Assembly (NCBI GenBank): GCA_009829735.1
Contig: CM020618.1
Span: forward strand, 31,720,894-31,784,893
Direction: 5' to 3'
Length of the DNA stretch: 64,000 nucleotides
Origin: Pyropia yezoensis
Lineage: Eukaryota > Rhodophyta > Bangiophyceae > Bangiales > Bangiaceae
A program made the position numbers and the translations under genes. A model generated the notes under the pieces. That model had not been told where the DNA came from and made no database searches. It saw nothing but the letters and a program-made list of their open reading frames with translations. Of this stretch, positions 1 to 64,000 are shown piece after piece (position 1 is the first letter of the stretch; each line of letters starts with the position of its first letter).

Positions 1-2030
1 GCTTGCTCTGGCACCACCACCGGCGGTGGCCGCAGTGCCAGATTCTGGTTAATGGCCGGCACGGTCATGGTCTTGGCTGCCTTGTCCGACTTGGTGCGCA
101 ACCACTGGAACTGCTCGCGGTACACGCTCCGCAGGCCGTGCAACGACACGCATACGGACTTGGCCGCCCAACTGCCCAGCGCCCCGGGAAGTACGAAGGC
201 CAATGGCACAGGTTGTCCAAAAGTGGCTGCAAAGAAGTTGATCCGCGCGCAAAGATGATGAGCCACCAGATCCTCAAAGTCGTCCGCCGTCCACAGCCGC
301 TCAGGCAAAGCCAGCAGGCGAGGAGGTAGCAGCCCGTCCAGACCCCACCTGCGCAGCTGCACAAAGGGGAGACGCAGGGTGCGGTAGTCCCACAACAATC
401 TGCCCGCGAACACGCTACTCAGCCGCAGATGCCCGACAGCTTCAGCTTCCCGCACGGTCATCTCAGAGGGGGACAGCGTCTCGGTGCTGCCGAAGACAAA
501 CTTGATCGGGATACGGAACAGCGACAGCTGCGTCAACAGAAGCCCGATACCCGAAGAGATGGGCTTGCTGACGCTGGAAGACACGCCGATGGCAAGAGCT
601 TGCCAGTCAACGGCTGTGAGAGCTTCTGCAGCACCCATGTGAGCTGGCGTCCGGTACAACAGCTCCTCCGCAAGTCGAATAACAAACCGCGGCCGCAGGT
701 CCAAGTCGAGCAGGGCCACCTTGGCAGCCAAGCACTCCATGGAGTCCCTGATAAGACGGGCCTCTCCGGCAAAGGGTGCTGTCAACATCAGCTGGTCCAC
801 GAAGAGGCCGACGGCATTGACAACGTCCAGGTTCGCCGGCAGCAACAACTGGGGTTCCAGCATCTTGGTCCACAGGATGTGTACGCCGTCATACGGTGTC
901 CCTGACACCACAGGGAGCAGAGTAGGACGAGCAGGGAGGTCTGCCCAATGATTGACGTTGATAATGTAGTTCTTCATGAGGGTGAGCATCCTGCGGACCT
1001 CGATCGCCGCAGTCTCCGTGTTCCAGCCATCCTCGGCCGCCAGCTCCAACGAGAAGAGCTGGTACTCATCCATGTGCAATGCAAAAAGCACAACCGGCTT
1101 CACCTGCAAGCCCTTGCGCTCGTTCGCGAAGACACCGGCAATCGGCTGAGCGAGACGCTCCGCGACGACGCCGCGCAAAATGGCGTCCAGGACGTCGTCG
1201 ATGGCCAGTCCCTGCAAGCCACCGCCATTGAGGATGCGCACCTTGTCCAAGGACAGAGACAGCACAGCAGCCGCGACGCGAGCACCGAGGCGGTCCGACG
1301 TGCTGACACCCGCGGCCAGGTCATGCGTTTTCTGCACCGTGAAGCCGTTGGAGAAGTTGATGTAGATCGGTACCACGAGCAGGGGAGAGCCAGTGACGTC
1401 ATGCAGGCGGTTGAAAAGCGGCCCCGACTGGTCCGCCGCCATCGCCAGCGCCTCATAGCCAAGCCGCGTCTTCCCGACACCAGGTGGCCCCCCGACGACG
1501 ATGAGTTTTCGCACAACATCGGGGCTGGACGCCCGCACATTGAAGACCGCCACACGAGCGATAGACGACAGCTTCTCGCGGCTCGCGCGCAGTCGGACGG
1601 AGTGATTCGGCCCGTACTGCTGGCTGAGTGTAGAGACCTTGCCGTCCAGTAGCATCTTGAAAACCTGCGTCGGATAAAGCCGCGAGGCGTACGAGCACAG
1701 GAAGAATAACACGAACACAAGGACACGGGAACGAAGCTGGTACAGTTAGTAGCTGTGGTAGCGGTGGGACCCACGACGAGTGAGAAAAAAGGAAAAGCGC
1801 AGCAAAAAAACTGGCTGGTGGTGCATGGGCGACTCCAAACGTACAGCGGTGGGGGCAGACATGCGCGTTCGCTGCTGACCCATTGCATTCGGGGTCGTCC
1901 GCTGCTTCCGCTGCTCAATGGAGTGACACAGTGTACACAGGACCTTGCCGTCGGGAGGGCGGTCGGCCACATGCCAGTTCTCACTTCCCTTAACTCGCTC
2001 TGCCACATGGCATAGACTCGAGTGGTACAT
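1..2030 (-). CDS. Crinkler/RHS-like P-loop NTPase, two exons, 3' end outside the window
   Basis: Exon 2 (1664 down to 1) is one open frame running off the window. It holds a Walker A motif GGPPGVGKT at 1493-1467, a Walker B-like hydrophobic strand ending in MDEYQ at 1073-1059, and a later LLPVVSGT segment that resembles a sensor-1 strand. This order matches the STAND-like NTPase module of Crinkler and retrotransposon-hot-spot (RHS) type proteins; the nuclease-like C-terminal part expected in that family would lie beyond position 1. Exon 1 (2030-1845) encodes a short region with CTLC and several His residues, possibly a BED-like or other small zinc finger. The exons join in phase 0 across the intron 1665-1844. 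The start at 2030 is the nearest in-frame ATG and is tentative, since a further 5' exon is possible. The family assignment rests on motifs only. Confidence 0.6.
1665..1844 (-). other. Spliceosomal intron in the P-loop NTPase gene
   Basis: On the minus strand the intron begins GTACGT at 1844 and ends GACGCAG at 1665. It contains a perfect CTACTAAC branch-site motif near 1750, followed by a pyrimidine-rich stretch. Its length is 180 nt, a multiple of three, but it carries an in-frame TAA immediately after the branch motif, so retention would truncate the protein. Removal joins two open frames in phase 0. Confidence 0.6.
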
Positions 2031-3729
2031 GGGGGACCGTGTGACCCAGCCGTACCACGATCGCGCACTTGACGGCGGTTGAGCTCCATCCCGAGAGCAA
2101 GAGACCACACACACCGCCGGATGGCCCCGCGATGACGCCCCCCGCAGCAATCGCAGCGACGCCGGTCTTGGCAGCAAGGGTGCCCCCCGGGACACACCAC
2201 CAACGCCCACCACCCGCGGCAGCGTGGGCCAAGAGGGGGAAGCAGCCCGGCAGACGACAGCCCCGTCGACAAAGGCCAACCTCATGTCGCCCGCAACGGC
2301 CGTCCTCCTCCGCCGGACAGTGTTGCGCAGGCCGTCGCCCGGCGGCAGTGCGCTCCGCGAGCACAAGCAGGTGGCGGCTGCAGCAAGGGTCGAGGGACAG
2401 GAGGGTCGGGGCAGGCCGCCAACGTGTGCTGCACAAAGGAGAGCTAGCGGACCCGCGACAGCCAATGCCCACTCAGCGAGCCGGGGATGAAAACGCCCCC
2501 AAAGAGGAGGCTGAGGACGACCGCCGGAGGGGAGAGGGCAATGGTTACAGCGAGGGAGGAGGCGGCTATGCCAGTGGACACGCCAGCGCCGCGGCTGTCA
2601 CGGTCGTCGTCAGCAGGGTGAGGAAGAGGCGGAGGCGGATGACCACAGCTCCGCACGCCAGTACAGATGGGAACAGAAGACCGTGTTCAAGGCCAACGTG
2701 CGGGGGGGGTCTTGGAGAGTACCTCGACAACGTTGCAGACGGGCGCTCTGGGCGTGGCGGTCGCACGCTCCCGCGTGATCGTAAGGGTCCAGCAATGTGG
2801 GACTAACGGTCTAAAATGACCACCTCAGGATGCCACGTGTGCGAACGTGGGTGCCTCTGATTGGCTCGACTAACCCGATAGTCACGGTACTATCGGGCGT
2901 GACGGACGGCCTCAAAAACGCAATGTACTTGGGGCCAACGCAGGGGCTACATCTCCCAAACAGCTCGGGTTCAAGCTGGAGCACCTGCGGCGACGCTCTC
3001 GAGGCGGTCGAGACAGCTGAGGAAGCAGCTAGCGAAAACACCCGCGAGAGTCCTCTTGTGACCGGAAATAAAAGACAAAGCCACCCATATTCGCCCAGAA
3101 ACCGTGCCAAAGCGTCTCCCGAAGCGACCGCTCAAAAGATTAACGCGTGTGTCCATTAGATTATCGGTGCATTAGTGCAGAATGAATGTTCACTGATACC
3201 AATAGCCGCCAGCTCGTCGCGGACGAGCGCTGCAATCCGCACAGGCGGGGTAGCTCGCTCTGACACGTGAGCACGGTCGCTCAATGGCGGCAGCTAGAGG
3301 GCTCAACGTTGTCAAAGAACTCACCCATGACAAAACAGGTCCTCTTTTGGCAGGGGCGAGGCGTCGAAGGAAGAAAGTAACACAAGATGGAAGGAAGGTT
3401 GTGCGATTTTCAGGAAGGATGTTCGTCGCACAGCCGAAAAAGTGCAGCGAAATGCACATCTAATCTGAATGTGGGCAATGGACACAAATGGCACCCAGGC
3501 CGGAGCCCCCGAACAAGTGTGCGGCAGACGGGCTGCTGGCGTCACGAGACGGCGTCCCCCCCCGCGCGCGCGCGTGCGTCAACCGCACGCCTGGCCCCAA
3601 CGCAGCACGCGTGCGCGCCGCGCAGGGCCGAGGGGGAGGGGGGGACGGGGGGGGGGGTCGGCGGCGGGGGGGGACCGGGGGGCGGGGGGGGGGGACGGGT
3701 GGGGCGGGGGGGCGGGAGGGGGGGGGAGT
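2031..3729. other. Intergenic region upstream of the NTPase gene
   Basis: No convincing gene was found. The GC-rich open frames on both strands at 2069-2806 and 1990-2472 have biased composition and no recognisable domain, although part of 2031-2472 could be a further 5' exon of the NTPase gene. Two hairpins at 2833-2897 are listed separately. The stretch 3160-3540 is more AT-rich and shows nothing identifiable. Confidence 0.4.
2833..2897. repeat. Two closely spaced perfect hairpins
   Basis: CCACGT(6-nt loop)ACGTGG lies at 2833-2850. CCCGATAGT(CACGGT)ACTATCGGG lies at 2874-2897, with 9-bp arms. They sit about 0.8 kb upstream of the proposed start of the NTPase gene. They could be regulatory sites or a footprint of a mobile element; nothing in the sequence decides. 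Confidence 0.5.
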
Positions 3730-4345
3730 GGCCCAGCCTAGGCTGCGATGACTGTGCCACCGCATCCGCCCCCCCCCCGCACCTGTTGATTCGGGCCCAT
3801 CCGCGCAATACGTATCGTCCACGGCAGCGCGTGCGTTGCTGGGTGGCGCGGCGGCGCGCCTGTGGGGAGGGGGGGGGGGCGGGGGGGGGCGGAGCGGCCC
3901 AGCCTGGACTGCGAAGACCGTGCCACCGCACCCCCCCCCCCCCCACCTGCTGATTCGGGCCCATCCACGCACATGTATCGTCTCTGGCACGGCGGCGCGG
4001 TTGTGTGGGGGGGGGGGGATGGGGGGGGGAGGAGCGGCCGAGCTTGGGCTGCGATGGCTGTGATACCGCACGCCCCCCCCCCCCCACCCGCTGATTCGGG
4101 CCCATCCGCGCATGTGTATCGTCTCTGGCACGGCGGCGCGGCTGTGGGGGGGGGGGGGGACGGGGGGGGGAGGAGCGGCCGAGCTTGGGCTGCGATGGCT
4201 GTGATACCGCACCCCCCCCCCCTCCCACCTGCTGATTCGGGCTCATTCGCTCCTATGTATCGTCCACGGCAGCGTGCGTTTTGCTGGGTTGCGCGGCGGC
4301 GCGGCTGTGGGGGAGGGGGGGGGGACGGGGCCCCGAGGGAGGCCT
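3730..4345. repeat. Minisatellite of four ~140-165 bp units with long G and C runs
   Basis: The landmark GATTCGGG recurs at about 3787, 3951, 4093 and 4234, giving spacings of about 164, 142 and 141. Each unit carries a C run of about 9-15, then GATTCGGGC and a shared block containing GTATCGTC, then a G-run cluster (GGGGG and longer, broken by single A, C or T) and an AGCGGCC(C/G)AGC block. The G clusters would be strong G-quadruplex formers on the plus strand. Long open frames on both strands here (for example 3460-4212 minus) are by-products of the repeat. Confidence 0.8.
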
Positions 4346-6239
4346 CCCCTCGCAACGACCACTCCCGCTCTGTCTGTCGTCGCTCTGCCTGTGCACAAGT
4401 ATGTTCCCTCGTTGATGCATATGCGGGTGATTGACGGCGGCAGTAGCGTCCACGCTAACCTGCAGCACTCGCTGGATACAGCCTCTTTGGTGCATTTCCC
4501 CTTGCTTTGTTTTGTGCGTGTGTGTCAGTCGTTGGGGGGGGGTGGGAGTACGGGTGGTCGTTCAGGGGGCATTCAGGGGTGCGAGTGGAGAGGAGAGTAT
4601 GCTTTTACTTATCTACATAGCTGGCTGGTGGTCCATCAGGTGGGTCTCCAGCGACTGTGGTACAGCTTTTTTGACGCTGGTGCTGACCGCACGAGGACCT
4701 GTCCGCTCCCCGCTTTCATTTGCTTTGCGTCTTTCTTCTCTCTTGGTCGTGTCATGCTGTTCCCCTGGTGCCAACGTAGTAGTGTTGTTCCTTCTCTCCC
4801 GTCTTCTGTGCGTGCTTGGCTTGCCTACACCCTCTGCCCTGTGACACCCCAGGTACATCACTGCGGGTGGCATGCGAGAGTGTGGCGGGAGGCTTTTCTT
4901 TTTTCACCCATCATGTAGCGGGAGCTCTTGCATTTTTTTTTGTCGCGCTTCGCGCCGGTGGTCTGATATGTGGGCGACTTCCTAATATACTCTTCGCTTG
5001 TGCACACGGTGATGATGACGCTCTCCGCCCCTCTGTTTCCGACTTTGTGTCTGCGCTTAAGTTTGCTGTGTTTGCTCTTTCGTTTCAATGTTCTTGCACT
5101 CCCCTTTTTGGCCACCCTGTGCCCACTTGGCTTCACCTCCTGCGTCGAGTGCATTTGTGTGTTCTGCACTCATCCAGCGCTGTGAGCATCTGCACATCCC
5201 CTATGTGTGTTTACATGCGCGGGTGTGGCGGGAGCGAGTGTGTCTTGCCCTACTGCCAGCCTCGTCCGTGCGCTTGCCTACGTGGAATTGCTTGTTGCCA
5301 GTTTTATCGTTGCGTGTTGGGTGGGCGGAGAAGGGGGGGGGATGTGGGGTAATCAAACAAAGCACACTGCATCCAGAATGGTGGTTCCCCGCGAGGAAGC
5401 CACCCCGGAGGGTACGGTTTCAACACGCCTGGGAAACAGCGGTGAAGAGGGGGGCGCTGCCGACCCGCTCTCTCTCGCCCCCCGCCAACAAACGAGCAAA
5501 TGATGGGGGCAAAGGCATCCTCAATGGGGGCTGTGCCGTCCTGTATTGTCCCCGTGGCTGGCTACTTGGGAGCACCCCGAAAGCGTTCACACAGAGCTGC
5601 CGACAGCATGAAAAACGGTGACTCCATCCCCAACCCTCCCTCTTTCTTCAAAGCAAGTGTAGCTACACTACCGTTCTCAGCAACGTTCCGCCATCATGGT
5701 ATGATACCGGCCGTCCCCAGAGCCTCCCCTGCCCCCCGGCCGGCGGCAAGGGAGACGACGGCGGGGGACGTGGTAGCGGCGCTGGCGGCGGCAGTCCCCC
5801 CCCGTGCCGCTGCCGGCTGGCCCACGTCCCACGTCTCGCCCGTCTCCCCGACAGTGGCGACCGACCTGCCCCCGTGCCTTCGCCGACCCGCCCGCCTCCC
5901 TCGTCTCGCCTGCCTCCACGATAGCGGCGGCCGCCGCAGCCGGGCCACGCCCATCACGCCGCCCTCGGTGGCCACCCCCGCCCCGCCTGTGGCGTCCCCC
6001 CCCCCCTGGCAGACTCGCCCGTCGCCCGAGCGCCTCCCGGCGCGCCCGCTGACCCGCGGCGCACCTGGCCAACGAAGGCACCCACGCCCACCGCCGCCGC
6101 CGTCACGCCCACCCCCCCCCCCCCCCCCTTGATGCCCAGCTAAGCAACGTCGCCCCCGCCTCCTGCCGCCACCGCTATTCCCCCCCCGCCAAAACACCCA
6201 CCCCCATGCCCCCGCACCAACCCCCACCGCCGCCACCGC
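4346..6239. other. Non-coding spacer between minisatellite and transposase gene
   Basis: 4370-5330 is pyrimidine-rich on the plus strand and shows no domain-bearing frame. 5690-6239 is extremely GC-rich with poly-Pro/poly-Gly frames on both strands and is best read as 3' flank of the minus-strand transposase gene. No RNA gene was recognised. Confidence 0.4.
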
Positions 6240-7139
6240 TCAGATGCCAGCGCGGTGGCCACTGCCATCGCCAGGAAAGGATTGCGCAGCCAAGGCGGCG
6301 CTCCCGATGGAAGGGAGAGGACCGCCAGGCCAGGGTGCCGGCGGCGCCGCCACAAACTGCTGGCTACCGGGCTGGAACGGCTGGGACATCTGAGACACCC
6401 AGTTCGGTGGAAGCGCCAAACCAGGGGGGCAAAGGTCTGCTGGCGCACCAAACCCAAAATGGGCCGTTGGCGGCGGATCCGCACTGGCCGTCCCGACGCC
6501 CTGCAGCCGCCCGACCCGTTCCGCCGACAATTCCGCCATCAAAGCGCGGTTCCGCTGCTGCAGTACCTCGTTTTCCAACTCGAGGATGCGACGAGCGGCT
6601 ACCGTTGCAGCGGCTGCGGCCTCCGCGGCCGGAGCCGCCACAGCTTTCCGCTTCCGGGGCCGACGCGCCGAGGGGGGGGGGGGCTCCAGGTGCCCGTTGT
6701 CGCTGTCCACCCGGTCGACTGCGGCAGGTGCGTCTCGGCCGGAGCCGGCCCCCGCGCGCTTCTGCCGCCGCGCCTCTTTCCGCCGCTCCGCCAGGATGCC
6801 GCGCTCGACGGACGTGTGCGCTCCCGCGGCGCGGCCGGACTCCATCTCGTCCACGTCGTTGGTGTCTACGAACTTGGCGCCGGACATGGCCACCATCAGC
6901 GGCTGCCGCCGCCCACAGAGCTTGTACACCCCCTCATGCAGCGACTCCTCAACGTTGGTCGTTGACGACGCCACCGCGCGCTGGACAGCGCGCGCCGTGG
7001 AGAAGGCGGGACAGAACGCGGGCAAAAGGCGAGGGTTGGCCAGCACTCCCGACCAGTCCCGCCCCGGCTCCATCTGCGTGACATGCGCGCGCAGCCGGGC
7101 CGCTTCTGGCAGGCTGTGACAAGACATCAGCTGCCTCAT

Positions 7140-7142
7140 TCA
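7140..7142 (-). other. In-frame TGA in the transposase frame
   Basis: The frame is open on both sides and resumes directly with ATG AGG. The MULE motif TTNVEESLH lies downstream of this stop, so the stop falls inside the conserved region rather than at a natural end. Confidence 0.7.
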
Positions 7143-7988
7143 GGCCCGGACCGACGTCGGCGCCCGGTCACAAACCCGGTTGGCGTGCGCAGCGCACCAA
7201 AACAAAATGTTGGATGCGTGCTCGTCGACAGAAAACCCATCGAAGCCGACAGCCACCAGCGCGTCACAAACCCCACCAGCCAAGGTGCACGAAAAGTCCA
7301 GGGTGATACCGATGAGAACACCGGTCCGCATCGCCCGGACTGCTGCTGTGGCTGCGGTAATGTTTGCTTCAGGGTCGCCGTCCGCAGCCACCGGTAGCTG
7401 CTTAAGTTGTCGTGCCACGGCCACGTGCCAGGGAGCCCAGGTTTTGTTGACCTCCAACACGCTCTTGAAAAACAGCTCGTAGCAGGTACGCGCCACAACC
7501 CGAGTAGCGCGCTGGATGAAAAATCTTGCCAGCGTCAGCCCCCGATTGTTCATCGTCGCCGTGAGGGCGAGCACGAAAAAGTCGCCGTCCCGCTCCGGGC
7601 CCAACGCCTCGACCGACTTATAATACTCGTCGGTCTCGATCGCCACGGCCCCGTTGGCCACCAGCCTCACGGCCCCGTCGGTGTAGGCGGGGAAGATGTA
7701 GCCCGTAGTGGGGCCCACAATGGGGGTCTTAAAGTAGGTGTCCCCGGCAGCTAACGCTCGGGTGACCATGCGCAGCGCCCCGTCGCGCCCAAGCCCCCAC
7801 GGGTTCTTCTCTGCGACTGCCTGCCGGCGCGCGTTGCGCAAGGCGGTCTGAGGGACCGCCGCCGCCACTCGCCCGTACGACTCCGCGAGCCGCTGGCGCA
7901 CATCCTCCTCCTCCTGGGCCAGAGTCACGTGATGGTGCCCTGCCACCTCTCGGGCTGTCAGCAGCAAGCCGCGGGTGGCAACGGTGAT

Positions 7989-8000
7989 GGGGGGGGGGGG
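7989..8000 (-). other. G12 homopolymer at a frame change in the transposase gene
   Basis: Upstream of the run the zinc-finger frame reads into GAHSHPPPP. Downstream the transposase core is one frame off. Run lengths of 10 or 13 would join the two. This is either a sequencing-length error or a real inactivating indel. Confidence 0.6.
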
Positions 8001-8225
8001 TGGGAGTGGGCCCCAACGGAGAAAATCAAACAGCTGCCCGTCACGTCGCGGTTGCCGTCATCCGTCATGGGTGTCCCAATATAGATGACGTTGTCACACA
8101 GCGTTCTGACCCGCAAGGGTCGCGCGAGGCCCATGTGGACCTTACACTTGTGCCGGGAGCCCGGCGCCCGGATCGTCATGCATGGCTGGTCGGACGCGAT
8201 GCCACCAGGCACATCCAAGGGAGAC

Positions 8226-8358
8226 CTGCATACGAAAATCAGAAAAAGCGGGAGAACGTAGAGGGGGACGTTGGCGTCAGCCGGGTGGCCCATATCTTCA
8301 AAGGAAAAAGAGCAAACAATCCACCCGCCGAGCCTCCCACAGAGCACACTTAGCATAC
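8226..8358 (-). other. Intron in the transposase gene
   Basis: On the minus strand the donor AG|GTATGC lies at 8358 and the acceptor TTCGTATGCAG ends at 8226, preceded by a pyrimidine-rich tract. The length is 133 nt. It joins a codon split 2+1, keeping the reading frame into the Cys/His region. Confidence 0.55.
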
Positions 8359-9367
8359 CTTTTCTCTCGGACCCACGTGCGAACGGCGTCCAGGTTTGTG
8401 ACGTTTGCCAGCGAGCTATTCTTGTGGCCCACGCGGTTTGACGCGGTGTAGCTGGCGCAGCCGAGGAAGGTGTGCCCTGTCGCCGTCAGAGACACCAGCT
8501 TGCCCGGCGGGGGGCGAGGGAGAGCGGCGCAAACCGAGTTGGGACAGTCCCGCTCGTCGAAGGGAACAACCACAGTGGCGTACTTGTCCCATGCGCGGCT
8601 CAGGGCCTGCTGCTCCGCGTTAGCCCCATCGGTGGCCCCGTTGGCCTCCGCGAACAGCTTCTCGTACGTGGCATAAATGTCCTGCTGCCCCCCCCGAACC
8701 GACAGATGGGGCATGGCCAAAACTCGGTTGGGGACGAGGTCACACGACTCAACGCCCGAGCAGGGATACTCAACCCAGTTGTAGGAGCAAAACCCAAACT
8801 GGGGAGAGAGGACAGAGCGAAACGTGCGGCTCTGCCCGCTGGGGCACTTGTAGGCGATAAACGACTTCGGGTTAACGGATTTCTCCACCGACACCACCGG
8901 TACCATCGTAAGCACACCCGACGAGTCACTCTGAGAGGTCTGCGGATAGCATGGGATGACCAGTGACTCCAGGACTCGTTCGGCGGTGAGAGTTCTCTTT
9001 CCATTCTTGGGGCCGAGAGAAAGTACCGGCAGGTGCAGGGGGGGGGGGGTACCAAGGGGGGCAGGGGACGCCATCAGGGTGAGGATTGCCCCAGCGACGG
9101 CAATGCGAGAAGACTGCCCAACGCGGCCAGCCGGCTGGTGGTGATCGGGGAGCGGGGACGAGCACCTGGTGACGAGAGGGACGAGGGGCACCGGAGGTGG
9201 TGGGGACGATGACAGCACCATGGGGGAGGACGCCGTCGGGCGTGGTGCGGATGCGCGCTCTTTTCCCGTGGGCACGAGAGCGCGTCTCGGCTGTCGGCGC
9301 CAAAAACGCGCGCGCGCGCTTTCAAACGGCCAGGTACCCCGGCACACTCTCCCCCCTCGTGTGCCCC

Positions 9368-9400
9368 CCCTTGTTCCCCCCCCCCCCCCCCCCCCCCCAT
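9368..9400. repeat. Long poly-C tract
   Basis: An almost uninterrupted C run follows TTGTT on the plus strand, upstream of the transposase gene. Such a run is prone to length error and to quadruplex or i-motif formation. Confidence 0.8.
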
Positions 9401-9431
9401 CTGGTGGGCCCCCCTCTGCATTACTTCCTTT

Positions 9432-9460
9432 CATTGACCCTACCACTTATAGGGTCAATG
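9432..9460. repeat. Perfect 11-bp-arm hairpin upstream of the transposase gene
   Basis: CATTGACCCTA and TAGGGTCAATG flank the 7-nt loop CCACTTA. The left arm contains an in-frame ATG (9434-9432, minus) that could be an alternative start of the transposase ORF. It might be a regulatory element or an element-end remnant. Confidence 0.6.
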
Positions 9461-10993
9461 CAAGGAAAAAATGTCATAAATTGGTTCCATACTTACTTCC
9501 ATCTACGGTTACTTCCTTCCTTGCAGCTACACACCCCTTTTGGCAGTGTGAGAGGGTGCAGCGGTGCATGTGAGATTGTGCGAGCTCAGATGCTCTGGGC
9601 CGCACATGCTCGTGGTAGCTCAAATTGTTGCATCTCACAGATGGCTAGGCGCACGGCGCCTTGTTTGTGCTGCCCAATGATGCCATTTCGATGCTTTCCA
9701 GTTCGGATTCGACAAAAATCGGTAGGTTACGATTTGCGAACGTTAATATTTCTTCGGTCTTTGGGTCAATGTCTCTTATTCCCCATATTGCTCGTAGTAA
9801 CGAGACGCGGACTGTGCATCGCTGGGCATCTCCGGCCGCGTGAGGCCGCATCCAGCGCTGTGCTCAGACGTGTCACCGTCGTCTCCCCTGAAAAATCAGT
9901 AGCCTTGACGCCTGGCTGGCGCGCCTCCCACTCGCGCCGCCCTAAATTCTACTGTATACGACCCAACGTCGTTGATCCCCTGCCCCCGACGCCGGCAGGC
10001 CGTGCGCTCCCCCCAAATTCTCGCGCAGTGTGTGTGAGTTTTTCGCCTCGGCTGGGGTGCGCATCCTCGCGCTCAGCCGATTTGGTGCCAAGGGGGCCAC
10101 TTTACATTGGGGACCAATTCGCATGTTGTTTATCTGTACTGTCTTTTGATTGGATGGCTGGGCGTGTAGGTGGCTTGTTTGCGCGGCCGCACCCGTGTGG
10201 AGGGTGCTGGTGGCGGTATGTTTTGGCCAGTGTTGGCCCGGACCCGCGTGAGGTGGGCACCCATATTAGGGCGGGCCTAGCGCCGGTGCGACGGCGGCGG
10301 CCGACGCGGGTAGACTTGACACCACGCCGACGCTCCCCTGTTGGGAGCCTCGGCGCGTGGTGTTGGGTCGTTGGGGAATGCACTGCTTCTTTTCTCATCA
10401 TCTCGCCGACATTCACAGTGTGCGGGGCGGAACGACACAGAGACGCTCCGGCGCGGCGGTCATGCGTCAGGACGTGCGTTGTGTCCCGCGTGTGTGGCAT
10501 CCCCCCTTGCCCGGCTCTCCCCTCCGCAGACGAGGGCCAGGATTAGTTTGTTGGTCCGAACCCCCCGCCCACCCCGCCTGTCGAGTGGCGGGATGAACGG
10601 CCCAGCCCGCCCCACTACTACGTGACCGATAGACAGGACGCGTGACAAGCGCACACATTCGCGCAGTGGCGGTCCCTCATATTCCACCACCCACAAACCC
10701 AGCCTAGTGTCTATTCTACCGACCGGATCATTTGAGCCTTTTAGGATCAAATGATCCTCTTTTCCAGGGCCTGTTTTCTCTTACGTCTCTTTGTCTCCTG
10801 CTCATTCTGACACCAGAAATGGACTCAGCGACAGCTGTTTACCCTTGGGGGAGCTTGAGTGCATCCCATTCGAAGGAGAACACCACAGCAGGCGGGCTTT
10901 TCCTCGCCTTTTCTTAGCGCCAAAGCGGCCGACGAGGACCGTCTGGGAGCTCGGCATGCGGCCTCCGAGTCGCCCGCGCTGGGCACAAAGGAG
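9461..10993. other. Intergenic region without a recognisable gene
   Basis: A long plus-strand frame (9197-10546) crosses this region but has no domain, starts inside the opposite-strand flank and shows ordinary mixed composition, so it is not called. 9640-9800 is relatively AT-rich and could hold promoters. The hairpin at 10725-10757 is listed separately. Confidence 0.4.
10725..10757. repeat. Perfect 11-bp-arm hairpin
   Basis: GGATCATTTGA and TCAAATGATCC flank an 11-nt loop. It lies about 320 bases upstream of the Pro-rich gene fragment that begins at 11076. Confidence 0.6.
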
Positions 10994-11002
10994 CATAAAA
11001 AG
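10994..11002 (+). promoter_or_regulatory. TATA-like box upstream of the Pro-rich gene
   Basis: CATAAAAAG lies 74 bases upstream of the ATG at 11076, a plausible core-promoter distance. No other evidence. Confidence 0.3.
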
Positions 11003-11075
11003 GTGACCTGCTGCTCCTGCCTGGCGCCCACTCCCCCGTCGGCAGTTCCCCCCTCATCCTCGAGCCCACTGCACC

Positions 11076-11679
11076 ATGAGACGGCGGAAGAAGAACAATG
11101 GACGGGCTGCAGCCAAGCCCACCAACCCCCCCCTTCCCTCCCCCCCGTCCACCCCTTCTCTCGGACCCCCCCAGTGCCTCCGGCAACTCCTCAAGCAGCC
11201 CCCCCGGCGCTGCCGCCTCCGGCTACCCCGCCACCTCGTCCACCGCGTACCCCTCCCCCGCCGCCATCGGCTACCCCTCCCCCTCCTCCGCCCCCGCCCG
11301 CCCCCTTCCCCCCGCCTTTGGCTCTTCTCTCTTCCGCCCCCCCCAAGACCAAGAAGGCCAAGGGCCCTGACGTGCGGCTGAAGGTCGGCGCCGAGGTGCA
11401 CACGGACGCCATCAACGTGTCCAACTTTTCGGAGTGCGCCCGCTTCTTCGGCTCTCAAGCCAAGACGACGTGCGTGAGCGGCATCGTGCTGGAGGTGCTT
11501 TACGGCAAGGACAAGGGCGGCAGGAACAAGAAGGACCTGCGGGTGCAGTGGGCGTGGCTCGGCCGCCAGGTTGAAAAAGCCCTGGCGCTGAGGAGCGTTC
11601 GAGCTGGACCCCCCCCCGCCCCCAGCCCCTCGTCGGGCCTGCCCGAGGGGTCACCTGTCACGCAGGGGTCCCAACCATT
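11076..11679 (+). pseudogene. 5' fragment of an unknown Pro-rich gene, truncated by retrotransposon E2-1
   Basis: The ATG sits in a good context (GCACCATGAG) and opens a basic N-terminus (MRRRKKNNGR). A Pro/Ser/Ala-rich linker follows, then a folded-looking region (about 11360-11600) containing KVGAEVHTDAINV, FSECARFFG and VSGIVLEVLYGKDKG. The alternation of short strands and the Gly/Val pattern suggest a small beta-barrel (Tudor- or SH3-like), but I do not recognise the family. The coding signal changes frame twice at C runs: C7 at 11166-11172 and C8 at 11337-11344. Each would be resolved by removing one C. The gene stops being host sequence at 11679, where the E2-1 LTR begins; its 3' part is not in the window. 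It could be part of a transposase or a chromatin protein. Confidence 0.45.
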
Positions 11680-12259
11680 TGTGACAAAAACCACTTACAC
11701 ACATGACACCCAAGTTAAGGCGGTGTACAAGGGCTGCCGCCTCCCGTGTCGGGGGAGCCGGAAGAAGTGCAAGTCGCACACACTCTGTCCTGTGGAAAAA
11801 ACCACATGCACACACGGCACCCAAGTTGGGGCGGTGTGCAAGGGCTGCCTCCCGTGTCGGGGGAACCGGAAGAAGTGCAAGTCGCACACACTCTGTCCCT
11901 GTTGTGGGGCAAACCCCCCACGGACAAACAAGAGGATGGTGTGTGGTCCAACAGTTTCTTGGTCGGGACGGGGACGCAGGGCCAAGCCCCGCTGTCCCTC
12001 CCCTTATCCCCCCAGGGTCCACTCAGAATCTCGCCACTCAGAATCTCCCACCCCAGCACCTGCCCACCGGGCCACACGAAAATTCAAGACGATAAATGCA
12101 GAAAACCCTCAAATCCAAGTTGGATTTACTACTAAACTAACTATCCCAAACTTAGGGAATATGGACCCAAATGCAGGGGGAGGAACGGATCAGGCTAGTG
12201 GCCTGCCGCCCCTTGCATGGCACGTGTTGCCCCCCTACCTGGGAGTCAATACTGCCACA
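11680..12259 (-). repeat. 3' LTR of E2-1, with an internal 111-bp tandem duplication
   Basis: The LTR begins TGTGACAAAAACC and ends ATACTGCCACA. It is 580 bp against 470 bp and 469 bp for the E2-2 LTRs. The excess equals a duplicated terminal segment: 11680-11790 and 11791-11901 are diverged copies of the same LTR start. Confidence 0.85.
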
Positions 12260-12272
12260 CTCCCCTCTCCTC
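12260..12272 (-). other. Polypurine tract of E2-1
   Basis: On the minus strand GAGGAGAGGGGAG abuts the 3' LTR directly, the expected site for plus-strand DNA priming. The same tract follows the left LTR of E2-2. The rest of 12273-12597 is the leader of the antisense gene with no other identified signal. Confidence 0.7.
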
Positions 12273-12597
12273 AGTTCCGACCGACCCGGTCGGCCCTGTG
12301 AGGGGGTGCGTAAACGCACGTCTCGGCGTTGGGGGCGCCACTTGCTGTCCCCCATCGAGTACGTAACGCGGATGTGGAGGCGGTCACGTTGACCGGCCCT
12401 CTCCTCAAGCTTGCCCACACGGCAGCTTGCTCTTCTCGGTTCACACTTCACTATCACCACCACCTCCCCTTCACCTTCCACTGGGCCGCCCCACGCTGGG
12501 GAGGCCACCCGTATACCCACGATCCGAGTCCCCCTCAACTCGAGGCGGGTCTCGTGCCGCGATAGCCAGAGCGTCTCTCCCCAACTTGGAGAGAGCC

Positions 12598-14079
12598 ATG
12601 GCGACCCCGGGAGTGGAGACGGACTCTCTAGATGAGCGTATGGAGGACACCACTTACGGTGCAGCACCCGCCGGGACTTTCGGCGGAGGCTCCGCGATCG
12701 CTCCGGGGGATGGGACTCCCGCGTCACCCGGCTTTGGGTTGACGGCGGCGTCTCCCCCGGAGGCGGGACAAGTTGTCCCGCGTGAGGCCTTGGGGCGGTG
12801 GTTTTACCCCGCTTGGCCTCTCTATGAGGAGGGGTTGACTGTTCTTCGCTGTGGCCGACTTGGCGCAGCGATGGGTCGGGTATGGGACCGCCTACGGGAG
12901 AAGTATCCCCGTAGGGTCGGGTTCCCTGCCGGCTTCAGGACGGACCAGTTTGCCTTCCTGGACGACGAGGAGGTCGAAGACGTCCAGCGTGCCAAGGCCA
13001 TGGTGGACCGCGGGGGAACTATCCCGGGTCCCGGCGACTTGCCGACCTTCACGTGGGACGCTGTGGCAACTCGCCCACCGTACCTCCACGAGGCCGATCC
13101 GCACACTCATCACTTTGATGTGCGGATGGAGAAAGACTTCCGGCGAGGTCCCTACTTGGTGACCTCGGCTCAACTTGAGTTTCCTCAACAGTCTGCTGCC
13201 GGTAAGGAGCAGTACTATCCGAAGAAGCCCGAGTGGTGGCCTCAAGTTGAGGTCCCCTACGGGTTCCCGGCGTTGCTGCCACGGTTGCTTGACCACTTCG
13301 GCTCCGTCATGTTGACGGCTGGCCCTGATCACCTGGTGTGGGCCATGTTGGCCACCCAGTGGCTCCTCGAGGTCATGTCGACCTGGGTGTCTTGTGTTCA
13401 GCGGCGGGGGATGCTCTGGCATCTCCCCCTCCGGCTTATCCAAGGTTTGGAACAGCTCACCCCTCAGCTAGTTGCTGAGGGGTGCTCATCAGGACAACTC
13501 ACTCTACTTGAGGAGATGCTCCGCCTCCACAAGTTCATCGAGTGGGAGAGCGTTGAGCACAAGTTGCGCCGCCCCACTCGTGGGCCCAAGGATGATGGCG
13601 CACTTCGCCAGTTCGTATGGGTCGCTCGTGAACTTCACGACGGCCGTGTGGTCCTACGAGAGGGGTTGGGCATCGGGGACTACCCGTATGCCCCGGGGGT
13701 GGATCGCCACACTGCGCCACCCCCGGACAAGCCCATAGTTATGGCCGTGCCGTCCTATGATGACCATATGACTCAACCCACTGCGGGGGCCCCAAGTCGG
13801 GGTCGCAGTTACACCCGGGTACCGCCACCTCGGCGGGCCCCTCCGCTTCCTCCTGTTCCTTTCCAGCCTCACGGGAACATCCCTGATCAGCGTGGCCGTG
13901 GAGTCATCCACCCCGGTGTCCCCCCACTTGGGGGCCACCCTCCTGACGGTATACCCCAAGTTGGTGTTACCGCCCACGCCTCTAACCTCAGAGATGATGA
14001 TCACCACGTTGGTGCGCACCATTTCCTGGTTGGCCGCGTCGACCGCAACCCTCCAAAGTTCCGAGACTCCTCAACTTGA
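12598..14079 (+). CDS. Antisense third ORF of E2-1, main frame (493 aa)
   Basis: The ATG lies in an excellent context (GAGAGCCATGG). The N-terminus is acidic and Gly/Pro-rich. The core (residues about 75-400) includes FYPAWPLYEEGL, LDHFGSV at residue 231 and RRGMLWHLP at residue 269, followed by predicted helices. The C-terminal part is Pro-rich. The core aligns with the E1 antisense protein (LRYFGSV at 487, RRQGRLFHLP at 523, then EFEALL..H..VNW against LLEEMLRLHKFIEW). No protease, RT, integrase or envelope motif, signal peptide or membrane segment is visible. It runs convergently to pol. The frame has identical length in E2-2, which supports constraint or very recent copying. The function is unknown. 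Confidence 0.75.
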   Translation: MATPGVETDSLDERMEDTTYGAAPAGTFGGGSAIAPGDGTPASPGFGLTAASPPEAGQVVPREALGRWFYPAWPLYEEGLTVLRCGRLGAAMGRVWDRLREKYPRRVGFPAGFRTDQFAFLDDEEVEDVQRAKAMVDRGGTIPGPGDLPTFTWDAVATRPPYLHEADPHTHHFDVRMEKDFRRGPYLVTSAQLEFPQQSAAGKEQYYPKKPEWWPQVEVPYGFPALLPRLLDHFGSVMLTAGPDHLVWAMLATQWLLEVMSTWVSCVQRRGMLWHLPLRLIQGLEQLTPQLVAEGCSSGQLTLLEEMLRLHKFIEWESVEHKLRRPTRGPKDDGALRQFVWVARELHDGRVVLREGLGIGDYPYAPGVDRHTAPPPDKPIVMAVPSYDDHMTQPTAGAPSRGRSYTRVPPPRRAPPLPPVPFQPHGNIPDQRGRGVIHPGVPPLGGHPPDGIPQVGVTAHASNLRDDDHHVGAHHFLVGRVDRNPPKFRDSST

Positions 14080-14542
14080 GGAGCGCGTTCGTACTGCAGT
14101 GGCGACCGCGAGTTGCGAGTCAGTGGCGGAGTTTATGACAGCCGAGTTGGCTCGTATTGGGGCTATTATGCCCCAGCCAGCCCCACTTGGGCGTGGCAAA
14201 CGTCGCGCGAGCCGGGCATACTCGCCTCCTCGCCGTCGTCGCCGACACTCGCGGCGCTCTCCTTCCGTATCGGAAGACGAGTTGTCTTACTTCGTCTCGG
14301 AGTCCTCTACCCCGTCGGAGACGGAGTCTGTCCAGCATCTGCGTCGCAAACTTGCGCGCAAGACCAGGCAGAAGAGTAGCCACGGTCGGCGCCACTTGCG
14401 CGACCGTGAAGGGCGCGACGGTTCCGACTTGGAGCCGCCGCCCCTTCCAACGAGTGGAGACCATTATCGGCGTGGGTCTCGCCGCTCGCCTCCACGTGAG
14501 GGCGAGGGCCGTGGAGTGGGAGAGTCTAGCATGCGTGCCTAG
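13892..14542 (+). CDS. Overlapping second frame of the E2-1 antisense gene (216 aa)
   Basis: This frame is +1 relative to the main antisense ORF and overlaps it by 188 nt. It has a helical segment (LEERVRTAVATASCESVAEF), then an Arg/Ser-rich tail with PPRRRRRHSRRSPS and acidic SEDELS motifs resembling RS-type or nuclear targeting regions. The E1 antisense protein also ends in a helical segment, so this is probably the true C-terminus of the same gene, reached by a +1 frameshift or by an intron I could not place. Both E2 copies retain the overlap at identical length. Confidence 0.6.
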   Translation: MAVESSTPVSPHLGATLLTVYPKLVLPPTPLTSEMMITTLVRTISWLAASTATLQSSETPQLEERVRTAVATASCESVAEFMTAELARIGAIMPQPAPLGRGKRRASRAYSPPRRRRRHSRRSPSVSEDELSYFVSESSTPSETESVQHLRRKLARKTRQKSSHGRRHLRDREGRDGSDLEPPPLPTSGDHYRRGSRRSPPREGEGRGVGESSMRA

Positions 14543-14645
14543 TTGGCAGCTGCCTTTGTTGTGAGAGTGTGAGGGTTAGGGCTGTAGTTAAAAGCCACTC
14601 TGAAAACCACTTCGTCTTGAAGCACTCTCTTGGCACTGTTGCTCG

Positions 14646-14670
14646 GCCCTCCCTTACGTTGAGGGAGGGC
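14646..14670. terminator. Hairpin between convergent antisense gene and pol
   Basis: GCCCTCCCT and AGGGAGGGC flank the loop TACGTTG. The hairpin spans the pol stop region and lies about 100 bases beyond the antisense stop. A role in 3'-end formation is inferred from position only. Confidence 0.35.
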
Positions 14671-17600
14671 TGTTAGGGTCTATCTCATTCCGGGCACAGT
14701 ACGCCCGGACCTTCTCGGCAGGAAGGTCCTCCACATACTCCCACGTATCGTCCTTGGCTTTGTAGCAAAACCAACGCACCCTCAACATGAGGCGGTCAGT
14801 GTCTTCATCCCATCCGTGGTCGATGAACTTATCGAACACGTACTCCTGCGGGCCCTGTTTGGCCGCAGGCAGTGAGGGGAGGCGCCACGCTTCCAACGCA
14901 CGCGCCCAAGCTGGGTCGCCTGCAGGCGATGGTGCAACTTTGACCACGTCCTGTCCGTTCACTGTGCGGACCCCATCGTCACTTTCGATGGTGAAGCGCC
15001 GCCCATCAGTACGAAGGACCTGGTACGGCCCCTTCGTCTGGAATACCAACTTACCCCCAGTTGGGGTGTGTGAGTGAACCAGCACCCAGTCACCCTCTTC
15101 GGGGACATACTTAGCATTGCGCACCTTTTTGTCAAAGGTACGCTTGTAGCGCTTTTGTGCTTTGTCCATCTCAGCCCTGACTTTATGGATGAGGTGTTCC
15201 AGCCTAGCAGCGAACTCCGCCTTACTCTCAGTAGGAGTAGGCGTACTGCCACTATCCTCCCCAGTTGGGAGCAACCGCCGCACGGCAATAGACCGCACAC
15301 GACGGGGGGTCACAAAAGCGAGGGGTACTTCCCCGGTAGATGAGTGAACCTGCGAATTGTAGGCGGTAGTAAGAATAGAAATGTATTGGTCCCACGTCTT
15401 CACGTGCTCACTCACATAGTGGCGCAGCTGCCTAACAATAGTTTTGTTGAAGCGCTCCACCTGCCCATTAGTTTGTGGGTGGTAGGGGGTGGCATAGTTT
15501 GCCTTAACCCCCAACATATCCAGCACTCCCTGAAACAGTACAGACGCAAATTGCGGTCCATTGTCCGATAGTGTACTATCTGGGATGCCATACGCGGCAA
15601 CCCAGTGATCTAGGAAGGCTGACACGACCGACATGGCCGTGATCTCTGCCAGTGGGATCGCTCGCGTAAGTTTCGTGAAGCGGTCACAGATGACCAGGAG
15701 GTACTGGTTGCCCTCCTCGGTCACTGGCAGTGGCCCAAGGATGTCCATCGCCAACGCGGCGAAGGGCTCCTTGGCCGGGAACAATAGCATAGCCGTACTA
15801 GGCCGCCGTTCCATCAGACGGTTCTGTGCACAACTTGTGCAGGCAGCCACCCAACTGTAGATGTCCACCACCATGGACGGCCAGTAGTACCTGGTCCTCA
15901 GGGTCTGGTACAGTTTACTAGACCCCAGGTGTCCACCCGTGGGAGCGTTGTGCTCCCTCTCAAGGATACTGCCCTTGAGGGATGCGGGGACGACAAGTTG
16001 TTCGGTCCCCTGGAATACCCCCCTCCTCATGAGGAGGCCATCGTTTCCCAAGAAGAACCGCGTCTCCGCCACTGTATCCAGTGTATCCCTCTGCGACTTG
16101 CAGAAGGGATCCTCGGCCTGGGCCTTCGCCACCTCGTCCAGGGACAGGGGCAAGTACTTCTTGTTCCCTGGCGCCTCGGGGTTCAACGCCTGACCCGAGC
16201 GCGTGACTACCCCCACGATGGGGATGTCCTCATCGACTGGGTTAGTGTCCAGCCCCTCGGTAGGTACCCGAAAGAGGCCGTCGGCAAGGGCATGTTGCCT
16301 GCCAGGTCGGTACTCAATGTCAAAGTTGAAGGGTGCCAGTCGCACCCTCCACCGATTGAGACGAGTGTTCGTACAGTCCGTCTTAAAGATGAACTGCAAC
16401 GCGCGGTGGTCACAGCGGATGAGGAACTTCTCACCCTCTAGGTAGTGACGAAGTGACGTCACCGCCCACACCACTGCGAGTCCTTCCAACTCAGTGACTC
16501 CGTAGTTCTTCTCGGCCGAGTTCAGCCCCTTACTGAAGTATCCCACCGGCAAGTACTCCTTGTCCGGCTGCTGCTGAAGCAACACACGACCAAGTTGGTC
16601 GTAGCTAGCGTCCACATCCAGGATGTAGTGGCCTCCCAACCTGGGAATAGCCAAGATGGGGGGCTTCAGCAGAAGGCCCCGAAGAGTCTCAAAGGATTCC
16701 TGCTCCACCCGACTTGGGGGAGGCAGGTTCTTTGGTAGCGTTGAGCTCACTAGCTCATTCAACGGCTTCGCCACCTTGGCGAAGCCCTTGGTGAAACCTC
16801 GGTACACGTTACACATCCCGAGGAAGCTCCTCATCTGGGTCTGGGTCCGGGGGTACTGAGCCTTACGGATGGCCCTCAAGTTCTTCTCGTTGACACTGAG
16901 ACGCCCCGGATGGACAACATGTCCCAAGTACTCCACCTCTTGAGTAAAGAGGTGGCACTTACTCGCCTTCAGTGACACACCGGCGTCAGCAAGTAGCTTA
17001 AACACCTGGCCAAGATGGCCAATGTGTTCCTCCGGACTTCGGGAGAACACAATGATATCGTCTAGGTACACAAGACAGATCTGCCACCGTACTCCGGCCA
17101 GAATCATGTCCATAGCGCGCTGGAAAGTTGCCGGCGCGTTACACAGACCAAACGGTAGACGCTTGCACTGATAGGTACCACAGTGACAGGTAAAGGTAGT
17201 TTTATGCCTGTCCTCCGGGGCAATGGGAATTTGCCAGTACCCCGCGTTACAGTCCAGGGTAGAGAACACGTTTGCCTCCCCCAGAGAGTCCAGACAGTCG
17301 TCCATCCTAGGTAGGGGATAACTGTCCTTCACCGTGCTCTCGTTGAGCTTACGGTAGTCGATACCGAATCGGGGGGTCCCATCAACTTTGGGGACGATAA
17401 CCACCGGACTCGCCCACTCGGCGTTGCTGGCCTCGATCACGTCGAGGGCCTCCATGCGAGCAACTTGCTCTTTAACGAGGGCCCTTGAACGACGTCCTCC
17501 CCTATACGGTTGTTGGCGTATAGGGGGTGCACCGGGCTTCAACTCAATCCGGTGTTGGGTGGCTCTCATGAGTCCCAATTGACCATCCCACAACTTGTGA

Positions 17601-17972
17601 TATTGGTCCAAGAGGCGTTCAACTTGAACCCTCAACCTGGGGGGGACACCCTCCATGATCACATGGGGCCGAGGAGAGGCGGCCGACTTGGCTTGATGCT
17701 TCTCCTTTCCGGACTTCGGGTCGCTACTTGCGCCCGCGTTGAGGGTGAGCGCTACTACCGGTCCCTCGTGTTGGTCGATATAGCCGAACTTGGCTCCCGA
17801 CTTGAAGTACTGGGGCGACGGGCTCAGGTTCATCACCTGGATCCTCCACGGGACTCCGGCTTTGGAGTCCATCGTGCCAAGGGCAACATGCACTTGGTGC
17901 TTGCGAGCAAGACGGGGGTAAGGGTGCACCAACCCGCTCCCCGTATAATCAGTTACAACGTCAACGTGCGCC
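14654..17972 (-). pseudogene. pol: E2-1 pol: reverse transcriptase, RNase H, integrase, chromodomain (N-terminal part missing)
   Basis: This is an uninterrupted frame of about 1100 codons. It contains the RT core with YLDDI at 17068-17054, RNase H, the integrase zinc finger and DDE core (MDILGPLP, SDNGPQF, QTNGQVERFNK) and a C-terminal chromodomain-like segment (RVRWF, DDTWEYVEDL) near 14850-14700. That layout is typical of chromoviruses. The frame enters from the adjacent E1 LTR1, where an ATG at 18079 supplies a non-native N-terminus. The protease region is absent (its DTGSG is at 54170-54156 in E2-2). The enzyme domains look intact, but the element lacks gag and protease. Confidence 0.85.
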
Positions 17973-18335
17973 TGTAGCACAATAGGAATCCGTCGCACGT
18001 CCACTCTCAGGGAACACTCACCAAGGGGGATCGGCACCAACGTCACCGGGAGGCCAAGGTTGCTGTCCTTGGAGCGCAAGCCACGGGACCAAGATGGGAG
18101 CCCAAATGGGAGGGGTTTGTTGTTCTAACTTGGCCGGCGGTGGATTCGCCACCGGCCCCCTCGTTATAAACCCTCGGAGACACTACTAACTACCCTCCAC
18201 CCCAAGATGCAAGTCCCTCTGGTCATACGTAACTTATAGATACCGTGACCAGTTCGGACTCTCAAATTGAAAGATAAGGATTAGAAGTAGCCCCCCTGAT
18301 ATTAGGGTCACAATACGGACAACCATATTGCTACA
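17973..18335 (-). repeat. E1 LTR1
   Basis: 363 bp, TGTAGCACAATAGG to CATATTGCTACA, with TG..CA ends. It carries TATAAA at 18166-18171 on the plus strand and TATAAG at 18238-18233 on the minus strand. Confidence 0.9.
18166..18238. promoter_or_regulatory. TATA-like motifs on both strands of the E1 LTR
   Basis: The plus-strand TATAAA (18166) points towards the antisense gene at 18922. The minus-strand TATAAG (18238) points in the gag-pol direction. The same motifs occur in the other E1 LTRs. A bidirectional promoter is inferred. Confidence 0.4.
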
Positions 18336-18350
18336 TATCCCCCCCTTAGA
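18336..18350 (-). other. Polypurine tract of E1c
   Basis: On the minus strand AAGGGGGGGATA abuts LTR1. The same tract abuts LTR4 of E1a. E1b has only a weaker AAGGAGATG at this place. Confidence 0.65.
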
Positions 18351-18921
18351 TTCGGCCCGTCCTCGGGTCGAGTTGCATTCGGGTTACCGAATGTAAGTGG
18401 GTCGCGTGACTGTTTACCCGTCGGGTGGGGCTTTGCGCCCCGTCGCGACAGACACCCCTTTTCGAGGTTGTCCGAGGGGGGTGCCCCCCTTTGTGTGGTA
18501 CACACACGATCCGTTTTCCGGACCGTTAATTTCCCGCTGCGGGTTTTTGTTCACGACCCCCCCTTTCCGAGGGGTGGTGCAAGCGGATCCGCCACCAGGT
18601 GCCTGGTGGTAGGGGGGCCCCTCTCGTGTGGACGATTGAGTGGGGGGCGGGGGCTGCCCGCGTTGCGTGGGGGCGGTTGGGGGTGACCCCCCTTACTTAC
18701 CCCGTGTGTGGGTGTGGCCCCGTCCCGCCCAGGTGCCTGGGTGGAGCGCGGTCGTAGCCCCGTGCGGCGTGGGTCGACCCGCGTGCCTGCGGCGCTTCTC
18801 GTGGCCGTTTGTGGTCATAAGCGCGGGTGCCCGCGCTTCCCTGGCTCGTCCCGGTTAACCCACCGTACCGGGTCGTAGCCGTCGACGGCTTGTGGGCGCG
18901 GGGGACTCCGCACCCGTTATC
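18351..18921 (+). other. Leader of the E1c antisense gene
   Basis: No ORF is supported here. The sequence is strongly GC-rich from 18400 on and is conserved in E1a (42999-43569) with scattered substitutions and small indels. Confidence 0.5.
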
Positions 18922-21369
18922 ATGTCCTATCCCCAGGTGCTTGAAGAGGAGGAAGACCTCCTGATCGGGGAGGAGATGGAGGACGACGCGCCTGTCGGTC
19001 CCGACGCCGCGCGTTACGGGGTGAGCTCGTCTGACGACGACGCGCCTGCTGTGTCCGTCCGTCTGTCGGCCGGAGGACTGTCGTCCGTGTGCAGCGGCAC
19101 GACGGTGCCGTCGGCCGGAGGTCAACCCGGCGGTCAACCGCGCGTGGCGGCTTCTACCCCCTCTCTGCCGGCTGCCCGGATGGAGCCTGGTGCCGGTGCC
19201 GGCTCACCGCAGCTACCTCAAGATGGTCCGCCCTGCGGCGGAGGTGGCGACCCGCAGCCGACTCCGGCTGGTCAAGGTGGTCCGGGTGTCCGGGCGGTAA
19301 CTCCTCGAGGCGGTCCCGACGTTGACGCGGGTGGTGGTGGCGGTGCGACACCCGGTGCGGCGGGTCAAGACGGTGCGGGTGTCCGCACGGCCGGGGCTCC
19401 GGCTCCGGAGGCTGTCCAAGTGCCTTCTGCTTCCGAGGCGGGGGCTACGCCGACGGGTGGTGCCGGCGCCGGTACCATACCTGCGGTGCCGCGGGTGTCG
19501 AGCGGTCAAGACGCTCCTTCTCCCATGGCGGTTGACACCGGGAGTTACTCCGGGCGGGCGCCCGCCCTTCTTCTTCCTCCTCGGCCTCGTCCATCTCCGA
19601 CGTCGGCCCCTCTGCCGGTGGTGCGTCCCCCGGCGCCCCCGATTCTTCCTGGTCCTGCCCGGGTTGCCCCGGTGGGTGGCGGCGTCGCCGTGGCGGCGGG
19701 TCAACCCGCCATGTCGGTGTCGGACTTGGTGGCTCGGGTTCGAGGCCTCACGGTGCAAGAGTCGATGGAGTCCGATGGGCGTATGCGGGTGGACTTCCAC
19801 CTGGTGCATCCCCGTGGAGAATCCTCCCAGCGCGTCAAGGTGGACCCGAGCTGGGAGCGGGAGTTGGTGCGGCTGGTCAACCAGCCGACCGCGGTCCGGG
19901 TGGAACACCATTGGATCCTGAGTCAGCCGGACGACCGGCATGCGCAGCTCTGGCGCACCCGGGTGGGACGGGGTGAGGTCTACCTCGACCCCAACTTCGG
20001 GGTCTGCGACCTGATTGCCCCCGCGTTGCCGCGGGAGATTGACTACACGGCTAGTGCTCGGGGGATTGCGGCGGCGGCGGAGCCGGTTGCGTTTGGGGAG
20101 ACGGTGGGCAGTACCGGTCGGTATCCCGACTTTGACTACTACCCGGGGGAACCCCCGTATCTGTCGTTGACGGCTCCCTACCCGCCCATGGCGGGGTTGA
20201 AGTCGGCGTCGAGTTGGCGACGTAACCATGGTGTCATGGCGGATGCGTTCCGCACGGATATAACGTGTGCGTTGCAGACCGGCAACGGTCGTGCTCCGGT
20301 ATACACTCCCGTGCGCCCGCCGCTATGGCAGGAGGGGTGGGAACCCGCCCCTGATTTCCGGTTTGACACCGGCTGCTGTCTTCGCTACTTCGGGAGTGTG
20401 TTGGCCTCGCGACCGGTCCACCCGTTGCAGGGTACCTTCACCCTTGAGGTTACCCTCGGGCAGGCTTCCTCCTTCTTGCTGTCCGTCCGCCGGCAGGGTC
20501 GTCTGTTTCATCTTCCGACGGGTGTCCGTCGGCACATCGCGCAGTTGGGCGTGGATCTGATAGCCGCCAAGACCGGGTTGGCCCGGGAGTTCGAAGCCCT
20601 GCTGGCTGTTCACGATGCCGTGAACTGGGCTGGGGTGTTGGCCCTTCCCCCGTACCGGGACCCGCAGGCTGGGGCTTCCCCCTTGCCTCGTCACTCGTTG
20701 CGTGTCCGGCGTACTCAGCCGGGTGAGCCCAGTTGCCATGGGTGGGCATCCACCGAGGCTGTTGCTGACCTGGGTATTCCCATGGTTATCCATGACCCTC
20801 TTCAGGTCCTTGCTCCGTGGTTCGGTAACCCGATGCCGGCGGCGGTTGGCCGTCGTCCCCGAGAGAGGGGCTCTGTGGGTGGGGAGCGTGAGGTGTCCCG
20901 TCGTCGGGCGGAGTACCGCCGTGGTTACGGTGGAGCCCCTTCGGTAGGGTCCTACCGGGCCTCGTATCAGGTGCCACCGGCTCCGGTGGTAGCCGTGTCG
21001 GCTCCTGTGGCTCCTCTGGCTGCGCCAGTGTCACCTCCCGCCCCTGTCCTACATGACGGGGGTCCCCGTCTCTGGTATGAGGGCGTTGACGCCCTTGTTA
21101 CCCGCGCAATGCGTGGGGGTCTCTCTGTTAGCTGGGGGGATATCCCCCCAGGTGCTGCGCTGGTTGGGTCAGCGCGTTGCTTCGGTGGCGTGCTGGACCG
21201 CCTCCAGAAAGCTCTGGAGGACGTGGAGGCTGGCCGCAGCACCCTCGTCCAGCTATGCACCGAGGTAACTCGGGTGGTCGACCGTCGTGACGTTGCCGAC
21301 CGGTGGAGCACGGAGGTCTACGCGCTTACGCGTGAGTGGCCTCCCTCGGGCAGTGGGTCTACCCACTGA
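18922..21369 (+). CDS. Antisense third ORF of E1c (815 aa)
   Basis: It starts MSYPQVLEEEEDLLIGEE with an acidic N-terminus. A long Gly/Pro/Ala-rich low-complexity region (about residues 50-270) follows, then a folded region from MSVSDLVARVRGLTVQES. This contains FHLVHPRGESS, VRVEHHWILSQPDDRHAQLW, LRYFGSV (487) and RRQGRLFHLP (523), and a helical C-terminus (FGGVLDRLQKALEDVEAG). The core aligns with the E2 antisense protein. There is no signal peptide, membrane segment, zinc knuckle or polymerase motif, so it is neither an envelope nor a second gag by motif. The ATG context (TTATCATGT) is weak. Frame and length are the same in E1a. Function unknown; it could act in trans on integration, silencing or packaging. 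Confidence 0.8.
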   Translation: MSYPQVLEEEEDLLIGEEMEDDAPVGPDAARYGVSSSDDDAPAVSVRLSAGGLSSVCSGTTVPSAGGQPGGQPRVAASTPSLPAARMEPGAGAGSPQLPQDGPPCGGGGDPQPTPAGQGGPGVRAVTPRGGPDVDAGGGGGATPGAAGQDGAGVRTAGAPAPEAVQVPSASEAGATPTGGAGAGTIPAVPRVSSGQDAPSPMAVDTGSYSGRAPALLLPPRPRPSPTSAPLPVVRPPAPPILPGPARVAPVGGGVAVAAGQPAMSVSDLVARVRGLTVQESMESDGRMRVDFHLVHPRGESSQRVKVDPSWERELVRLVNQPTAVRVEHHWILSQPDDRHAQLWRTRVGRGEVYLDPNFGVCDLIAPALPREIDYTASARGIAAAAEPVAFGETVGSTGRYPDFDYYPGEPPYLSLTAPYPPMAGLKSASSWRRNHGVMADAFRTDITCALQTGNGRAPVYTPVRPPLWQEGWEPAPDFRFDTGCCLRYFGSVLASRPVHPLQGTFTLEVTLGQASSFLLSVRRQGRLFHLPTGVRRHIAQLGVDLIAAKTGLAREFEALLAVHDAVNWAGVLALPPYRDPQAGASPLPRHSLRVRRTQPGEPSCHGWASTEAVADLGIPMVIHDPLQVLAPWFGNPMPAAVGRRPRERGSVGGEREVSRRRAEYRRGYGGAPSVGSYRASYQVPPAPVVAVSAPVAPLAAPVSPPAPVLHDGGPRLWYEGVDALVTRAMRGGLSVSWGDIPPGAALVGSARCFGGVLDRLQKALEDVEAGRSTLVQLCTEVTRVVDRRDVADRWSTEVYALTREWPPSGSGSTH

Positions 21370-21825
21370 GGAGTGCTATTGTTTGTGCGGGAGAGGGCCC
21401 CGGCAACCCTTATGGTAGCCGGGTAGTAGTGAGAAAAAACTCATCCCCCGCTGGGGGCATTGCTTGCCTCTGTTTGCTGCCCTGGGGAGTACCCCTTCTG
21501 GCTCAGTGGTGCCTTGCCTCCCGCCCAACTTCTTCCGGTAGGTTCATGCTTGGGGAGGTTATCCTCCCTCACTTTGTGTCTTGGCTTGGGGAGGTCATCC
21601 TCCCGTGTAAGCTCCCTAGTTACTTCGATATTATCGGAGTTAGCCTTTACCTTTAAGTTAACTTATTAAGGTTCAGGTTTTTACTTAGTTACCTAAGCTT
21701 AGTTCGACTTAGAAACCTAAGTCAGATTTGACTTAGAAACCTAAGTCTGCCGTAACCATGTCACACCCTACTTAGTAGGTGTAAGCCTCACCCCCCAACA
21801 GCCGAAGTCGGTGTCGGTTGGGTTG
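21370..21825. other. Spacer between convergent antisense ORF and pol in E1c
   Basis: AT-rich relative to its surroundings. It contains a hairpin cluster (listed separately) and a paired GGGGAGGTTATCCTCCC-like motif near 21550-21605. No ORF is supported. It probably contains the 3' ends of both transcripts. Confidence 0.5.
21684..21747. repeat. Cluster of three CTTAG/CTAAG hairpins in E1c
   Basis: CTTAG(TTAC)CTAAG lies at 21684-21697. The 18-mer GACTTAGAAACCTAAGTC, a perfect 7-bp-arm hairpin, occurs at 21706-21723 and again at 21730-21747. E1a carries the same cluster at 46332-46395. E1b has only degenerate remnants (28810-28855). Confidence 0.7.
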
Positions 21826-24800
21826 TTACAGTAGGCGTCGTCGCCTCATGTACGGCATGACGAGTTGGCGGGGTATATTCGCCGCCTGTTCCCAGGTGGG
21901 TGAGTCGTATCCGACCCACATAACCTTGACGTACCAGGGTCCTGGTATGTCCGGGTCGGTGTGTCCGACCACGCTCTCTACTTGGTATGGAATCCCATCC
22001 GGTCCCACCGGGTCATCCGACCGGTGGGTTGTAAGAGCTTCATGTAGCAACCCAGCCGGTACCGGCTGAGGCTGTTCCGGCTTCGGAGCAGGTGTGACAT
22101 CATTCATGCTGATGCGTTGAATCTCCGTATCGGAGTGTAAGATAACAGAGTGGTCATCTCTGTGGAGGATCTGGTACGGTCCCTTGACCGGTTGCATAAG
22201 CTTGTTCCCTCGGAACTTCTGGTGTCTGATATAGACCCAGTCACCTGTTACCAGGGTTGCGTTGCGCACCCGTAGTCGGGCGTCGAAGTTCTTCTTGTAT
22301 CGAAGTTGTGTTCTGTCAAGGGCACCCTTGAGCTTAGGAATCATCCCCGATAGCTTGGCCAACCAAGCTAGGTGGATGCGTTCGGCGGGTCGGCCCTTCG
22401 GTGTATCATACCGAGTGCACCTGCCGGGTGGCAGCGTCAGGTTACCGACGCCTAGTGGCATGACCCACTCCAGCGGAGCAATGTTTGTGCTCCGATGTGG
22501 CCTGGCATTGTATGCCAGGGTGAGTACGGACAGAAGCCTGTCCCAAGTGTTCGTGTGCTCGGCCACGTAGCCCTGTAGCATCTTTACGATGGTGCGGTTG
22601 AACCGCTCCACCTGCCCGTTGGACTGCGGGTGGTAGTCGGATGCCCGACGTGGTTCGATACCGAACATGCCCAGGACCTTAGTGCAGAATGCCGACGTAA
22701 GGTTTGCTCCGTTATCGGAGAGGAGTTGCTTCATGACTCCGTATGCACTGATCCAGTGGTCAACCACTGCGTTCATGATCGTGTATGCCGTATCATTCGG
22801 GATGGCTGCCGCTCTTGACAGCTTAGTGAAGCGGTCAGACATGACCAGGATGTACCTGTTCCCTTCTTCCGTTATCGGAAGTGGCCCGAGTATGTCGATA
22901 GCGACTTGCTCGTTGGGCCCATCAGGTGGGAATAGCTTCATGGCAGACGCCCGCCTATGTAGACTCATGCGGTTACGTGCACAGGGGTGGCATCCCCGTA
23001 CGTGGTCGACCACGTCGACGGCCATTGCTGGCCAGTAGAAGAACCTTCGCATTGCTGCGAACATACGTGAACCCCCCGGGTGTCCGGCTGTAGGGTTCTC
23101 ATGTTCTCGTTCCATGACGGCTTGCCGTAAGGACACGGGAACCACGACTTGATGTCGTCCATCGGCGGGTGCCCGCCGGTATATGAGTCCGTCTTCGTTC
23201 TCGGAGAAGATGCCGGCCGTACCGGCCAGGAGGTTAGCACGATGACGTCTACAGTCATCGTCGTTGGCCTGTGCCTCGCGGAAGTCCGCGAGGGTCAATG
23301 GGCACGCAAGGTGTGCCATGGTATGGTCAGCCATACCCTGGGTAGCATTACCCACCATGCACACCGGTACTACCGGGATGTCCTCGTCCACCGGGCGGGT
23401 ATCCCCGCTCGGGGTGTCGAGTCGAGACAACGCGTCTCCGAGGTGGTGGGTTGACCCAGCCTTATACACCGTGCGGTAGTCGTGCTCGGCCATCTTCAGC
23501 CTCCATCGGGCTAGCCTCCCATGGCTATCGGAATCCTTGTCACCAAGGTTGAGGAGCCATCGTAGGGGTTCGTGGTCGGACCTCACGATGAACCTGGAGC
23601 CCTCCAGGTATGGACGGAGCAGTTGGACTGCCCATATAACTCCGAGGCATTCACACTCGGTGGCACTATAGTTCCGCTCAGCCGGGTTGAGTGTCCGGCT
23701 GAAGTACCCTACCGGACGTAGGTCCGGGATAACGTTATCGGTACCGATCAACGTCTCTCCCTGTAACAGGGTGCATCCCACTTGTGTATCACACGCATCG
23801 ACATCGATGACGAAGGTACCCCGTCTATGCGGTAACGCAAGGACGGGTGGGGACAGTAGGGCTCGCTTCAGCGACCCGAATGCCTCCTCTTCGCTAGGCG
23901 AAGGGGGTTGGAGTACCTTGGGTAAGGTACTGCTCGTAAGAACCGTTAACGGTTTAGCTATCCGAGCGAAGTCCTTGACGAACCGTCGGTATACATTGCA
24001 CATTCCCAGGAAGCTCTTGAGCTGCGTCTGGGTGTTAGGGAACCGGGCATCCCGGAGTGCCCGGGTATTGGCTTCGAGTACCCCTAGTTTACCAGGGGTT
24101 ATCTGGTGGCCCAGATATTCGACCGTCTGTTGGAAGAAGGCGCACTTCTTCAGACGCAGGGTTACCCCGGCGTTCCTCAAGAGGGTGAGTACCTCGTCAA
24201 CATGTTGTACATGGTCATCCATGTTACGCGAGAAGACGATGACGTCATCGAGGTACACTAGGCAGTTACGCCACTTCACCCCAGACAGTATGATGTCGAT
24301 AGCCCGCTGGAATGTAGCGGGGGCGTTGGACAATCCGAAGGGCATCCTTAGGAACTCGTACACTCCACTGTGACAGACGAATGCCGTCTTGGGGATATCC
24401 TCGTCCGCCACCGGGATCTGCCAGTATCCGGCATTGCAGTCGATGGTGGTAAACACCGTAGCCTCCCCCAGGGAGTCGATGCATTCATCCATCCTTGGTA
24501 AAGGGTATGAGTCCTTCTTGGTAACCAAGTTGAGGCGTCGATAATCGATGCAAAACCGAGGGGTTTGATCCTTCTTCGGCACAATAACGACTGGGGCACC
24601 CCATTCCGACATCGAAGGTCGGATCACCTTAGCTTCACTCATCCTCTTCACTTCTCCATCAACGATCTCTCGTTGCATAGGTCCCGCTCGGTGCGGTTGT
24701 GAGCGGGCGGGTCGTGCGCCTGGTACCAGGTCTATACGATGTTGGGTTGCCCCAATGGTCCCCAAGGCCCCGCCTGTCCACATAACGTCATGCTTTCTTA

Positions 24801-25992
24801 GCATCCGTCGTACCCCTTCGGCTACCGAAGGGGGAAGGTGGTCGAGGTCAGCCTCGGCTAGTGCCTTCAAGGCCTCTTGGTCCTTTGGCGGCAGGTCCGC
24901 CGGCGCCGCCGATGGGTTAGGCTTCCCGTCATCGGGTTGCTGTCGCTCGGTGGTCTCGGCGACCGCCAGTACTTCAAGTGGTTCCACTTGACCTTCCTTA
25001 TCAGGGGTAAGGATATCTCCTTCGTAGAGTTCGGCAATCCCGAGGATAGTTCCCTTCGGGAGGGTGACTGCCTTACGGCGGTAGTTCGCCATCACTAGGA
25101 GGGACGACCCTTCTGCTGGGAGGTCTATGAGACCGTTGGCCATGGTCAACCCATGGCGCTTGTACGTCCGTAGGTTGGACTGGACTCTGCAGATGCCTGC
25201 GAGGTCGCAGTTAACCGGGAGGACTGTCTCTGACAACGGCTCAAAGCGAGTTCGCTCGGCCAACCGAAGTGTCTTCGGCTCGACGCTTGCGTACACCTCA
25301 GCCACGTTAACGTGGCTTCCTTGTAGCGTCAGGTCCCTGACGATGGCCGTGTGTCCTCGCTTCGTCCCGTCGGCTTCTTGAAGCTCGACGGTCCTCCGGC
25401 CTGGCCGGATTGCATCAACGTGAACGTTGATGAAGGTGCACCCCAGTATGCAGGGCACCGATAGCGTTTCACATACCAGGAAGTCAACTTCCGTGGTGAG
25501 ATCCCCGATGGTAACCTGCAGCGACATCGCTGCGGTCGTACGAATGAGTCGACCATTCGCGTCCTTGATGGTGGGTCCCCGAGTCACTCTGACTCGTGGA
25601 AGCCACTTGTCCGGGAGGGTATCCTTCCGGATAAGGTTGGGTCCAGCCCCTGTGTCCAGTACAGGGTAGTACGATCGTGTCGACTGGGGGTCAACCCCCA
25701 GTGTGGCTGATACCTTGAAGTTCTCCAAGGTAAACAACACATGTCCTACACCGATATCCGGTGTAGCTCGGGCATCCTGAACAGGGCCCTTGTCTGGTTC
25801 AACGTGACGGGGCTTCCCGTCCTCTCCTCCCAACCTTGGAGGTTGGTCATCAATCCCCTGACGCCGTGTCGTCGGGGCCGGAAGGTGTACCCGGGGGTTG
25901 ATGCGGCGTCGGCTCAACCGCGCTCTCCGTGGGGCTTTCCCCGCGGTACTCCGGGGTGGCTTGCTTGGGTAACCCCAGCGCCCCCCGGTCAT
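21826..25992 (-). CDS. pol: E1c pol polyprotein (1388 aa)
   Basis: Domains in order: aspartic protease with VLDTGAGPNLI (DTGAG at residues 113-117), reverse transcriptase with YLDDV (580-583), RNase H beginning near residue 728 (VIDVDACDTQVG), integrase zinc finger (about 960-1005, CHPCARN), integrase catalytic core (IDILGPLP at 1032, SDNGANL near 1093, QSNGQVERFNRT), and a C-terminal chromodomain (about 1325-1385, YVKVMWVGY and TWEQAANI). This is the classic Ty3/gypsy chromovirus order. It begins 8 nt after the gag stop in a different frame, so expression probably needs reinitiation or frameshifting. No break is seen, so the element looks potentially autonomous. Confidence 0.92.
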   Translation of the reverse strand: MTGGRWGYPSKPPRSTAGKAPRRARLSRRRINPRVHLPAPTTRRQGIDDQPPRLGGEDGKPRHVEPDKGPVQDARATPDIGVGHVLFTLENFKVSATLGVDPQSTRSYYPVLDTGAGPNLIRKDTLPDKWLPRVRVTRGPTIKDANGRLIRTTAAMSLQVTIGDLTTEVDFLVCETLSVPCILGCTFINVHVDAIRPGRRTVELQEADGTKRGHTAIVRDLTLQGSHVNVAEVYASVEPKTLRLAERTRFEPLSETVLPVNCDLAGICRVQSNLRTYKRHGLTMANGLIDLPAEGSSLLVMANYRRKAVTLPKGTILGIAELYEGDILTPDKEGQVEPLEVLAVAETTERQQPDDGKPNPSAAPADLPPKDQEALKALAEADLDHLPPSVAEGVRRMLRKHDVMWTGGALGTIGATQHRIDLVPGARPARSQPHRAGPMQREIVDGEVKRMSEAKVIRPSMSEWGAPVVIVPKKDQTPRFCIDYRRLNLVTKKDSYPLPRMDECIDSLGEATVFTTIDCNAGYWQIPVADEDIPKTAFVCHSGVYEFLRMPFGLSNAPATFQRAIDIILSGVKWRNCLVYLDDVIVFSRNMDDHVQHVDEVLTLLRNAGVTLRLKKCAFFQQTVEYLGHQITPGKLGVLEANTRALRDARFPNTQTQLKSFLGMCNVYRRFVKDFARIAKPLTVLTSSTLPKVLQPPSPSEEEAFGSLKRALLSPPVLALPHRRGTFVIDVDACDTQVGCTLLQGETLIGTDNVIPDLRPVGYFSRTLNPAERNYSATECECLGVIWAVQLLRPYLEGSRFIVRSDHEPLRWLLNLGDKDSDSHGRLARWRLKMAEHDYRTVYKAGSTHHLGDALSRLDTPSGDTRPVDEDIPVVPVCMVGNATQGMADHTMAHLACPLTLADFREAQANDDDCRRHRANLLAGTAGIFSENEDGLIYRRAPADGRHQVVVPVSLRQAVMEREHENPTAGHPGGSRMFAAMRRFFYWPAMAVDVVDHVRGCHPCARNRMSLHRRASAMKLFPPDGPNEQVAIDILGPLPITEEGNRYILVMSDRFTKLSRAAAIPNDTAYTIMNAVVDHWISAYGVMKQLLSDNGANLTSAFCTKVLGMFGIEPRRASDYHPQSNGQVERFNRTIVKMLQGYVAEHTNTWDRLLSVLTLAYNARPHRSTNIAPLEWVMPLGVGNLTLPPGRCTRYDTPKGRPAERIHLAWLAKLSGMIPKLKGALDRTQLRYKKNFDARLRVRNATLVTGDWVYIRHQKFRGNKLMQPVKGPYQILHRDDHSVILHSDTEIQRISMNDVTPAPKPEQPQPVPAGLLHEALTTHRSDDPVGPDGIPYQVESVVGHTDPDIPGPWYVKVMWVGYDSPTWEQAANIPRQLVMPYMRRRRLL

Positions 25993-26000
25993 CCTTCCTC

Positions 26001-28190
26001 TTACTCGTTTCCCGCCCTTGGTAGGGTGCTGTCCGCCGGGACATCCGGCTGAGGAGGTGCCCCCTCGACGGCCAGTACTCCACCTGGAGCTGGCTGCCTA
26101 CCCGGTGCGGGTCCGGGTGCTCGGGCGGGATACCCCCCGGTGGATGCCTTGCGTTGCGCCGCTGCCCGCCGAGACTCCTCGGGGATGAGTGGGCAGGAAG
26201 ACACCCAGTGCTGGGGATCCCCACACAACATACACCCGGACGTGCCGGTCCCCCCTTGAGTTCGCATAGGGGTAGCCCCGTAGCTACGGTTGCCTCCCTC
26301 GGGCGCCCGAGTGCCTGCTCCCTGGTAGGCCTTGGGTCTTTGGGTCAACCGGAACATGGACTCCCCCAACCGGTTGGGTCGGCCCGCAATCTGCGGAGGT
26401 GCCTCCGTGCGCACCGCCCATGTTGGCAAGGGTTGGTGAGGGTTACCCGTCACCGGGGAGTACCCCGTAGTCCGCACATACGGGACGCGCCGTCCCGTTC
26501 CTTCGTTGACCTGGAACTGGGTTCCAGCCGGGGCGATGTACGCTACCGTACCATGTTCATCAATCACCGGCGTCGCCGGTAGCAACAGGTGGCCCTGTTG
26601 GTCGACTAGAGGGTCATCCTCACCAATAGGGGTATGTTCGGTCGCCACCAGTACTGGTGCGGCCTTACGCTCCACCTTCTCTTGCCTCGGTACCGGCGTA
26701 AGACTGGGCTTGCCTCCCTCGCCCTTGGGCTTCGGGGCCAAGGCACACTCCGGGTGTAGAACCCGGTAGGCGTCCCCTAGGGACTTGCACATATGCATCA
26801 GTCGACTGAAGTTCGTCCGTGCCGTGTTGGCGCCCCGTGCGGATATCCGCACGTAGTTGGGTACTCCTGCGAACAGGATGGCCCGTAGCTCCCCTTCTCC
26901 GAGGAGCTTCCCCAGCTCGTAGTCGAGCTCTTGGATCCGGCGTCCAAACATCTCCTCATCCTCCCAGTTCTGGGCGGTGGCAGTGCGCAGGGCCCGGTAG
27001 TGGTCCTCGCACTTGTCCTCACTGAGGTAGCTGCTCAGCAGCTCCTTCAATATCCCACGGTAATCCATGGGGGTGGCCGCGACCCTCATTCCCGGCATCG
27101 GGGATGCCTGGCGAAGAATGCCTCGCACCCGTTCATCAACGAAGAACGGGAGGATCTCCAGGGCCAGCCCCTCGTTAACGAGCGCCTTGTCTGCGGCTGC
27201 CTTGAAGCTAGTGAAGAAGCCGATGACTGCCAACGGGCGTCCGTTCGGCCCCCCGAACATAGGGACTCCCTTCATAAGGGTCTGCATAGAGCGGATCGCC
27301 CGATTCGACGTATTACGCATCGATTCCGATACGGTGGTAGAGCGGTCCTCCAAACGATAACGTTCCGGAGTAAGAACCGACCGGAAGACCTCGTTGACGA
27401 TCTCCGTGTCAGCGTCCTGGATATCCAGTCGCTTAGCCAGTTGATGAGCGAACTCATCGGACTCCATCCGCTTCAGTAGGCTCGCAGTTATCTGCGCGGT
27501 CATAGCTTCCACCACTGAAGATGGTACTTCAGGCGTCGGCACCTCGGGAACCCGAGTTGCCTGGGCTCCTTCGTCGTGGGGGTACTGCGAGAGGGTACCC
27601 CCTCCCCCAATAACCGACTCTCCCCCGGCGTACGTATCCGCCGGGTCGTGTCCGCGGAGTCCGCTTCGGGTGCTCCGAGCGTATCGCTCCGTGTGACTCC
27701 GTTCCAACTCTGCCGACGAGTCGGACCCATACCCCATTGTGTCCGGGGGTTGTCCAGGAGTAGCAACCCCGGGATTGACCCTGGTGGACTCCGAAAGTAG
27801 TCCGGCCGGTTCGAACCGTACCGGTGTGGGAGGAACACGACGGGGTCCCGTCGTGTGCCGTGTTGACATCAACACTGCCATTGCGTCCTCCGTCCGATCT
27901 TGACGGGCGTCGAGCCCGGAAAACCGGGCCTCGATGCGGGCCAATGATGCCATCAGGGAATCCCCTGGTGAAGGAGGCGGCGGAGTGAGGTCGGTCGACG
28001 ACAGTTGAGGCGGGCCCCCGCCTCCTGCCGTCCGAGCCGTGCCAAACGTCGATCCGGCACCGGAAAGCATTGGCGTATCAATGTTATCGATCGGGTTACC
28101 GATCCCGGTTCCCGTAGTCACCTCCGGAGTCGGCGTCGACGCCGATCCGTCATCTTGAACGTTCCCCGTCTCTTGGGTAGACATAGTCAC
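26001..28190 (-). CDS. gag: E1c gag (729 aa)
   Basis: The N-terminus is Ser/Thr/Pro-rich (MTMSTQETGNVQDD). A capsid-like helical region lies at about residues 290-480. One CCHC zinc knuckle, CMLCGDPQHWVSSC, lies at residues 653-666 (26233-26192), followed by a Pro-rich tail. The size and single knuckle fit Ty3/gypsy Gag. The stop TAA is followed after 8 nt by the pol ATG. The frame is identical in length to the E1a gag. Confidence 0.9.
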   Translation of the reverse strand: MTMSTQETGNVQDDGSASTPTPEVTTGTGIGNPIDNIDTPMLSGAGSTFGTARTAGGGGPPQLSSTDLTPPPPSPGDSLMASLARIEARFSGLDARQDRTEDAMAVLMSTRHTTGPRRVPPTPVRFEPAGLLSESTRVNPGVATPGQPPDTMGYGSDSSAELERSHTERYARSTRSGLRGHDPADTYAGGESVIGGGGTLSQYPHDEGAQATRVPEVPTPEVPSSVVEAMTAQITASLLKRMESDEFAHQLAKRLDIQDADTEIVNEVFRSVLTPERYRLEDRSTTVSESMRNTSNRAIRSMQTLMKGVPMFGGPNGRPLAVIGFFTSFKAAADKALVNEGLALEILPFFVDERVRGILRQASPMPGMRVAATPMDYRGILKELLSSYLSEDKCEDHYRALRTATAQNWEDEEMFGRRIQELDYELGKLLGEGELRAILFAGVPNYVRISARGANTARTNFSRLMHMCKSLGDAYRVLHPECALAPKPKGEGGKPSLTPVPRQEKVERKAAPVLVATEHTPIGEDDPLVDQQGHLLLPATPVIDEHGTVAYIAPAGTQFQVNEGTGRRVPYVRTTGYSPVTGNPHQPLPTWAVRTEAPPQIAGRPNRLGESMFRLTQRPKAYQGAGTRAPEGGNRSYGATPMRTQGGTGTSGCMLCGDPQHWVSSCPLIPEESRRAAAQRKASTGGYPARAPGPAPGRQPAPGGVLAVEGAPPQPDVPADSTLPRAGNE

Positions 28191-28389
28191 AATCAGTCCA
28201 CCGACGCAACGATCACCACGAATAAGAGAGCGAGGGGGTAGATTGAGGAGAGTAACAGTATGTCACAGTCACAGGTAAAATCTCAACACAATCGATCAGG
28301 TCGCAACACCACGAGTACAAGAAAAGGACCGGATCCCTATCCGTGTGCCAGGGCCGAAGACGGCGTCACCACAAGGGTGACGGAAACCC

Positions 28390-28408
28390 GTCCCCTGCTG
28401 CTCCACCA
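28390..28408 (-). other. Primer-binding site of E1c
   Basis: On the minus strand the tract starts TGGTGGAGCAGCAGG one base after the 5' LTR. The same 19-mer (plus strand GTCCCCTGCTGCTCCACCA) occurs next to the 5' LTRs of E1a, E1b and E2-2. It matches the form of a tRNA 3' end with CCA; the tRNA is not identified. Confidence 0.7.
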
Positions 28409-28409
28409 A

Positions 28410-28773
28410 TGTAGCACAATAGGGTATCCGTCGCACGTCCACTCTCAGGGAACACTCACCAAGGGGGATCGGCACCAACGTCACCGGGAGGCCAAGGTTG
28501 CTGTCCTTGGAGCGCAAGCCACGGGACCAAGATGGGAGCCCAAATGGGAGGGGTTTGTTGTTCTACCTTGGCCGGCGGTGGATTCGCCACCGGCCCCCTC
28601 GTTATAAACCCTCGGAGACACTACTAACTACCCTCCACCCCAAGATGCAAGTCCCTCTGGTCATACGTAACTTATAGATACCGTGACCAGTTCGGACTCT
28701 CAAATTGAAAGATAAGGATTAGAAGTAGCCCCCCTGATATTAGGGTCACAATACGGACAACCATATTGCTACA
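28410..28773 (-). repeat. E1 LTR2, shared between E1c and E1b
   Basis: 364 bp. It serves as 5' LTR of E1c (left edge next to the E1c primer site) and 3' LTR of E1b (right edge next to E1b pol 3' flank). Its left end carries AGGGTATCC as in LTR3, while its right part carries GTTCGG, GATAAGG and CTGATATT as in LTR1. Confidence 0.85.
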
Positions 28774-28932
28774 CATCTCCTTCAAGTAAACTTGTAAAAG
28801 TCAGTAGCTTACTTAGTTTGCCTAAGTCCGCTCCAACTTAGTGAACCTAGGTCTTGCCGAGTCCATGTGACACCCTACTCAGTAGGTATAAGCCTCACCC
28901 CCCAACAGCCGAAGTCGGTGTCGGTTGGGTTG

Positions 28933-31900
28933 TCACAGTAGGCGTCGTCGCCTCATGTAAGGCATGAGGAGTTGGCGGGGTATATTCGCCGCCTGATCCC
29001 AGGTGGGTGAGTCGTATCCGACCCACATTACCTTGACGTACCAGGGTCCTGGTAGGTCCGGGTCGGTGTGTCCGACCACGCTCTCCACTTGGTATGGAAT
29101 CCCATCCGGTCCCACCGGGTCATCTGACCGGTGGGTTGTAAGAGCTTCATGTAGCAACCCAGCCGGTACCGGCTGAGGCTGTTCCGGCTTCGGAGCAGGT
29201 GTCACATCGTTGAGGTTGATGCGTTGTATCTCCGTATCGGAGTGCAGTATGACAGAGTGATCATCTCTGTGTAAGATCTGGTACGGTCCCTTGACCGGTT
29301 GCATAAGCTTGTTCCCTCGGAACTCCTGGTGTCTGATGTAGACCCAGTCACCTGTTACCAGGGTTGCGTTGCGCACCCGTAACCGGGCGTCAAAGTTCTT
29401 CTTGTATCGAAGTTGTGTACGGTCAAGGGCACCCTTGAGCTTGGGTATCATCCACGATAGCTTGGCCAACCAAGCTAAGTGGATCCGTTCGGCCGGTCGG
29501 CCCTTCGGTATATCATACCGAGTGCATCTTCCCGGTGGCAGCGTCAGGTTACCGACGCCCATCGGCATGACCCATTCCAGGGGGGCAATGGTGGTACTCC
29601 GGTGGGGCCTGGCATTGTATGCCAGGGTCAAGACGGACAGAAGCCTGTCCCACGTCTTCGTGTGTTCCGCCACATAGCATTGGAGCATCTTGACGATGGT
29701 GCGGTTGAACCGCTCCATTTGCCCGTTGGACTGCGGGTGGTAGTCGGATGCCCGACTGGGTTCGATACCGAACATGCTCAGGACCTTAGTGCAGAATGCT
29801 GACGTAAGGCTTGCTCCGTTATCGGAGAGGAGTTGCTTCATTACTCCGGAAGCACTGATCCAGTGGTCAACCACTGCGTTTATGATGGTGTAGGCCGTAT
29901 CGCCCGGGATTGCTACTGCCCGAGACAGCTTAGTAAAGCGGTCCGACATGACCAGGATGTACCTGGTCCCTTCTTCCGTTACCGGAAGCGGTCCGAGTAT
30001 GTCGATAGCGACTTGCTCGTTGGGTCCATCCGGGGGGAACAGTTTCATAGCGGATGCCCGCCTATGAAGACTCATGCGATTCCGTGCGCACGGGTGGCAT
30101 CCCCGCACGTGGTCGATTACGTCGACGGCCATTGCTGGCCAGTAGAAGAACCTTCGCATTGCTGCAAACATGCGCTAACCCCCCGGGTGTCCGGCTGTGG
30201 GGTTCTCATGTTCTCGTTCCATGACGGCTTGTCGTAGGGACATGGGAACCACGACCTGATGCCGTCTATCGGCGGGTGCCCGTCGATATATGAGTCCGTC
30301 CTCGTTCTCGGAGAAGATGCCGGCCATGCCGCTAGGAGGTTAGCGCGATGACGTCTACAGTCATCGTCGTTGGCCTGTGCCTCGCGGAAGTCCGCGAGGG
30401 TCAATGGGCACGCAAGGTGTGCCCTGGTATGGTCAACAATGCCCTGGGTGGCATTACCCACCATGCACACCGGTACCACCGGGATGTCTTCGTCCACCGG
30501 GCGGGTATCCCCGCTCGGGGTGCCGAGTCGAGACAACGCGTCTCCGAGGTGGTGGGTTGACCCAGCCTTATACACGGTGCGGTAGTCGTGCTCGGCCATC
30601 TTCAGCCTCCATCGGGCTAGCCTCCCATGGCTATCGGAATCCTTGTCACCAAGGTTGAGGAGCCATCGTAGGGGTTCGTGGTCGGACCTCACGATGAACC
30701 TGGAGCCCTCCAGGTATGGACGGAGCAGTTGCACTGCCCATATGACCCCGAGGCACTCACGCTCGGTGGCACTATAGTTCCGTTTAGCCGGGGTGAGAGT
30801 CCGGCTGAAGTACCCTACCGGACGTAGGTCCGGGATAACGTTATCGGAACCGATCAACGTCTCTCCCTGTAACAGGGTGAATCCCACTTGGGTGTCGCAC
30901 GCATCGACATCGATGACGAAGGTACCCCGTCTATGCGGTAACGCCAGGACGGGTGGGGATAGTAGGGCTCGCTTCAGCGACTCGAATGCCTCCTCTTCGC
31001 TAGGCGAAGGGGGTTGGAGTACCTTGGGCAAGGTACTGCTTGTAAGAACCGTTAACGATTTAGCTATCCGAGCGAAGTCCTTGACGAACCGTCGGTATAC
31101 GTTGCACAATCCCAGGAAGCTCTTGAGCTGTGTCTGGGTGTTAGGGAACCGGGCATCCCGGAGTGCCCGGGTATTGGCTTCGAGTACCCCTAGTTTACCA
31201 GGGGTTATCTGGTGGCCCAGATACTTGACCGTATGTTGGAAGAAGGCGCACTTCTTCAGACGCAGGGTTACCCCGGCGTTCCGCAAGAGGGTGAGTACCT
31301 CGTCAACATGTTGCACATGGTCATCCATGTTACGCGAGAAGACGATGACGTCATCGAGGTACACTAGGCAGTTACGCCACTTCACCCCCGACAGTATAAT
31401 GTCGATAGCCCGCTGGAATGTAGCGGGGGCGTTGGACAATCCGAAGGGCATCCTTAGGAACTCGAACACTCCACTGTGACAGACGAACGCCGTCTTGGGG
31501 ATATCCTCGTCCGCCACTGGGATCTTCCAGTATCCGGCATTGCAGTCGATGATGGTAAACACCGTAGCTTCCCCCAGGGAGTCGATGCATTCATCCATCC
31601 TTGGTAAAGGGTATGAGTCCTTCTTGGTAACCAAGTTGAGGCGTCGATAATCGATGCAAAACCGAGGGGTTTGATCCTTCTTCGGTACGATAACGACTGG
31701 GGCACCCCACTCCGACATCGAAGATCGTATCACCTTCGCTTCGCTCATCCTCTTCACTTCTCCATCAACGATCTCTCGTTGCATAGGTCCCGCTCGGTGC
31801 GGTTGTGAGCGGGCGGGTCGTGCGCCTGGTACCAGGTCTATACGATGTTGGGTTGCCCCAATGGTACCCAGCGCCCCGCCGGTCCACATGACGTCATGCT

Positions 31901-33098
31901 TTCTTAGCATCCGTCGTACCCCTTCGGCTACCGAAGGGGGAAGGTGGTCGAGGTCAGCCTCGGCCAGGGCCTTCAGTGCTTCTTGGTCCTTTGGCGGCAT
32001 GTCCGCCGAAGCCGCCGATGGGTTAGGCTTCCCGTCATCGGGTTGCTGTCGCTCGGTGGTCTCGGCGGCCGCCAGCACCTCAAGCGGTTCAACTTGACCT
32101 TCCTTGTCAGGGGTAAGGATATCTCCTTCGTAGAGCTCGGCAATCCCGAGGATAGTTCCCTTCGGTGGGGTGACTGCCTTACGGCGATAGTTCGCCATCA
32201 CTAGGAGGGACGACCCTCCTGCTGGGAGATCCATGAGACCGTTGGCCCTGGTCAACCCATGGCGCTTGTACGTCCGCAAATTGGACCGGACTCTGCAGAT
32301 GCCTGTGAGGTCGCAGTTAACCGGGAGGACCGTCTTCGACAACGGTTCCAAGCGAGTTCGCTTGGCCAACCGAAGTGTCTTCGGCTCGACGCTTGCGTAC
32401 ACCTCAGCCACGTTAACGTGGCTCCCTTGTAGCGTCAGGTCTCTGACGATAGCCGTGTGTCCTCGCTTCGTCCCGTCGGCTTCTTGAAGCTCGACGGTCC
32501 TCCCGCCTGGCCGAATGGCATCCACGTGAACGTTGATGAAGGTGCACCCCAGTATGCAGGGCATCGATAGGGGCTCACACACCAGGAAGTCGACTTCCGT
32601 GGTGAGTTCCCCGATGGTACCCCGCAGCGACATCGCTGCGGTCGTACGAATGAGTCGACCATTCGCGTCCTTGATGGTGGGTCCCCGAGTCACTCTGACT
32701 CGCGGAAGCCACTTGTCCGGGAGGGTATCCTTCCGGATAAGGTTGGGTCCAGCCCCTGTATCCAGTACAGGGTAGTACGATCGGGTCGACTGGGGGTCAA
32801 CCCCCAGTGTGGCTGATACCTTGAAGTTCTCCAAGGTGAACAGCACGTGGCCTACACCGATATCCCGTGTAACTCGGGCATCCTGAACAGGGCGCTTGGC
32901 TGGTTCCATGTGACGGGGCTTCCCGTCCTCTCCTCCCAACCATGGTGGTTGGTCATCAATCCCCTGACGCCGTGTCGTCGGGGCCGGAAGGTGTACCCGG
33001 GGGCTGATGCGGCGTCGGCTCAACCGTGCTCTCCGTGGGGCTTTCCCCGCGGCAGTCCGGGGTGGCTTGCTAGGTTTACCCCAGCGACCCCGTGTCGT
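28933..33098 (-). pseudogene. pol: E1b pol, broken
   Basis: Aligned to E1c/E1a pol, the start ATG is ACG at 33098. A one-base deletion near 30330 shifts the frame at the start of the integrase region, and TAG replaces a Ser codon near 30177. The frame then reopens from 30171 to 28933 and covers integrase and chromodomain. Protease DTGAG, RT YLDDV and the integrase motifs are all still recognisable. Sequence divergence from E1c is much greater than between E1c and E1a. Confidence 0.88.
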
Positions 33099-33106
33099 CC
33101 TTCCTC

Positions 33107-35295
33107 TTACTCGTTCCCCGTGCTTGTCCGGGTGCTGTCCTCCGGGACATCCGGATGAGGGGGTGCCTCCTCGACGGCCAGTACTCCACCTGGAGCTGGC
33201 TGCCTACCCGGTGCGGGTCCCGGTGCTCTGGTGGGATACCCCCCGGTGGATGCCTTGCGCTGTGCCGCTGCCCGCCGAGACTCCTCGGGGATGAGTGGGC
33301 AGGAAGACACCCAGTGCTGGGGATCCCCACACAACATACATCCGGACGTGCCGGTCCCCCCTTGAGTTCGCATCGGGGTAGCCCCGTAGCTGCGGTTGCC
33401 TCCCTCGGGCGCCCGAGTGCCTGCTCCCTGGTAGGCCTTGGGTCTTTGGGTCAACCGGAACATGGACTCCCCCAACCGGTTGGGTCGCCCGCAATCTGCG
33501 GAGGTGCGTCCGTGCGCACCGCCCATGTTGGCAAGGGTTGGTGAGGGTTACCCGTCACCGGGGAGTACCCCGTAGTCCGTACCTACGGGACGCGACGTCC
33601 CGTGCCCTCGCTGACCTGGAACTGGGTCCCCGCCGGAGCGATGTACGCTATTGTACCTTGGTTATCGATCACCGGCGTAGCCGGTAACAGCAGGTGGCCC
33701 TGCTGGTCAACCAGTGGTTCCTCCTCGCCCGTGGGGGCGTAATCAGTAGCCACCAGTACCGGTGCGGCCTTCCGTTCCATCTTGTCTTGCCTCGGTACCG
33801 GGGTAAGACTGAGCGTGCTCCCCTCACCCTTGGGCTTTGAGGCCAGAGCACACTCCGGGTGAAGCACCCGGTAGGCGTCCCCTAGGGACTTGCACATATG
33901 CATCAGTCGACTGAAGTTCGTCCGTGCCGTGTTGGCTCCCCGTGCGGATATCCGCACGTAGTTGGGTACTCCTGCGAACAGGATGGCCCGTAGCTCCCCT
34001 TCTCCGAGTAGCTTCCCCAGCTCGTAGTCGAGCTTTTGAATCCGTCGTCCGAACATCTCCTCATCCTCCCAGTTCTGGGCGGTGGCAGTGCGCAGGGCCC
34101 GGTAGTGGTCCTCGCACTTGTCCTCACTGAGGTAACTGCTCAGCAGCTCCTTGAGAATCCCACGGTAATCCATGGGAGTGGCCGCAACCCTCATTCCCGG
34201 CATCGGGGATGCCTGGCGAAGGGTGCCTCGCACCCGTTCATCAACAAAGAACGGGAGGATCTCCAGGGCCAGCCCCTCGTTAACGAGCGCCTTGTCCGCG
34301 GCTGCCTTGAAGCTAGTGAAGAAGCCGATGACTGCCAACGAGCGTCCGTTCGGCCCCCGGAACATAGGGACTCCCTTCATAAGAGTCTGCATAGAGCGGA
34401 TCGCCCGATGCGACGTATTACGCATCGATTCCGATACGGTGGTAGAGCGGTCCTCCAAACGATAACGTTCCGGAGTAAGAACCGACCGGAAGACCTCGTT
34501 GACGATCTCCGTGTCAGCGTCCTGGATATCCAGTCGCTTAGCCAGTTGATGAGCAAACTCATCGGACTCCATCCGCTTCAGTAGGCTCGCAGTTACCTGC
34601 GCGGTCATAGCTTCCACCACTGAAGATGGTACTTCAGTCGTCGGCACCTCGGGAACCCGAGTTGCCTGGCCTCCTTTGTTGTGGGGATACTGTGAGAGGG
34701 TACCCCCTCCCCCGATAACCGACTCTCCACCGGCGTAAGTATCCGCCGGGTCGTGTCCGCGGAGTCCTTTTCGGGTGCTCCGAGCGTATCGCTCCGTGTG
34801 ACTCCGTTCCAACTCTGCCGACGAGTCGGATCCATACCCCATTGTGTCCGGGGGCTGTCCGGGAGTTGCTGCGCCGCGGTCGACCCCGGTGGACTCCGAA
34901 AGTAGTCCGGCCGGTTCAAACCGTACCGGTGTGGGAGGAACACGACGGGGTCCCGTCGTGTGGCGTGTTCACATCAACACTGCCATTGCGTCCTCCGTCC
35001 GCTCTTGACGGGCGTCGAGTCCGGAAAACCGGGTCTCGATGCGGGCCAACGATGCCATCAGGGAATCCCCTGGTGAAGGAGGCGGCGGAGTGAGATCGGT
35101 CGATGACAGTTGAGGCGGGCCCCCGCCTCCTGCTGTCCGAGCCGTGCCAAACGTCGATCCGGCACCGGAAAGCATTGGCGTCTCAATGTTGTCGATCGGG
35201 TTACCGATCCCGGTTCCCGTAGTCACCTCCGGAGTCGGCGTCGACGCCGATCTGTCATCTTGAACGTTCCCCGTCTCTTGGGTAGACAAAGTCAC
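33107..35295 (-). pseudogene. gag: E1b gag, broken
   Basis: TGA replaces a Ser codon at 34971-34969 and TAG replaces a Tyr codon at 33585-33583. A one-base deletion near 33487 shifts the frame before the CCHC knuckle (CMLCGDPQHWVSSC, still present). The N-terminus (MTLSTQETGNVQDD) matches E1a/E1c. Confidence 0.88.
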
Positions 35296-35494
35296 AATCA
35301 GTCAACCGACGTAACAATCACCACGAATAAGAGAGCAAGGGGGTAGATTGGGGAGAGTAACAGTAGATCACAGTCAAAGGTAAAAACTCAACACTATCGA
35401 TCAGGTCGCAACACCACGAGTACAAGAAAAGGACCGGATCCCTATCCGTGTGCCAGGGCCGAAGACGGCGTCACCACAAGGGTGACGGAAACCC

Positions 35495-35513
35495 GTCCCC
35501 TGCTGCTCCACCA
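35495..35513 (-). other. Primer-binding site of E1b
   Basis: The same 19-mer as in E1c, E1a and E2-2, one base inside the 5' LTR. Confidence 0.7.
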
Positions 35514-35514
35514 A

Positions 35515-35878
35515 TGTAGCACAATAGGGTATCCGCTGCACGTCCACTCTCAGAGAACACTCGCCAAGGGGGATCGACACCAACGTCACCGGGAGGCCAA
35601 GGTTGCTGTCCTTGGAGCGCAAGCCACGGGACCAAGATGGGAGCCCAAATGGGAGGGGTTTGTTGTTCTTCCTTGGCCGGCGGTGGATTCGCCGCCGGCC
35701 CCCTCGTTATAAACCCTCGGAGACACTACTAACTACCCTCCACCCCAAGATGCAAGTCCCTCTGGTCATACGTAACTTAAAGATACCGTGACCAGTACGG
35801 ACTCTCAAATTGAAAGCCAAGGATTAGAAGTAGTCCCCCTAATATTAGGGTCACAATACGGCCGACTATATTGCTACA
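35515..35878 (-). repeat. E1 LTR3 (5' LTR of E1b)
   Basis: 364 bp, TG..CA ends. It has private variants (CTGCACG, AGTACGG, AAGCCAAGG, CCGACTATATTG) that set it apart from the other E1 LTRs. Confidence 0.9.
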
Positions 35879-36759
35879 TGGAGCTGGCCGACGTGGAACC
35901 GCAACCAGTGGCCGACGGGGCACCATACTCTTCACGACGCACATCAGGTCGCGGCGCTCGGATTGGATGTGTGGGTTGCAGTACCGCACACGGTCGCCGC
36001 CCGCAAGAAAGCCCAGCGAGTTGGCCGATAGGCCCCTGTCGCCAGACGCAAACCAGATGCGCGCCCTCGAGTCGAGCAGCGCGTCGAGCCGGCCGACGGC
36101 GACGGCGACGGCAATGTCCGCCGCGTTCTTGTCGTCGGTCGCAAAAGTCCAGCCAAGGCGGCCCCCCTCCGCTAGGCGGGCAATCGCGGGCGGGAGCCGG
36201 GCGACACCCTTCGCACCGGGCTTGCCAAACAGGCTGGGAACGCCGCTGGCCTTGACGGCCACCAGCACTCCGACCGCAGGGGAAAGTCCCTCTGGCAGCT
36301 CGTTCAACAGACAGGAGAAGTCGTCAGCGTCCAGCGCGATGAGCGCCAGTAGTCCGTCCACGTCCAGTGTAGCGTCGACAAGGTCTCGTGCGTTGGGGGC
36401 CAAAAAACTCCGGATGTGCGATTCCGCGGAAAGCGGCTGCATCAAAAGCGGCCGCGGCACCCGACGCGTCGTACAGGCAGGCTGTCTGTTACGTTCGTCT
36501 GTCGGGAACTCCAATTCGACGAACCAGTTGACCGTCGGGGGTGGGTCGCCGCGCTCGTCCATGGGCGCGGTGTTGCCAAAGCACTTCCAGCACGTCGGAC
36601 GGCAAGTGGACCCGCTGTCCGTGCGACTTGCAACGAGGGACAATGCTAGGCCGTCGCCAAGAGCGTCGGCTTGTCCACCACCACCGCTGCCGTCACGCCG
36701 CCTGTCGCTGCCGTTGCTCCTGCCGGCAGAATTCCGCGCCTGGCTGCTACCGCCGTTAC
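35879..36759 (-). pseudogene. 3' part of the split Gly-rich host gene: PIN/NYN-like domain
   Basis: The frame enters at 36757 (Asn-Gly-Gly) in exact continuation of the Gly-rich frame that stops at 56942, once the 5-bp duplication GTTAC is counted once. It encodes a possible zinc-binding CRPTCWKCFGN (36604-36572), then a region with LIALDADDF, TDDKNAADIAVAV (36139-36100) and WFASGDRGL (36052-36026). Spaced acidic residues followed by DKNAAD and SGDRG resemble PIN/NYN-type metal-dependent RNase folds, where these Asp residues bind metal. The frame runs into E1 LTR3 at 35878, so the natural C-terminus is lost. The domain call is from motif pattern only. Confidence 0.5.
36755..36759. repeat. Target-site duplication GTTAC, left copy (E2-2)
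   Basis: GTTAC precedes the left LTR here and follows the right LTR at 56942-56946. A 5-bp duplication is usual for Ty3/gypsy integrases. Confidence 0.9.
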
Positions 36760-37229
36760 TGTGGCAAAAACCACAAGCACACACGGCACCCAAGTTGGGG
36801 CGGTGTGCTAGAGCTGCCTCCCGTGTCGGGGGAACCGGAAGAAGTGCAAGTCGCACACACTCTGTCCCTGTTGTGGGGCAAACCCCCCACGGACAAACAA
36901 GAGGATGGTGTGTGGTCGAACAGTTTCTTGGTCGGGACGGGGACGCAGGGCCAAGCCCCGCTGTCCCTCCCCTTATCCCCCCAGGGTCCACTCAGAATCT
37001 CGCCACTCAGAATCTCCCACCCCAGCACCTGCCCACCGGGCCACACGAAAATTCAAGACGATAAATGCAGAAAACCCTCAAATCCAAGTTGGACTTACTA
37101 CTAAGCTAACTATCCCAAACTTAGGGAATATGGACCCAAATGCAGGGGGAGGAACGGATCAGGCTAGTGGCCTGCCGCCCCTTGCATGGCACGTGTTGCC
37201 CCCCTACCTGGGGGTCAATACTGCCACAC
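36760..37229 (-). repeat. E2-2 left (3') LTR
   Basis: 470 bp, TGTGGCAAAAACC to ATACTGCCACA. The ends form the inverted repeat TGTGGCA/TGCCACA. A purine-rich tract follows on the minus strand, as in E2-1. Confidence 0.9.
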
Positions 37230-37566
37230 TCCCCTCTCCTCAGTTCCGACCGACCCGGTCGGCCCTGTGAGGGGGTGCGTAAACGCACGTCTCGGCGTTG
37301 GGGGCGCCACTTGCTGTCCCCCATCGAGTACGTAACACGGATGTGGAGGCGGTCACGTTGACCGCCCCTCTCCTCAAGCTTGCCCACTCGGCAGCTTGCT
37401 CTCCTCAGTTCACACTTCACCATCACCACCACCTCCCCTTCACCTTCCACTGGGCCGCCCCACGCTGGGGAGGCCACCCGTATACCCACGATCCGAGTCC
37501 CCCTCAACTCGAGGCGGGTCTCGTGCTGCGATAGCCAGAGCGTCTCTCCCCAACTTGGGGAGAGCC

Positions 37567-39048
37567 ATGGCGACTCCGGGAGTGGAGACGGACTCTCTTG
37601 ACGAGCGCATGGAGGACACCCCCTACGGGGCAGCACCCGCCGGGACTTCCGGCGGGGGCTCCGCGATCGCTCCGGGGGACGGGACTCCCGCGTCACCCGG
37701 CTTTGGGTTGACGGCGGGGTCTCCCCCGGAGGCGGGACAAGTTGTTCCGCGTGAGGCCTTGGGGCGGTGGTTTTACCCCGCTTGGCCTCTCTATGAGGAG
37801 GGGCTGACTGTTCTTCGCTGTGGCCGACTTGGCGCAGCGATGGGCCGGGTATGGGACCGCCTACGGGAGAAGTATCCCCGTAGGGTCGGGTTCCCTGCCG
37901 GCTTCAGGACGGACCAGTTTGCCTTCCTGGACGATGAGGAGGTTGAGGACGTTCAGCGTGCCAAGGCCATGGTGGACCGCGGGGGAACTATCCCGGGTCC
38001 CGGCGACTTGCCGACCTTCACGTGGGACGCTGTGGCAACTCGCCCACCGTACCTCCACGAGGCCGATCCGCACACTCATCACTTTGATGTGCGGATGGAG
38101 AAAGACTTCCGGCGAGGTCCCTACTTGGTGACCTCGGCTCAACTTGAGTTTCCTCAACAGTCTGCTGCCAGTAAGGAGCAGTACTATCCGAAGAAGCCCG
38201 AGTGGTGGCCTCAAGTTGAGGTCTCCTACGGGTTCCCGGCGTTGTTGCCACGGTTGCTTGACCACTTCGGCTCCGTCATGTTGACGGCTGCCCCTGATCA
38301 CCTGGTGTGGGCCATGTTGGCCACCCAGTGGCTCCTCGAGGTCATGTCGACCTGGGTGTCCTGTGTTCAGCGGCGGGGGATGCTCTGGCATCTCCCCCTC
38401 CGGCTTATCCAAGGTTTGGAACAGCTCACCCCTCAGCTAGTTGCTGAGGGGTGCTCATCAGGACAACTCACTCTACTTGAGGAGATGCTCCGGCTCCATA
38501 AGTTTATCGAGTGGGAGAGCATTGAGCACAAGTTGCGCCGCCCCACTCGTGGGCCCAAGGATGATGGCGCACTTCGCCAGTTCGTGTGGGTCGCTCGTGA
38601 ACTTCACGACGGCCGTGTGGTCCTACGAGAGGGGTTGGGCATCGGGGACTACCCGTATGCCCCGGGGGTGGATCGCCACACTGCGCCACCCCCGGACAAG
38701 CCCATAGTTATGGCCGTGCCGTCCTATGATGACCATATGACTCAACCCACTGCGGGGGCCCCAAGTCGGGGTCGCAGTTACACCCGGGTACCGCCACCTC
38801 GGCGGGCCCCTCCGCTTCCTCCTGTTCCTTTCCAACCTCACGGGAACATCCCTGATCAGCGTGGCCGTGGAGTCATCCACCCCGGTGTCCCCCCACTTGG
38901 GGGCCACCCTCCTGACGGTATACCCCAAGTTGGTGTTGCCGCCCACGCCTCTAACCTCAGAGATGATGATCACCACGTTGGTGCGCACCATTTCCTGGTT
39001 GGCCGCGTCGACCGCAACCCTACAGAGTTCCGAGACTCCTCAACTTGA
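37567..39048 (+). CDS. Antisense third ORF of E2-2, main frame (493 aa)
   Basis: Same start context (GAGAGCCATGG), length and motifs (LDHFGSV, RRGMLWHLP) as the E2-1 copy, with scattered substitutions. The frame is intact even though the pol of this element is dead, consistent with a young element. Function unknown. See the E2-1 entry for the domain description. Confidence 0.75.
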   Translation: MATPGVETDSLDERMEDTPYGAAPAGTSGGGSAIAPGDGTPASPGFGLTAGSPPEAGQVVPREALGRWFYPAWPLYEEGLTVLRCGRLGAAMGRVWDRLREKYPRRVGFPAGFRTDQFAFLDDEEVEDVQRAKAMVDRGGTIPGPGDLPTFTWDAVATRPPYLHEADPHTHHFDVRMEKDFRRGPYLVTSAQLEFPQQSAASKEQYYPKKPEWWPQVEVSYGFPALLPRLLDHFGSVMLTAAPDHLVWAMLATQWLLEVMSTWVSCVQRRGMLWHLPLRLIQGLEQLTPQLVAEGCSSGQLTLLEEMLRLHKFIEWESIEHKLRRPTRGPKDDGALRQFVWVARELHDGRVVLREGLGIGDYPYAPGVDRHTAPPPDKPIVMAVPSYDDHMTQPTAGAPSRGRSYTRVPPPRRAPPLPPVPFQPHGNIPDQRGRGVIHPGVPPLGGHPPDGIPQVGVAAHASNLRDDDHHVGAHHFLVGRVDRNPTEFRDSST

Positions 39049-39511
39049 GGAGCGCGTTCGTACTGCAGTGGCGACCGCGAGTTGCGAGTCAGTGGCGGAG
39101 TTTATGACAGCCGAGTTGGCTCGCATTGGGGCTATTATGCCCCAGCCAGCCCCACTTGGGCGTGGCAAACGTCGCGCGAGCCGGGCATACTCGCCTCCTC
39201 GCCGTCGTCGCCGACACTCGCGGCGCTCTCCTTCCGTATCGGAAGACGAGTTGTCTTACTCCGTTTCGGAGTCCTCTACCCCGTCGGAGACGGAGTCTGT
39301 CCAGCGTCTGCGTCGCAAACTTGCGCGCAAGACCAGGCAGAAGAGTGGCCACGGTCGGCGCCACTTGCGCGACCGTGAAGGGCGCGACGGTTCCGACTTG
39401 GAGCCGCCGCCCCTTCCAACGAGTGGAGACCATTATCGGCGTGGGTCTCGCCGCTCGCCTCCACGTGAGGGCGAGGGCCGTGGAGTGGGAGAGTCTAGCA
39501 TGCGTGCCTAG
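38861..39511 (+). CDS. Overlapping second frame of the E2-2 antisense gene (216 aa)
   Basis: +1 relative to the main frame with the same 188-nt overlap as in E2-1. It encodes the helical and Arg/Ser-rich C-terminal part. Conservation of the overlap in both copies argues against a sequencing slip. Confidence 0.6.
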   Translation: MAVESSTPVSPHLGATLLTVYPKLVLPPTPLTSEMMITTLVRTISWLAASTATLQSSETPQLEERVRTAVATASCESVAEFMTAELARIGAIMPQPAPLGRGKRRASRAYSPPRRRRRHSRRSPSVSEDELSYSVSESSTPSETESVQRLRRKLARKTRQKSGHGRRHLRDREGRDGSDLEPPPLPTSGDHYRRGSRRSPPREGEGRGVGESSMRA

Positions 39512-39622
39512 TTGGCAGCTGCCTTTGTTGTGAGAGTGTGAGGGTTAGGGCTGTAGTTAAAAGCCACTCTGCGTACCACTTCGACTTGAAGCACTCTCTT
39601 GGCACTGTTGCTCGGCCTTCCC

Positions 39623-42620
39623 TCACGTTGAGGGAGGGCTGTTAGGGTCTATCTCATTCCGGGCACAGTACGCCCGGACCTTCTCAGCGGGAAGGTCCTC
39701 CACATACTCCCACGTATCATCCTTGGCTTTGTAGCCAAACCAACGCACCCTCAACATGAGGCGGTCAGTGTCTTCATCCCATCCGTGGTCGATGAACTTA
39801 TCAAACACGTACTCCTGTGGGCCCTGTTTGGCCGCAGGCAGTGAGGGGAGGCGCCACGATTCCAACGCACGCGCCCAAGCTGGGTCTCCTGCAGGCGGTG
39901 GTGCAACTTTGACCACGTCCTGTCCGTTCACTGTGCGGACCCCATCGTCACTTTCGATGGTGAAGCGCCGCCCATCAGTACGAAGGACCTGGTACGGTCC
40001 CTTCGTCTGGAATACCAGCTTACCCCCAGTTGGGGTGTGCGAGTGTACCAGCACCCAGTCACCCTGCTCGGGGACATGTTTAGCATTGCGCACCTTTTTG
40101 TCAAAGGTACGCTTGTAGCGCTTTTGTGCTTTGTCCATCTCAGCCCTGACTTTAGGGATGAGGTTTTCAAGCCTAGCGGCGAGCTCCGCCTTACTCTCAG
40201 TAGGAGTAGGCGTACTGCCACCATCCTCCCTAGTTGGGAGCGACCGCCGCACGGCAATAGACCGCACGCGACGGGGGGTCACAAAAGCGAGGGGTACTTC
40301 CCCTGTAGATGAGTGAACCTGCGAATTGTAGGCAGTAGTAAGGATAGAAATGTATTGGTCCCACGTCTTTACGTGCTCACTCACATAGTGGCGTAGCTGC
40401 CTAACAATATTTTTGTTGAAGCGCTCCACCTGCCCATTAGTTTGTGGGTGGTAGGGGGTGGCATAGTTTGCCTTAACCCCCAACATATCCAGCACTCCCT
40501 GAAACAGTACAGACGCAAATTGCGGTCCATTGTCCGATAGTGTACTATCTGGGATGCCATACGCGGCAACCCAGTAATCTAGGAAGGCTGACACGACCGA
40601 CATGGCCGTGATCTCTGCCAGTGGGATCGCTCGCGTAAGTTTCGTGAGGCGGTCACAGATGACCAGGAGGTACTGGTTGCCCTCCTCGGTCACTGGCAGT
40701 GGCCCAAGGATGTCCATCGCCAACGCGGCGAAGGGCTCCTTGGCCGGGAACAATAGCATAGCCGTACTAGGCCGCCGTTCCATCAGACGATTCTGTGCAC
40801 AACTTGTGCAGGCAGCCACCCAACTGTAGATGTCCACCACCATGGACGGCCAGTAGTACCTGGTCCTCAGGGTCTGGTACAGTTTACTAGACCCCAGGTG
40901 TCCACCCGTGGGAGCGTTGTGCTCCCTCTCAAGGACACTGTCCTTGAGAGATGCGGGGACGACAAGTTGTTCGGTCCCCTGGAATACCCCCCTCCTCATG
41001 AGGAGGCCATCGTCTCCCAGAAAGAAGCGCGTCTCAACCACCGTATCCAGTGTATCCCTCTGCGACTTGCAGAAGGGATCCTCGGCCTGGGCCTTCACCA
41101 CCTCGTCCAGGGACAGGGGCAAGTACTTCTTGTTCCCTGGCGCCTCGGGGTTCAACGCCTGACCCGAGCGCGTGACTACCCCCACGATGGGGATGTCCTC
41201 ATCGACTGGGTTAGTGTCCAGCCCCTCGGTAGGTACCCGAGAGAGGCCGTCGGCAAGGGCATGTTGCCTGCCAGGTCGGTACTCAATGTCAAAGTTGAAG
41301 GGTGCCAGTCGCACCCTCCACCGGTTGAGACGAGTGTTCGTACAGTCCGTCTTAAAGATGAACTGCAACGCGCGGTGGTCACAGCGGATGAGGAACTTCT
41401 CACCCTCCAGGTAGTGACGAAGTGACGTCACCGCCCACACCACTGCGAGTCCTTCCAACTCGGTGACTCCGTAGTTCTTCTCGGCCGAGTTCAGCCCCTT
41501 ACTAAAGTATCCCACCGGCAAGTACTCCTTGTCCGGCTGCTGCTGAAGCGACACACAACCAAGTTGGTCGTAGCTAGCGTCCACATCCAGGATGTAGTGG
41601 CCTCCCAACCTGGGAATAGCCAAGATGGGGGGCTTCAGCAGAAGGTCCCGAAGAGTCTCAAAGGATTCCTGCTCCACCCGACTTGGGGGAGGCAGGTTCT
41701 TCGGTAGCGTTGAGCTCACTAGCTCATTCAACGGCTTCGCCACCTTGGCGAAGCCCTTGGTGAAACGTCGTTACACGTTACACATCCCGAGGAAGCTCCT
41801 CATCTGGGTCTGGGTCCGGGGGTACTGAGCCTTACGAATGGCCCTCAAGTTCTTCTCGTTAACACTGAGACGCCCCGGATGGACAACATGTCCCAAGTAC
41901 TCCACCTCTTGAGTAAAGAGGTGGCACTTACTCGCCTTCAGTGACACACCGGCGTCAGCAAGTAGCTTGAAAACCTGGCCAAGATGGCCTATGTGTTCCT
42001 CCGGACTTCGGGAGAACACAATGATATCGTCTAGGTACACAAGACAGATCTGCCACCGTACTCCGGCCAGAATCATGTCCATAGCGCGCTGGAAAGTTGC
42101 CGGCGCGTTACACAGACCAAACGGTAGACGCTTGCACTGATAGGTACCACAGTGACAGGTAAAGGTAGTTTTATGCCTGTCCTCCGGGGCAATGGGAATT
42201 TGCCAGTACCCCGCGTTACATTCCAGGGTAGAGAACACGTTTGCCTCCCCCAGAGAGTCCAGACAGTCGTCCATCCTAGGTAGGGGATAACTGTCCTTCA
42301 CCGTGCTCTCGTTGAGCTTACGGTAGTCGATACAAAACCGGGGGGTCCCATCAACTTTGGGGACGATAACCACCGGACTCGCCCACTCGGCGTTGCTGGC
42401 CTCGATCACATCGAGGGCCTCCATGCGAGCAACTTGCTCCTTAACGAGGGCCCTTGAACGGGGTCCTCCCCTATACGGTTGTTGGCGTATAGGGAATGCA
42501 CCGGGCTTCAACTCGATCCGGTGTTGGGTGGCTCTCATGAGTCCCAATTGACCATCCCACAGCTTGTGATATTGGTCCAAGAGGCGTTCAACTTGAACCC
42601 TCAACCTGGGGGGGACACCC
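39623..42620 (-). pseudogene. pol: E2-2 pol, RT to chromodomain, split by E1a and with a nonsense codon
   Basis: This is the continuation of pol after the E1a insertion. RT YLDDI lies at 42037-42023. TAA at 41773-41771 replaces a Tyr codon present in E2-1 (MCNVY). Downstream, RNase H, integrase (MDILGPLP, SDNGPQF) and the chromodomain-like end are open to the stop at 39623. As in E2-1, the frame is extended upstream into an E1 LTR, here from an ATG at 42727. Confidence 0.88.
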
Positions 42621-42983
42621 TGTAGGACAATAGGAATCCGTCGCACGTCCACTCTCAGGGAACACTCACCAAGGGGGATCGGCACCAACGTCACCGGGAG
42701 GCCAAGGTTGCTGTCCTTGGAGCGCAAGCCACGGGACCAAGATGGGAGCCCAAATGGGAGGGGTTTGTTGTTCTACCTTGGCCGGCGGTGGATTCGCCAC
42801 CGGCCCCCTCGTTATAAACCCTCGGAGACACTACTAACTACCCTCCACCCCAAGATGCAAGTCCCTCTGGTCATACGTAACTTATAGATACCGTGACCAG
42901 CTCGGACTCTCAAATTGGAAGTTAAGGATTAGAAGTAGCCCCCCTAATATTAGGGTCACAATACGGACAACCATATTGCTACA
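42621..42983 (-). repeat. E1 LTR4 (3' LTR of E1a)
   Basis: 363 bp. It differs from LTR5 by very few bases (for example TGTAGGAC against TGTAGCAC). It is followed by the polypurine tract AAGGGGGGGATA on the minus strand. Confidence 0.9.
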
Positions 42984-43569
42984 TATCCCCCCCTTAGATT
43001 CGGCCCGTCCTCGGGTCGAGTTGCATTCGGGTTACCGAATGTAAGTGGGTCGCGTGACTGTTTACCCGTCGGGTGGGGCTTTGCGCCCCGTCGCGACAGA
43101 CACCCCTTTTCGAGGTTGCCGAGGGGGGTGCCCCCCTTTGCGTGGTACACACACACGATCCGTTTTCCGGACCGTTAAATTCCCGATGCGGGTTGCTGTT
43201 CGCGCCCCCCCTTTCCGAGGGGTGGTGCAAGCGGATCCGCCACCAGGTGCCTGGTGGTAGGGGGGCCTCTCTCGTGTGGACGATTGAGTGGGGGGCGGGG
43301 GCTGCCCGCGTTGCGTGGGGGCGGTTGGGGGTGACCCCCCTTACTTACCCCGTGTGTGGGTGTGGCCCCGTCCCGCCCAGGTGCCTGGGTGGAGCGCGGT
43401 CGTAGCCCCGTGGGGCGCGGGTCGACCCGCGTGCCTGCGGCGCTTCTCGTGGCCGTTTGTGGTCATAAGCGCGGGTGTCCGCGCTTCCCTGGCTCGTCCC
43501 GGTTATCCCACCGTACCGGGTTGTAGCCGTCGACGGCTTGTGGGCGCGGGGGACTCCGCACCCGTTATC

Positions 43570-46017
43570 ATGTCCTATCCCCAGGTGCTTGAAGAGCAGG
43601 AAGACCTCCTGATCGGGGAGGAGATGGAGGACGACGCGCCTGTCGGTCCCGACGCCGCGCGTTACGGGGTGAGCTCGTCTGACGACGACGGGCCTGCGGT
43701 GTCCTTCCGTCTGTCGGCCGGAGGACTGTCGTCCGTGTGCAGCGGCACGACGGTGCCGTCGGCCGGAGGTCAACCAGGCGGTCAACCGCGCGTGGCGGCT
43801 TCTACCCCCTCTCTGCCGGCTGCCCGGATGGGGCCTGGTGCCGGTGCCGGCTCACCGCAGGTACCTCAAGATGGTCCGCCCTGCGGCGGAGGTGGCGACC
43901 CGCAGCCGACTCCGGCTGGTCAAGGTGGTCCGGGTGTCCGGGCGGTGACTCCTCGAGGCGGTCCCGACGTTGACGCGGTTGGTGGTGGCGGTGCGACACC
44001 CGGTGCGGCGGGTCAAGACGGTGCGGGTGTCCGCACGGCCGGGGCTCCGGCTCCGGAGGCTGTCCAAGTGCCTTCCCCTTCCGAGGCGGGGGCTACGCCG
44101 ACGGGTGGTGCCGGCGCCGGTGCCGTACCTGCGGTGCCGCGGGCGTCGAGCGGTCAAGACGCTCCTTCTCCCATGGCGGTTGACACCGGGAGTTACTCCG
44201 GGCGGGCGCCCGCCCTTCTTCTTCCTCCTCGGCCTTGTCCATCTCCGACGTCGGCCCCTCTGCCGGTGGTGCGTCCCCCGGCGCCCCCGATTCTTCCTGG
44301 TCCTGCCCGGGTTGCCCCGTTGGGTGGCGGCGTCGCCGTGGCGGCGGGTCAACCCGCCATGTCGGTGTCCGACTTGGTGGCTCGGGTTCGAGGCCTCACG
44401 GTGCAAGAGTCGATGGAGTCCGATGGGCGTATGCGGGTGGACTTCCACCTGGTGCATCCCCGTGGAGAATCCTCCCGGCGCGTCAAGGTGGACCCGTGCT
44501 GGGAGCGGGAGTTGGTGCGGCTGGTCAACCAGCCGAACGCAGTTCGGGTGGAACACCATTGGATCCTGAGTCAGCCGGACGACCGGCATGCGCAGCTCTG
44601 GCGCACCCGGGTGGGACGGGGTGAGGTCTACCTCGACCCCAGCTTCGGGGTCTGCGACTTGATTGCCCCCGCGTTGCCGCGGGAGATTGACTACACGGCT
44701 AGTGCTCGGGGGATTGCGGCGGCGGCGGAGCCGGTTGCGTTTGGGGAGACGGTGAGCCGCACCGGTCGGTATCCCGACTTTGACTACTACCCGGGGGTAC
44801 CCCCGTATCTGTCGTTGACGGCTCCCTACCCGCCCATGGCGGGGTTGAAGTCGGCGTCGAGTTGGCGACGTAACCATGGTGTCATGGCGGATGCGTTCCG
44901 CACGGATATAACGTGTGCGTTGCAGACCGGCAACGGTCGTGCTCCGGTATACACTCCCGTGCGCCCGCCGCTATGGCAGGAGGGGTGGGAACCCGCCCCT
45001 GATTTCCGGTTTGACACCGGCTCCTGCCTTCGCTACTTCGGGAGTGTGTTGGCCTCGCGACCGGTCCACCCGTTGCAGGGTACCTTCACCCTTGAGGTTA
45101 CCCTCGGGCAGGCTTCCTCCTTCTTGCTGTCCGTCCGCCGGCAGGGTCGTCTGTTTCATCTTCCGACGGGTGTCCGTCGGCACATCGCGCAGTTGGGCGT
45201 GGATCTGATAGCTGCCAAGACCGGGTTGGCCCGGGAGTTCGAAGCCCTGCTGGCTGTTCACGATGCCGTGAACTGGGCTGGGGTGTTGGCCCTTCCCCCG
45301 TACCGGGACCCGCAGGCTGGGGCTTCCCCCTTGCCTCGTCACTCGTTGCGTGTCCGGCGTACTCAGCCGGGTGAGCCTAGTTGCCATGGGTGGGCGTCCA
45401 CCGAGGCCGTTCCTGACCTGGGTATTCCCATGGTTATCCATGACCCTCTTCAGGTCCTTGCTCCGTGGTTCGGTAACCCGATGCCGGCGGCGGTTGGCCG
45501 TCGTCCCCGAGAGTGGGGCTCTGTGGGTGGGGAGCGTGAGGTGTCCCGTCGTCGGGCGGAGTACCGCCGTGGTTACGGTGGAGCCCCTTCGGTAGGGTCC
45601 TACCGGGCCTCGTACCAGGTGCCACCGGCTCCGGTGGTAGCCGTGTCGGCTTCTGTGGCTCCTCTGGCTGCGCCAGTGTCACCTCCCGCCCCTGTCCTAC
45701 ATGACGGGGGTCCCCGTCTCTGGTATGAGGGCGTTGACGCCCTTGTTACCCGCGCAATGCGTGGGGGTCTCTCTGTTAGCTGGGGGGATATCCCCCCAGG
45801 TGCTGCGCTGGTTGGGTCAGCGCGTTGCTTCGGTGGCGTGCTGGACCGCCTCCAGAAAGCTCTGGAGGACGTGGAGGCTGGCCGCAGCACCCTCGTCCAG
45901 CTATGCACCGAGGTAACTCGGGTGGTCGACCGTCGTGACGTTGCCGACCGGTGGAGCACGGAGGTCTACGCGCTTACGCGTGAGTGGCCTCCCTCGGGCA
46001 GTGGGTCTACCCACTGA
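43570..46017 (+). CDS. Antisense third ORF of E1a (815 aa)
   Basis: The second copy of the E1 antisense protein, same length as in E1c, with about two dozen substitutions concentrated in the first half (for example EEQEDL for EEEEDL). The folded region with LRYFGSV and RRQGRLFHLP is essentially unchanged. The frame is also open upstream to 43288, but the homologous ATG at 43570 is preferred because E1c has a stop just upstream. It ends about 457 bases before the convergent pol stop. Confidence 0.8.
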   Translation: MSYPQVLEEQEDLLIGEEMEDDAPVGPDAARYGVSSSDDDGPAVSFRLSAGGLSSVCSGTTVPSAGGQPGGQPRVAASTPSLPAARMGPGAGAGSPQVPQDGPPCGGGGDPQPTPAGQGGPGVRAVTPRGGPDVDAVGGGGATPGAAGQDGAGVRTAGAPAPEAVQVPSPSEAGATPTGGAGAGAVPAVPRASSGQDAPSPMAVDTGSYSGRAPALLLPPRPCPSPTSAPLPVVRPPAPPILPGPARVAPLGGGVAVAAGQPAMSVSDLVARVRGLTVQESMESDGRMRVDFHLVHPRGESSRRVKVDPCWERELVRLVNQPNAVRVEHHWILSQPDDRHAQLWRTRVGRGEVYLDPSFGVCDLIAPALPREIDYTASARGIAAAAEPVAFGETVSRTGRYPDFDYYPGVPPYLSLTAPYPPMAGLKSASSWRRNHGVMADAFRTDITCALQTGNGRAPVYTPVRPPLWQEGWEPAPDFRFDTGSCLRYFGSVLASRPVHPLQGTFTLEVTLGQASSFLLSVRRQGRLFHLPTGVRRHIAQLGVDLIAAKTGLAREFEALLAVHDAVNWAGVLALPPYRDPQAGASPLPRHSLRVRRTQPGEPSCHGWASTEAVPDLGIPMVIHDPLQVLAPWFGNPMPAAVGRRPREWGSVGGEREVSRRRAEYRRGYGGAPSVGSYRASYQVPPAPVVAVSASVAPLAAPVSPPAPVLHDGGPRLWYEGVDALVTRAMRGGLSVSWGDIPPGAALVGSARCFGGVLDRLQKALEDVEAGRSTLVQLCTEVTRVVDRRDVADRWSTEVYALTREWPPSGSGSTH

Positions 46018-46331
46018 GGAATGCTATTGTTTGGGCGGGAGAGGGCCCCGGCAACCCTTATGGTAGCCGGGTAGTAGTGAGAAAAAACTCATCCCCCGCT
46101 GGGGGCATTGCTTGCCTCTGTTTGCTGCCCTGGGGAGTACCCCTTCTGGCTCAGTGGTGCCTTGCCTCCCGCCCAACTTCTTCCGGTAGGTTCATGCTTG
46201 GGGAGGTTATCCTCCCTCACTTTGTGTCTTGGCTTGGGGAGGTCATCCTCCCGTGTAAGCTCCCTAGTTACTTCGATATTATCGGAGTTAGCCTTTACCT
46301 TTAAGTTAACTTATTAAGGTTCAGGTTTTTA

Positions 46332-46395
46332 CTTAGTTACCTAAGCTTAGTTCGACTTAGAAACCTAAGTCAGATTTGACTTAGAAACCTAAGTC
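46332..46395. repeat. Hairpin cluster between antisense ORF and pol in E1a
   Basis: The same three CTTAG/CTAAG hairpins as in E1c. The two GACTTAGAAACCTAAGTC copies are at 46354-46371 and 46378-46395. Confidence 0.7.
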
Positions 46396-46473
46396 TGCCG
46401 TAACCATGTCACACCCTACTTAGTAGGTGTAAGCCTCACCCCCCAACAGCCGAAGTCGGTGTCGGTTGGGTTG

Positions 46474-49400
46474 TTACAGTAGGCGTCGTCGCCTCATGTA
46501 CGGCATGACGAGTTGGCGGGGTATATTCGCCGCCTGTTCCCAGGTGGGTGAGTCGTATCCGACCCACATAACCTTGACGTACCAGGGTCCTGGTATGTCC
46601 GGGTCGGTGTGTCCGACCACGCTCTCTACTTGGTATGGAATCCCATCCGGTCCCACCGGGTCATCCGACCGGTGGGTTGTAAGAGCTTCATGTAGCAACC
46701 CAGCCGGTACCGGCTGAGGCTGTTCCGGCTTCGGAGCAGGTGTGACATCATTCATGCTGATGCGTTGAATCTCCGTATCGGAGTGTAAGATAACAGAGTG
46801 GTCATCTCTGTGGAGGATCTGGTACGGTCCCTTGACCGGTTGCATAAGCTTGTTCCCTCGGAACTTCTGGTGTCTGATATAGACCCAGTCACCTGTTACC
46901 AGGGTTGCGTTGCGCACCCGTAGTCGGGCGTCGAAGTTCTTCTTGTATCGAAGTTGTGTTCTGTCAAGGGCACCCTTGAGCTTAGGAATCATCCCCGATA
47001 GCTTGGCCAACCAAGCTAGGTGGATGCGTTCGGCGGGTCGGCCCTTCGGTGTATCATACCGAGTGCACCTGCCGGGTGGCAGCGTCAGGTTACCGACGCC
47101 TAGTGGCATGACCCACTCCAGCGGAGCAATGTTTGTGCTCCGATGTGGCCTGGCATTGTATGCCAGGGTGAGTACGGACAGAAGCCTGTCCCAAGTGTTC
47201 GTGTGCTCGGCCACGTAGCCCTGTAGCATCTTTACGATGGTGCGGTTGAACCGCTCCACCTGCCCGTTGGACTGCGGGTGGTAGTCGGATGCCCGACGTG
47301 GTTCGATACCGAACATGCCCAGGACCTTAGTGCAGAATGCCGACGTAAGGTTTGCTCCGTTATCGGAGAGGAGTTGCTTCATGACTCCGTATGCACTGAT
47401 CCAGTGGTCAACCACTGCGTTCATGATCGTGTATGCCGTATCATTCGGGATGGCTGCCGCTCTTGACAGCTTAGTGAAGCGGTCAGACATGACCAGGATG
47501 TACCTGTTCCCTTCTTCCGTTATCGGAAGTGGCCCGAGTATGTCGATAGCGACTTGCTCGTTGGGCCCATCAGGTGGGAATAGCTTCATGGCAGACGCCC
47601 GCCTATGTAGACTCATGCGGTTACGTGCACAGGGGTGGCATCCCCGTACGTGGTCGACCACGTCGACGGCCATTGCTGGCCAGTAGAAGAACCTTCGCAT
47701 TGCTGCGAACATACGTGAACCCCCCGGGTGTCCGGCTGTAGGGTTCTCATGTTCTCGTTCCATGACGGCTTGCCGTAAGGACACGGGAACCACGACTTGA
47801 TGTCGTCCATCGGCGGGTGCCCGCCGGTATATGAGTCCGTCTTCGTTCTCGGAGAAGATGCCGGCCGTACCGGCCAGGAGGTTAGCACGATGACGTCTAC
47901 AGTCATCGTCGTTGGCCTGTGCCTCGCGGAAGTCCGCGAGGGTCAATGGGCACGCAAGGTGTGCCATGGTATGGTCAGCCATACCCTGGGTAGCATTACC
48001 CACCATGCACACCGGTACTACCGGGATGTCCTCGTCCACCGGGCGGGTATCCCCGCTCGGGGTGTCGAGTCGAGACAACGCGTCTCCGAGGTGGTGGGTT
48101 GACCCAGCCTTATACACCGTGCGGTAGTCGTGCTCGGCCATCTTCAGCCTCCATCGGGCTAGCCTCCCATGGCTATCGGAATCCTTGTCACCAAGGTTGA
48201 GGAGCCATCGTAGGGGTTCGTGGTCGGACCTCACGATGAACCTGGAGCCCTCCAGGTATGGACGGAGCAGTTGGACTGCCCATATAACTCCGAGGCATTC
48301 ACACTCGGTGGCACTATAGTTCCGCTCAGCCGGGTTGAGTGTCCGGCTGAAGTACCCTACCGGACGTAGGTCCGGGATAACGTTATCGGTACCGATCAAC
48401 GTCTCTCCCTGTAACAGGGTGCATCCCACTTGTGTATCACACGCATCGACATCGATGACGAAGGTACCCCGTCTATGCGGTAACGCAAGGACGGGTGGGG
48501 ACAGTAGGGCTCGCTTCAGCGACCCGAATGCCTCCTCTTCGCTAGGCGAAGGGGGTTGGAGTACCTTGGGTAAGGTACTGCTCGTAAGAACCGTTAACGG
48601 TTTAGCTATCCGAGCGAAGTCCTTGACGAACCGTCGGTATACATTGCACATTCCCAGGAAGCTCTTGAGCTGCGTCTGGGTGTTAGGGAACCGGGCATCC
48701 CGGAGTGCCCGGGTATTGGCTTCGAGTACCCCTAGTTTACCAGGGGTTATCTGGTGGCCCAGATATTCGACCGTCTGTTGGAAGAAGGCGCACTTCTTCA
48801 GACGCAGGGTTACCCCGGCGTTCCTCAAGAGGGTGAGTACCTCGTCAACATGTTGTACATGGTCATCCATGTTACGCGAGAAGACGATGACGTCATCGAG
48901 GTACACTAGGCAGTTACGCCACTTCACCCCAGACAGTATGATGTCGATAGCCCGCTGGAATGTAGCGGGGGCGTTGGACAATCCGAAGGGCATCCTTAGG
49001 AACTCGTACACTCCACTGTGACAGACGAATGCCGTCTTGGGGATATCCTCGTCCGCCACCGGGATCTGCCAGTATCCGGCATTGCAGTCGATGGTGGTAA
49101 ACACCGTAGCCTCCCCCAGGGAGTCGATGCATTCATCCATCCTTGGTAAAGGGTATGAGTCCTTCTTGGTAACCAAGTTGAGGCGTCGATAATCGATGCA
49201 AAACCGAGGGGTTTGATCCTTCTTCGGCACAATAACGACTGGGGCACCCCATTCCGACATCGAAGGTCGGATCACCTTAGCTTCACTCATCCTCTTCACT
49301 TCTCCATCAACGATCTCTCGTTGCATAGGTCCCGCTCGGTGCGGTTGTGAGCGGGCGGGTCGTGCGCCTGGTACCAGGTCTATACGATGTTGGGTTGCCC

Positions 49401-50640
49401 CAATGGTCCCCAAGGCCCCGCCTGTCCACATAACGTCATGCTTTCTTAGCATCCGTCGTACCCCTTCGGCTACCGAAGGGGGAAGGTGGTCGAGGTCAGC
49501 CTCGGCTAGTGCCTTCAAGGCCTCTTGGTCCTTTGGCGGCAGGTCCGCCGGCGCCGCCGATGGGTTAGGCTTCCCGTCATCGGGTTGCTGTCGCTCGGTG
49601 GTCTCGGCGACCGCCAGTACTTCAAGTGGTTCCACTTGACCTTCCTTATCAGGGGTAAGGATATCTCCTTCGTAGAGTTCGGCAATCCCGAGGATAGTTC
49701 CCTTCGGGAGGGTGACTGCCTTACGGCGGTAGTTCGCCATCACTAGGAGGGACGACCCTTCTGCTGGGAGGTCTATGAGACCGTTGGCCATGGTCAACCC
49801 ATGGCGCTTGTACGTCCGTAGGTTGGACTGGACTCTGCAGATGCCTGCGAGGTCGCAGTTAACCGGGAGGACTGTCTCTGACAACGGCTCAAAGCGAGTT
49901 CGCTCGGCCAACCGAAGTGTCTTCGGCTCGACGCTTGCGTACACCTCAGCCACGTTAACGTGGCTTCCTTGTAGCGTCAGGTCCCTGACGATGGCCGTGT
50001 GTCCTCGCTTCGTCCCGTCGGCTTCTTGAAGCTCGACGGTCCTCCGGCCTGGCCGGATTGCATCAACGTGAACGTTGATGAAGGTGCACCCCAGTATGCA
50101 GGGCACCGATAGCGTTTCACATACCAGGAAGTCAACTTCCGTGGTGAGATCCCCGATGGTAACCTGCAGCGACATCGCTGCGGTCGTACGAATGAGTCGA
50201 CCATTCGCGTCCTTGATGGTGGGTCCCCGAGTCACTCTGACTCGTGGAAGCCACTTGTCCGGGAGGGTATCCTTCCGGATAAGGTTGGGTCCAGCCCCTG
50301 TGTCCAGTACAGGGTAGTACGATCGTGTCGACTGGGGGTCAACCCCCAGTGTGGCTGATACCTTGAAGTTCTCCAAGGTAAACAACACATGTCCTACACC
50401 GATATCCGGTGTAGCTCGGGCATCCTGAACAGGGCCCTTGTCTGGTTCAACGTGAAGGGGCTTCCCGTCCTCTCCTCCCAACCTCGGAGGTTGGTCATCA
50501 ATCCCCTGACGCCGTGTCGTCGGGGCCGGAAGGTGTACCCGGGGGTTGATGCGGCGTCGGCTCAACCGCGCTCTCCGTGGGGCATTCCCCGCGGTACTCC
50601 GGGGTGGCTTGCTTGGGTGACCCCAGCGCCCCCCGGTCAT
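46474..50640 (-). CDS. pol: E1a pol polyprotein (1388 aa)
   Basis: Protease (DTGAG), RT (YLDDV), RNase H, integrase and chromodomain in the same positions as in E1c, with only a few amino-acid differences near the N-terminus. The ATG is 8 nt after the gag stop. All frames are open, so this copy is a candidate source element. Confidence 0.92.
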   Translation of the reverse strand: MTGGRWGHPSKPPRSTAGNAPRRARLSRRRINPRVHLPAPTTRRQGIDDQPPRLGGEDGKPLHVEPDKGPVQDARATPDIGVGHVLFTLENFKVSATLGVDPQSTRSYYPVLDTGAGPNLIRKDTLPDKWLPRVRVTRGPTIKDANGRLIRTTAAMSLQVTIGDLTTEVDFLVCETLSVPCILGCTFINVHVDAIRPGRRTVELQEADGTKRGHTAIVRDLTLQGSHVNVAEVYASVEPKTLRLAERTRFEPLSETVLPVNCDLAGICRVQSNLRTYKRHGLTMANGLIDLPAEGSSLLVMANYRRKAVTLPKGTILGIAELYEGDILTPDKEGQVEPLEVLAVAETTERQQPDDGKPNPSAAPADLPPKDQEALKALAEADLDHLPPSVAEGVRRMLRKHDVMWTGGALGTIGATQHRIDLVPGARPARSQPHRAGPMQREIVDGEVKRMSEAKVIRPSMSEWGAPVVIVPKKDQTPRFCIDYRRLNLVTKKDSYPLPRMDECIDSLGEATVFTTIDCNAGYWQIPVADEDIPKTAFVCHSGVYEFLRMPFGLSNAPATFQRAIDIILSGVKWRNCLVYLDDVIVFSRNMDDHVQHVDEVLTLLRNAGVTLRLKKCAFFQQTVEYLGHQITPGKLGVLEANTRALRDARFPNTQTQLKSFLGMCNVYRRFVKDFARIAKPLTVLTSSTLPKVLQPPSPSEEEAFGSLKRALLSPPVLALPHRRGTFVIDVDACDTQVGCTLLQGETLIGTDNVIPDLRPVGYFSRTLNPAERNYSATECECLGVIWAVQLLRPYLEGSRFIVRSDHEPLRWLLNLGDKDSDSHGRLARWRLKMAEHDYRTVYKAGSTHHLGDALSRLDTPSGDTRPVDEDIPVVPVCMVGNATQGMADHTMAHLACPLTLADFREAQANDDDCRRHRANLLAGTAGIFSENEDGLIYRRAPADGRHQVVVPVSLRQAVMEREHENPTAGHPGGSRMFAAMRRFFYWPAMAVDVVDHVRGCHPCARNRMSLHRRASAMKLFPPDGPNEQVAIDILGPLPITEEGNRYILVMSDRFTKLSRAAAIPNDTAYTIMNAVVDHWISAYGVMKQLLSDNGANLTSAFCTKVLGMFGIEPRRASDYHPQSNGQVERFNRTIVKMLQGYVAEHTNTWDRLLSVLTLAYNARPHRSTNIAPLEWVMPLGVGNLTLPPGRCTRYDTPKGRPAERIHLAWLAKLSGMIPKLKGALDRTQLRYKKNFDARLRVRNATLVTGDWVYIRHQKFRGNKLMQPVKGPYQILHRDDHSVILHSDTEIQRISMNDVTPAPKPEQPQPVPAGLLHEALTTHRSDDPVGPDGIPYQVESVVGHTDPDIPGPWYVKVMWVGYDSPTWEQAANIPRQLVMPYMRRRRLL

Positions 50641-50648
50641 CCTTCCTC

Positions 50649-52838
50649 TTACTCGTTTCCCGCCCTTGGTAGGGTGCTGTCCGCCGGGACATCCGGCTGA
50701 GGAGGTGCCCCCTCGACGGCCAGTACTCCACCTGGAGCTGGCTGCCTACCCGGTGCGGGTCCGGGTGCTCGGGGGGGATACCCCCCGGTGGATGCCTTGC
50801 GTTGCGCCGCTGCCCGCCGAGACTCCTCGGGGATGAGTGGGCAGGAAGACACCCAGTGCTGGGGATCCCCACACAACATACATCCGGACGTGCCGGTCCC
50901 CCCTTGAGGTCGCATCGGGGTAGCCCCGTAGCTACGGTTGCCTCCCTCGGGCGCCCGAGTGCCTGCTCCCTGGTAGGCCTTGGGTCCTTGGTTCAACCGG
51001 AACATGGACTCCCCCAACCGGTTGGGTCGGCCCGCAATCTGCGGAGGTGCCTCCGTGCGCACCGCCCATGTTGGCAAGGGTTGGTGAGGGTTACCCGTCA
51101 CCGGGGAGTACCCCGTAGTCCGCACATACGGGACGCGCCGTCCCGTTCCTTCGTTGACCTGGAACTGGGTTCCAGCCGGGGCGATGTACGCTACCGTACC
51201 ATGTTCATCAATCACCGGCGTCGCCGGTAGCAACAGGTGGCCCTGTTGGTCGACTAGAGGGTCACCCTCACCAATAGGGGTATGTTCGGTCGCCACCAGT
51301 ACTGGTGCGGCCTTACGTTCCACCTTCTCTTGCCTCGGTACCGGGGTAAGACTGGGCTTGCCTCCCTCACCCTTGGGCTTCGGGGCCAAGGCACACTCCG
51401 GGTGTAGAACCCGGTAGGCGTCCCCTAGGGACTTGCACATATGCATCAGTCGACTGAAGTTCGTCCGTGCCGTGTTGGCGCCCCGTGCGGATATCCGCAC
51501 GTAGTTGGGTACTCCTGCGAACAGGATGGCCCGTAGCTCCCCTTCTCCGAGGAGCTTCCCCAGCTCGTAGTCGAGCTCTTGGATCCGGCGTCCAAACATC
51601 TCCTCATCCTCCCAGGACTGGGCGGTGGCAGTGCGAAGGGCCCGATAGTGGTCCTCGCACTTGTCCTCACTGAGGTAGCTGCTCAGCAGCTCCTTCAATA
51701 TCCCACGGTAATCCATGGGGGTGGCCGCGACCCTCATTCCCGGCATCGGGGATGCCTGGCGAAGAATGCCTCGCACCCGTTCATCAACAAAGAACGGGAG
51801 GATCTCCAGGGCCAGCCCCTCGTTAACGAGCGCCTTGTCTGCGGCTGCCTTGAAGCTAGTGAAGAAGCCGATGACTGCCAACGGGCGTCCGTTCGGCCCC
51901 CCGAACATAGGGACTCCCTTCATAAGGGTCTGCATAGAGCGGATCGCCCGATGCGACGTATTACGCATCGATTCCGATACGGTGGTAGAGCGGTCCTCCA
52001 AACGATAACGTTCCGGAGTAAGAACCGACCGGAAGACCTCGTTGACGATCTCCGTGTCAGCGTCCTGGATATCCAGTCGCTTAGCCAGTTGATGAGCGAA
52101 CTCATCGGACTCCATCCGCTTCAGTAGGCTCGCAGTTACCTGCGCGGTCATAGCTTCCACCACTGAAGATGGTACTTCAGGCGTCGGCACCTCGGGAACC
52201 CGAGTTGCCGGGCCTCCTTCGTCGTGGGGGTACTGCGAGAGGGTACCCCCTCCCCCCATAACCGACTCTCCCCCGGCGTACGTATCTGCCGGGTCGTGTC
52301 CGCGGAGTCCGCTTCGGGTGCTCCGAGCGTATCGCTCCGTGTGACTCCGTTCCAACTCTGCCGACGAGTCGGACCCATACCCCATTGTGTCCGGGGGTTG
52401 TCCAGGAGTAGCAACACCGGGGTTGACCCTGGTGGACTCCGAAAGTAGTCCGGCCGGTTCGAACCGTACCGGTGTGGGAGGAACACGACGGGGTCCCGTC
52501 GTGTGCCGTGTTGACATCAACACTGCCATTGCGTCCTCCGTCCGATCTTGACGGGCGTCGAGCCCGGAAAACCGGGCCTCGATGCGGGCCAATGATGCCA
52601 TCAGGGAATCCCCTGGTGAAGGAGGCGGCGGAGTGAGGTCGGTCGACGACAGTTGAGGCGGGCCCCCGCCTCCTGCCGTCCGAGCCGTGCCAAACGTCGA
52701 TCCGGCACCGGAAAGCATTGGCGTCTCAATGTTATCGATCGGGTTCCCGATCCCGGTTCCCGTAGTCACCTCCGGGGTCGGCGTCGACGCCGATCCGTCA
52801 TCTTGAACGTTCCCCGTCTCTTGGGTAGACATGGTCAC
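50649..52838 (-). CDS. gag: E1a gag (729 aa)
   Basis: Same organisation as E1c gag; CCHC knuckle at 50881-50840. The few substitutions lie mostly in the Pro-rich flanks. The ATG is about 200 bases inside the 5' LTR, leaving a leader that includes the primer-binding site. Confidence 0.9.
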   Translation of the reverse strand: MTMSTQETGNVQDDGSASTPTPEVTTGTGIGNPIDNIETPMLSGAGSTFGTARTAGGGGPPQLSSTDLTPPPPSPGDSLMASLARIEARFSGLDARQDRTEDAMAVLMSTRHTTGPRRVPPTPVRFEPAGLLSESTRVNPGVATPGQPPDTMGYGSDSSAELERSHTERYARSTRSGLRGHDPADTYAGGESVMGGGGTLSQYPHDEGGPATRVPEVPTPEVPSSVVEAMTAQVTASLLKRMESDEFAHQLAKRLDIQDADTEIVNEVFRSVLTPERYRLEDRSTTVSESMRNTSHRAIRSMQTLMKGVPMFGGPNGRPLAVIGFFTSFKAAADKALVNEGLALEILPFFVDERVRGILRQASPMPGMRVAATPMDYRGILKELLSSYLSEDKCEDHYRALRTATAQSWEDEEMFGRRIQELDYELGKLLGEGELRAILFAGVPNYVRISARGANTARTNFSRLMHMCKSLGDAYRVLHPECALAPKPKGEGGKPSLTPVPRQEKVERKAAPVLVATEHTPIGEGDPLVDQQGHLLLPATPVIDEHGTVAYIAPAGTQFQVNEGTGRRVPYVRTTGYSPVTGNPHQPLPTWAVRTEAPPQIAGRPNRLGESMFRLNQGPKAYQGAGTRAPEGGNRSYGATPMRPQGGTGTSGCMLCGDPQHWVSSCPLIPEESRRAAAQRKASTGGYPPRAPGPAPGRQPAPGGVLAVEGAPPQPDVPADSTLPRAGNE

Positions 52839-53036
52839 AAATAGTCAACCGACGTATCAATCACCACGAACAAGAGAGCGAGGGGGTAGATTGGGGAGAG
52901 TACAGTAGATCACAGTCAAAGGTAAAAACTCAACACAATCGATCAGGTCGCAACACCACGAGTACAAGAAAAGGACCGGATCCCTATCCGTGTGCCAGGG
53001 CCGAAGACGGCGTCACCACAAGGGTGACGGAAACCC

Positions 53037-53055
53037 GTCCCCTGCTGCTCCACCA
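53037..53055 (-). other. Primer-binding site of E1a
   Basis: The 19-mer shared with E1b, E1c and E2-2, one base inside LTR5. Confidence 0.7.
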
Positions 53056-53056
53056 A

Positions 53057-53419
53057 TGTAGCACAATAGGAATCCGTCGCACGTCCACTCTCAGGGAACA
53101 CTCACCAAGGGGGATCGGCACCAACGTCACCGGGAGGCCAAGGTTGCTGTCCTTGGAGCGCAAGCCACGGGACCAAGATGGGAGCCCAAATGGGAGGGGT
53201 TTGTTGTTCTACCTTGGCCGGCGGTGGATTCGCCACCGGCCCCCTCGTTATAAACCCTCGGAGACACTACTAACTACCCTCCACCCGAAGATGCAAGTCC
53301 CTCTGGTCATACGTAACTTATAGATACCGTGACCAGCTCGGACTCTCAAATTGGAAGTTAAGGATTAGAAGTAGCCCCCCTAATATTAGGGTCACAATAC
53401 GGACAACCATATTGCTACA
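53057..53419 (-). repeat. E1 LTR5 (5' LTR of E1a)
   Basis: 363 bp, TG..CA ends, followed on the plus side by the target duplication CACCC. Confidence 0.9.
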
Positions 53420-54410
53420 CACCCTCCATGTTCACATGGGGTCGAGGAGAGGCGGCCGACTTCGTTTGTTGCTTCTCCTTTCCGGACTTCGGGTCGCTAC
53501 TTGCGCCCGCGTTGAGGGTGACCGCTACTACCGGTCCCTCGTGTTGGTCGATATAGCCGAACTTGGCTCCCGACTTGAAGTACTTGGGCGTCGGGCTCAG
53601 GTTCATCACCTGGATCCTCCACGGGACTCCGGCTTTGGAGTCCATCGTGCCAAGGGCAACATGCACTTGGTGCTTGCGAGCAAGACGGGGGTGAGGGTGC
53701 ACCAACCCGTTCCCCGTAAAATCAGTTACAACATCAACGTGCGCCACCGAGTTGGGGGACAACGTGACTTTGCGGGCTAAACGCAGGGTAGCAGTAAACC
53801 CTTCCCTCACAGAGCAAACAGGCTTCGACTGTGAGACTGTCACAGGAGCCACAGACTTTCCCTTACCAAGGATGGGAATAGTCTCCCCATTCATCAACTT
53901 GACCCAGTACTCAGGGCCACAAATCAAAGGCACTTGTGTAACAACATAAGGGGTACCCAGAAGCAGGGGTACCGATATATTCTCAACTACGCCATAGGTC
54001 ACGTCGACCTCATGGGTCCCCAACCTAGTTGGTAGGGTCACGGCACCAACGATGGGAAGTACCCCACCATTGATATCAATCATATGGTCAGCTTTGGACC
54101 TCCAGCGTTGGAGCTTCACCTCCTTTGGTAATAGCGACTTGTGTATCAAGGAGGCTCCTGACCCGGTATCAAGTACGATACGGGTACAGCATGCACGGCC
54201 GGGGGCAAGTTGCACCCGTCCAGCCACCTGGAAGTTCTCACCCGTCAGCACCGCGATGACCCGACGTGGGTTTACGTTCTTGGGGAGTCCTACCCGAGGT
54301 GGGCGGACTCCCTTAGGTCGCCGCAGTATCCGGCACGGTTGGTTCGTCCTCCTGGCCCACTTGGCCGAGGCTGCCGTTGTGAGCTTCGGACGACCAGCCC
54401 CAACGGTCAT
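53420..54410 (-). pseudogene. pol: E2-2 pol N-terminal part: aspartic protease, cut by E1a
   Basis: The ATG at 54410 overlaps the gag stop as ATGA. A basic N-terminus precedes the protease motif VLDTGSGASLI (DTGSG at 54170-54156) and the later LLLGTPYV strand, as expected for a Ty3/gypsy protease. The frame is cut at 53420 by the E1a insertion and continues at 42620. This is the only place in the window where the E2 protease is present. Confidence 0.88.
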
Positions 54411-56377
54411 TCGTTTCCCGCCGACTTGGCGTCCGAATCTGAGGGCGGGGAGGAAAACGACGAGTCCGAGGACGACGTGTCCGCCTCCTCCGCCGAGGGT
54501 GTGGCGACCGCAACGACCGGTCGAGACCCACCCTCGCGGCGTGAACGTACTTCGTTCGTAGCCGACTTTTTACTCGCATTCCTAACAAGTTGTTGGATGC
54601 GTTTACTCAACTTGGGGCAATCATATGCCCAGTGACCATCGGAGTTGCAGTTCCAACACCGATGGTCCGGTCCGGGAGGGGTCTTCCCAACTGGGGAAGA
54701 CGAAGGGATACCCTGGGAAGTTCCCACGGCAGCTACCACCCTCTCCTTGCGGATTCCGCGTGCCTCTCTCAACTCTCTGGCCTGGCGCGCCTCCTCCCGT
54801 TCCTTGGCCAACTCGGCCTGACGCTCCTGGCGTTGTTCCTCCCGCAACTTGCGGTAGGCCTCGCCTCTGCGATAGGCGAACCTGGCCAACTCGGCCAGGG
54901 TCGCCCGGGTAGTGTTATGCTCCCGGGTCTCCATCCGGACTGACCAATGGAGTCCCTCCACAAACCGACTCTTCACCACAGCTTGTGGATGAAGAAACCC
55001 ACAAAGATTGTTGAGCTTACGGACTCGCTCCGCAAAGGACAACTCGTCCTCCGCCTCTTCCTGATGGGCTTGCGTAAGCTCCTCGACTTGAGAAGCCAAC
55101 GCTGCCTCATCAACCATGGCTCTCAACAACCAGTTGACGAGCTCCAAATAGGACGTCACCTCCCCAGCGCCTCCACTTGAGGAGCTGGGCATGACGGACA
55201 TAAGTTCTGTCCGTAGGTCGCCCTTCGTAAACTCCTGTAGCATGTAAAAAGCCATGCCTTCACTTATGGCATTGTCGTCACAGGCTTTTTTGAAACGACG
55301 TAGGAACTCAAAGACACGGAGGGGGGGAGTTCCGTCCCACTCCGCTTTGTGCCCAAAAGAATGAAGTGCATTCTTCTTGGCACGGCCCATGGCTCGGGCC
55401 TGGTCAGGACCATACGCCACCGACTTGTTGTGGAGGGCGTAGGTCTCACAGTCAAAGATCCTCTGGTAGACCGGGTTGGCTACCTGGATCTTGGGCGGCA
55501 CCTCACGTTGAGGGAACAGCCGCTGTGGCACTGGGGTAAGTTCACTCTCAGTGCCTGTAGTCCGGCGCGGCGCGCTTGGTGTAGCCGCCGGCGTTTCCGG
55601 GGGGAACTCCCCCGTGAAGGGCGTACGCCCCACTGAGTATGGTGTGGCTCCCTCGTTGGGAGTCACAGGTGTCGCCTCCAGTTCGGGGCGACCAGAAATA
55701 GGCGTAAGGGGGGATTCCCCCTGCGCCTGCGGGCTCGAAAGCCCCAATCCGGTCTGGACATTAAGGCCATCTGGCAAACTCGCCACAATCTGATTCAGAA
55801 ATGTATTCGTCATCGTGACCACCAGGTCCGGCAAAGTCTGCCGCAACACATTGGTCGCCTCCCGACGGACAGTTTCCGCGAGGAAAGGATTGACGACTCC
55901 AGTTGAGTCTCGGTCCGCCTCCGGGAGTCCACCTGAGGGGTAACCACGTTCCTCAGGGGTCTCAACCGGGGGCATGGGCGCGAGCCCATCGCCGACCAAC
56001 GGAGGTCCACCGTCCTCCGAAAGCCTAGTTGGCGACGACTCCAAGCCAAAGTTGGCTCCAACCCGAGTGGAACCCGCGGGGACAGTCCTGTCACCTGGGG
56101 ACGTTCCCGTTGAGTATACCACGCGGTGGCCAGACTTCGGCCCACCCACATCAGAAGTGTCACCCGAGTGAACTCCCGACTGAGTCGGGGTGGCCTGTTG
56201 CCCGCCCGTACTTCCAGTCCTGCTGGCTTGAGGGACCTCTAGTCCCTCTGCGACCCCAGGTAAACCCACCTGTGTCTCACCAGTATGCAAAGGCACTGAA
56301 GTACGTGCGTCACCCGTGTACTCCCCGGACGACGGGGGGCCCGAGCTAGCCATGTTGGCTGACGATCCGTATGACAC
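54407..56377 (-). CDS. gag: E2-2 gag (656 aa)
   Basis: The N-terminus is Gly/Pro/Thr-rich. A capsid-like region lies at about residues 300-500 (WDGTPPLRVFEFLRRFKKAC, ELSFAERVRKLNNLCGF). A Glu/Arg-rich helix follows, then a CCHC knuckle CWNCNSDGHWAYDC at residues 574-587 (54658-54617) and an acidic Ser-rich tail. It ends TGA overlapping the pol ATG. No break seen. Confidence 0.9.
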   Translation of the reverse strand: MSYGSSANMASSGPPSSGEYTGDARTSVPLHTGETQVGLPGVAEGLEVPQASRTGSTGGQQATPTQSGVHSGDTSDVGGPKSGHRVVYSTGTSPGDRTVPAGSTRVGANFGLESSPTRLSEDGGPPLVGDGLAPMPPVETPEERGYPSGGLPEADRDSTGVVNPFLAETVRREATNVLRQTLPDLVVTMTNTFLNQIVASLPDGLNVQTGLGLSSPQAQGESPLTPISGRPELEATPVTPNEGATPYSVGRTPFTGEFPPETPAATPSAPRRTTGTESELTPVPQRLFPQREVPPKIQVANPVYQRIFDCETYALHNKSVAYGPDQARAMGRAKKNALHSFGHKAEWDGTPPLRVFEFLRRFKKACDDNAISEGMAFYMLQEFTKGDLRTELMSVMPSSSSGGAGEVTSYLELVNWLLRAMVDEAALASQVEELTQAHQEEAEDELSFAERVRKLNNLCGFLHPQAVVKSRFVEGLHWSVRMETREHNTTRATLAELARFAYRRGEAYRKLREEQRQERQAELAKEREEARQARELREARGIRKERVVAAVGTSQGIPSSSPVGKTPPGPDHRCWNCNSDGHWAYDCPKLSKRIQQLVRNASKKSATNEVRSRREGGSRPVVAVATPSAEEADTSSSDSSFSSPPSDSDAKSAGNE

Positions 56378-56451
56378 GGTCCAAGACCACCGTTCCTCTG
56401 AGACAGAGGGCCCCCGACACCCGGGTGCACCCGGAGGTAAAGTTTACCTCT

Positions 56452-56470
56452 GTCCCCTGCTGCTCCACCA
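56452..56470 (-). other. Primer-binding site of E2-2
   Basis: The same 19-mer as in family E1, two bases inside the 5' LTR. Confidence 0.7.
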
Positions 56471-56472
56471 AA

Positions 56473-56941
56473 TGTGGCAAAAACCACAAGCACACACGGC
56501 ACCCAATTTGGGGCGGTGTGCTAGGGCTGCCTCCCGTGTCCGGGGAACCGGAAGAAGTGCAAGTCGCACACACTCTGTCCCTGTTGTGGGGCAAACCCCC
56601 CACGGACAAACAAGAGGATGGTGTGTGGTCCAACAGTTTCTTGGTCGGGACGGGGACGCAGGGCCAAGCCCCGCTGTCCCTCCCCTTATCCCCCCAGGGT
56701 CCCCTCAGAATCTCGCCACTCAGAATCTCCCACCCCAGCACCTGCCCACCGGGCCACACGAAAATTCAAGACGATAAATGCAGAAAACCCTCAAATCCAA
56801 GTTGGATTTACTACTAAGCTAACTATCCCAAACTTAGGGAATATGGACCCAAATGCAGGGGGAGGAACGGATCAGGCTAGTGGCCTGCCGCCCCTTGCAT
56901 GGCACGTGTTGCCCCCCTACCTGGGGGTCAATACTGCCACA
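56473..56941 (-). repeat. E2-2 right (5') LTR
   Basis: 469 bp, nearly identical to the left LTR. Followed by the target duplication GTTAC at 56942-56946. Confidence 0.9.
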
Positions 56942-59017
56942 GTTACCACCGCCGCCCCCACTGCCGCTGTATGATCCCCAGCCACCGCTACGGGGGGGTC
57001 CTTCGTGGAGACCACCACCGCTGCGACGATCGTCGTTCGCGGGGCCGTACGCGGGGCCGTACGCGGGGCCGTACGTGCGGCCGTGACCACGAGCACCACT
57101 GCCGCCGTGGCCGCCGGTGTTGTCATAGCCGCCGCCCCAACAACTGCCGCCGGCAAAGGTGAGTCCTGCGTGGAGACCACCACCACCACCGCTGCCGCCG
57201 TGGCCACCGGCGTTGTCGTGATCGGCGTGGTACCCCCCGGCGTTGTTGCAGTCGTCGGCGTAGCCGCGGCCACCACTGCCGCCGTTAGCGCCGGCATTGA
57301 GGCGCTCGTCGCGGTAGCCACCACTGTCGCATCCACCGTCGCCGCGGCCGCCAGTGTTGTCGTAGCCGCCAACCCTCCAACCGTCGCCGCGGCCGCCGGT
57401 GTTGTCGTACCCGCCGCCCCCCCACCCACTGCCGCGGCCGCCGGTGGTGTCGTAGCCGCCGCCCTCCCAACCACAGCCGCGGACATTGTGGTGCTCGTTG
57501 CGGTAGCCACCACCGTCACCACCACCGTCGCCGCGGCCGCCGGTGTTGTCGTAGCCGCCGCCCCCCCAACCACTGCCGCCGGCATCGTGGCGCTCGTCGC
57601 AGTAGCCACCACCGTCACCACCACCGTCGCCGCGGCCGCCGGTGTTGTCGTAGCCGCCGCCCCCCCAACCACTGCCGCCGGCATTGTGGCGCTCGTCGCG
57701 GTAGCCACCCCCGTCGCCCCCACCGTCGCCACCACCGTGGGCACAATGCGGGCGGCCGCGGCCGCCGGTGTTGTCGTAGCTGCCGCCCCCCCAACCACTG
57801 CCGCGGACATTGTGGCGCTCGTCGGGGTAGCCACCACCGCCTCCACCGTCGCCGCGGCCGCCGGCATTGTGGCGCTCGTCGCGGTAGCCACCACCGTCGC
57901 TGCCACCACCGCCCCCACCGTCGCCGCGGCCGCCGGAATTGTGGCGCTCGTCACGATAGCCACCACCGCCGCCACCACCACCGCCCCCACCGTCGCCGTA
58001 GCCGCCGGCATTGTGGCGCTCGTCGCGGTATCCACCACCGTTGCCACCACCGTCGCCGTCGCCGCCCTCTCGTCTGCCCTCTGCGTAACCACCGCCGCTC
58101 ATATCGTTGTCGTACCGGCCAGGAGATCGCGCCCGGCCGGACTGGCCGCCGCTGTCGTAGTCATATGAGCCACACCCATGGTGGCCACCAAAGCGGTCAT
58201 CTTGCGGGGCGGCACGGTGCCGCGCTTCGTTGGCGTCGTCAAGGGGCCGGTCGGGTGACGGAAAACGCTTCCGCTGGTACTGCTGCTGATGTTGCCCGTG
58301 TTGCCCGTGCTGTCCGTCGTCCTTCGACACCCGGACCGGCTGCTCGTGCTGTTGCTCCTGAGTCGGCACGTACGCTCCCATAATTGGCGCTGGGGGCGAC
58401 GTCGTGCCGGACACGGCGGCTGCTGCGACCGACGCCGTAGACTCGAACGGCGGAGCCTCTGCTGCCCAAACCGGCGCAATGTCCGGTGTCGACGGTGACG
58501 CGCTTCCATCATCACTAGCCGCCTCGTCGGTAACTACTGCCGTCGTTGGCAGTGGCACTCCCACCGCCACCGTGTTGCTGCCACCGACGGCAGTCGCCGT
58601 TGCCTTGTCGGCTCGCGGCCACGGCGCACTCGCCGGCCCTACCGCCACCGCCGCCACCGTCGGGAAGATAGGGGCGGCCCACGCCGCGGTTCGGGACGCC
58701 GATGCGGTAGGTACCGACGTCGCCGCAGCCAATGTGGGCGGTTTGGCCGGCGCCGCCTCATCGGCGGGCTCCGCCACCGCCGCCGCAGCCGGCTCCGCCG
58801 CGCCTGAGGTGCCCGGCCCCGCGACGGCCATTGTGCGGGCCACAGTGGTCACCGTCTTGTCTTCCCCGCCCGAGGCGAACGCTCTCGCCGTGACAGTGCC
58901 GCCGGCCGCAGTGGTGACGGCCGCCGGCACGGCCTCCGACCTTGCGGCCTCTGTCGATGCAGAGGGCGGCAGCGAGTCCTGCGCCGTGGCAAAGGCGGAC
59001 GTTGGCGCCCCCATCAT
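56942..59017 (-). pseudogene. Middle part of the split host gene: Ala/Pro-rich then RGG-like Gly repeats
   Basis: The frame begins near 59017, where ATGATG overlaps the stop of the upstream frame as ATGATGG. Residues 1-270 are Ala/Thr/Pro-rich, then Gln/His-rich, then Arg/Asp-rich. From about 58060 to 56990 it is built of repeats such as GGYRDERHNAGG and GWGGGGYDNTGGRGDGG, resembling RGG/Tyr-Gly low-complexity RNA-binding regions. At 56942 the frame is cut by E2-2 after an Asn codon and resumes in the same frame at 36754. It may be an independent gene or the second part of the frame 61596-59014; a small intron or a one-base slip near 59030 would join them. Confidence 0.5.
56990..58060 (-). 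repeat. Coding tandem repeats (Gly/Tyr/Asp/Arg)
   Basis: Blocks of about 100-110 bp encode RDERHNAGG, SGWGGGGYDNTGGRGDGG and GGGGY units, with variable numbers of GGN triplets. Repetition at both DNA and protein level indicates expansion by slippage or unequal exchange. Confidence 0.8.
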
Positions 59018-61121
59018 TGCCCCATTACCGCCCTCGCAGCACCTGCGTGACCCGATGCGCGCATGGCGGTGAAAGCCCCGTGACCGCTTGTGGCGGCCAG
59101 AGTGTCCGCCGCTGCCGCCGCCACCGAGGCGGGCGGACCCGCCCGGTTTGTGTCGGCGGCGACGGGTGCTGTGGCGGCCGCCGCCGTCGCCGCGGCCGAG
59201 CTGTTGTGCCCCACCGCGGCCGAGGCCACGGCGGCGACCACTCCCGCCGCGTAAACGTTGCGTGCTGCGACCTGCGCCCAACGGCTCGCCGTATGTGGTG
59301 CGGCGGCCGGCTTCTCAGCAGCAGCAGAATCAGGTAGTGTGGCCGCCGCCGGCTCCACGTTTGCCGTTGCCCATATGGATGCCGAGTCGGCCCCTTTTGC
59401 CACGGCCTCTTTGTTGGGCGACACCGCTGCAACCGCCACCGCGTCCGACTCAGACGGAGGCATCTGGGCTTTGGCCGAGGCCGCCGCCGCCTTCGCCGAA
59501 TCAAGCACCGTCGCCGCAGGCGCGTCTGCCACAGACACCGCCAAGCCCGCAGCCGGCTCACAAGGTCCCACCGCCGGCGCAGTCAGTCCCGCTCCCGCCG
59601 TAGCAGCCGTGTCGGTGGCCAGCGCCACACGCGCCGCCGGATCAGGCGGTCCCGCCAAGCCCGTGGCGTTTGCCGACGTCCTCGCCGCGCCCGACTCGCG
59701 CGGAGGCGCTGGAGCGGCGTCTGCGGCCGCGACCGGCACCACCGGCTGTTGCGCTGCTGCTAATACAGCCGGTCCTGGGTCTACGCTCCCTTGCACTGCG
59801 GCAACGGGTTGTTCCGTCGTGGGGGCAGCCGCGACTGCCATCGGCGGGGTGTACCCCGCGTCGGGCGCCGGCGGCCCAGCCGCGGGCGCTGTCGGTCGCA
59901 CTGTCATTCGCATAGCTGCGCACGCTCGCGTCAGCTCGCGTCGGCGGCGGCGTTTGCTGGGTCGCTTCGCCGACCGGTGCGTGGCTGCCGCTGCCGCCTC
60001 TGCCGATCCCGCCTCCACGCTCCCAGGCGCGTCCGAAACTAGCGCCATGGGAGCGTGCACGTCTGACAGCGACGCTGACAACCCGGCGGCGGACACGGCC
60101 GGTCCCACTGTGGCCCTCGTGGCGTCGTCGGCCCCAGTGTGGTCACGGGGGCGCTTGCACCCGGGAGTCTCCGACCCGTGCTCAGTTCTGGCATCTGCCG
60201 GGCCCCCCGCCTCCTCGCATGCGTGTACACCGGCCGCAGCGGCCGCCGCGAGAGTCGTGCCGCCAGCCAACGGCGCCGCCGCCGCCGCCGCCGCCGCCGG
60301 CACCGCCGGCACCGCCGCCGCCGGCACCGCCGCCGCCCCTGCCCCTGCCGTGGCCGCCGCCGCTACTAGATCGCCCGACGCCGGCTCCGCTGCTTCGAGA
60401 GTCGTGCCGCCAGCCAGCAGCGCCGGTGGCCGCGACACCGCCGCTGCCGCTGCTCCTGCCGCGGCCGCCGCCGCTGCCAGGTCGCCCGCCGCCGCCGCCG
60501 CCGGCACCGCCGACGCCCCTGCCCCCGCCGCCGACGCCGCCGGCACCGCCGCCGCCGCCGCCCCTGCCGCGGCCGCGGCCGCCGCCGTTGCCAGGTCGCC
60601 CGCCGCCGGCGCTGCTGCTGCGCGTGGCATGCCAGAGGGCGGGGCGTCTGGCGGCGGCGGTGGCGAAAGCGGTCGGACGCCGAGCCGCACCGCTGTGGCC
60701 GCCAACGTCCGCTGGTTTTCCTGCAGGTAGGCGTGCGCCGCCCAGGCGCGCCCGTCTCGAGCGGCATACAGGCGCTGCAGGCGGGCGGCCACGAGCGGCA
60801 GGCTGCGCTCCACCCACGCGCGTCGACGTAGGACGCGCCGCTTGTTTCTCTCCGTCTGGCTCAGCACGTGGCCAGCCTCCCCCGGGGCCGCCTTCTCCGC
60901 CGGCGGTGGCAGGGGCCCCCCCCCCATGGACAGCATGACCCACCGCAGGTCACACTCAATCGCGTTGTAGGCGCGCGTTGGCCGATTGGCGGGTGGCTCC
61001 AGCGGCGGAAAGGCCGCGACCGGCACCGGCAGCACGCCCGCGCCAGCGGCGGGAGCGGCGCCGCTGCCCGCGGCGGCGCCGTCTGCCACGCCCCCTCCGG
61101 GCGCCGGTGCGTCAGCGCCCC

Positions 61122-61159
<38 letters not shown>

Positions 61160-61596
61160 ACGGGCGCCACCCCCGGCACCGCGGCCGGCGCCACCCTGGG
61201 CACCGCCGCCGGCACCGCCACCGGCATCGCCGCCGGCGCCGGCGTCATTGCAGGCATCACCGCCGGCACCGCCACCACCGGCGCCGGCGCCGCCACGAAC
61301 ATCCCTGCCGGCACCGCCACCACCGCCACCGGCGGCACCGCCGCCGCCGGCGGCACCGGTACCGGCGGCGCCACCACGGGCGTCACCGCCGCCACCACCG
61401 GTACCGGCGGCGCCACCACGGGCGTCACCGCCGGCACCACCGGCCCCGGCATCGACGGCACCGCCGGGGCGGCCGTCGCCCCCGCTGTTGAGGCAGGCGC
61501 CGAGGGGACGGCGCCCCCTCTGAGGCTGCTCCCCGCCCCGCTGCTGCTGCTGCCGCCGCCTGCACGCGCCAATCGAGGGCGGCTACGTTTCCCCAT
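59014..61596 (-). CDS. N-terminal part of the Ala/Pro-rich host gene (860 codons)
   Basis: The ATG lies in an ideal context (GGACCATGGGG) and starts with basic residues (MGKRSRPRLARAGGG). Pro/Val/Ala repeats follow (about residues 30-170). The only non-repetitive patch lies at about residues 207-305 (60975-60680): YNAIECDLRWVML, LSQTERNKRRVLRRRAWVERSL and LQENQRTLAATAVRLGV. Long Ala-rich tracts with short acidic or Arg-rich insertions complete it. It ends TGA at 59016-59014, overlapping the start of the next frame. I do not recognise the family. The shared composition across 59014 suggests one protein whose C-terminus carries the PIN/NYN-like domain at 36.7-35.9 kb, but this is inference. Confidence 0.5.
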
Positions 61597-62514
61597 GGTC
61601 CGGCGGGCGGGCGACGTGCGCGGGAGGGACAGCTCCGCCGTCGAGCAGCGCGTGGGATTGCCTTGAGGGTAGGGGCATGTAAGGCAAGGGCACGCAGCAC
61701 GGGCAGCACAGAAGCAGAGTGGCGAGCGCGCAAGCGTGCCTGGCCGCCCTGTGCGTGACCGCCCGACAGCGATTTTGAGTCGGAGGGTCGGGGGAGCGTG
61801 CGGCACAGGCGTCCCGCTGTATGCCGACATGGCGTGCGGCCCAAATTTCGCGCGTCGCGGTGATTGGCTGTGGTGGGCGGGGGCCCTGGCCGTCGACTCT
61901 CTCCCAAAGGCAGGGCACGAGTCACTCGCAAAAATATATACGGTTACCCTCTAAAACTACGCCAGACAGCCATGCTTTACAAAGCTTGCAATTCATTTTT
62001 TTGAAAGTTTCAACTGCTGCGAAATGTGAGCGACGACAAAAACGGAGCGTTGCAAGGAGCACTCAGGTACGTGGCACATCGTGCGGGGGGGGAGCCCAGG
62101 CGGACAAAAATTTCCACAGACCCTGCCACGCCCGGCGTCGCGGCCGCGGCCGCGTACAGACGTGCACACATACCATTCGGCCGCCCAGTGCACTCGGCTC
62201 CACGCACCGTGCCGTCGCTCCAGTCGCCATCGTTGGCTCCCGTGTGTGGCTGCTTCCCTTCCACCCCCCCCCCCCCCTCTCTCCCGAGAGGGTCCCCACC
62301 GTCCTCTGCTTGCACGTGCGCCGCCGACGGCGGCGGCGGCGGCGGTGGGGGCGGCGGTGGCCGGCTGCTGTTGTGGCGCCGGCTAAGGCAGTGGCGGCTG
62401 CCGTGCGCCCCCCGCCCCCCCCCCCCCCCCTTTCATCTACCATCAACTACTCACCGGTCCCTCGTACCGGCGCCACAACGGCCGTCTGCGGCGGCGGCGG
62501 GAGTGGCGGCAAAG
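61597..62514. promoter_or_regulatory. Divergent intergenic promoter region
   Basis: It separates the minus-strand Ala-rich gene (start 61596) from the plus-strand protease gene (proposed start 62515). AAAATATATA at 61931-61940 is the only AT-rich, TATA-like stretch and could serve either direction. C12- and C14-like runs occur near 62263 and 62418. Confidence 0.4.
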
Positions 62515-64000
62515 ATGACGGGGTCACCCTCGACGGCTGCACCAGCGGCGCAAACGTCAGCCGCCCAAACGGCGGCCGGGCCACCGATGGACCCTGCCAC
62601 AGAGGGCGCTCCCTGTGCGACCGACAGCGCGGTGGCGGGTAGAAAGCGCTCTCGTGCACAGGCGACGGCGACGGATAACGTAGCCAGCGTCGGGGGCGAC
62701 GGCGACGGCGACGGCGACGGCGAAGGTGATGCCGGCGGCGATGGCGCGGACAGTGGGGGGTCCAGTGGGCGGTCCGCCAGTTCCCATTCCGAAAAGCCGC
62801 CACGTCAACGCCGGCAAACCCAGCTGTGTGGGCTTCAGGCGGGGGGTAGGCGTGCGGGCGACCAAACGGACAAGGGACGTGCGCCACTTCCCCTTTTGGG
62901 GGTCTTGAACCCCAGTGCTGCCGCGGCGATTGCTGTGGCCCGTTCTGCCTCTGTTGGCTGTTCGGTTCATGCCGCGGACGCCGCAGCCACCGCCGCAGCC
63001 ACCGCCACCGGCGCCGGCGTCGTCGCCAGCGCCGCTCGTGGTCGGCGCCACATGGGGGGTCGAGGCCCGGCGGAAGGGCTGCTTATCGAGGAGCGCGTGG
63101 CAGGCCAACAGGGAGTGAGGCGTCAAAGCGCGCAGCGCGGGCCGTGGTAGTGGCACGCCGAGTGGCACAGGTGTTGGCGTGTGCGCCGTCCATGCGCTCT
63201 GTGGAAGAGCGCTTCTTGTTGGGCGTCGTGCAAGGTGCGGCTATAGACGGGTTCACAGCACCACCATCGCTGGTACCGGCGGGGGCCCCAGGTCGGGCAG
63301 ATCGCGCAGATTCTTGTGCAAAAGAGGACCAGAGCCAGCCGCAGCAGCAGCAGCAGCGCCAAGAACAGCAGGGGCAGCAGGACGAGGTCCACTTGGAGCC
63401 GGCCATCGCGTACGAGGTGGCACCGTTTGTCATGGGCCAGCGTGCTGTCCCAGGCGGCGGTGCATCGGAGGTGGGCGTGCGGCCCCTTCCGCGGCAGCGC
63501 GAGTGGAGGTGGGACCGGCACGCACTGCAACGCGCGGTGCGGTTTCCGCTAGTGGGCGAAGGAACGAACGGTTCTGGGTCCGCACATGTGGACAATGCGG
63601 GAACGACTGCGGCCGCCGCCACCCCCACCAGCACGGCGGACACTGCCGCCGATGCGAAGGCCCCTGAGAAACTCAACAAGCCGGTGCAGCCGAAGAAGAG
63701 GGCGCCTCGTCGACCACCAAAGCTTCCGGTAGGAGCGCCTGCTCGCGTTGGCGCCCTGTCTCTGGAGCCCCTGCCCCCGGACTGTGTGGCGTTCATCGAA
63801 GGGTTGCCGACCGGTCGACGAAGTGAGACGGTGCTTTTTCAAGTGCCTGGCGTGCACGGCTCGATGACGGACATCACGGCGGGCGATTTGCGACGGCTCT
63901 CCGATACCGCCATGTGGCTCAACGACAATGTCATCAACGCGTACGTTGGGTTGATGAATACTCGCGTTAGACGGGGCGACGCGTCGTCATCGTCGACAAA
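62515..64000 (+). CDS. Ulp1/C48-type SUMO protease-like gene, 3' end outside the window
   Basis: From 62850 to the window end one frame (codons at multiples of three) is fully open. Its end reads MTDITAGDLRRLSD then MWLNDNVINAYVGLMNTR (about 63900-63960), the characteristic start of the Ulp1 peptidase fold, where the Trp-Leu-Asn-Asp segment helps bind the SUMO/ubiquitin-like tail. The catalytic His, Asp and Cys would be beyond 64000. Upstream come a basic patch (KPVQPKKRAPRRPPK), Gln-rich runs and a folded stretch (SVEERFLLGVVQGA). The likely N-terminus, ATG 62515 (AAAGATGACG) with Gly-Asp repeats, is in another frame, open to 63150. An intron or slip between about 62850 and 63150 must join them; I could not place it. 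Such proteases occur as host desumoylases and as passengers of some MULE elements. Confidence 0.6.

Follow-up and report, generated by a model that had tools for sequence, protein, structure and literature searches.

Antisense open reading frames (ORFs) have been known as accessory genes in the LTR retrotransposons of plants for decades, without an assigned function. In Ty3/gypsy elements they lie between pol and the 3' LTR, and PMC7264820 and PMC11963269 name Grande gene23, RIRE2, Retand (TRP28) and PvRetro13 as examples. Grande gene23 is described there as a nuclear protein with its own promoter (PMC7264820), and DNA binding is predicted for Retand TRP28 (PMC11963269). Outside plants, an antisense ORF 3' of pol is reported in Boty, a fungal gypsy element of Botrytis cinerea (PMC7264820). 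Deltaretroviruses have proteins that are read in antisense to gag-pol from the 3' part, namely HBZ of HTLV-1 and APH-2, and in these viruses expression proceeds from the 3' LTR region on the gene's own strand (PMC11963269).

LTR retrotransposons predominate among the repeats of the red alga Pyropia yezoensis, according to PMC7423979. We analysed a stretch of 64,000 nucleotides of this genome (contig CM020618.1, positions 31720894-31784893; the window), in which two Ty3/gypsy elements, E1 and E2, each carry a long ORF that is antisense to pol, tail-to-tail with it, and placed before the 3' LTR. The original prediction saw in this ORF the best candidate for an undescribed system, which was too strong because plant Grande, RIRE2 and Retand have antisense accessory ORFs established at the same site, as PMC7264820 and PMC11963269 describe. 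Being antisense to gag-pol and between pol and the 3' LTR, the algal ORFs have the layout of the plant aORF-3R type, and they share with the plant ORFs their position, orientation, many copies per family, a conserved frame and a function without assignment. The deltaretroviral genes, with own-strand expression in the viruses, are alike in their side and orientation, and Boty is alike in layout. In contrast to the plant cases, the host is a red alga, a core is common to four families, and there is no match to TRP28 (PF04195) or SMC; the algal elements also have chromodomain-like integrase ends (above cut-off in E4 only), whereas Retand belongs to a non-chromovirus lineage. An antisense ORF in red-algal elements was not among the top results of our literature search, which is not proof of absence. 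The arrangement is known; what is new, as far as that search shows, is the protein family, its occurrence in four families within one red alga, and the selection measured on it.

Two nested elements with antisense ORFs

E1-A extends over 17973-28777 and is read on the minus strand, with a gag-like ORF (26001..28190, 729 aa, weak zinc knuckle), a pol gene (21826..25992) encoding protease-like, RT, RNase H, integrase and weak chromodomain regions, and LTRs at 28410..28777 (5') and 17973..18339 (3'). The antisense accessory ORF occupies 18922..21369 on the plus strand and encodes 815 aa, with a conserved core at approximately residues 440-600 (20239-20721). A second copy, E1-B (42621..53419, minus strand), sits within E2-B, is flanked at either end by the 5-bp duplication CACCC, and carries the 815-aa ORF at 43570..46017 on the plus strand. 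E2-A is itself broken by E1-A; part of its pol (14654..17972, minus strand; RT, RNase H, integrase, weak chromodomain) and its 3' LTR (11791..12259, minus strand) flank two plus-strand antisense ORFs, part 1 at 12598..14079 (493 aa, core at approximately residues 160-330) and part 2 at 13892..14542 (216 aa), in a different frame. In E2-B the two parts lie at 37567..39048 and 38861..39511 on the plus strand, with the 3' LTR at 36760..37228 (minus strand) and its partner LTR at 56473-56941. The LTRs measure about 365 bp in E1 and about 469 bp in E2; with them mapped, the predicted location of a long antisense ORF between the pol end and the 3' LTR was borne out in both elements. The tail-to-tail distance from the pol stop to the end of the antisense ORF is 457 bp in E1 and 112 bp in E2. 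The antisense ATG and the inner edge of the 3' LTR are 583 bp (E1) and 339 bp (E2) apart.

The order of the pol domains, with RT and RNase H ahead of integrase, is that of Ty3/gypsy elements in both E1 and E2. A chromodomain at the integrase C-terminus scored 39.3 bits in E4, one of two further families described below, above the cut-off of 25.1 bits; E3 (21.3), E2 (16.4) and E1 (13.2) fell under it. The GC content of the antisense-ORF region is 63-65%, and long frames are otherwise common in such GC-rich DNA, yet the observed ORF length was reached in none of 1000 simulated sequences for either the E1 or the E2 region.

Adjoining E1-A is E1-short (28778..35879, minus strand), an E1-type element whose pol is 94% identical to that of E1, with one frameshift and one stop, and which shares the LTR at 28410-28777 with E1-A in tandem (28410-35879). 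It is without the whole antisense region, showing that a copy lacking this region can exist. We rejected the idea that E1-short represents an amplified line without the gene: the exact junction was seen once, in the window, with 40 of 2339 candidates scored.

A single E2 gene, split in the window

The original prediction described the E2 protein as 493 plus 216 aa, which is correct for the window copies, but in most of the scored genomic copies E2 has one gene. Of the genome matches to the first E2 ORF, 79 were scored; 54 of them have a single frame of 724 residues, 51 of these 54 being stop-free within the match, and 72 of the 79 contained no stop. As the searches score the best candidates first, open-frame counts here and below are biased towards intact copies. 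All 20 further E2 copies that we retrieved depart in reading frame from both window copies towards the end of the first ORF. The two E2 antisense ORFs are therefore parts of a single gene that is broken in the window copies.

A core homologous in four families

The predicted alignment of the E1 and E2 cores was recovered by BLASTP (8e-11) and none of 500 shuffles aligned as well (z 15.1), so that in pairwise and shuffle tests the similarity is above random, but hhalign of the family alignments gave a probability of 1.2% for this pair and supported E3-E4 alone (E 2e-12). A profile of E1 and E2 was run on ORFs of all six frames, 240 in number, taken from six loci that lie 3' of other pol genes with an RVT_1 match. 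The top two matches were long antisense ORFs, E3 (locus L045, E 2e-4) and E4 (L046, E 0.002); the next match was at E 0.5, and four of the six loci (L041-L044) gave none. Both ORFs are tail-to-tail with pol like those of E1 and E2, although the E3 and E4 LTRs are unmapped, and the gap between pol and antisense ORF ranges from 45 to 457 bp across the four families. A profile of E4 with its relatives found E3 at 6e-17 and E2 at 1e-4, against 0.5 for the best shuffled protein. The cores of E2-E4 (z 12.6), E3-E4 (z 12.6) and E2-E3 (z 11.4) each exceeded all 500 shuffles. For E1-E3, 8 of 500 shuffles were as good (z 3.1), and E1-E4 showed no direct similarity (z 0.1, 202 of 500), so E1 is linked to E3 and E4 through E2 only. 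Pairwise RT identity among the four families is 58-79%. Arg-rich clusters are present in the E2, E3 and E4 proteins. A common second, C-terminal domain was considered and rejected, the likeness being confined to E3-E4 (z 4.8).

We also observed that the C-terminus of the E3 pol (L045:3-1220, plus strand) carries, after a chromodomain-like stretch, a match to Dam-type adenine methyltransferases (PF05869, E 1.5e-7, above cut-off). A tail of this kind occurs in DIRS elements.

Purifying selection on the antisense frame

For E1 and E2, omega was obtained by comparing the variant counts with those expected for identical changes in identical trinucleotide contexts, a shared variant being one present in at least two copies. 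In 22 E2 copies, over the codons that start at the ATG and stop short of the split, the shared variants were 11 nonsynonymous and 70 synonymous against 47.5 and 31.4 expected, giving an omega of 0.10, and residues 90-210 held 0 and 20. Over codons 1-487 omega was 0.38 for all variants, 0.55 for singletons and 0.16 for shared variants; the second E2 ORF gave 0.56, 0.85 and 0.28. For the E2 pol in 17 copies, the same method gave 0.51 (all variants) and 0.16 (shared variants), so the antisense frame is conserved like pol (shared omega 0.10-0.16 versus 0.16).

The signal in E1 is weaker. Across 22 copies the antisense ORF gave 0.77 for all variants, 0.86 for singletons and 0.53 for shared variants, frame +0 being the lowest of the six, compared with 0.32, 0.35 and 0.18 for the E1 pol in 21 copies. 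The N-terminal third, residues 1-279, is of low complexity and is unconstrained (1.36 for all, 1.17 for shared variants), whereas residues 279-815 gave 0.60 and 0.39. The description of the protein as conserved, supported by the homology of E1 and E2 and by the selection in E2 and E4, does not extend to this part of E1. Comparison with a 94.5% identical copy in L001 yielded an omega of 0.57 overall and 0.33 for the core. For two further partial copies the overall values were 0.66 and 0.21, and in one of them the core reached 1.20 on few changes. Within groups among 21 E1 copies, identity was 98.8-99.2% in the antisense ORF and 97.9-98.2% in the adjoining spacer to pol, which is about twice as diverged. 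Indels per pair numbered 0.82 and 1.20 in the spacer versus 0.25 and 0 in the ORF, and as 0.25 is the value given by two trimmed alignment ends, the ORF is without an internal indel in these 21 copies. All 150 scored matches to the E1 core were at least 97% identical, and 149 were stop-free.

Many of the scored E1 core matches share one score, 508.1 bits, which looks as though one core protein were repeated in dozens of copies by a recent burst from near-identical sources. The E1 antisense core occurs four times at G000:C2:9880703-9891862 with a spacing of exactly 3489 bp, which looks like a tandem array of this module.

A genome search with E4, in which 70 candidates were scored and 71 matches listed, returned near-full-length matches in three groups: 19 at 97-100% identity, 8 at 83-86% (3 stop-free) and 8 at 71-73% (4 stop-free). 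Older matches, at 41-64%, mostly contain stops. Open frames are therefore not confined to young copies in E4. For dN/dS we took two stop-free copies from each of the two divergent groups, a choice that biases the sample towards intact copies; in L050, one of these four, the start-codon position is occupied by a stop. Compared with L047 and L048 (85-86% protein identity, dS 0.52), E4 gave dN/dS of 0.14 and 0.15; third codon positions accounted for 184 of 280 and 182 of 288 differences, respectively. Six deeper pairs (70-72% protein identity) gave 0.17-0.21. Within the recent groups dN/dS was 0.52-0.54, the level expected after insertion. In two frame controls the antisense frame had 0 stops and each of the five others 4-36. 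A dN/dS well below 1, named in advance together with plus-strand transcripts as support for a functional gene, was thus found for E2 and for the newly found E4, where values of 0.14-0.21 are far from neutrality.

Protein families and structure

The original prediction recognised no motif in the protein, and this held: no Pfam, NCBIfam or PHROGs family was above cut-off for the antisense proteins. Sub-cut-off Pfam matches were DUF6214 (E 0.037), DUF641 (E 0.041) and uS5m_N (E 0.36), and NCBIfam and PHROGs had no match at E 0.1. TRP28 (transposase 28, PF04195) was absent from the Pfam matches at E 0.1 for E1 and E2 and at E 1 for E3 and E4. Against solved structures the best E1/E2 profile match was at E 0.62 and E4 had none at E 1; two scans of viral contigs confirmed no relative. 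A structure model of E2 with E1 rows reached a mean pLDDT of 33, and one of a short core gave a mean pLDDT of 56.6, a pTM of 0.50 and four helices, which tentatively suggests that the core is mostly helical. Foldseek against PDB and BFVD returned no fold match at E 0.001, and the models are too weak for a fold assignment. A reading as an SR protein was dropped, RS/SR dipeptides being at or below the shuffled or composition level in every antisense protein.

Discussion

In a group of P. yezoensis Ty3/gypsy elements, the antisense ORF is a true protein-coding gene: it lies tail-to-tail with pol, its core is homologous in four families, and it is under purifying selection between subfamilies. For E2 and E4, the measurable selection signal on the antisense frame settles whether such an ORF is a gene. 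The third-position bias, the frame-specific dN/dS of 0.14-0.21 and the lack of internal indels mean that selection acts on the protein and, since this happens inside the elements, that the protein helps the element. We therefore consider it probable that this is a selected accessory protein serving the element.

These same data weigh against the proposal that the antisense strand works as RNA, pairing with gag-pol RNA and tuning copy number through double-stranded RNA or silencing, with the frame incidental. The layout inherently gives transcripts antisense to the sense RNA, and such a role is named for plant elements in PMC7264820, but RNA alone is insufficient to account for a selected protein and we regard it as highly improbable, although an RNA role could coexist with that of the protein. 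Another explanation is that the frame under selection belongs to the sense strand, as an env-like or pol-tail ORF, and that the antisense frame is its mirror image through codon structure. It draws on the GC content of 63-65% and on the low omega of the mirror frame (-1) in E2 (0.52 for all, 0.26 for shared variants). The mirror frame nonetheless has 20 stops in E2, 26 in E1 and 10-12 in E4, and omega was lower in the antisense frame in every case tested; the stops refute this explanation for E2 and E4, E1 agrees, and we give it next to no chance.

Gene capture by retrotransposons is known, and the ORF might come from the host and travel in the elements as a passenger, of no use to them. Four families with such divergent RTs, and frames kept at 71-73% protein identity, however, need long selection inside the elements, which makes this very unlikely. 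A structural or movement-type protein, env-like or capsid-like, would suit the location, as retroviral env sits between pol and the 3' LTR. The antisense orientation, the lack of any match below E 0.3 between the window gag ORFs and the core profile, and the lack of a Pfam family above cut-off speak against it, and we think it unlikely.

For an accessory protein serving the element, our best guess, and a tentative one that we would sooner doubt than assert, is a nuclear regulatory role, suggested by position, orientation and the precedents of Grande gene23 and Retand TRP28. We would expect transcription to start at a promoter within or beside the 3' LTR and to run counter to gag-pol, and the protein to act in trans, raising the propagation of its element. 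A putatively helical core may bind an element or host partner, and the Arg-rich tracts of E2, E3 and E4 could serve nuclear entry or nucleic-acid contact; these clusters fit a nuclear regulatory role and do not show it. In this way the protein might control integration, the handling of RNA or transcription of the sense strand, a role like that suggested for the two plant proteins.

The evidence seems to us evenly balanced on a wider reading, that of an old, undescribed protein superfamily in which red-algal chromodomain-type Ty3/gypsy elements gained the antisense gene before the families split, unrelated to the plant TRP28/SMC type and selected as strongly as pol. If this is true, plants, fungi, deltaretroviruses and red algae would each have independently reached a counter-strand regulatory gene in the same place, and should the core have no relation to the plant proteins, counter-strand coding beside the 3' LTR would be a recurrent solution for mobile elements. 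In the genome of one haploid-growing red alga, four divergent families share a core and have many copies that are intact and very similar, and the function of the antisense gene is now open to test.

Other features of the window

A minus-strand ORF at 56834-59281 also encodes 815 aa, which equals the E1 antisense ORF in length, seemingly by chance, and has no match to the core profile. Within it, 57143-57991 is a diverged tandem-repeat array with steps of 45, 54 and 99 bp. Outside the E1 and E2 elements, a direct repeat of about 400-430 bp with 83.7% identity lies at 3697-4264.
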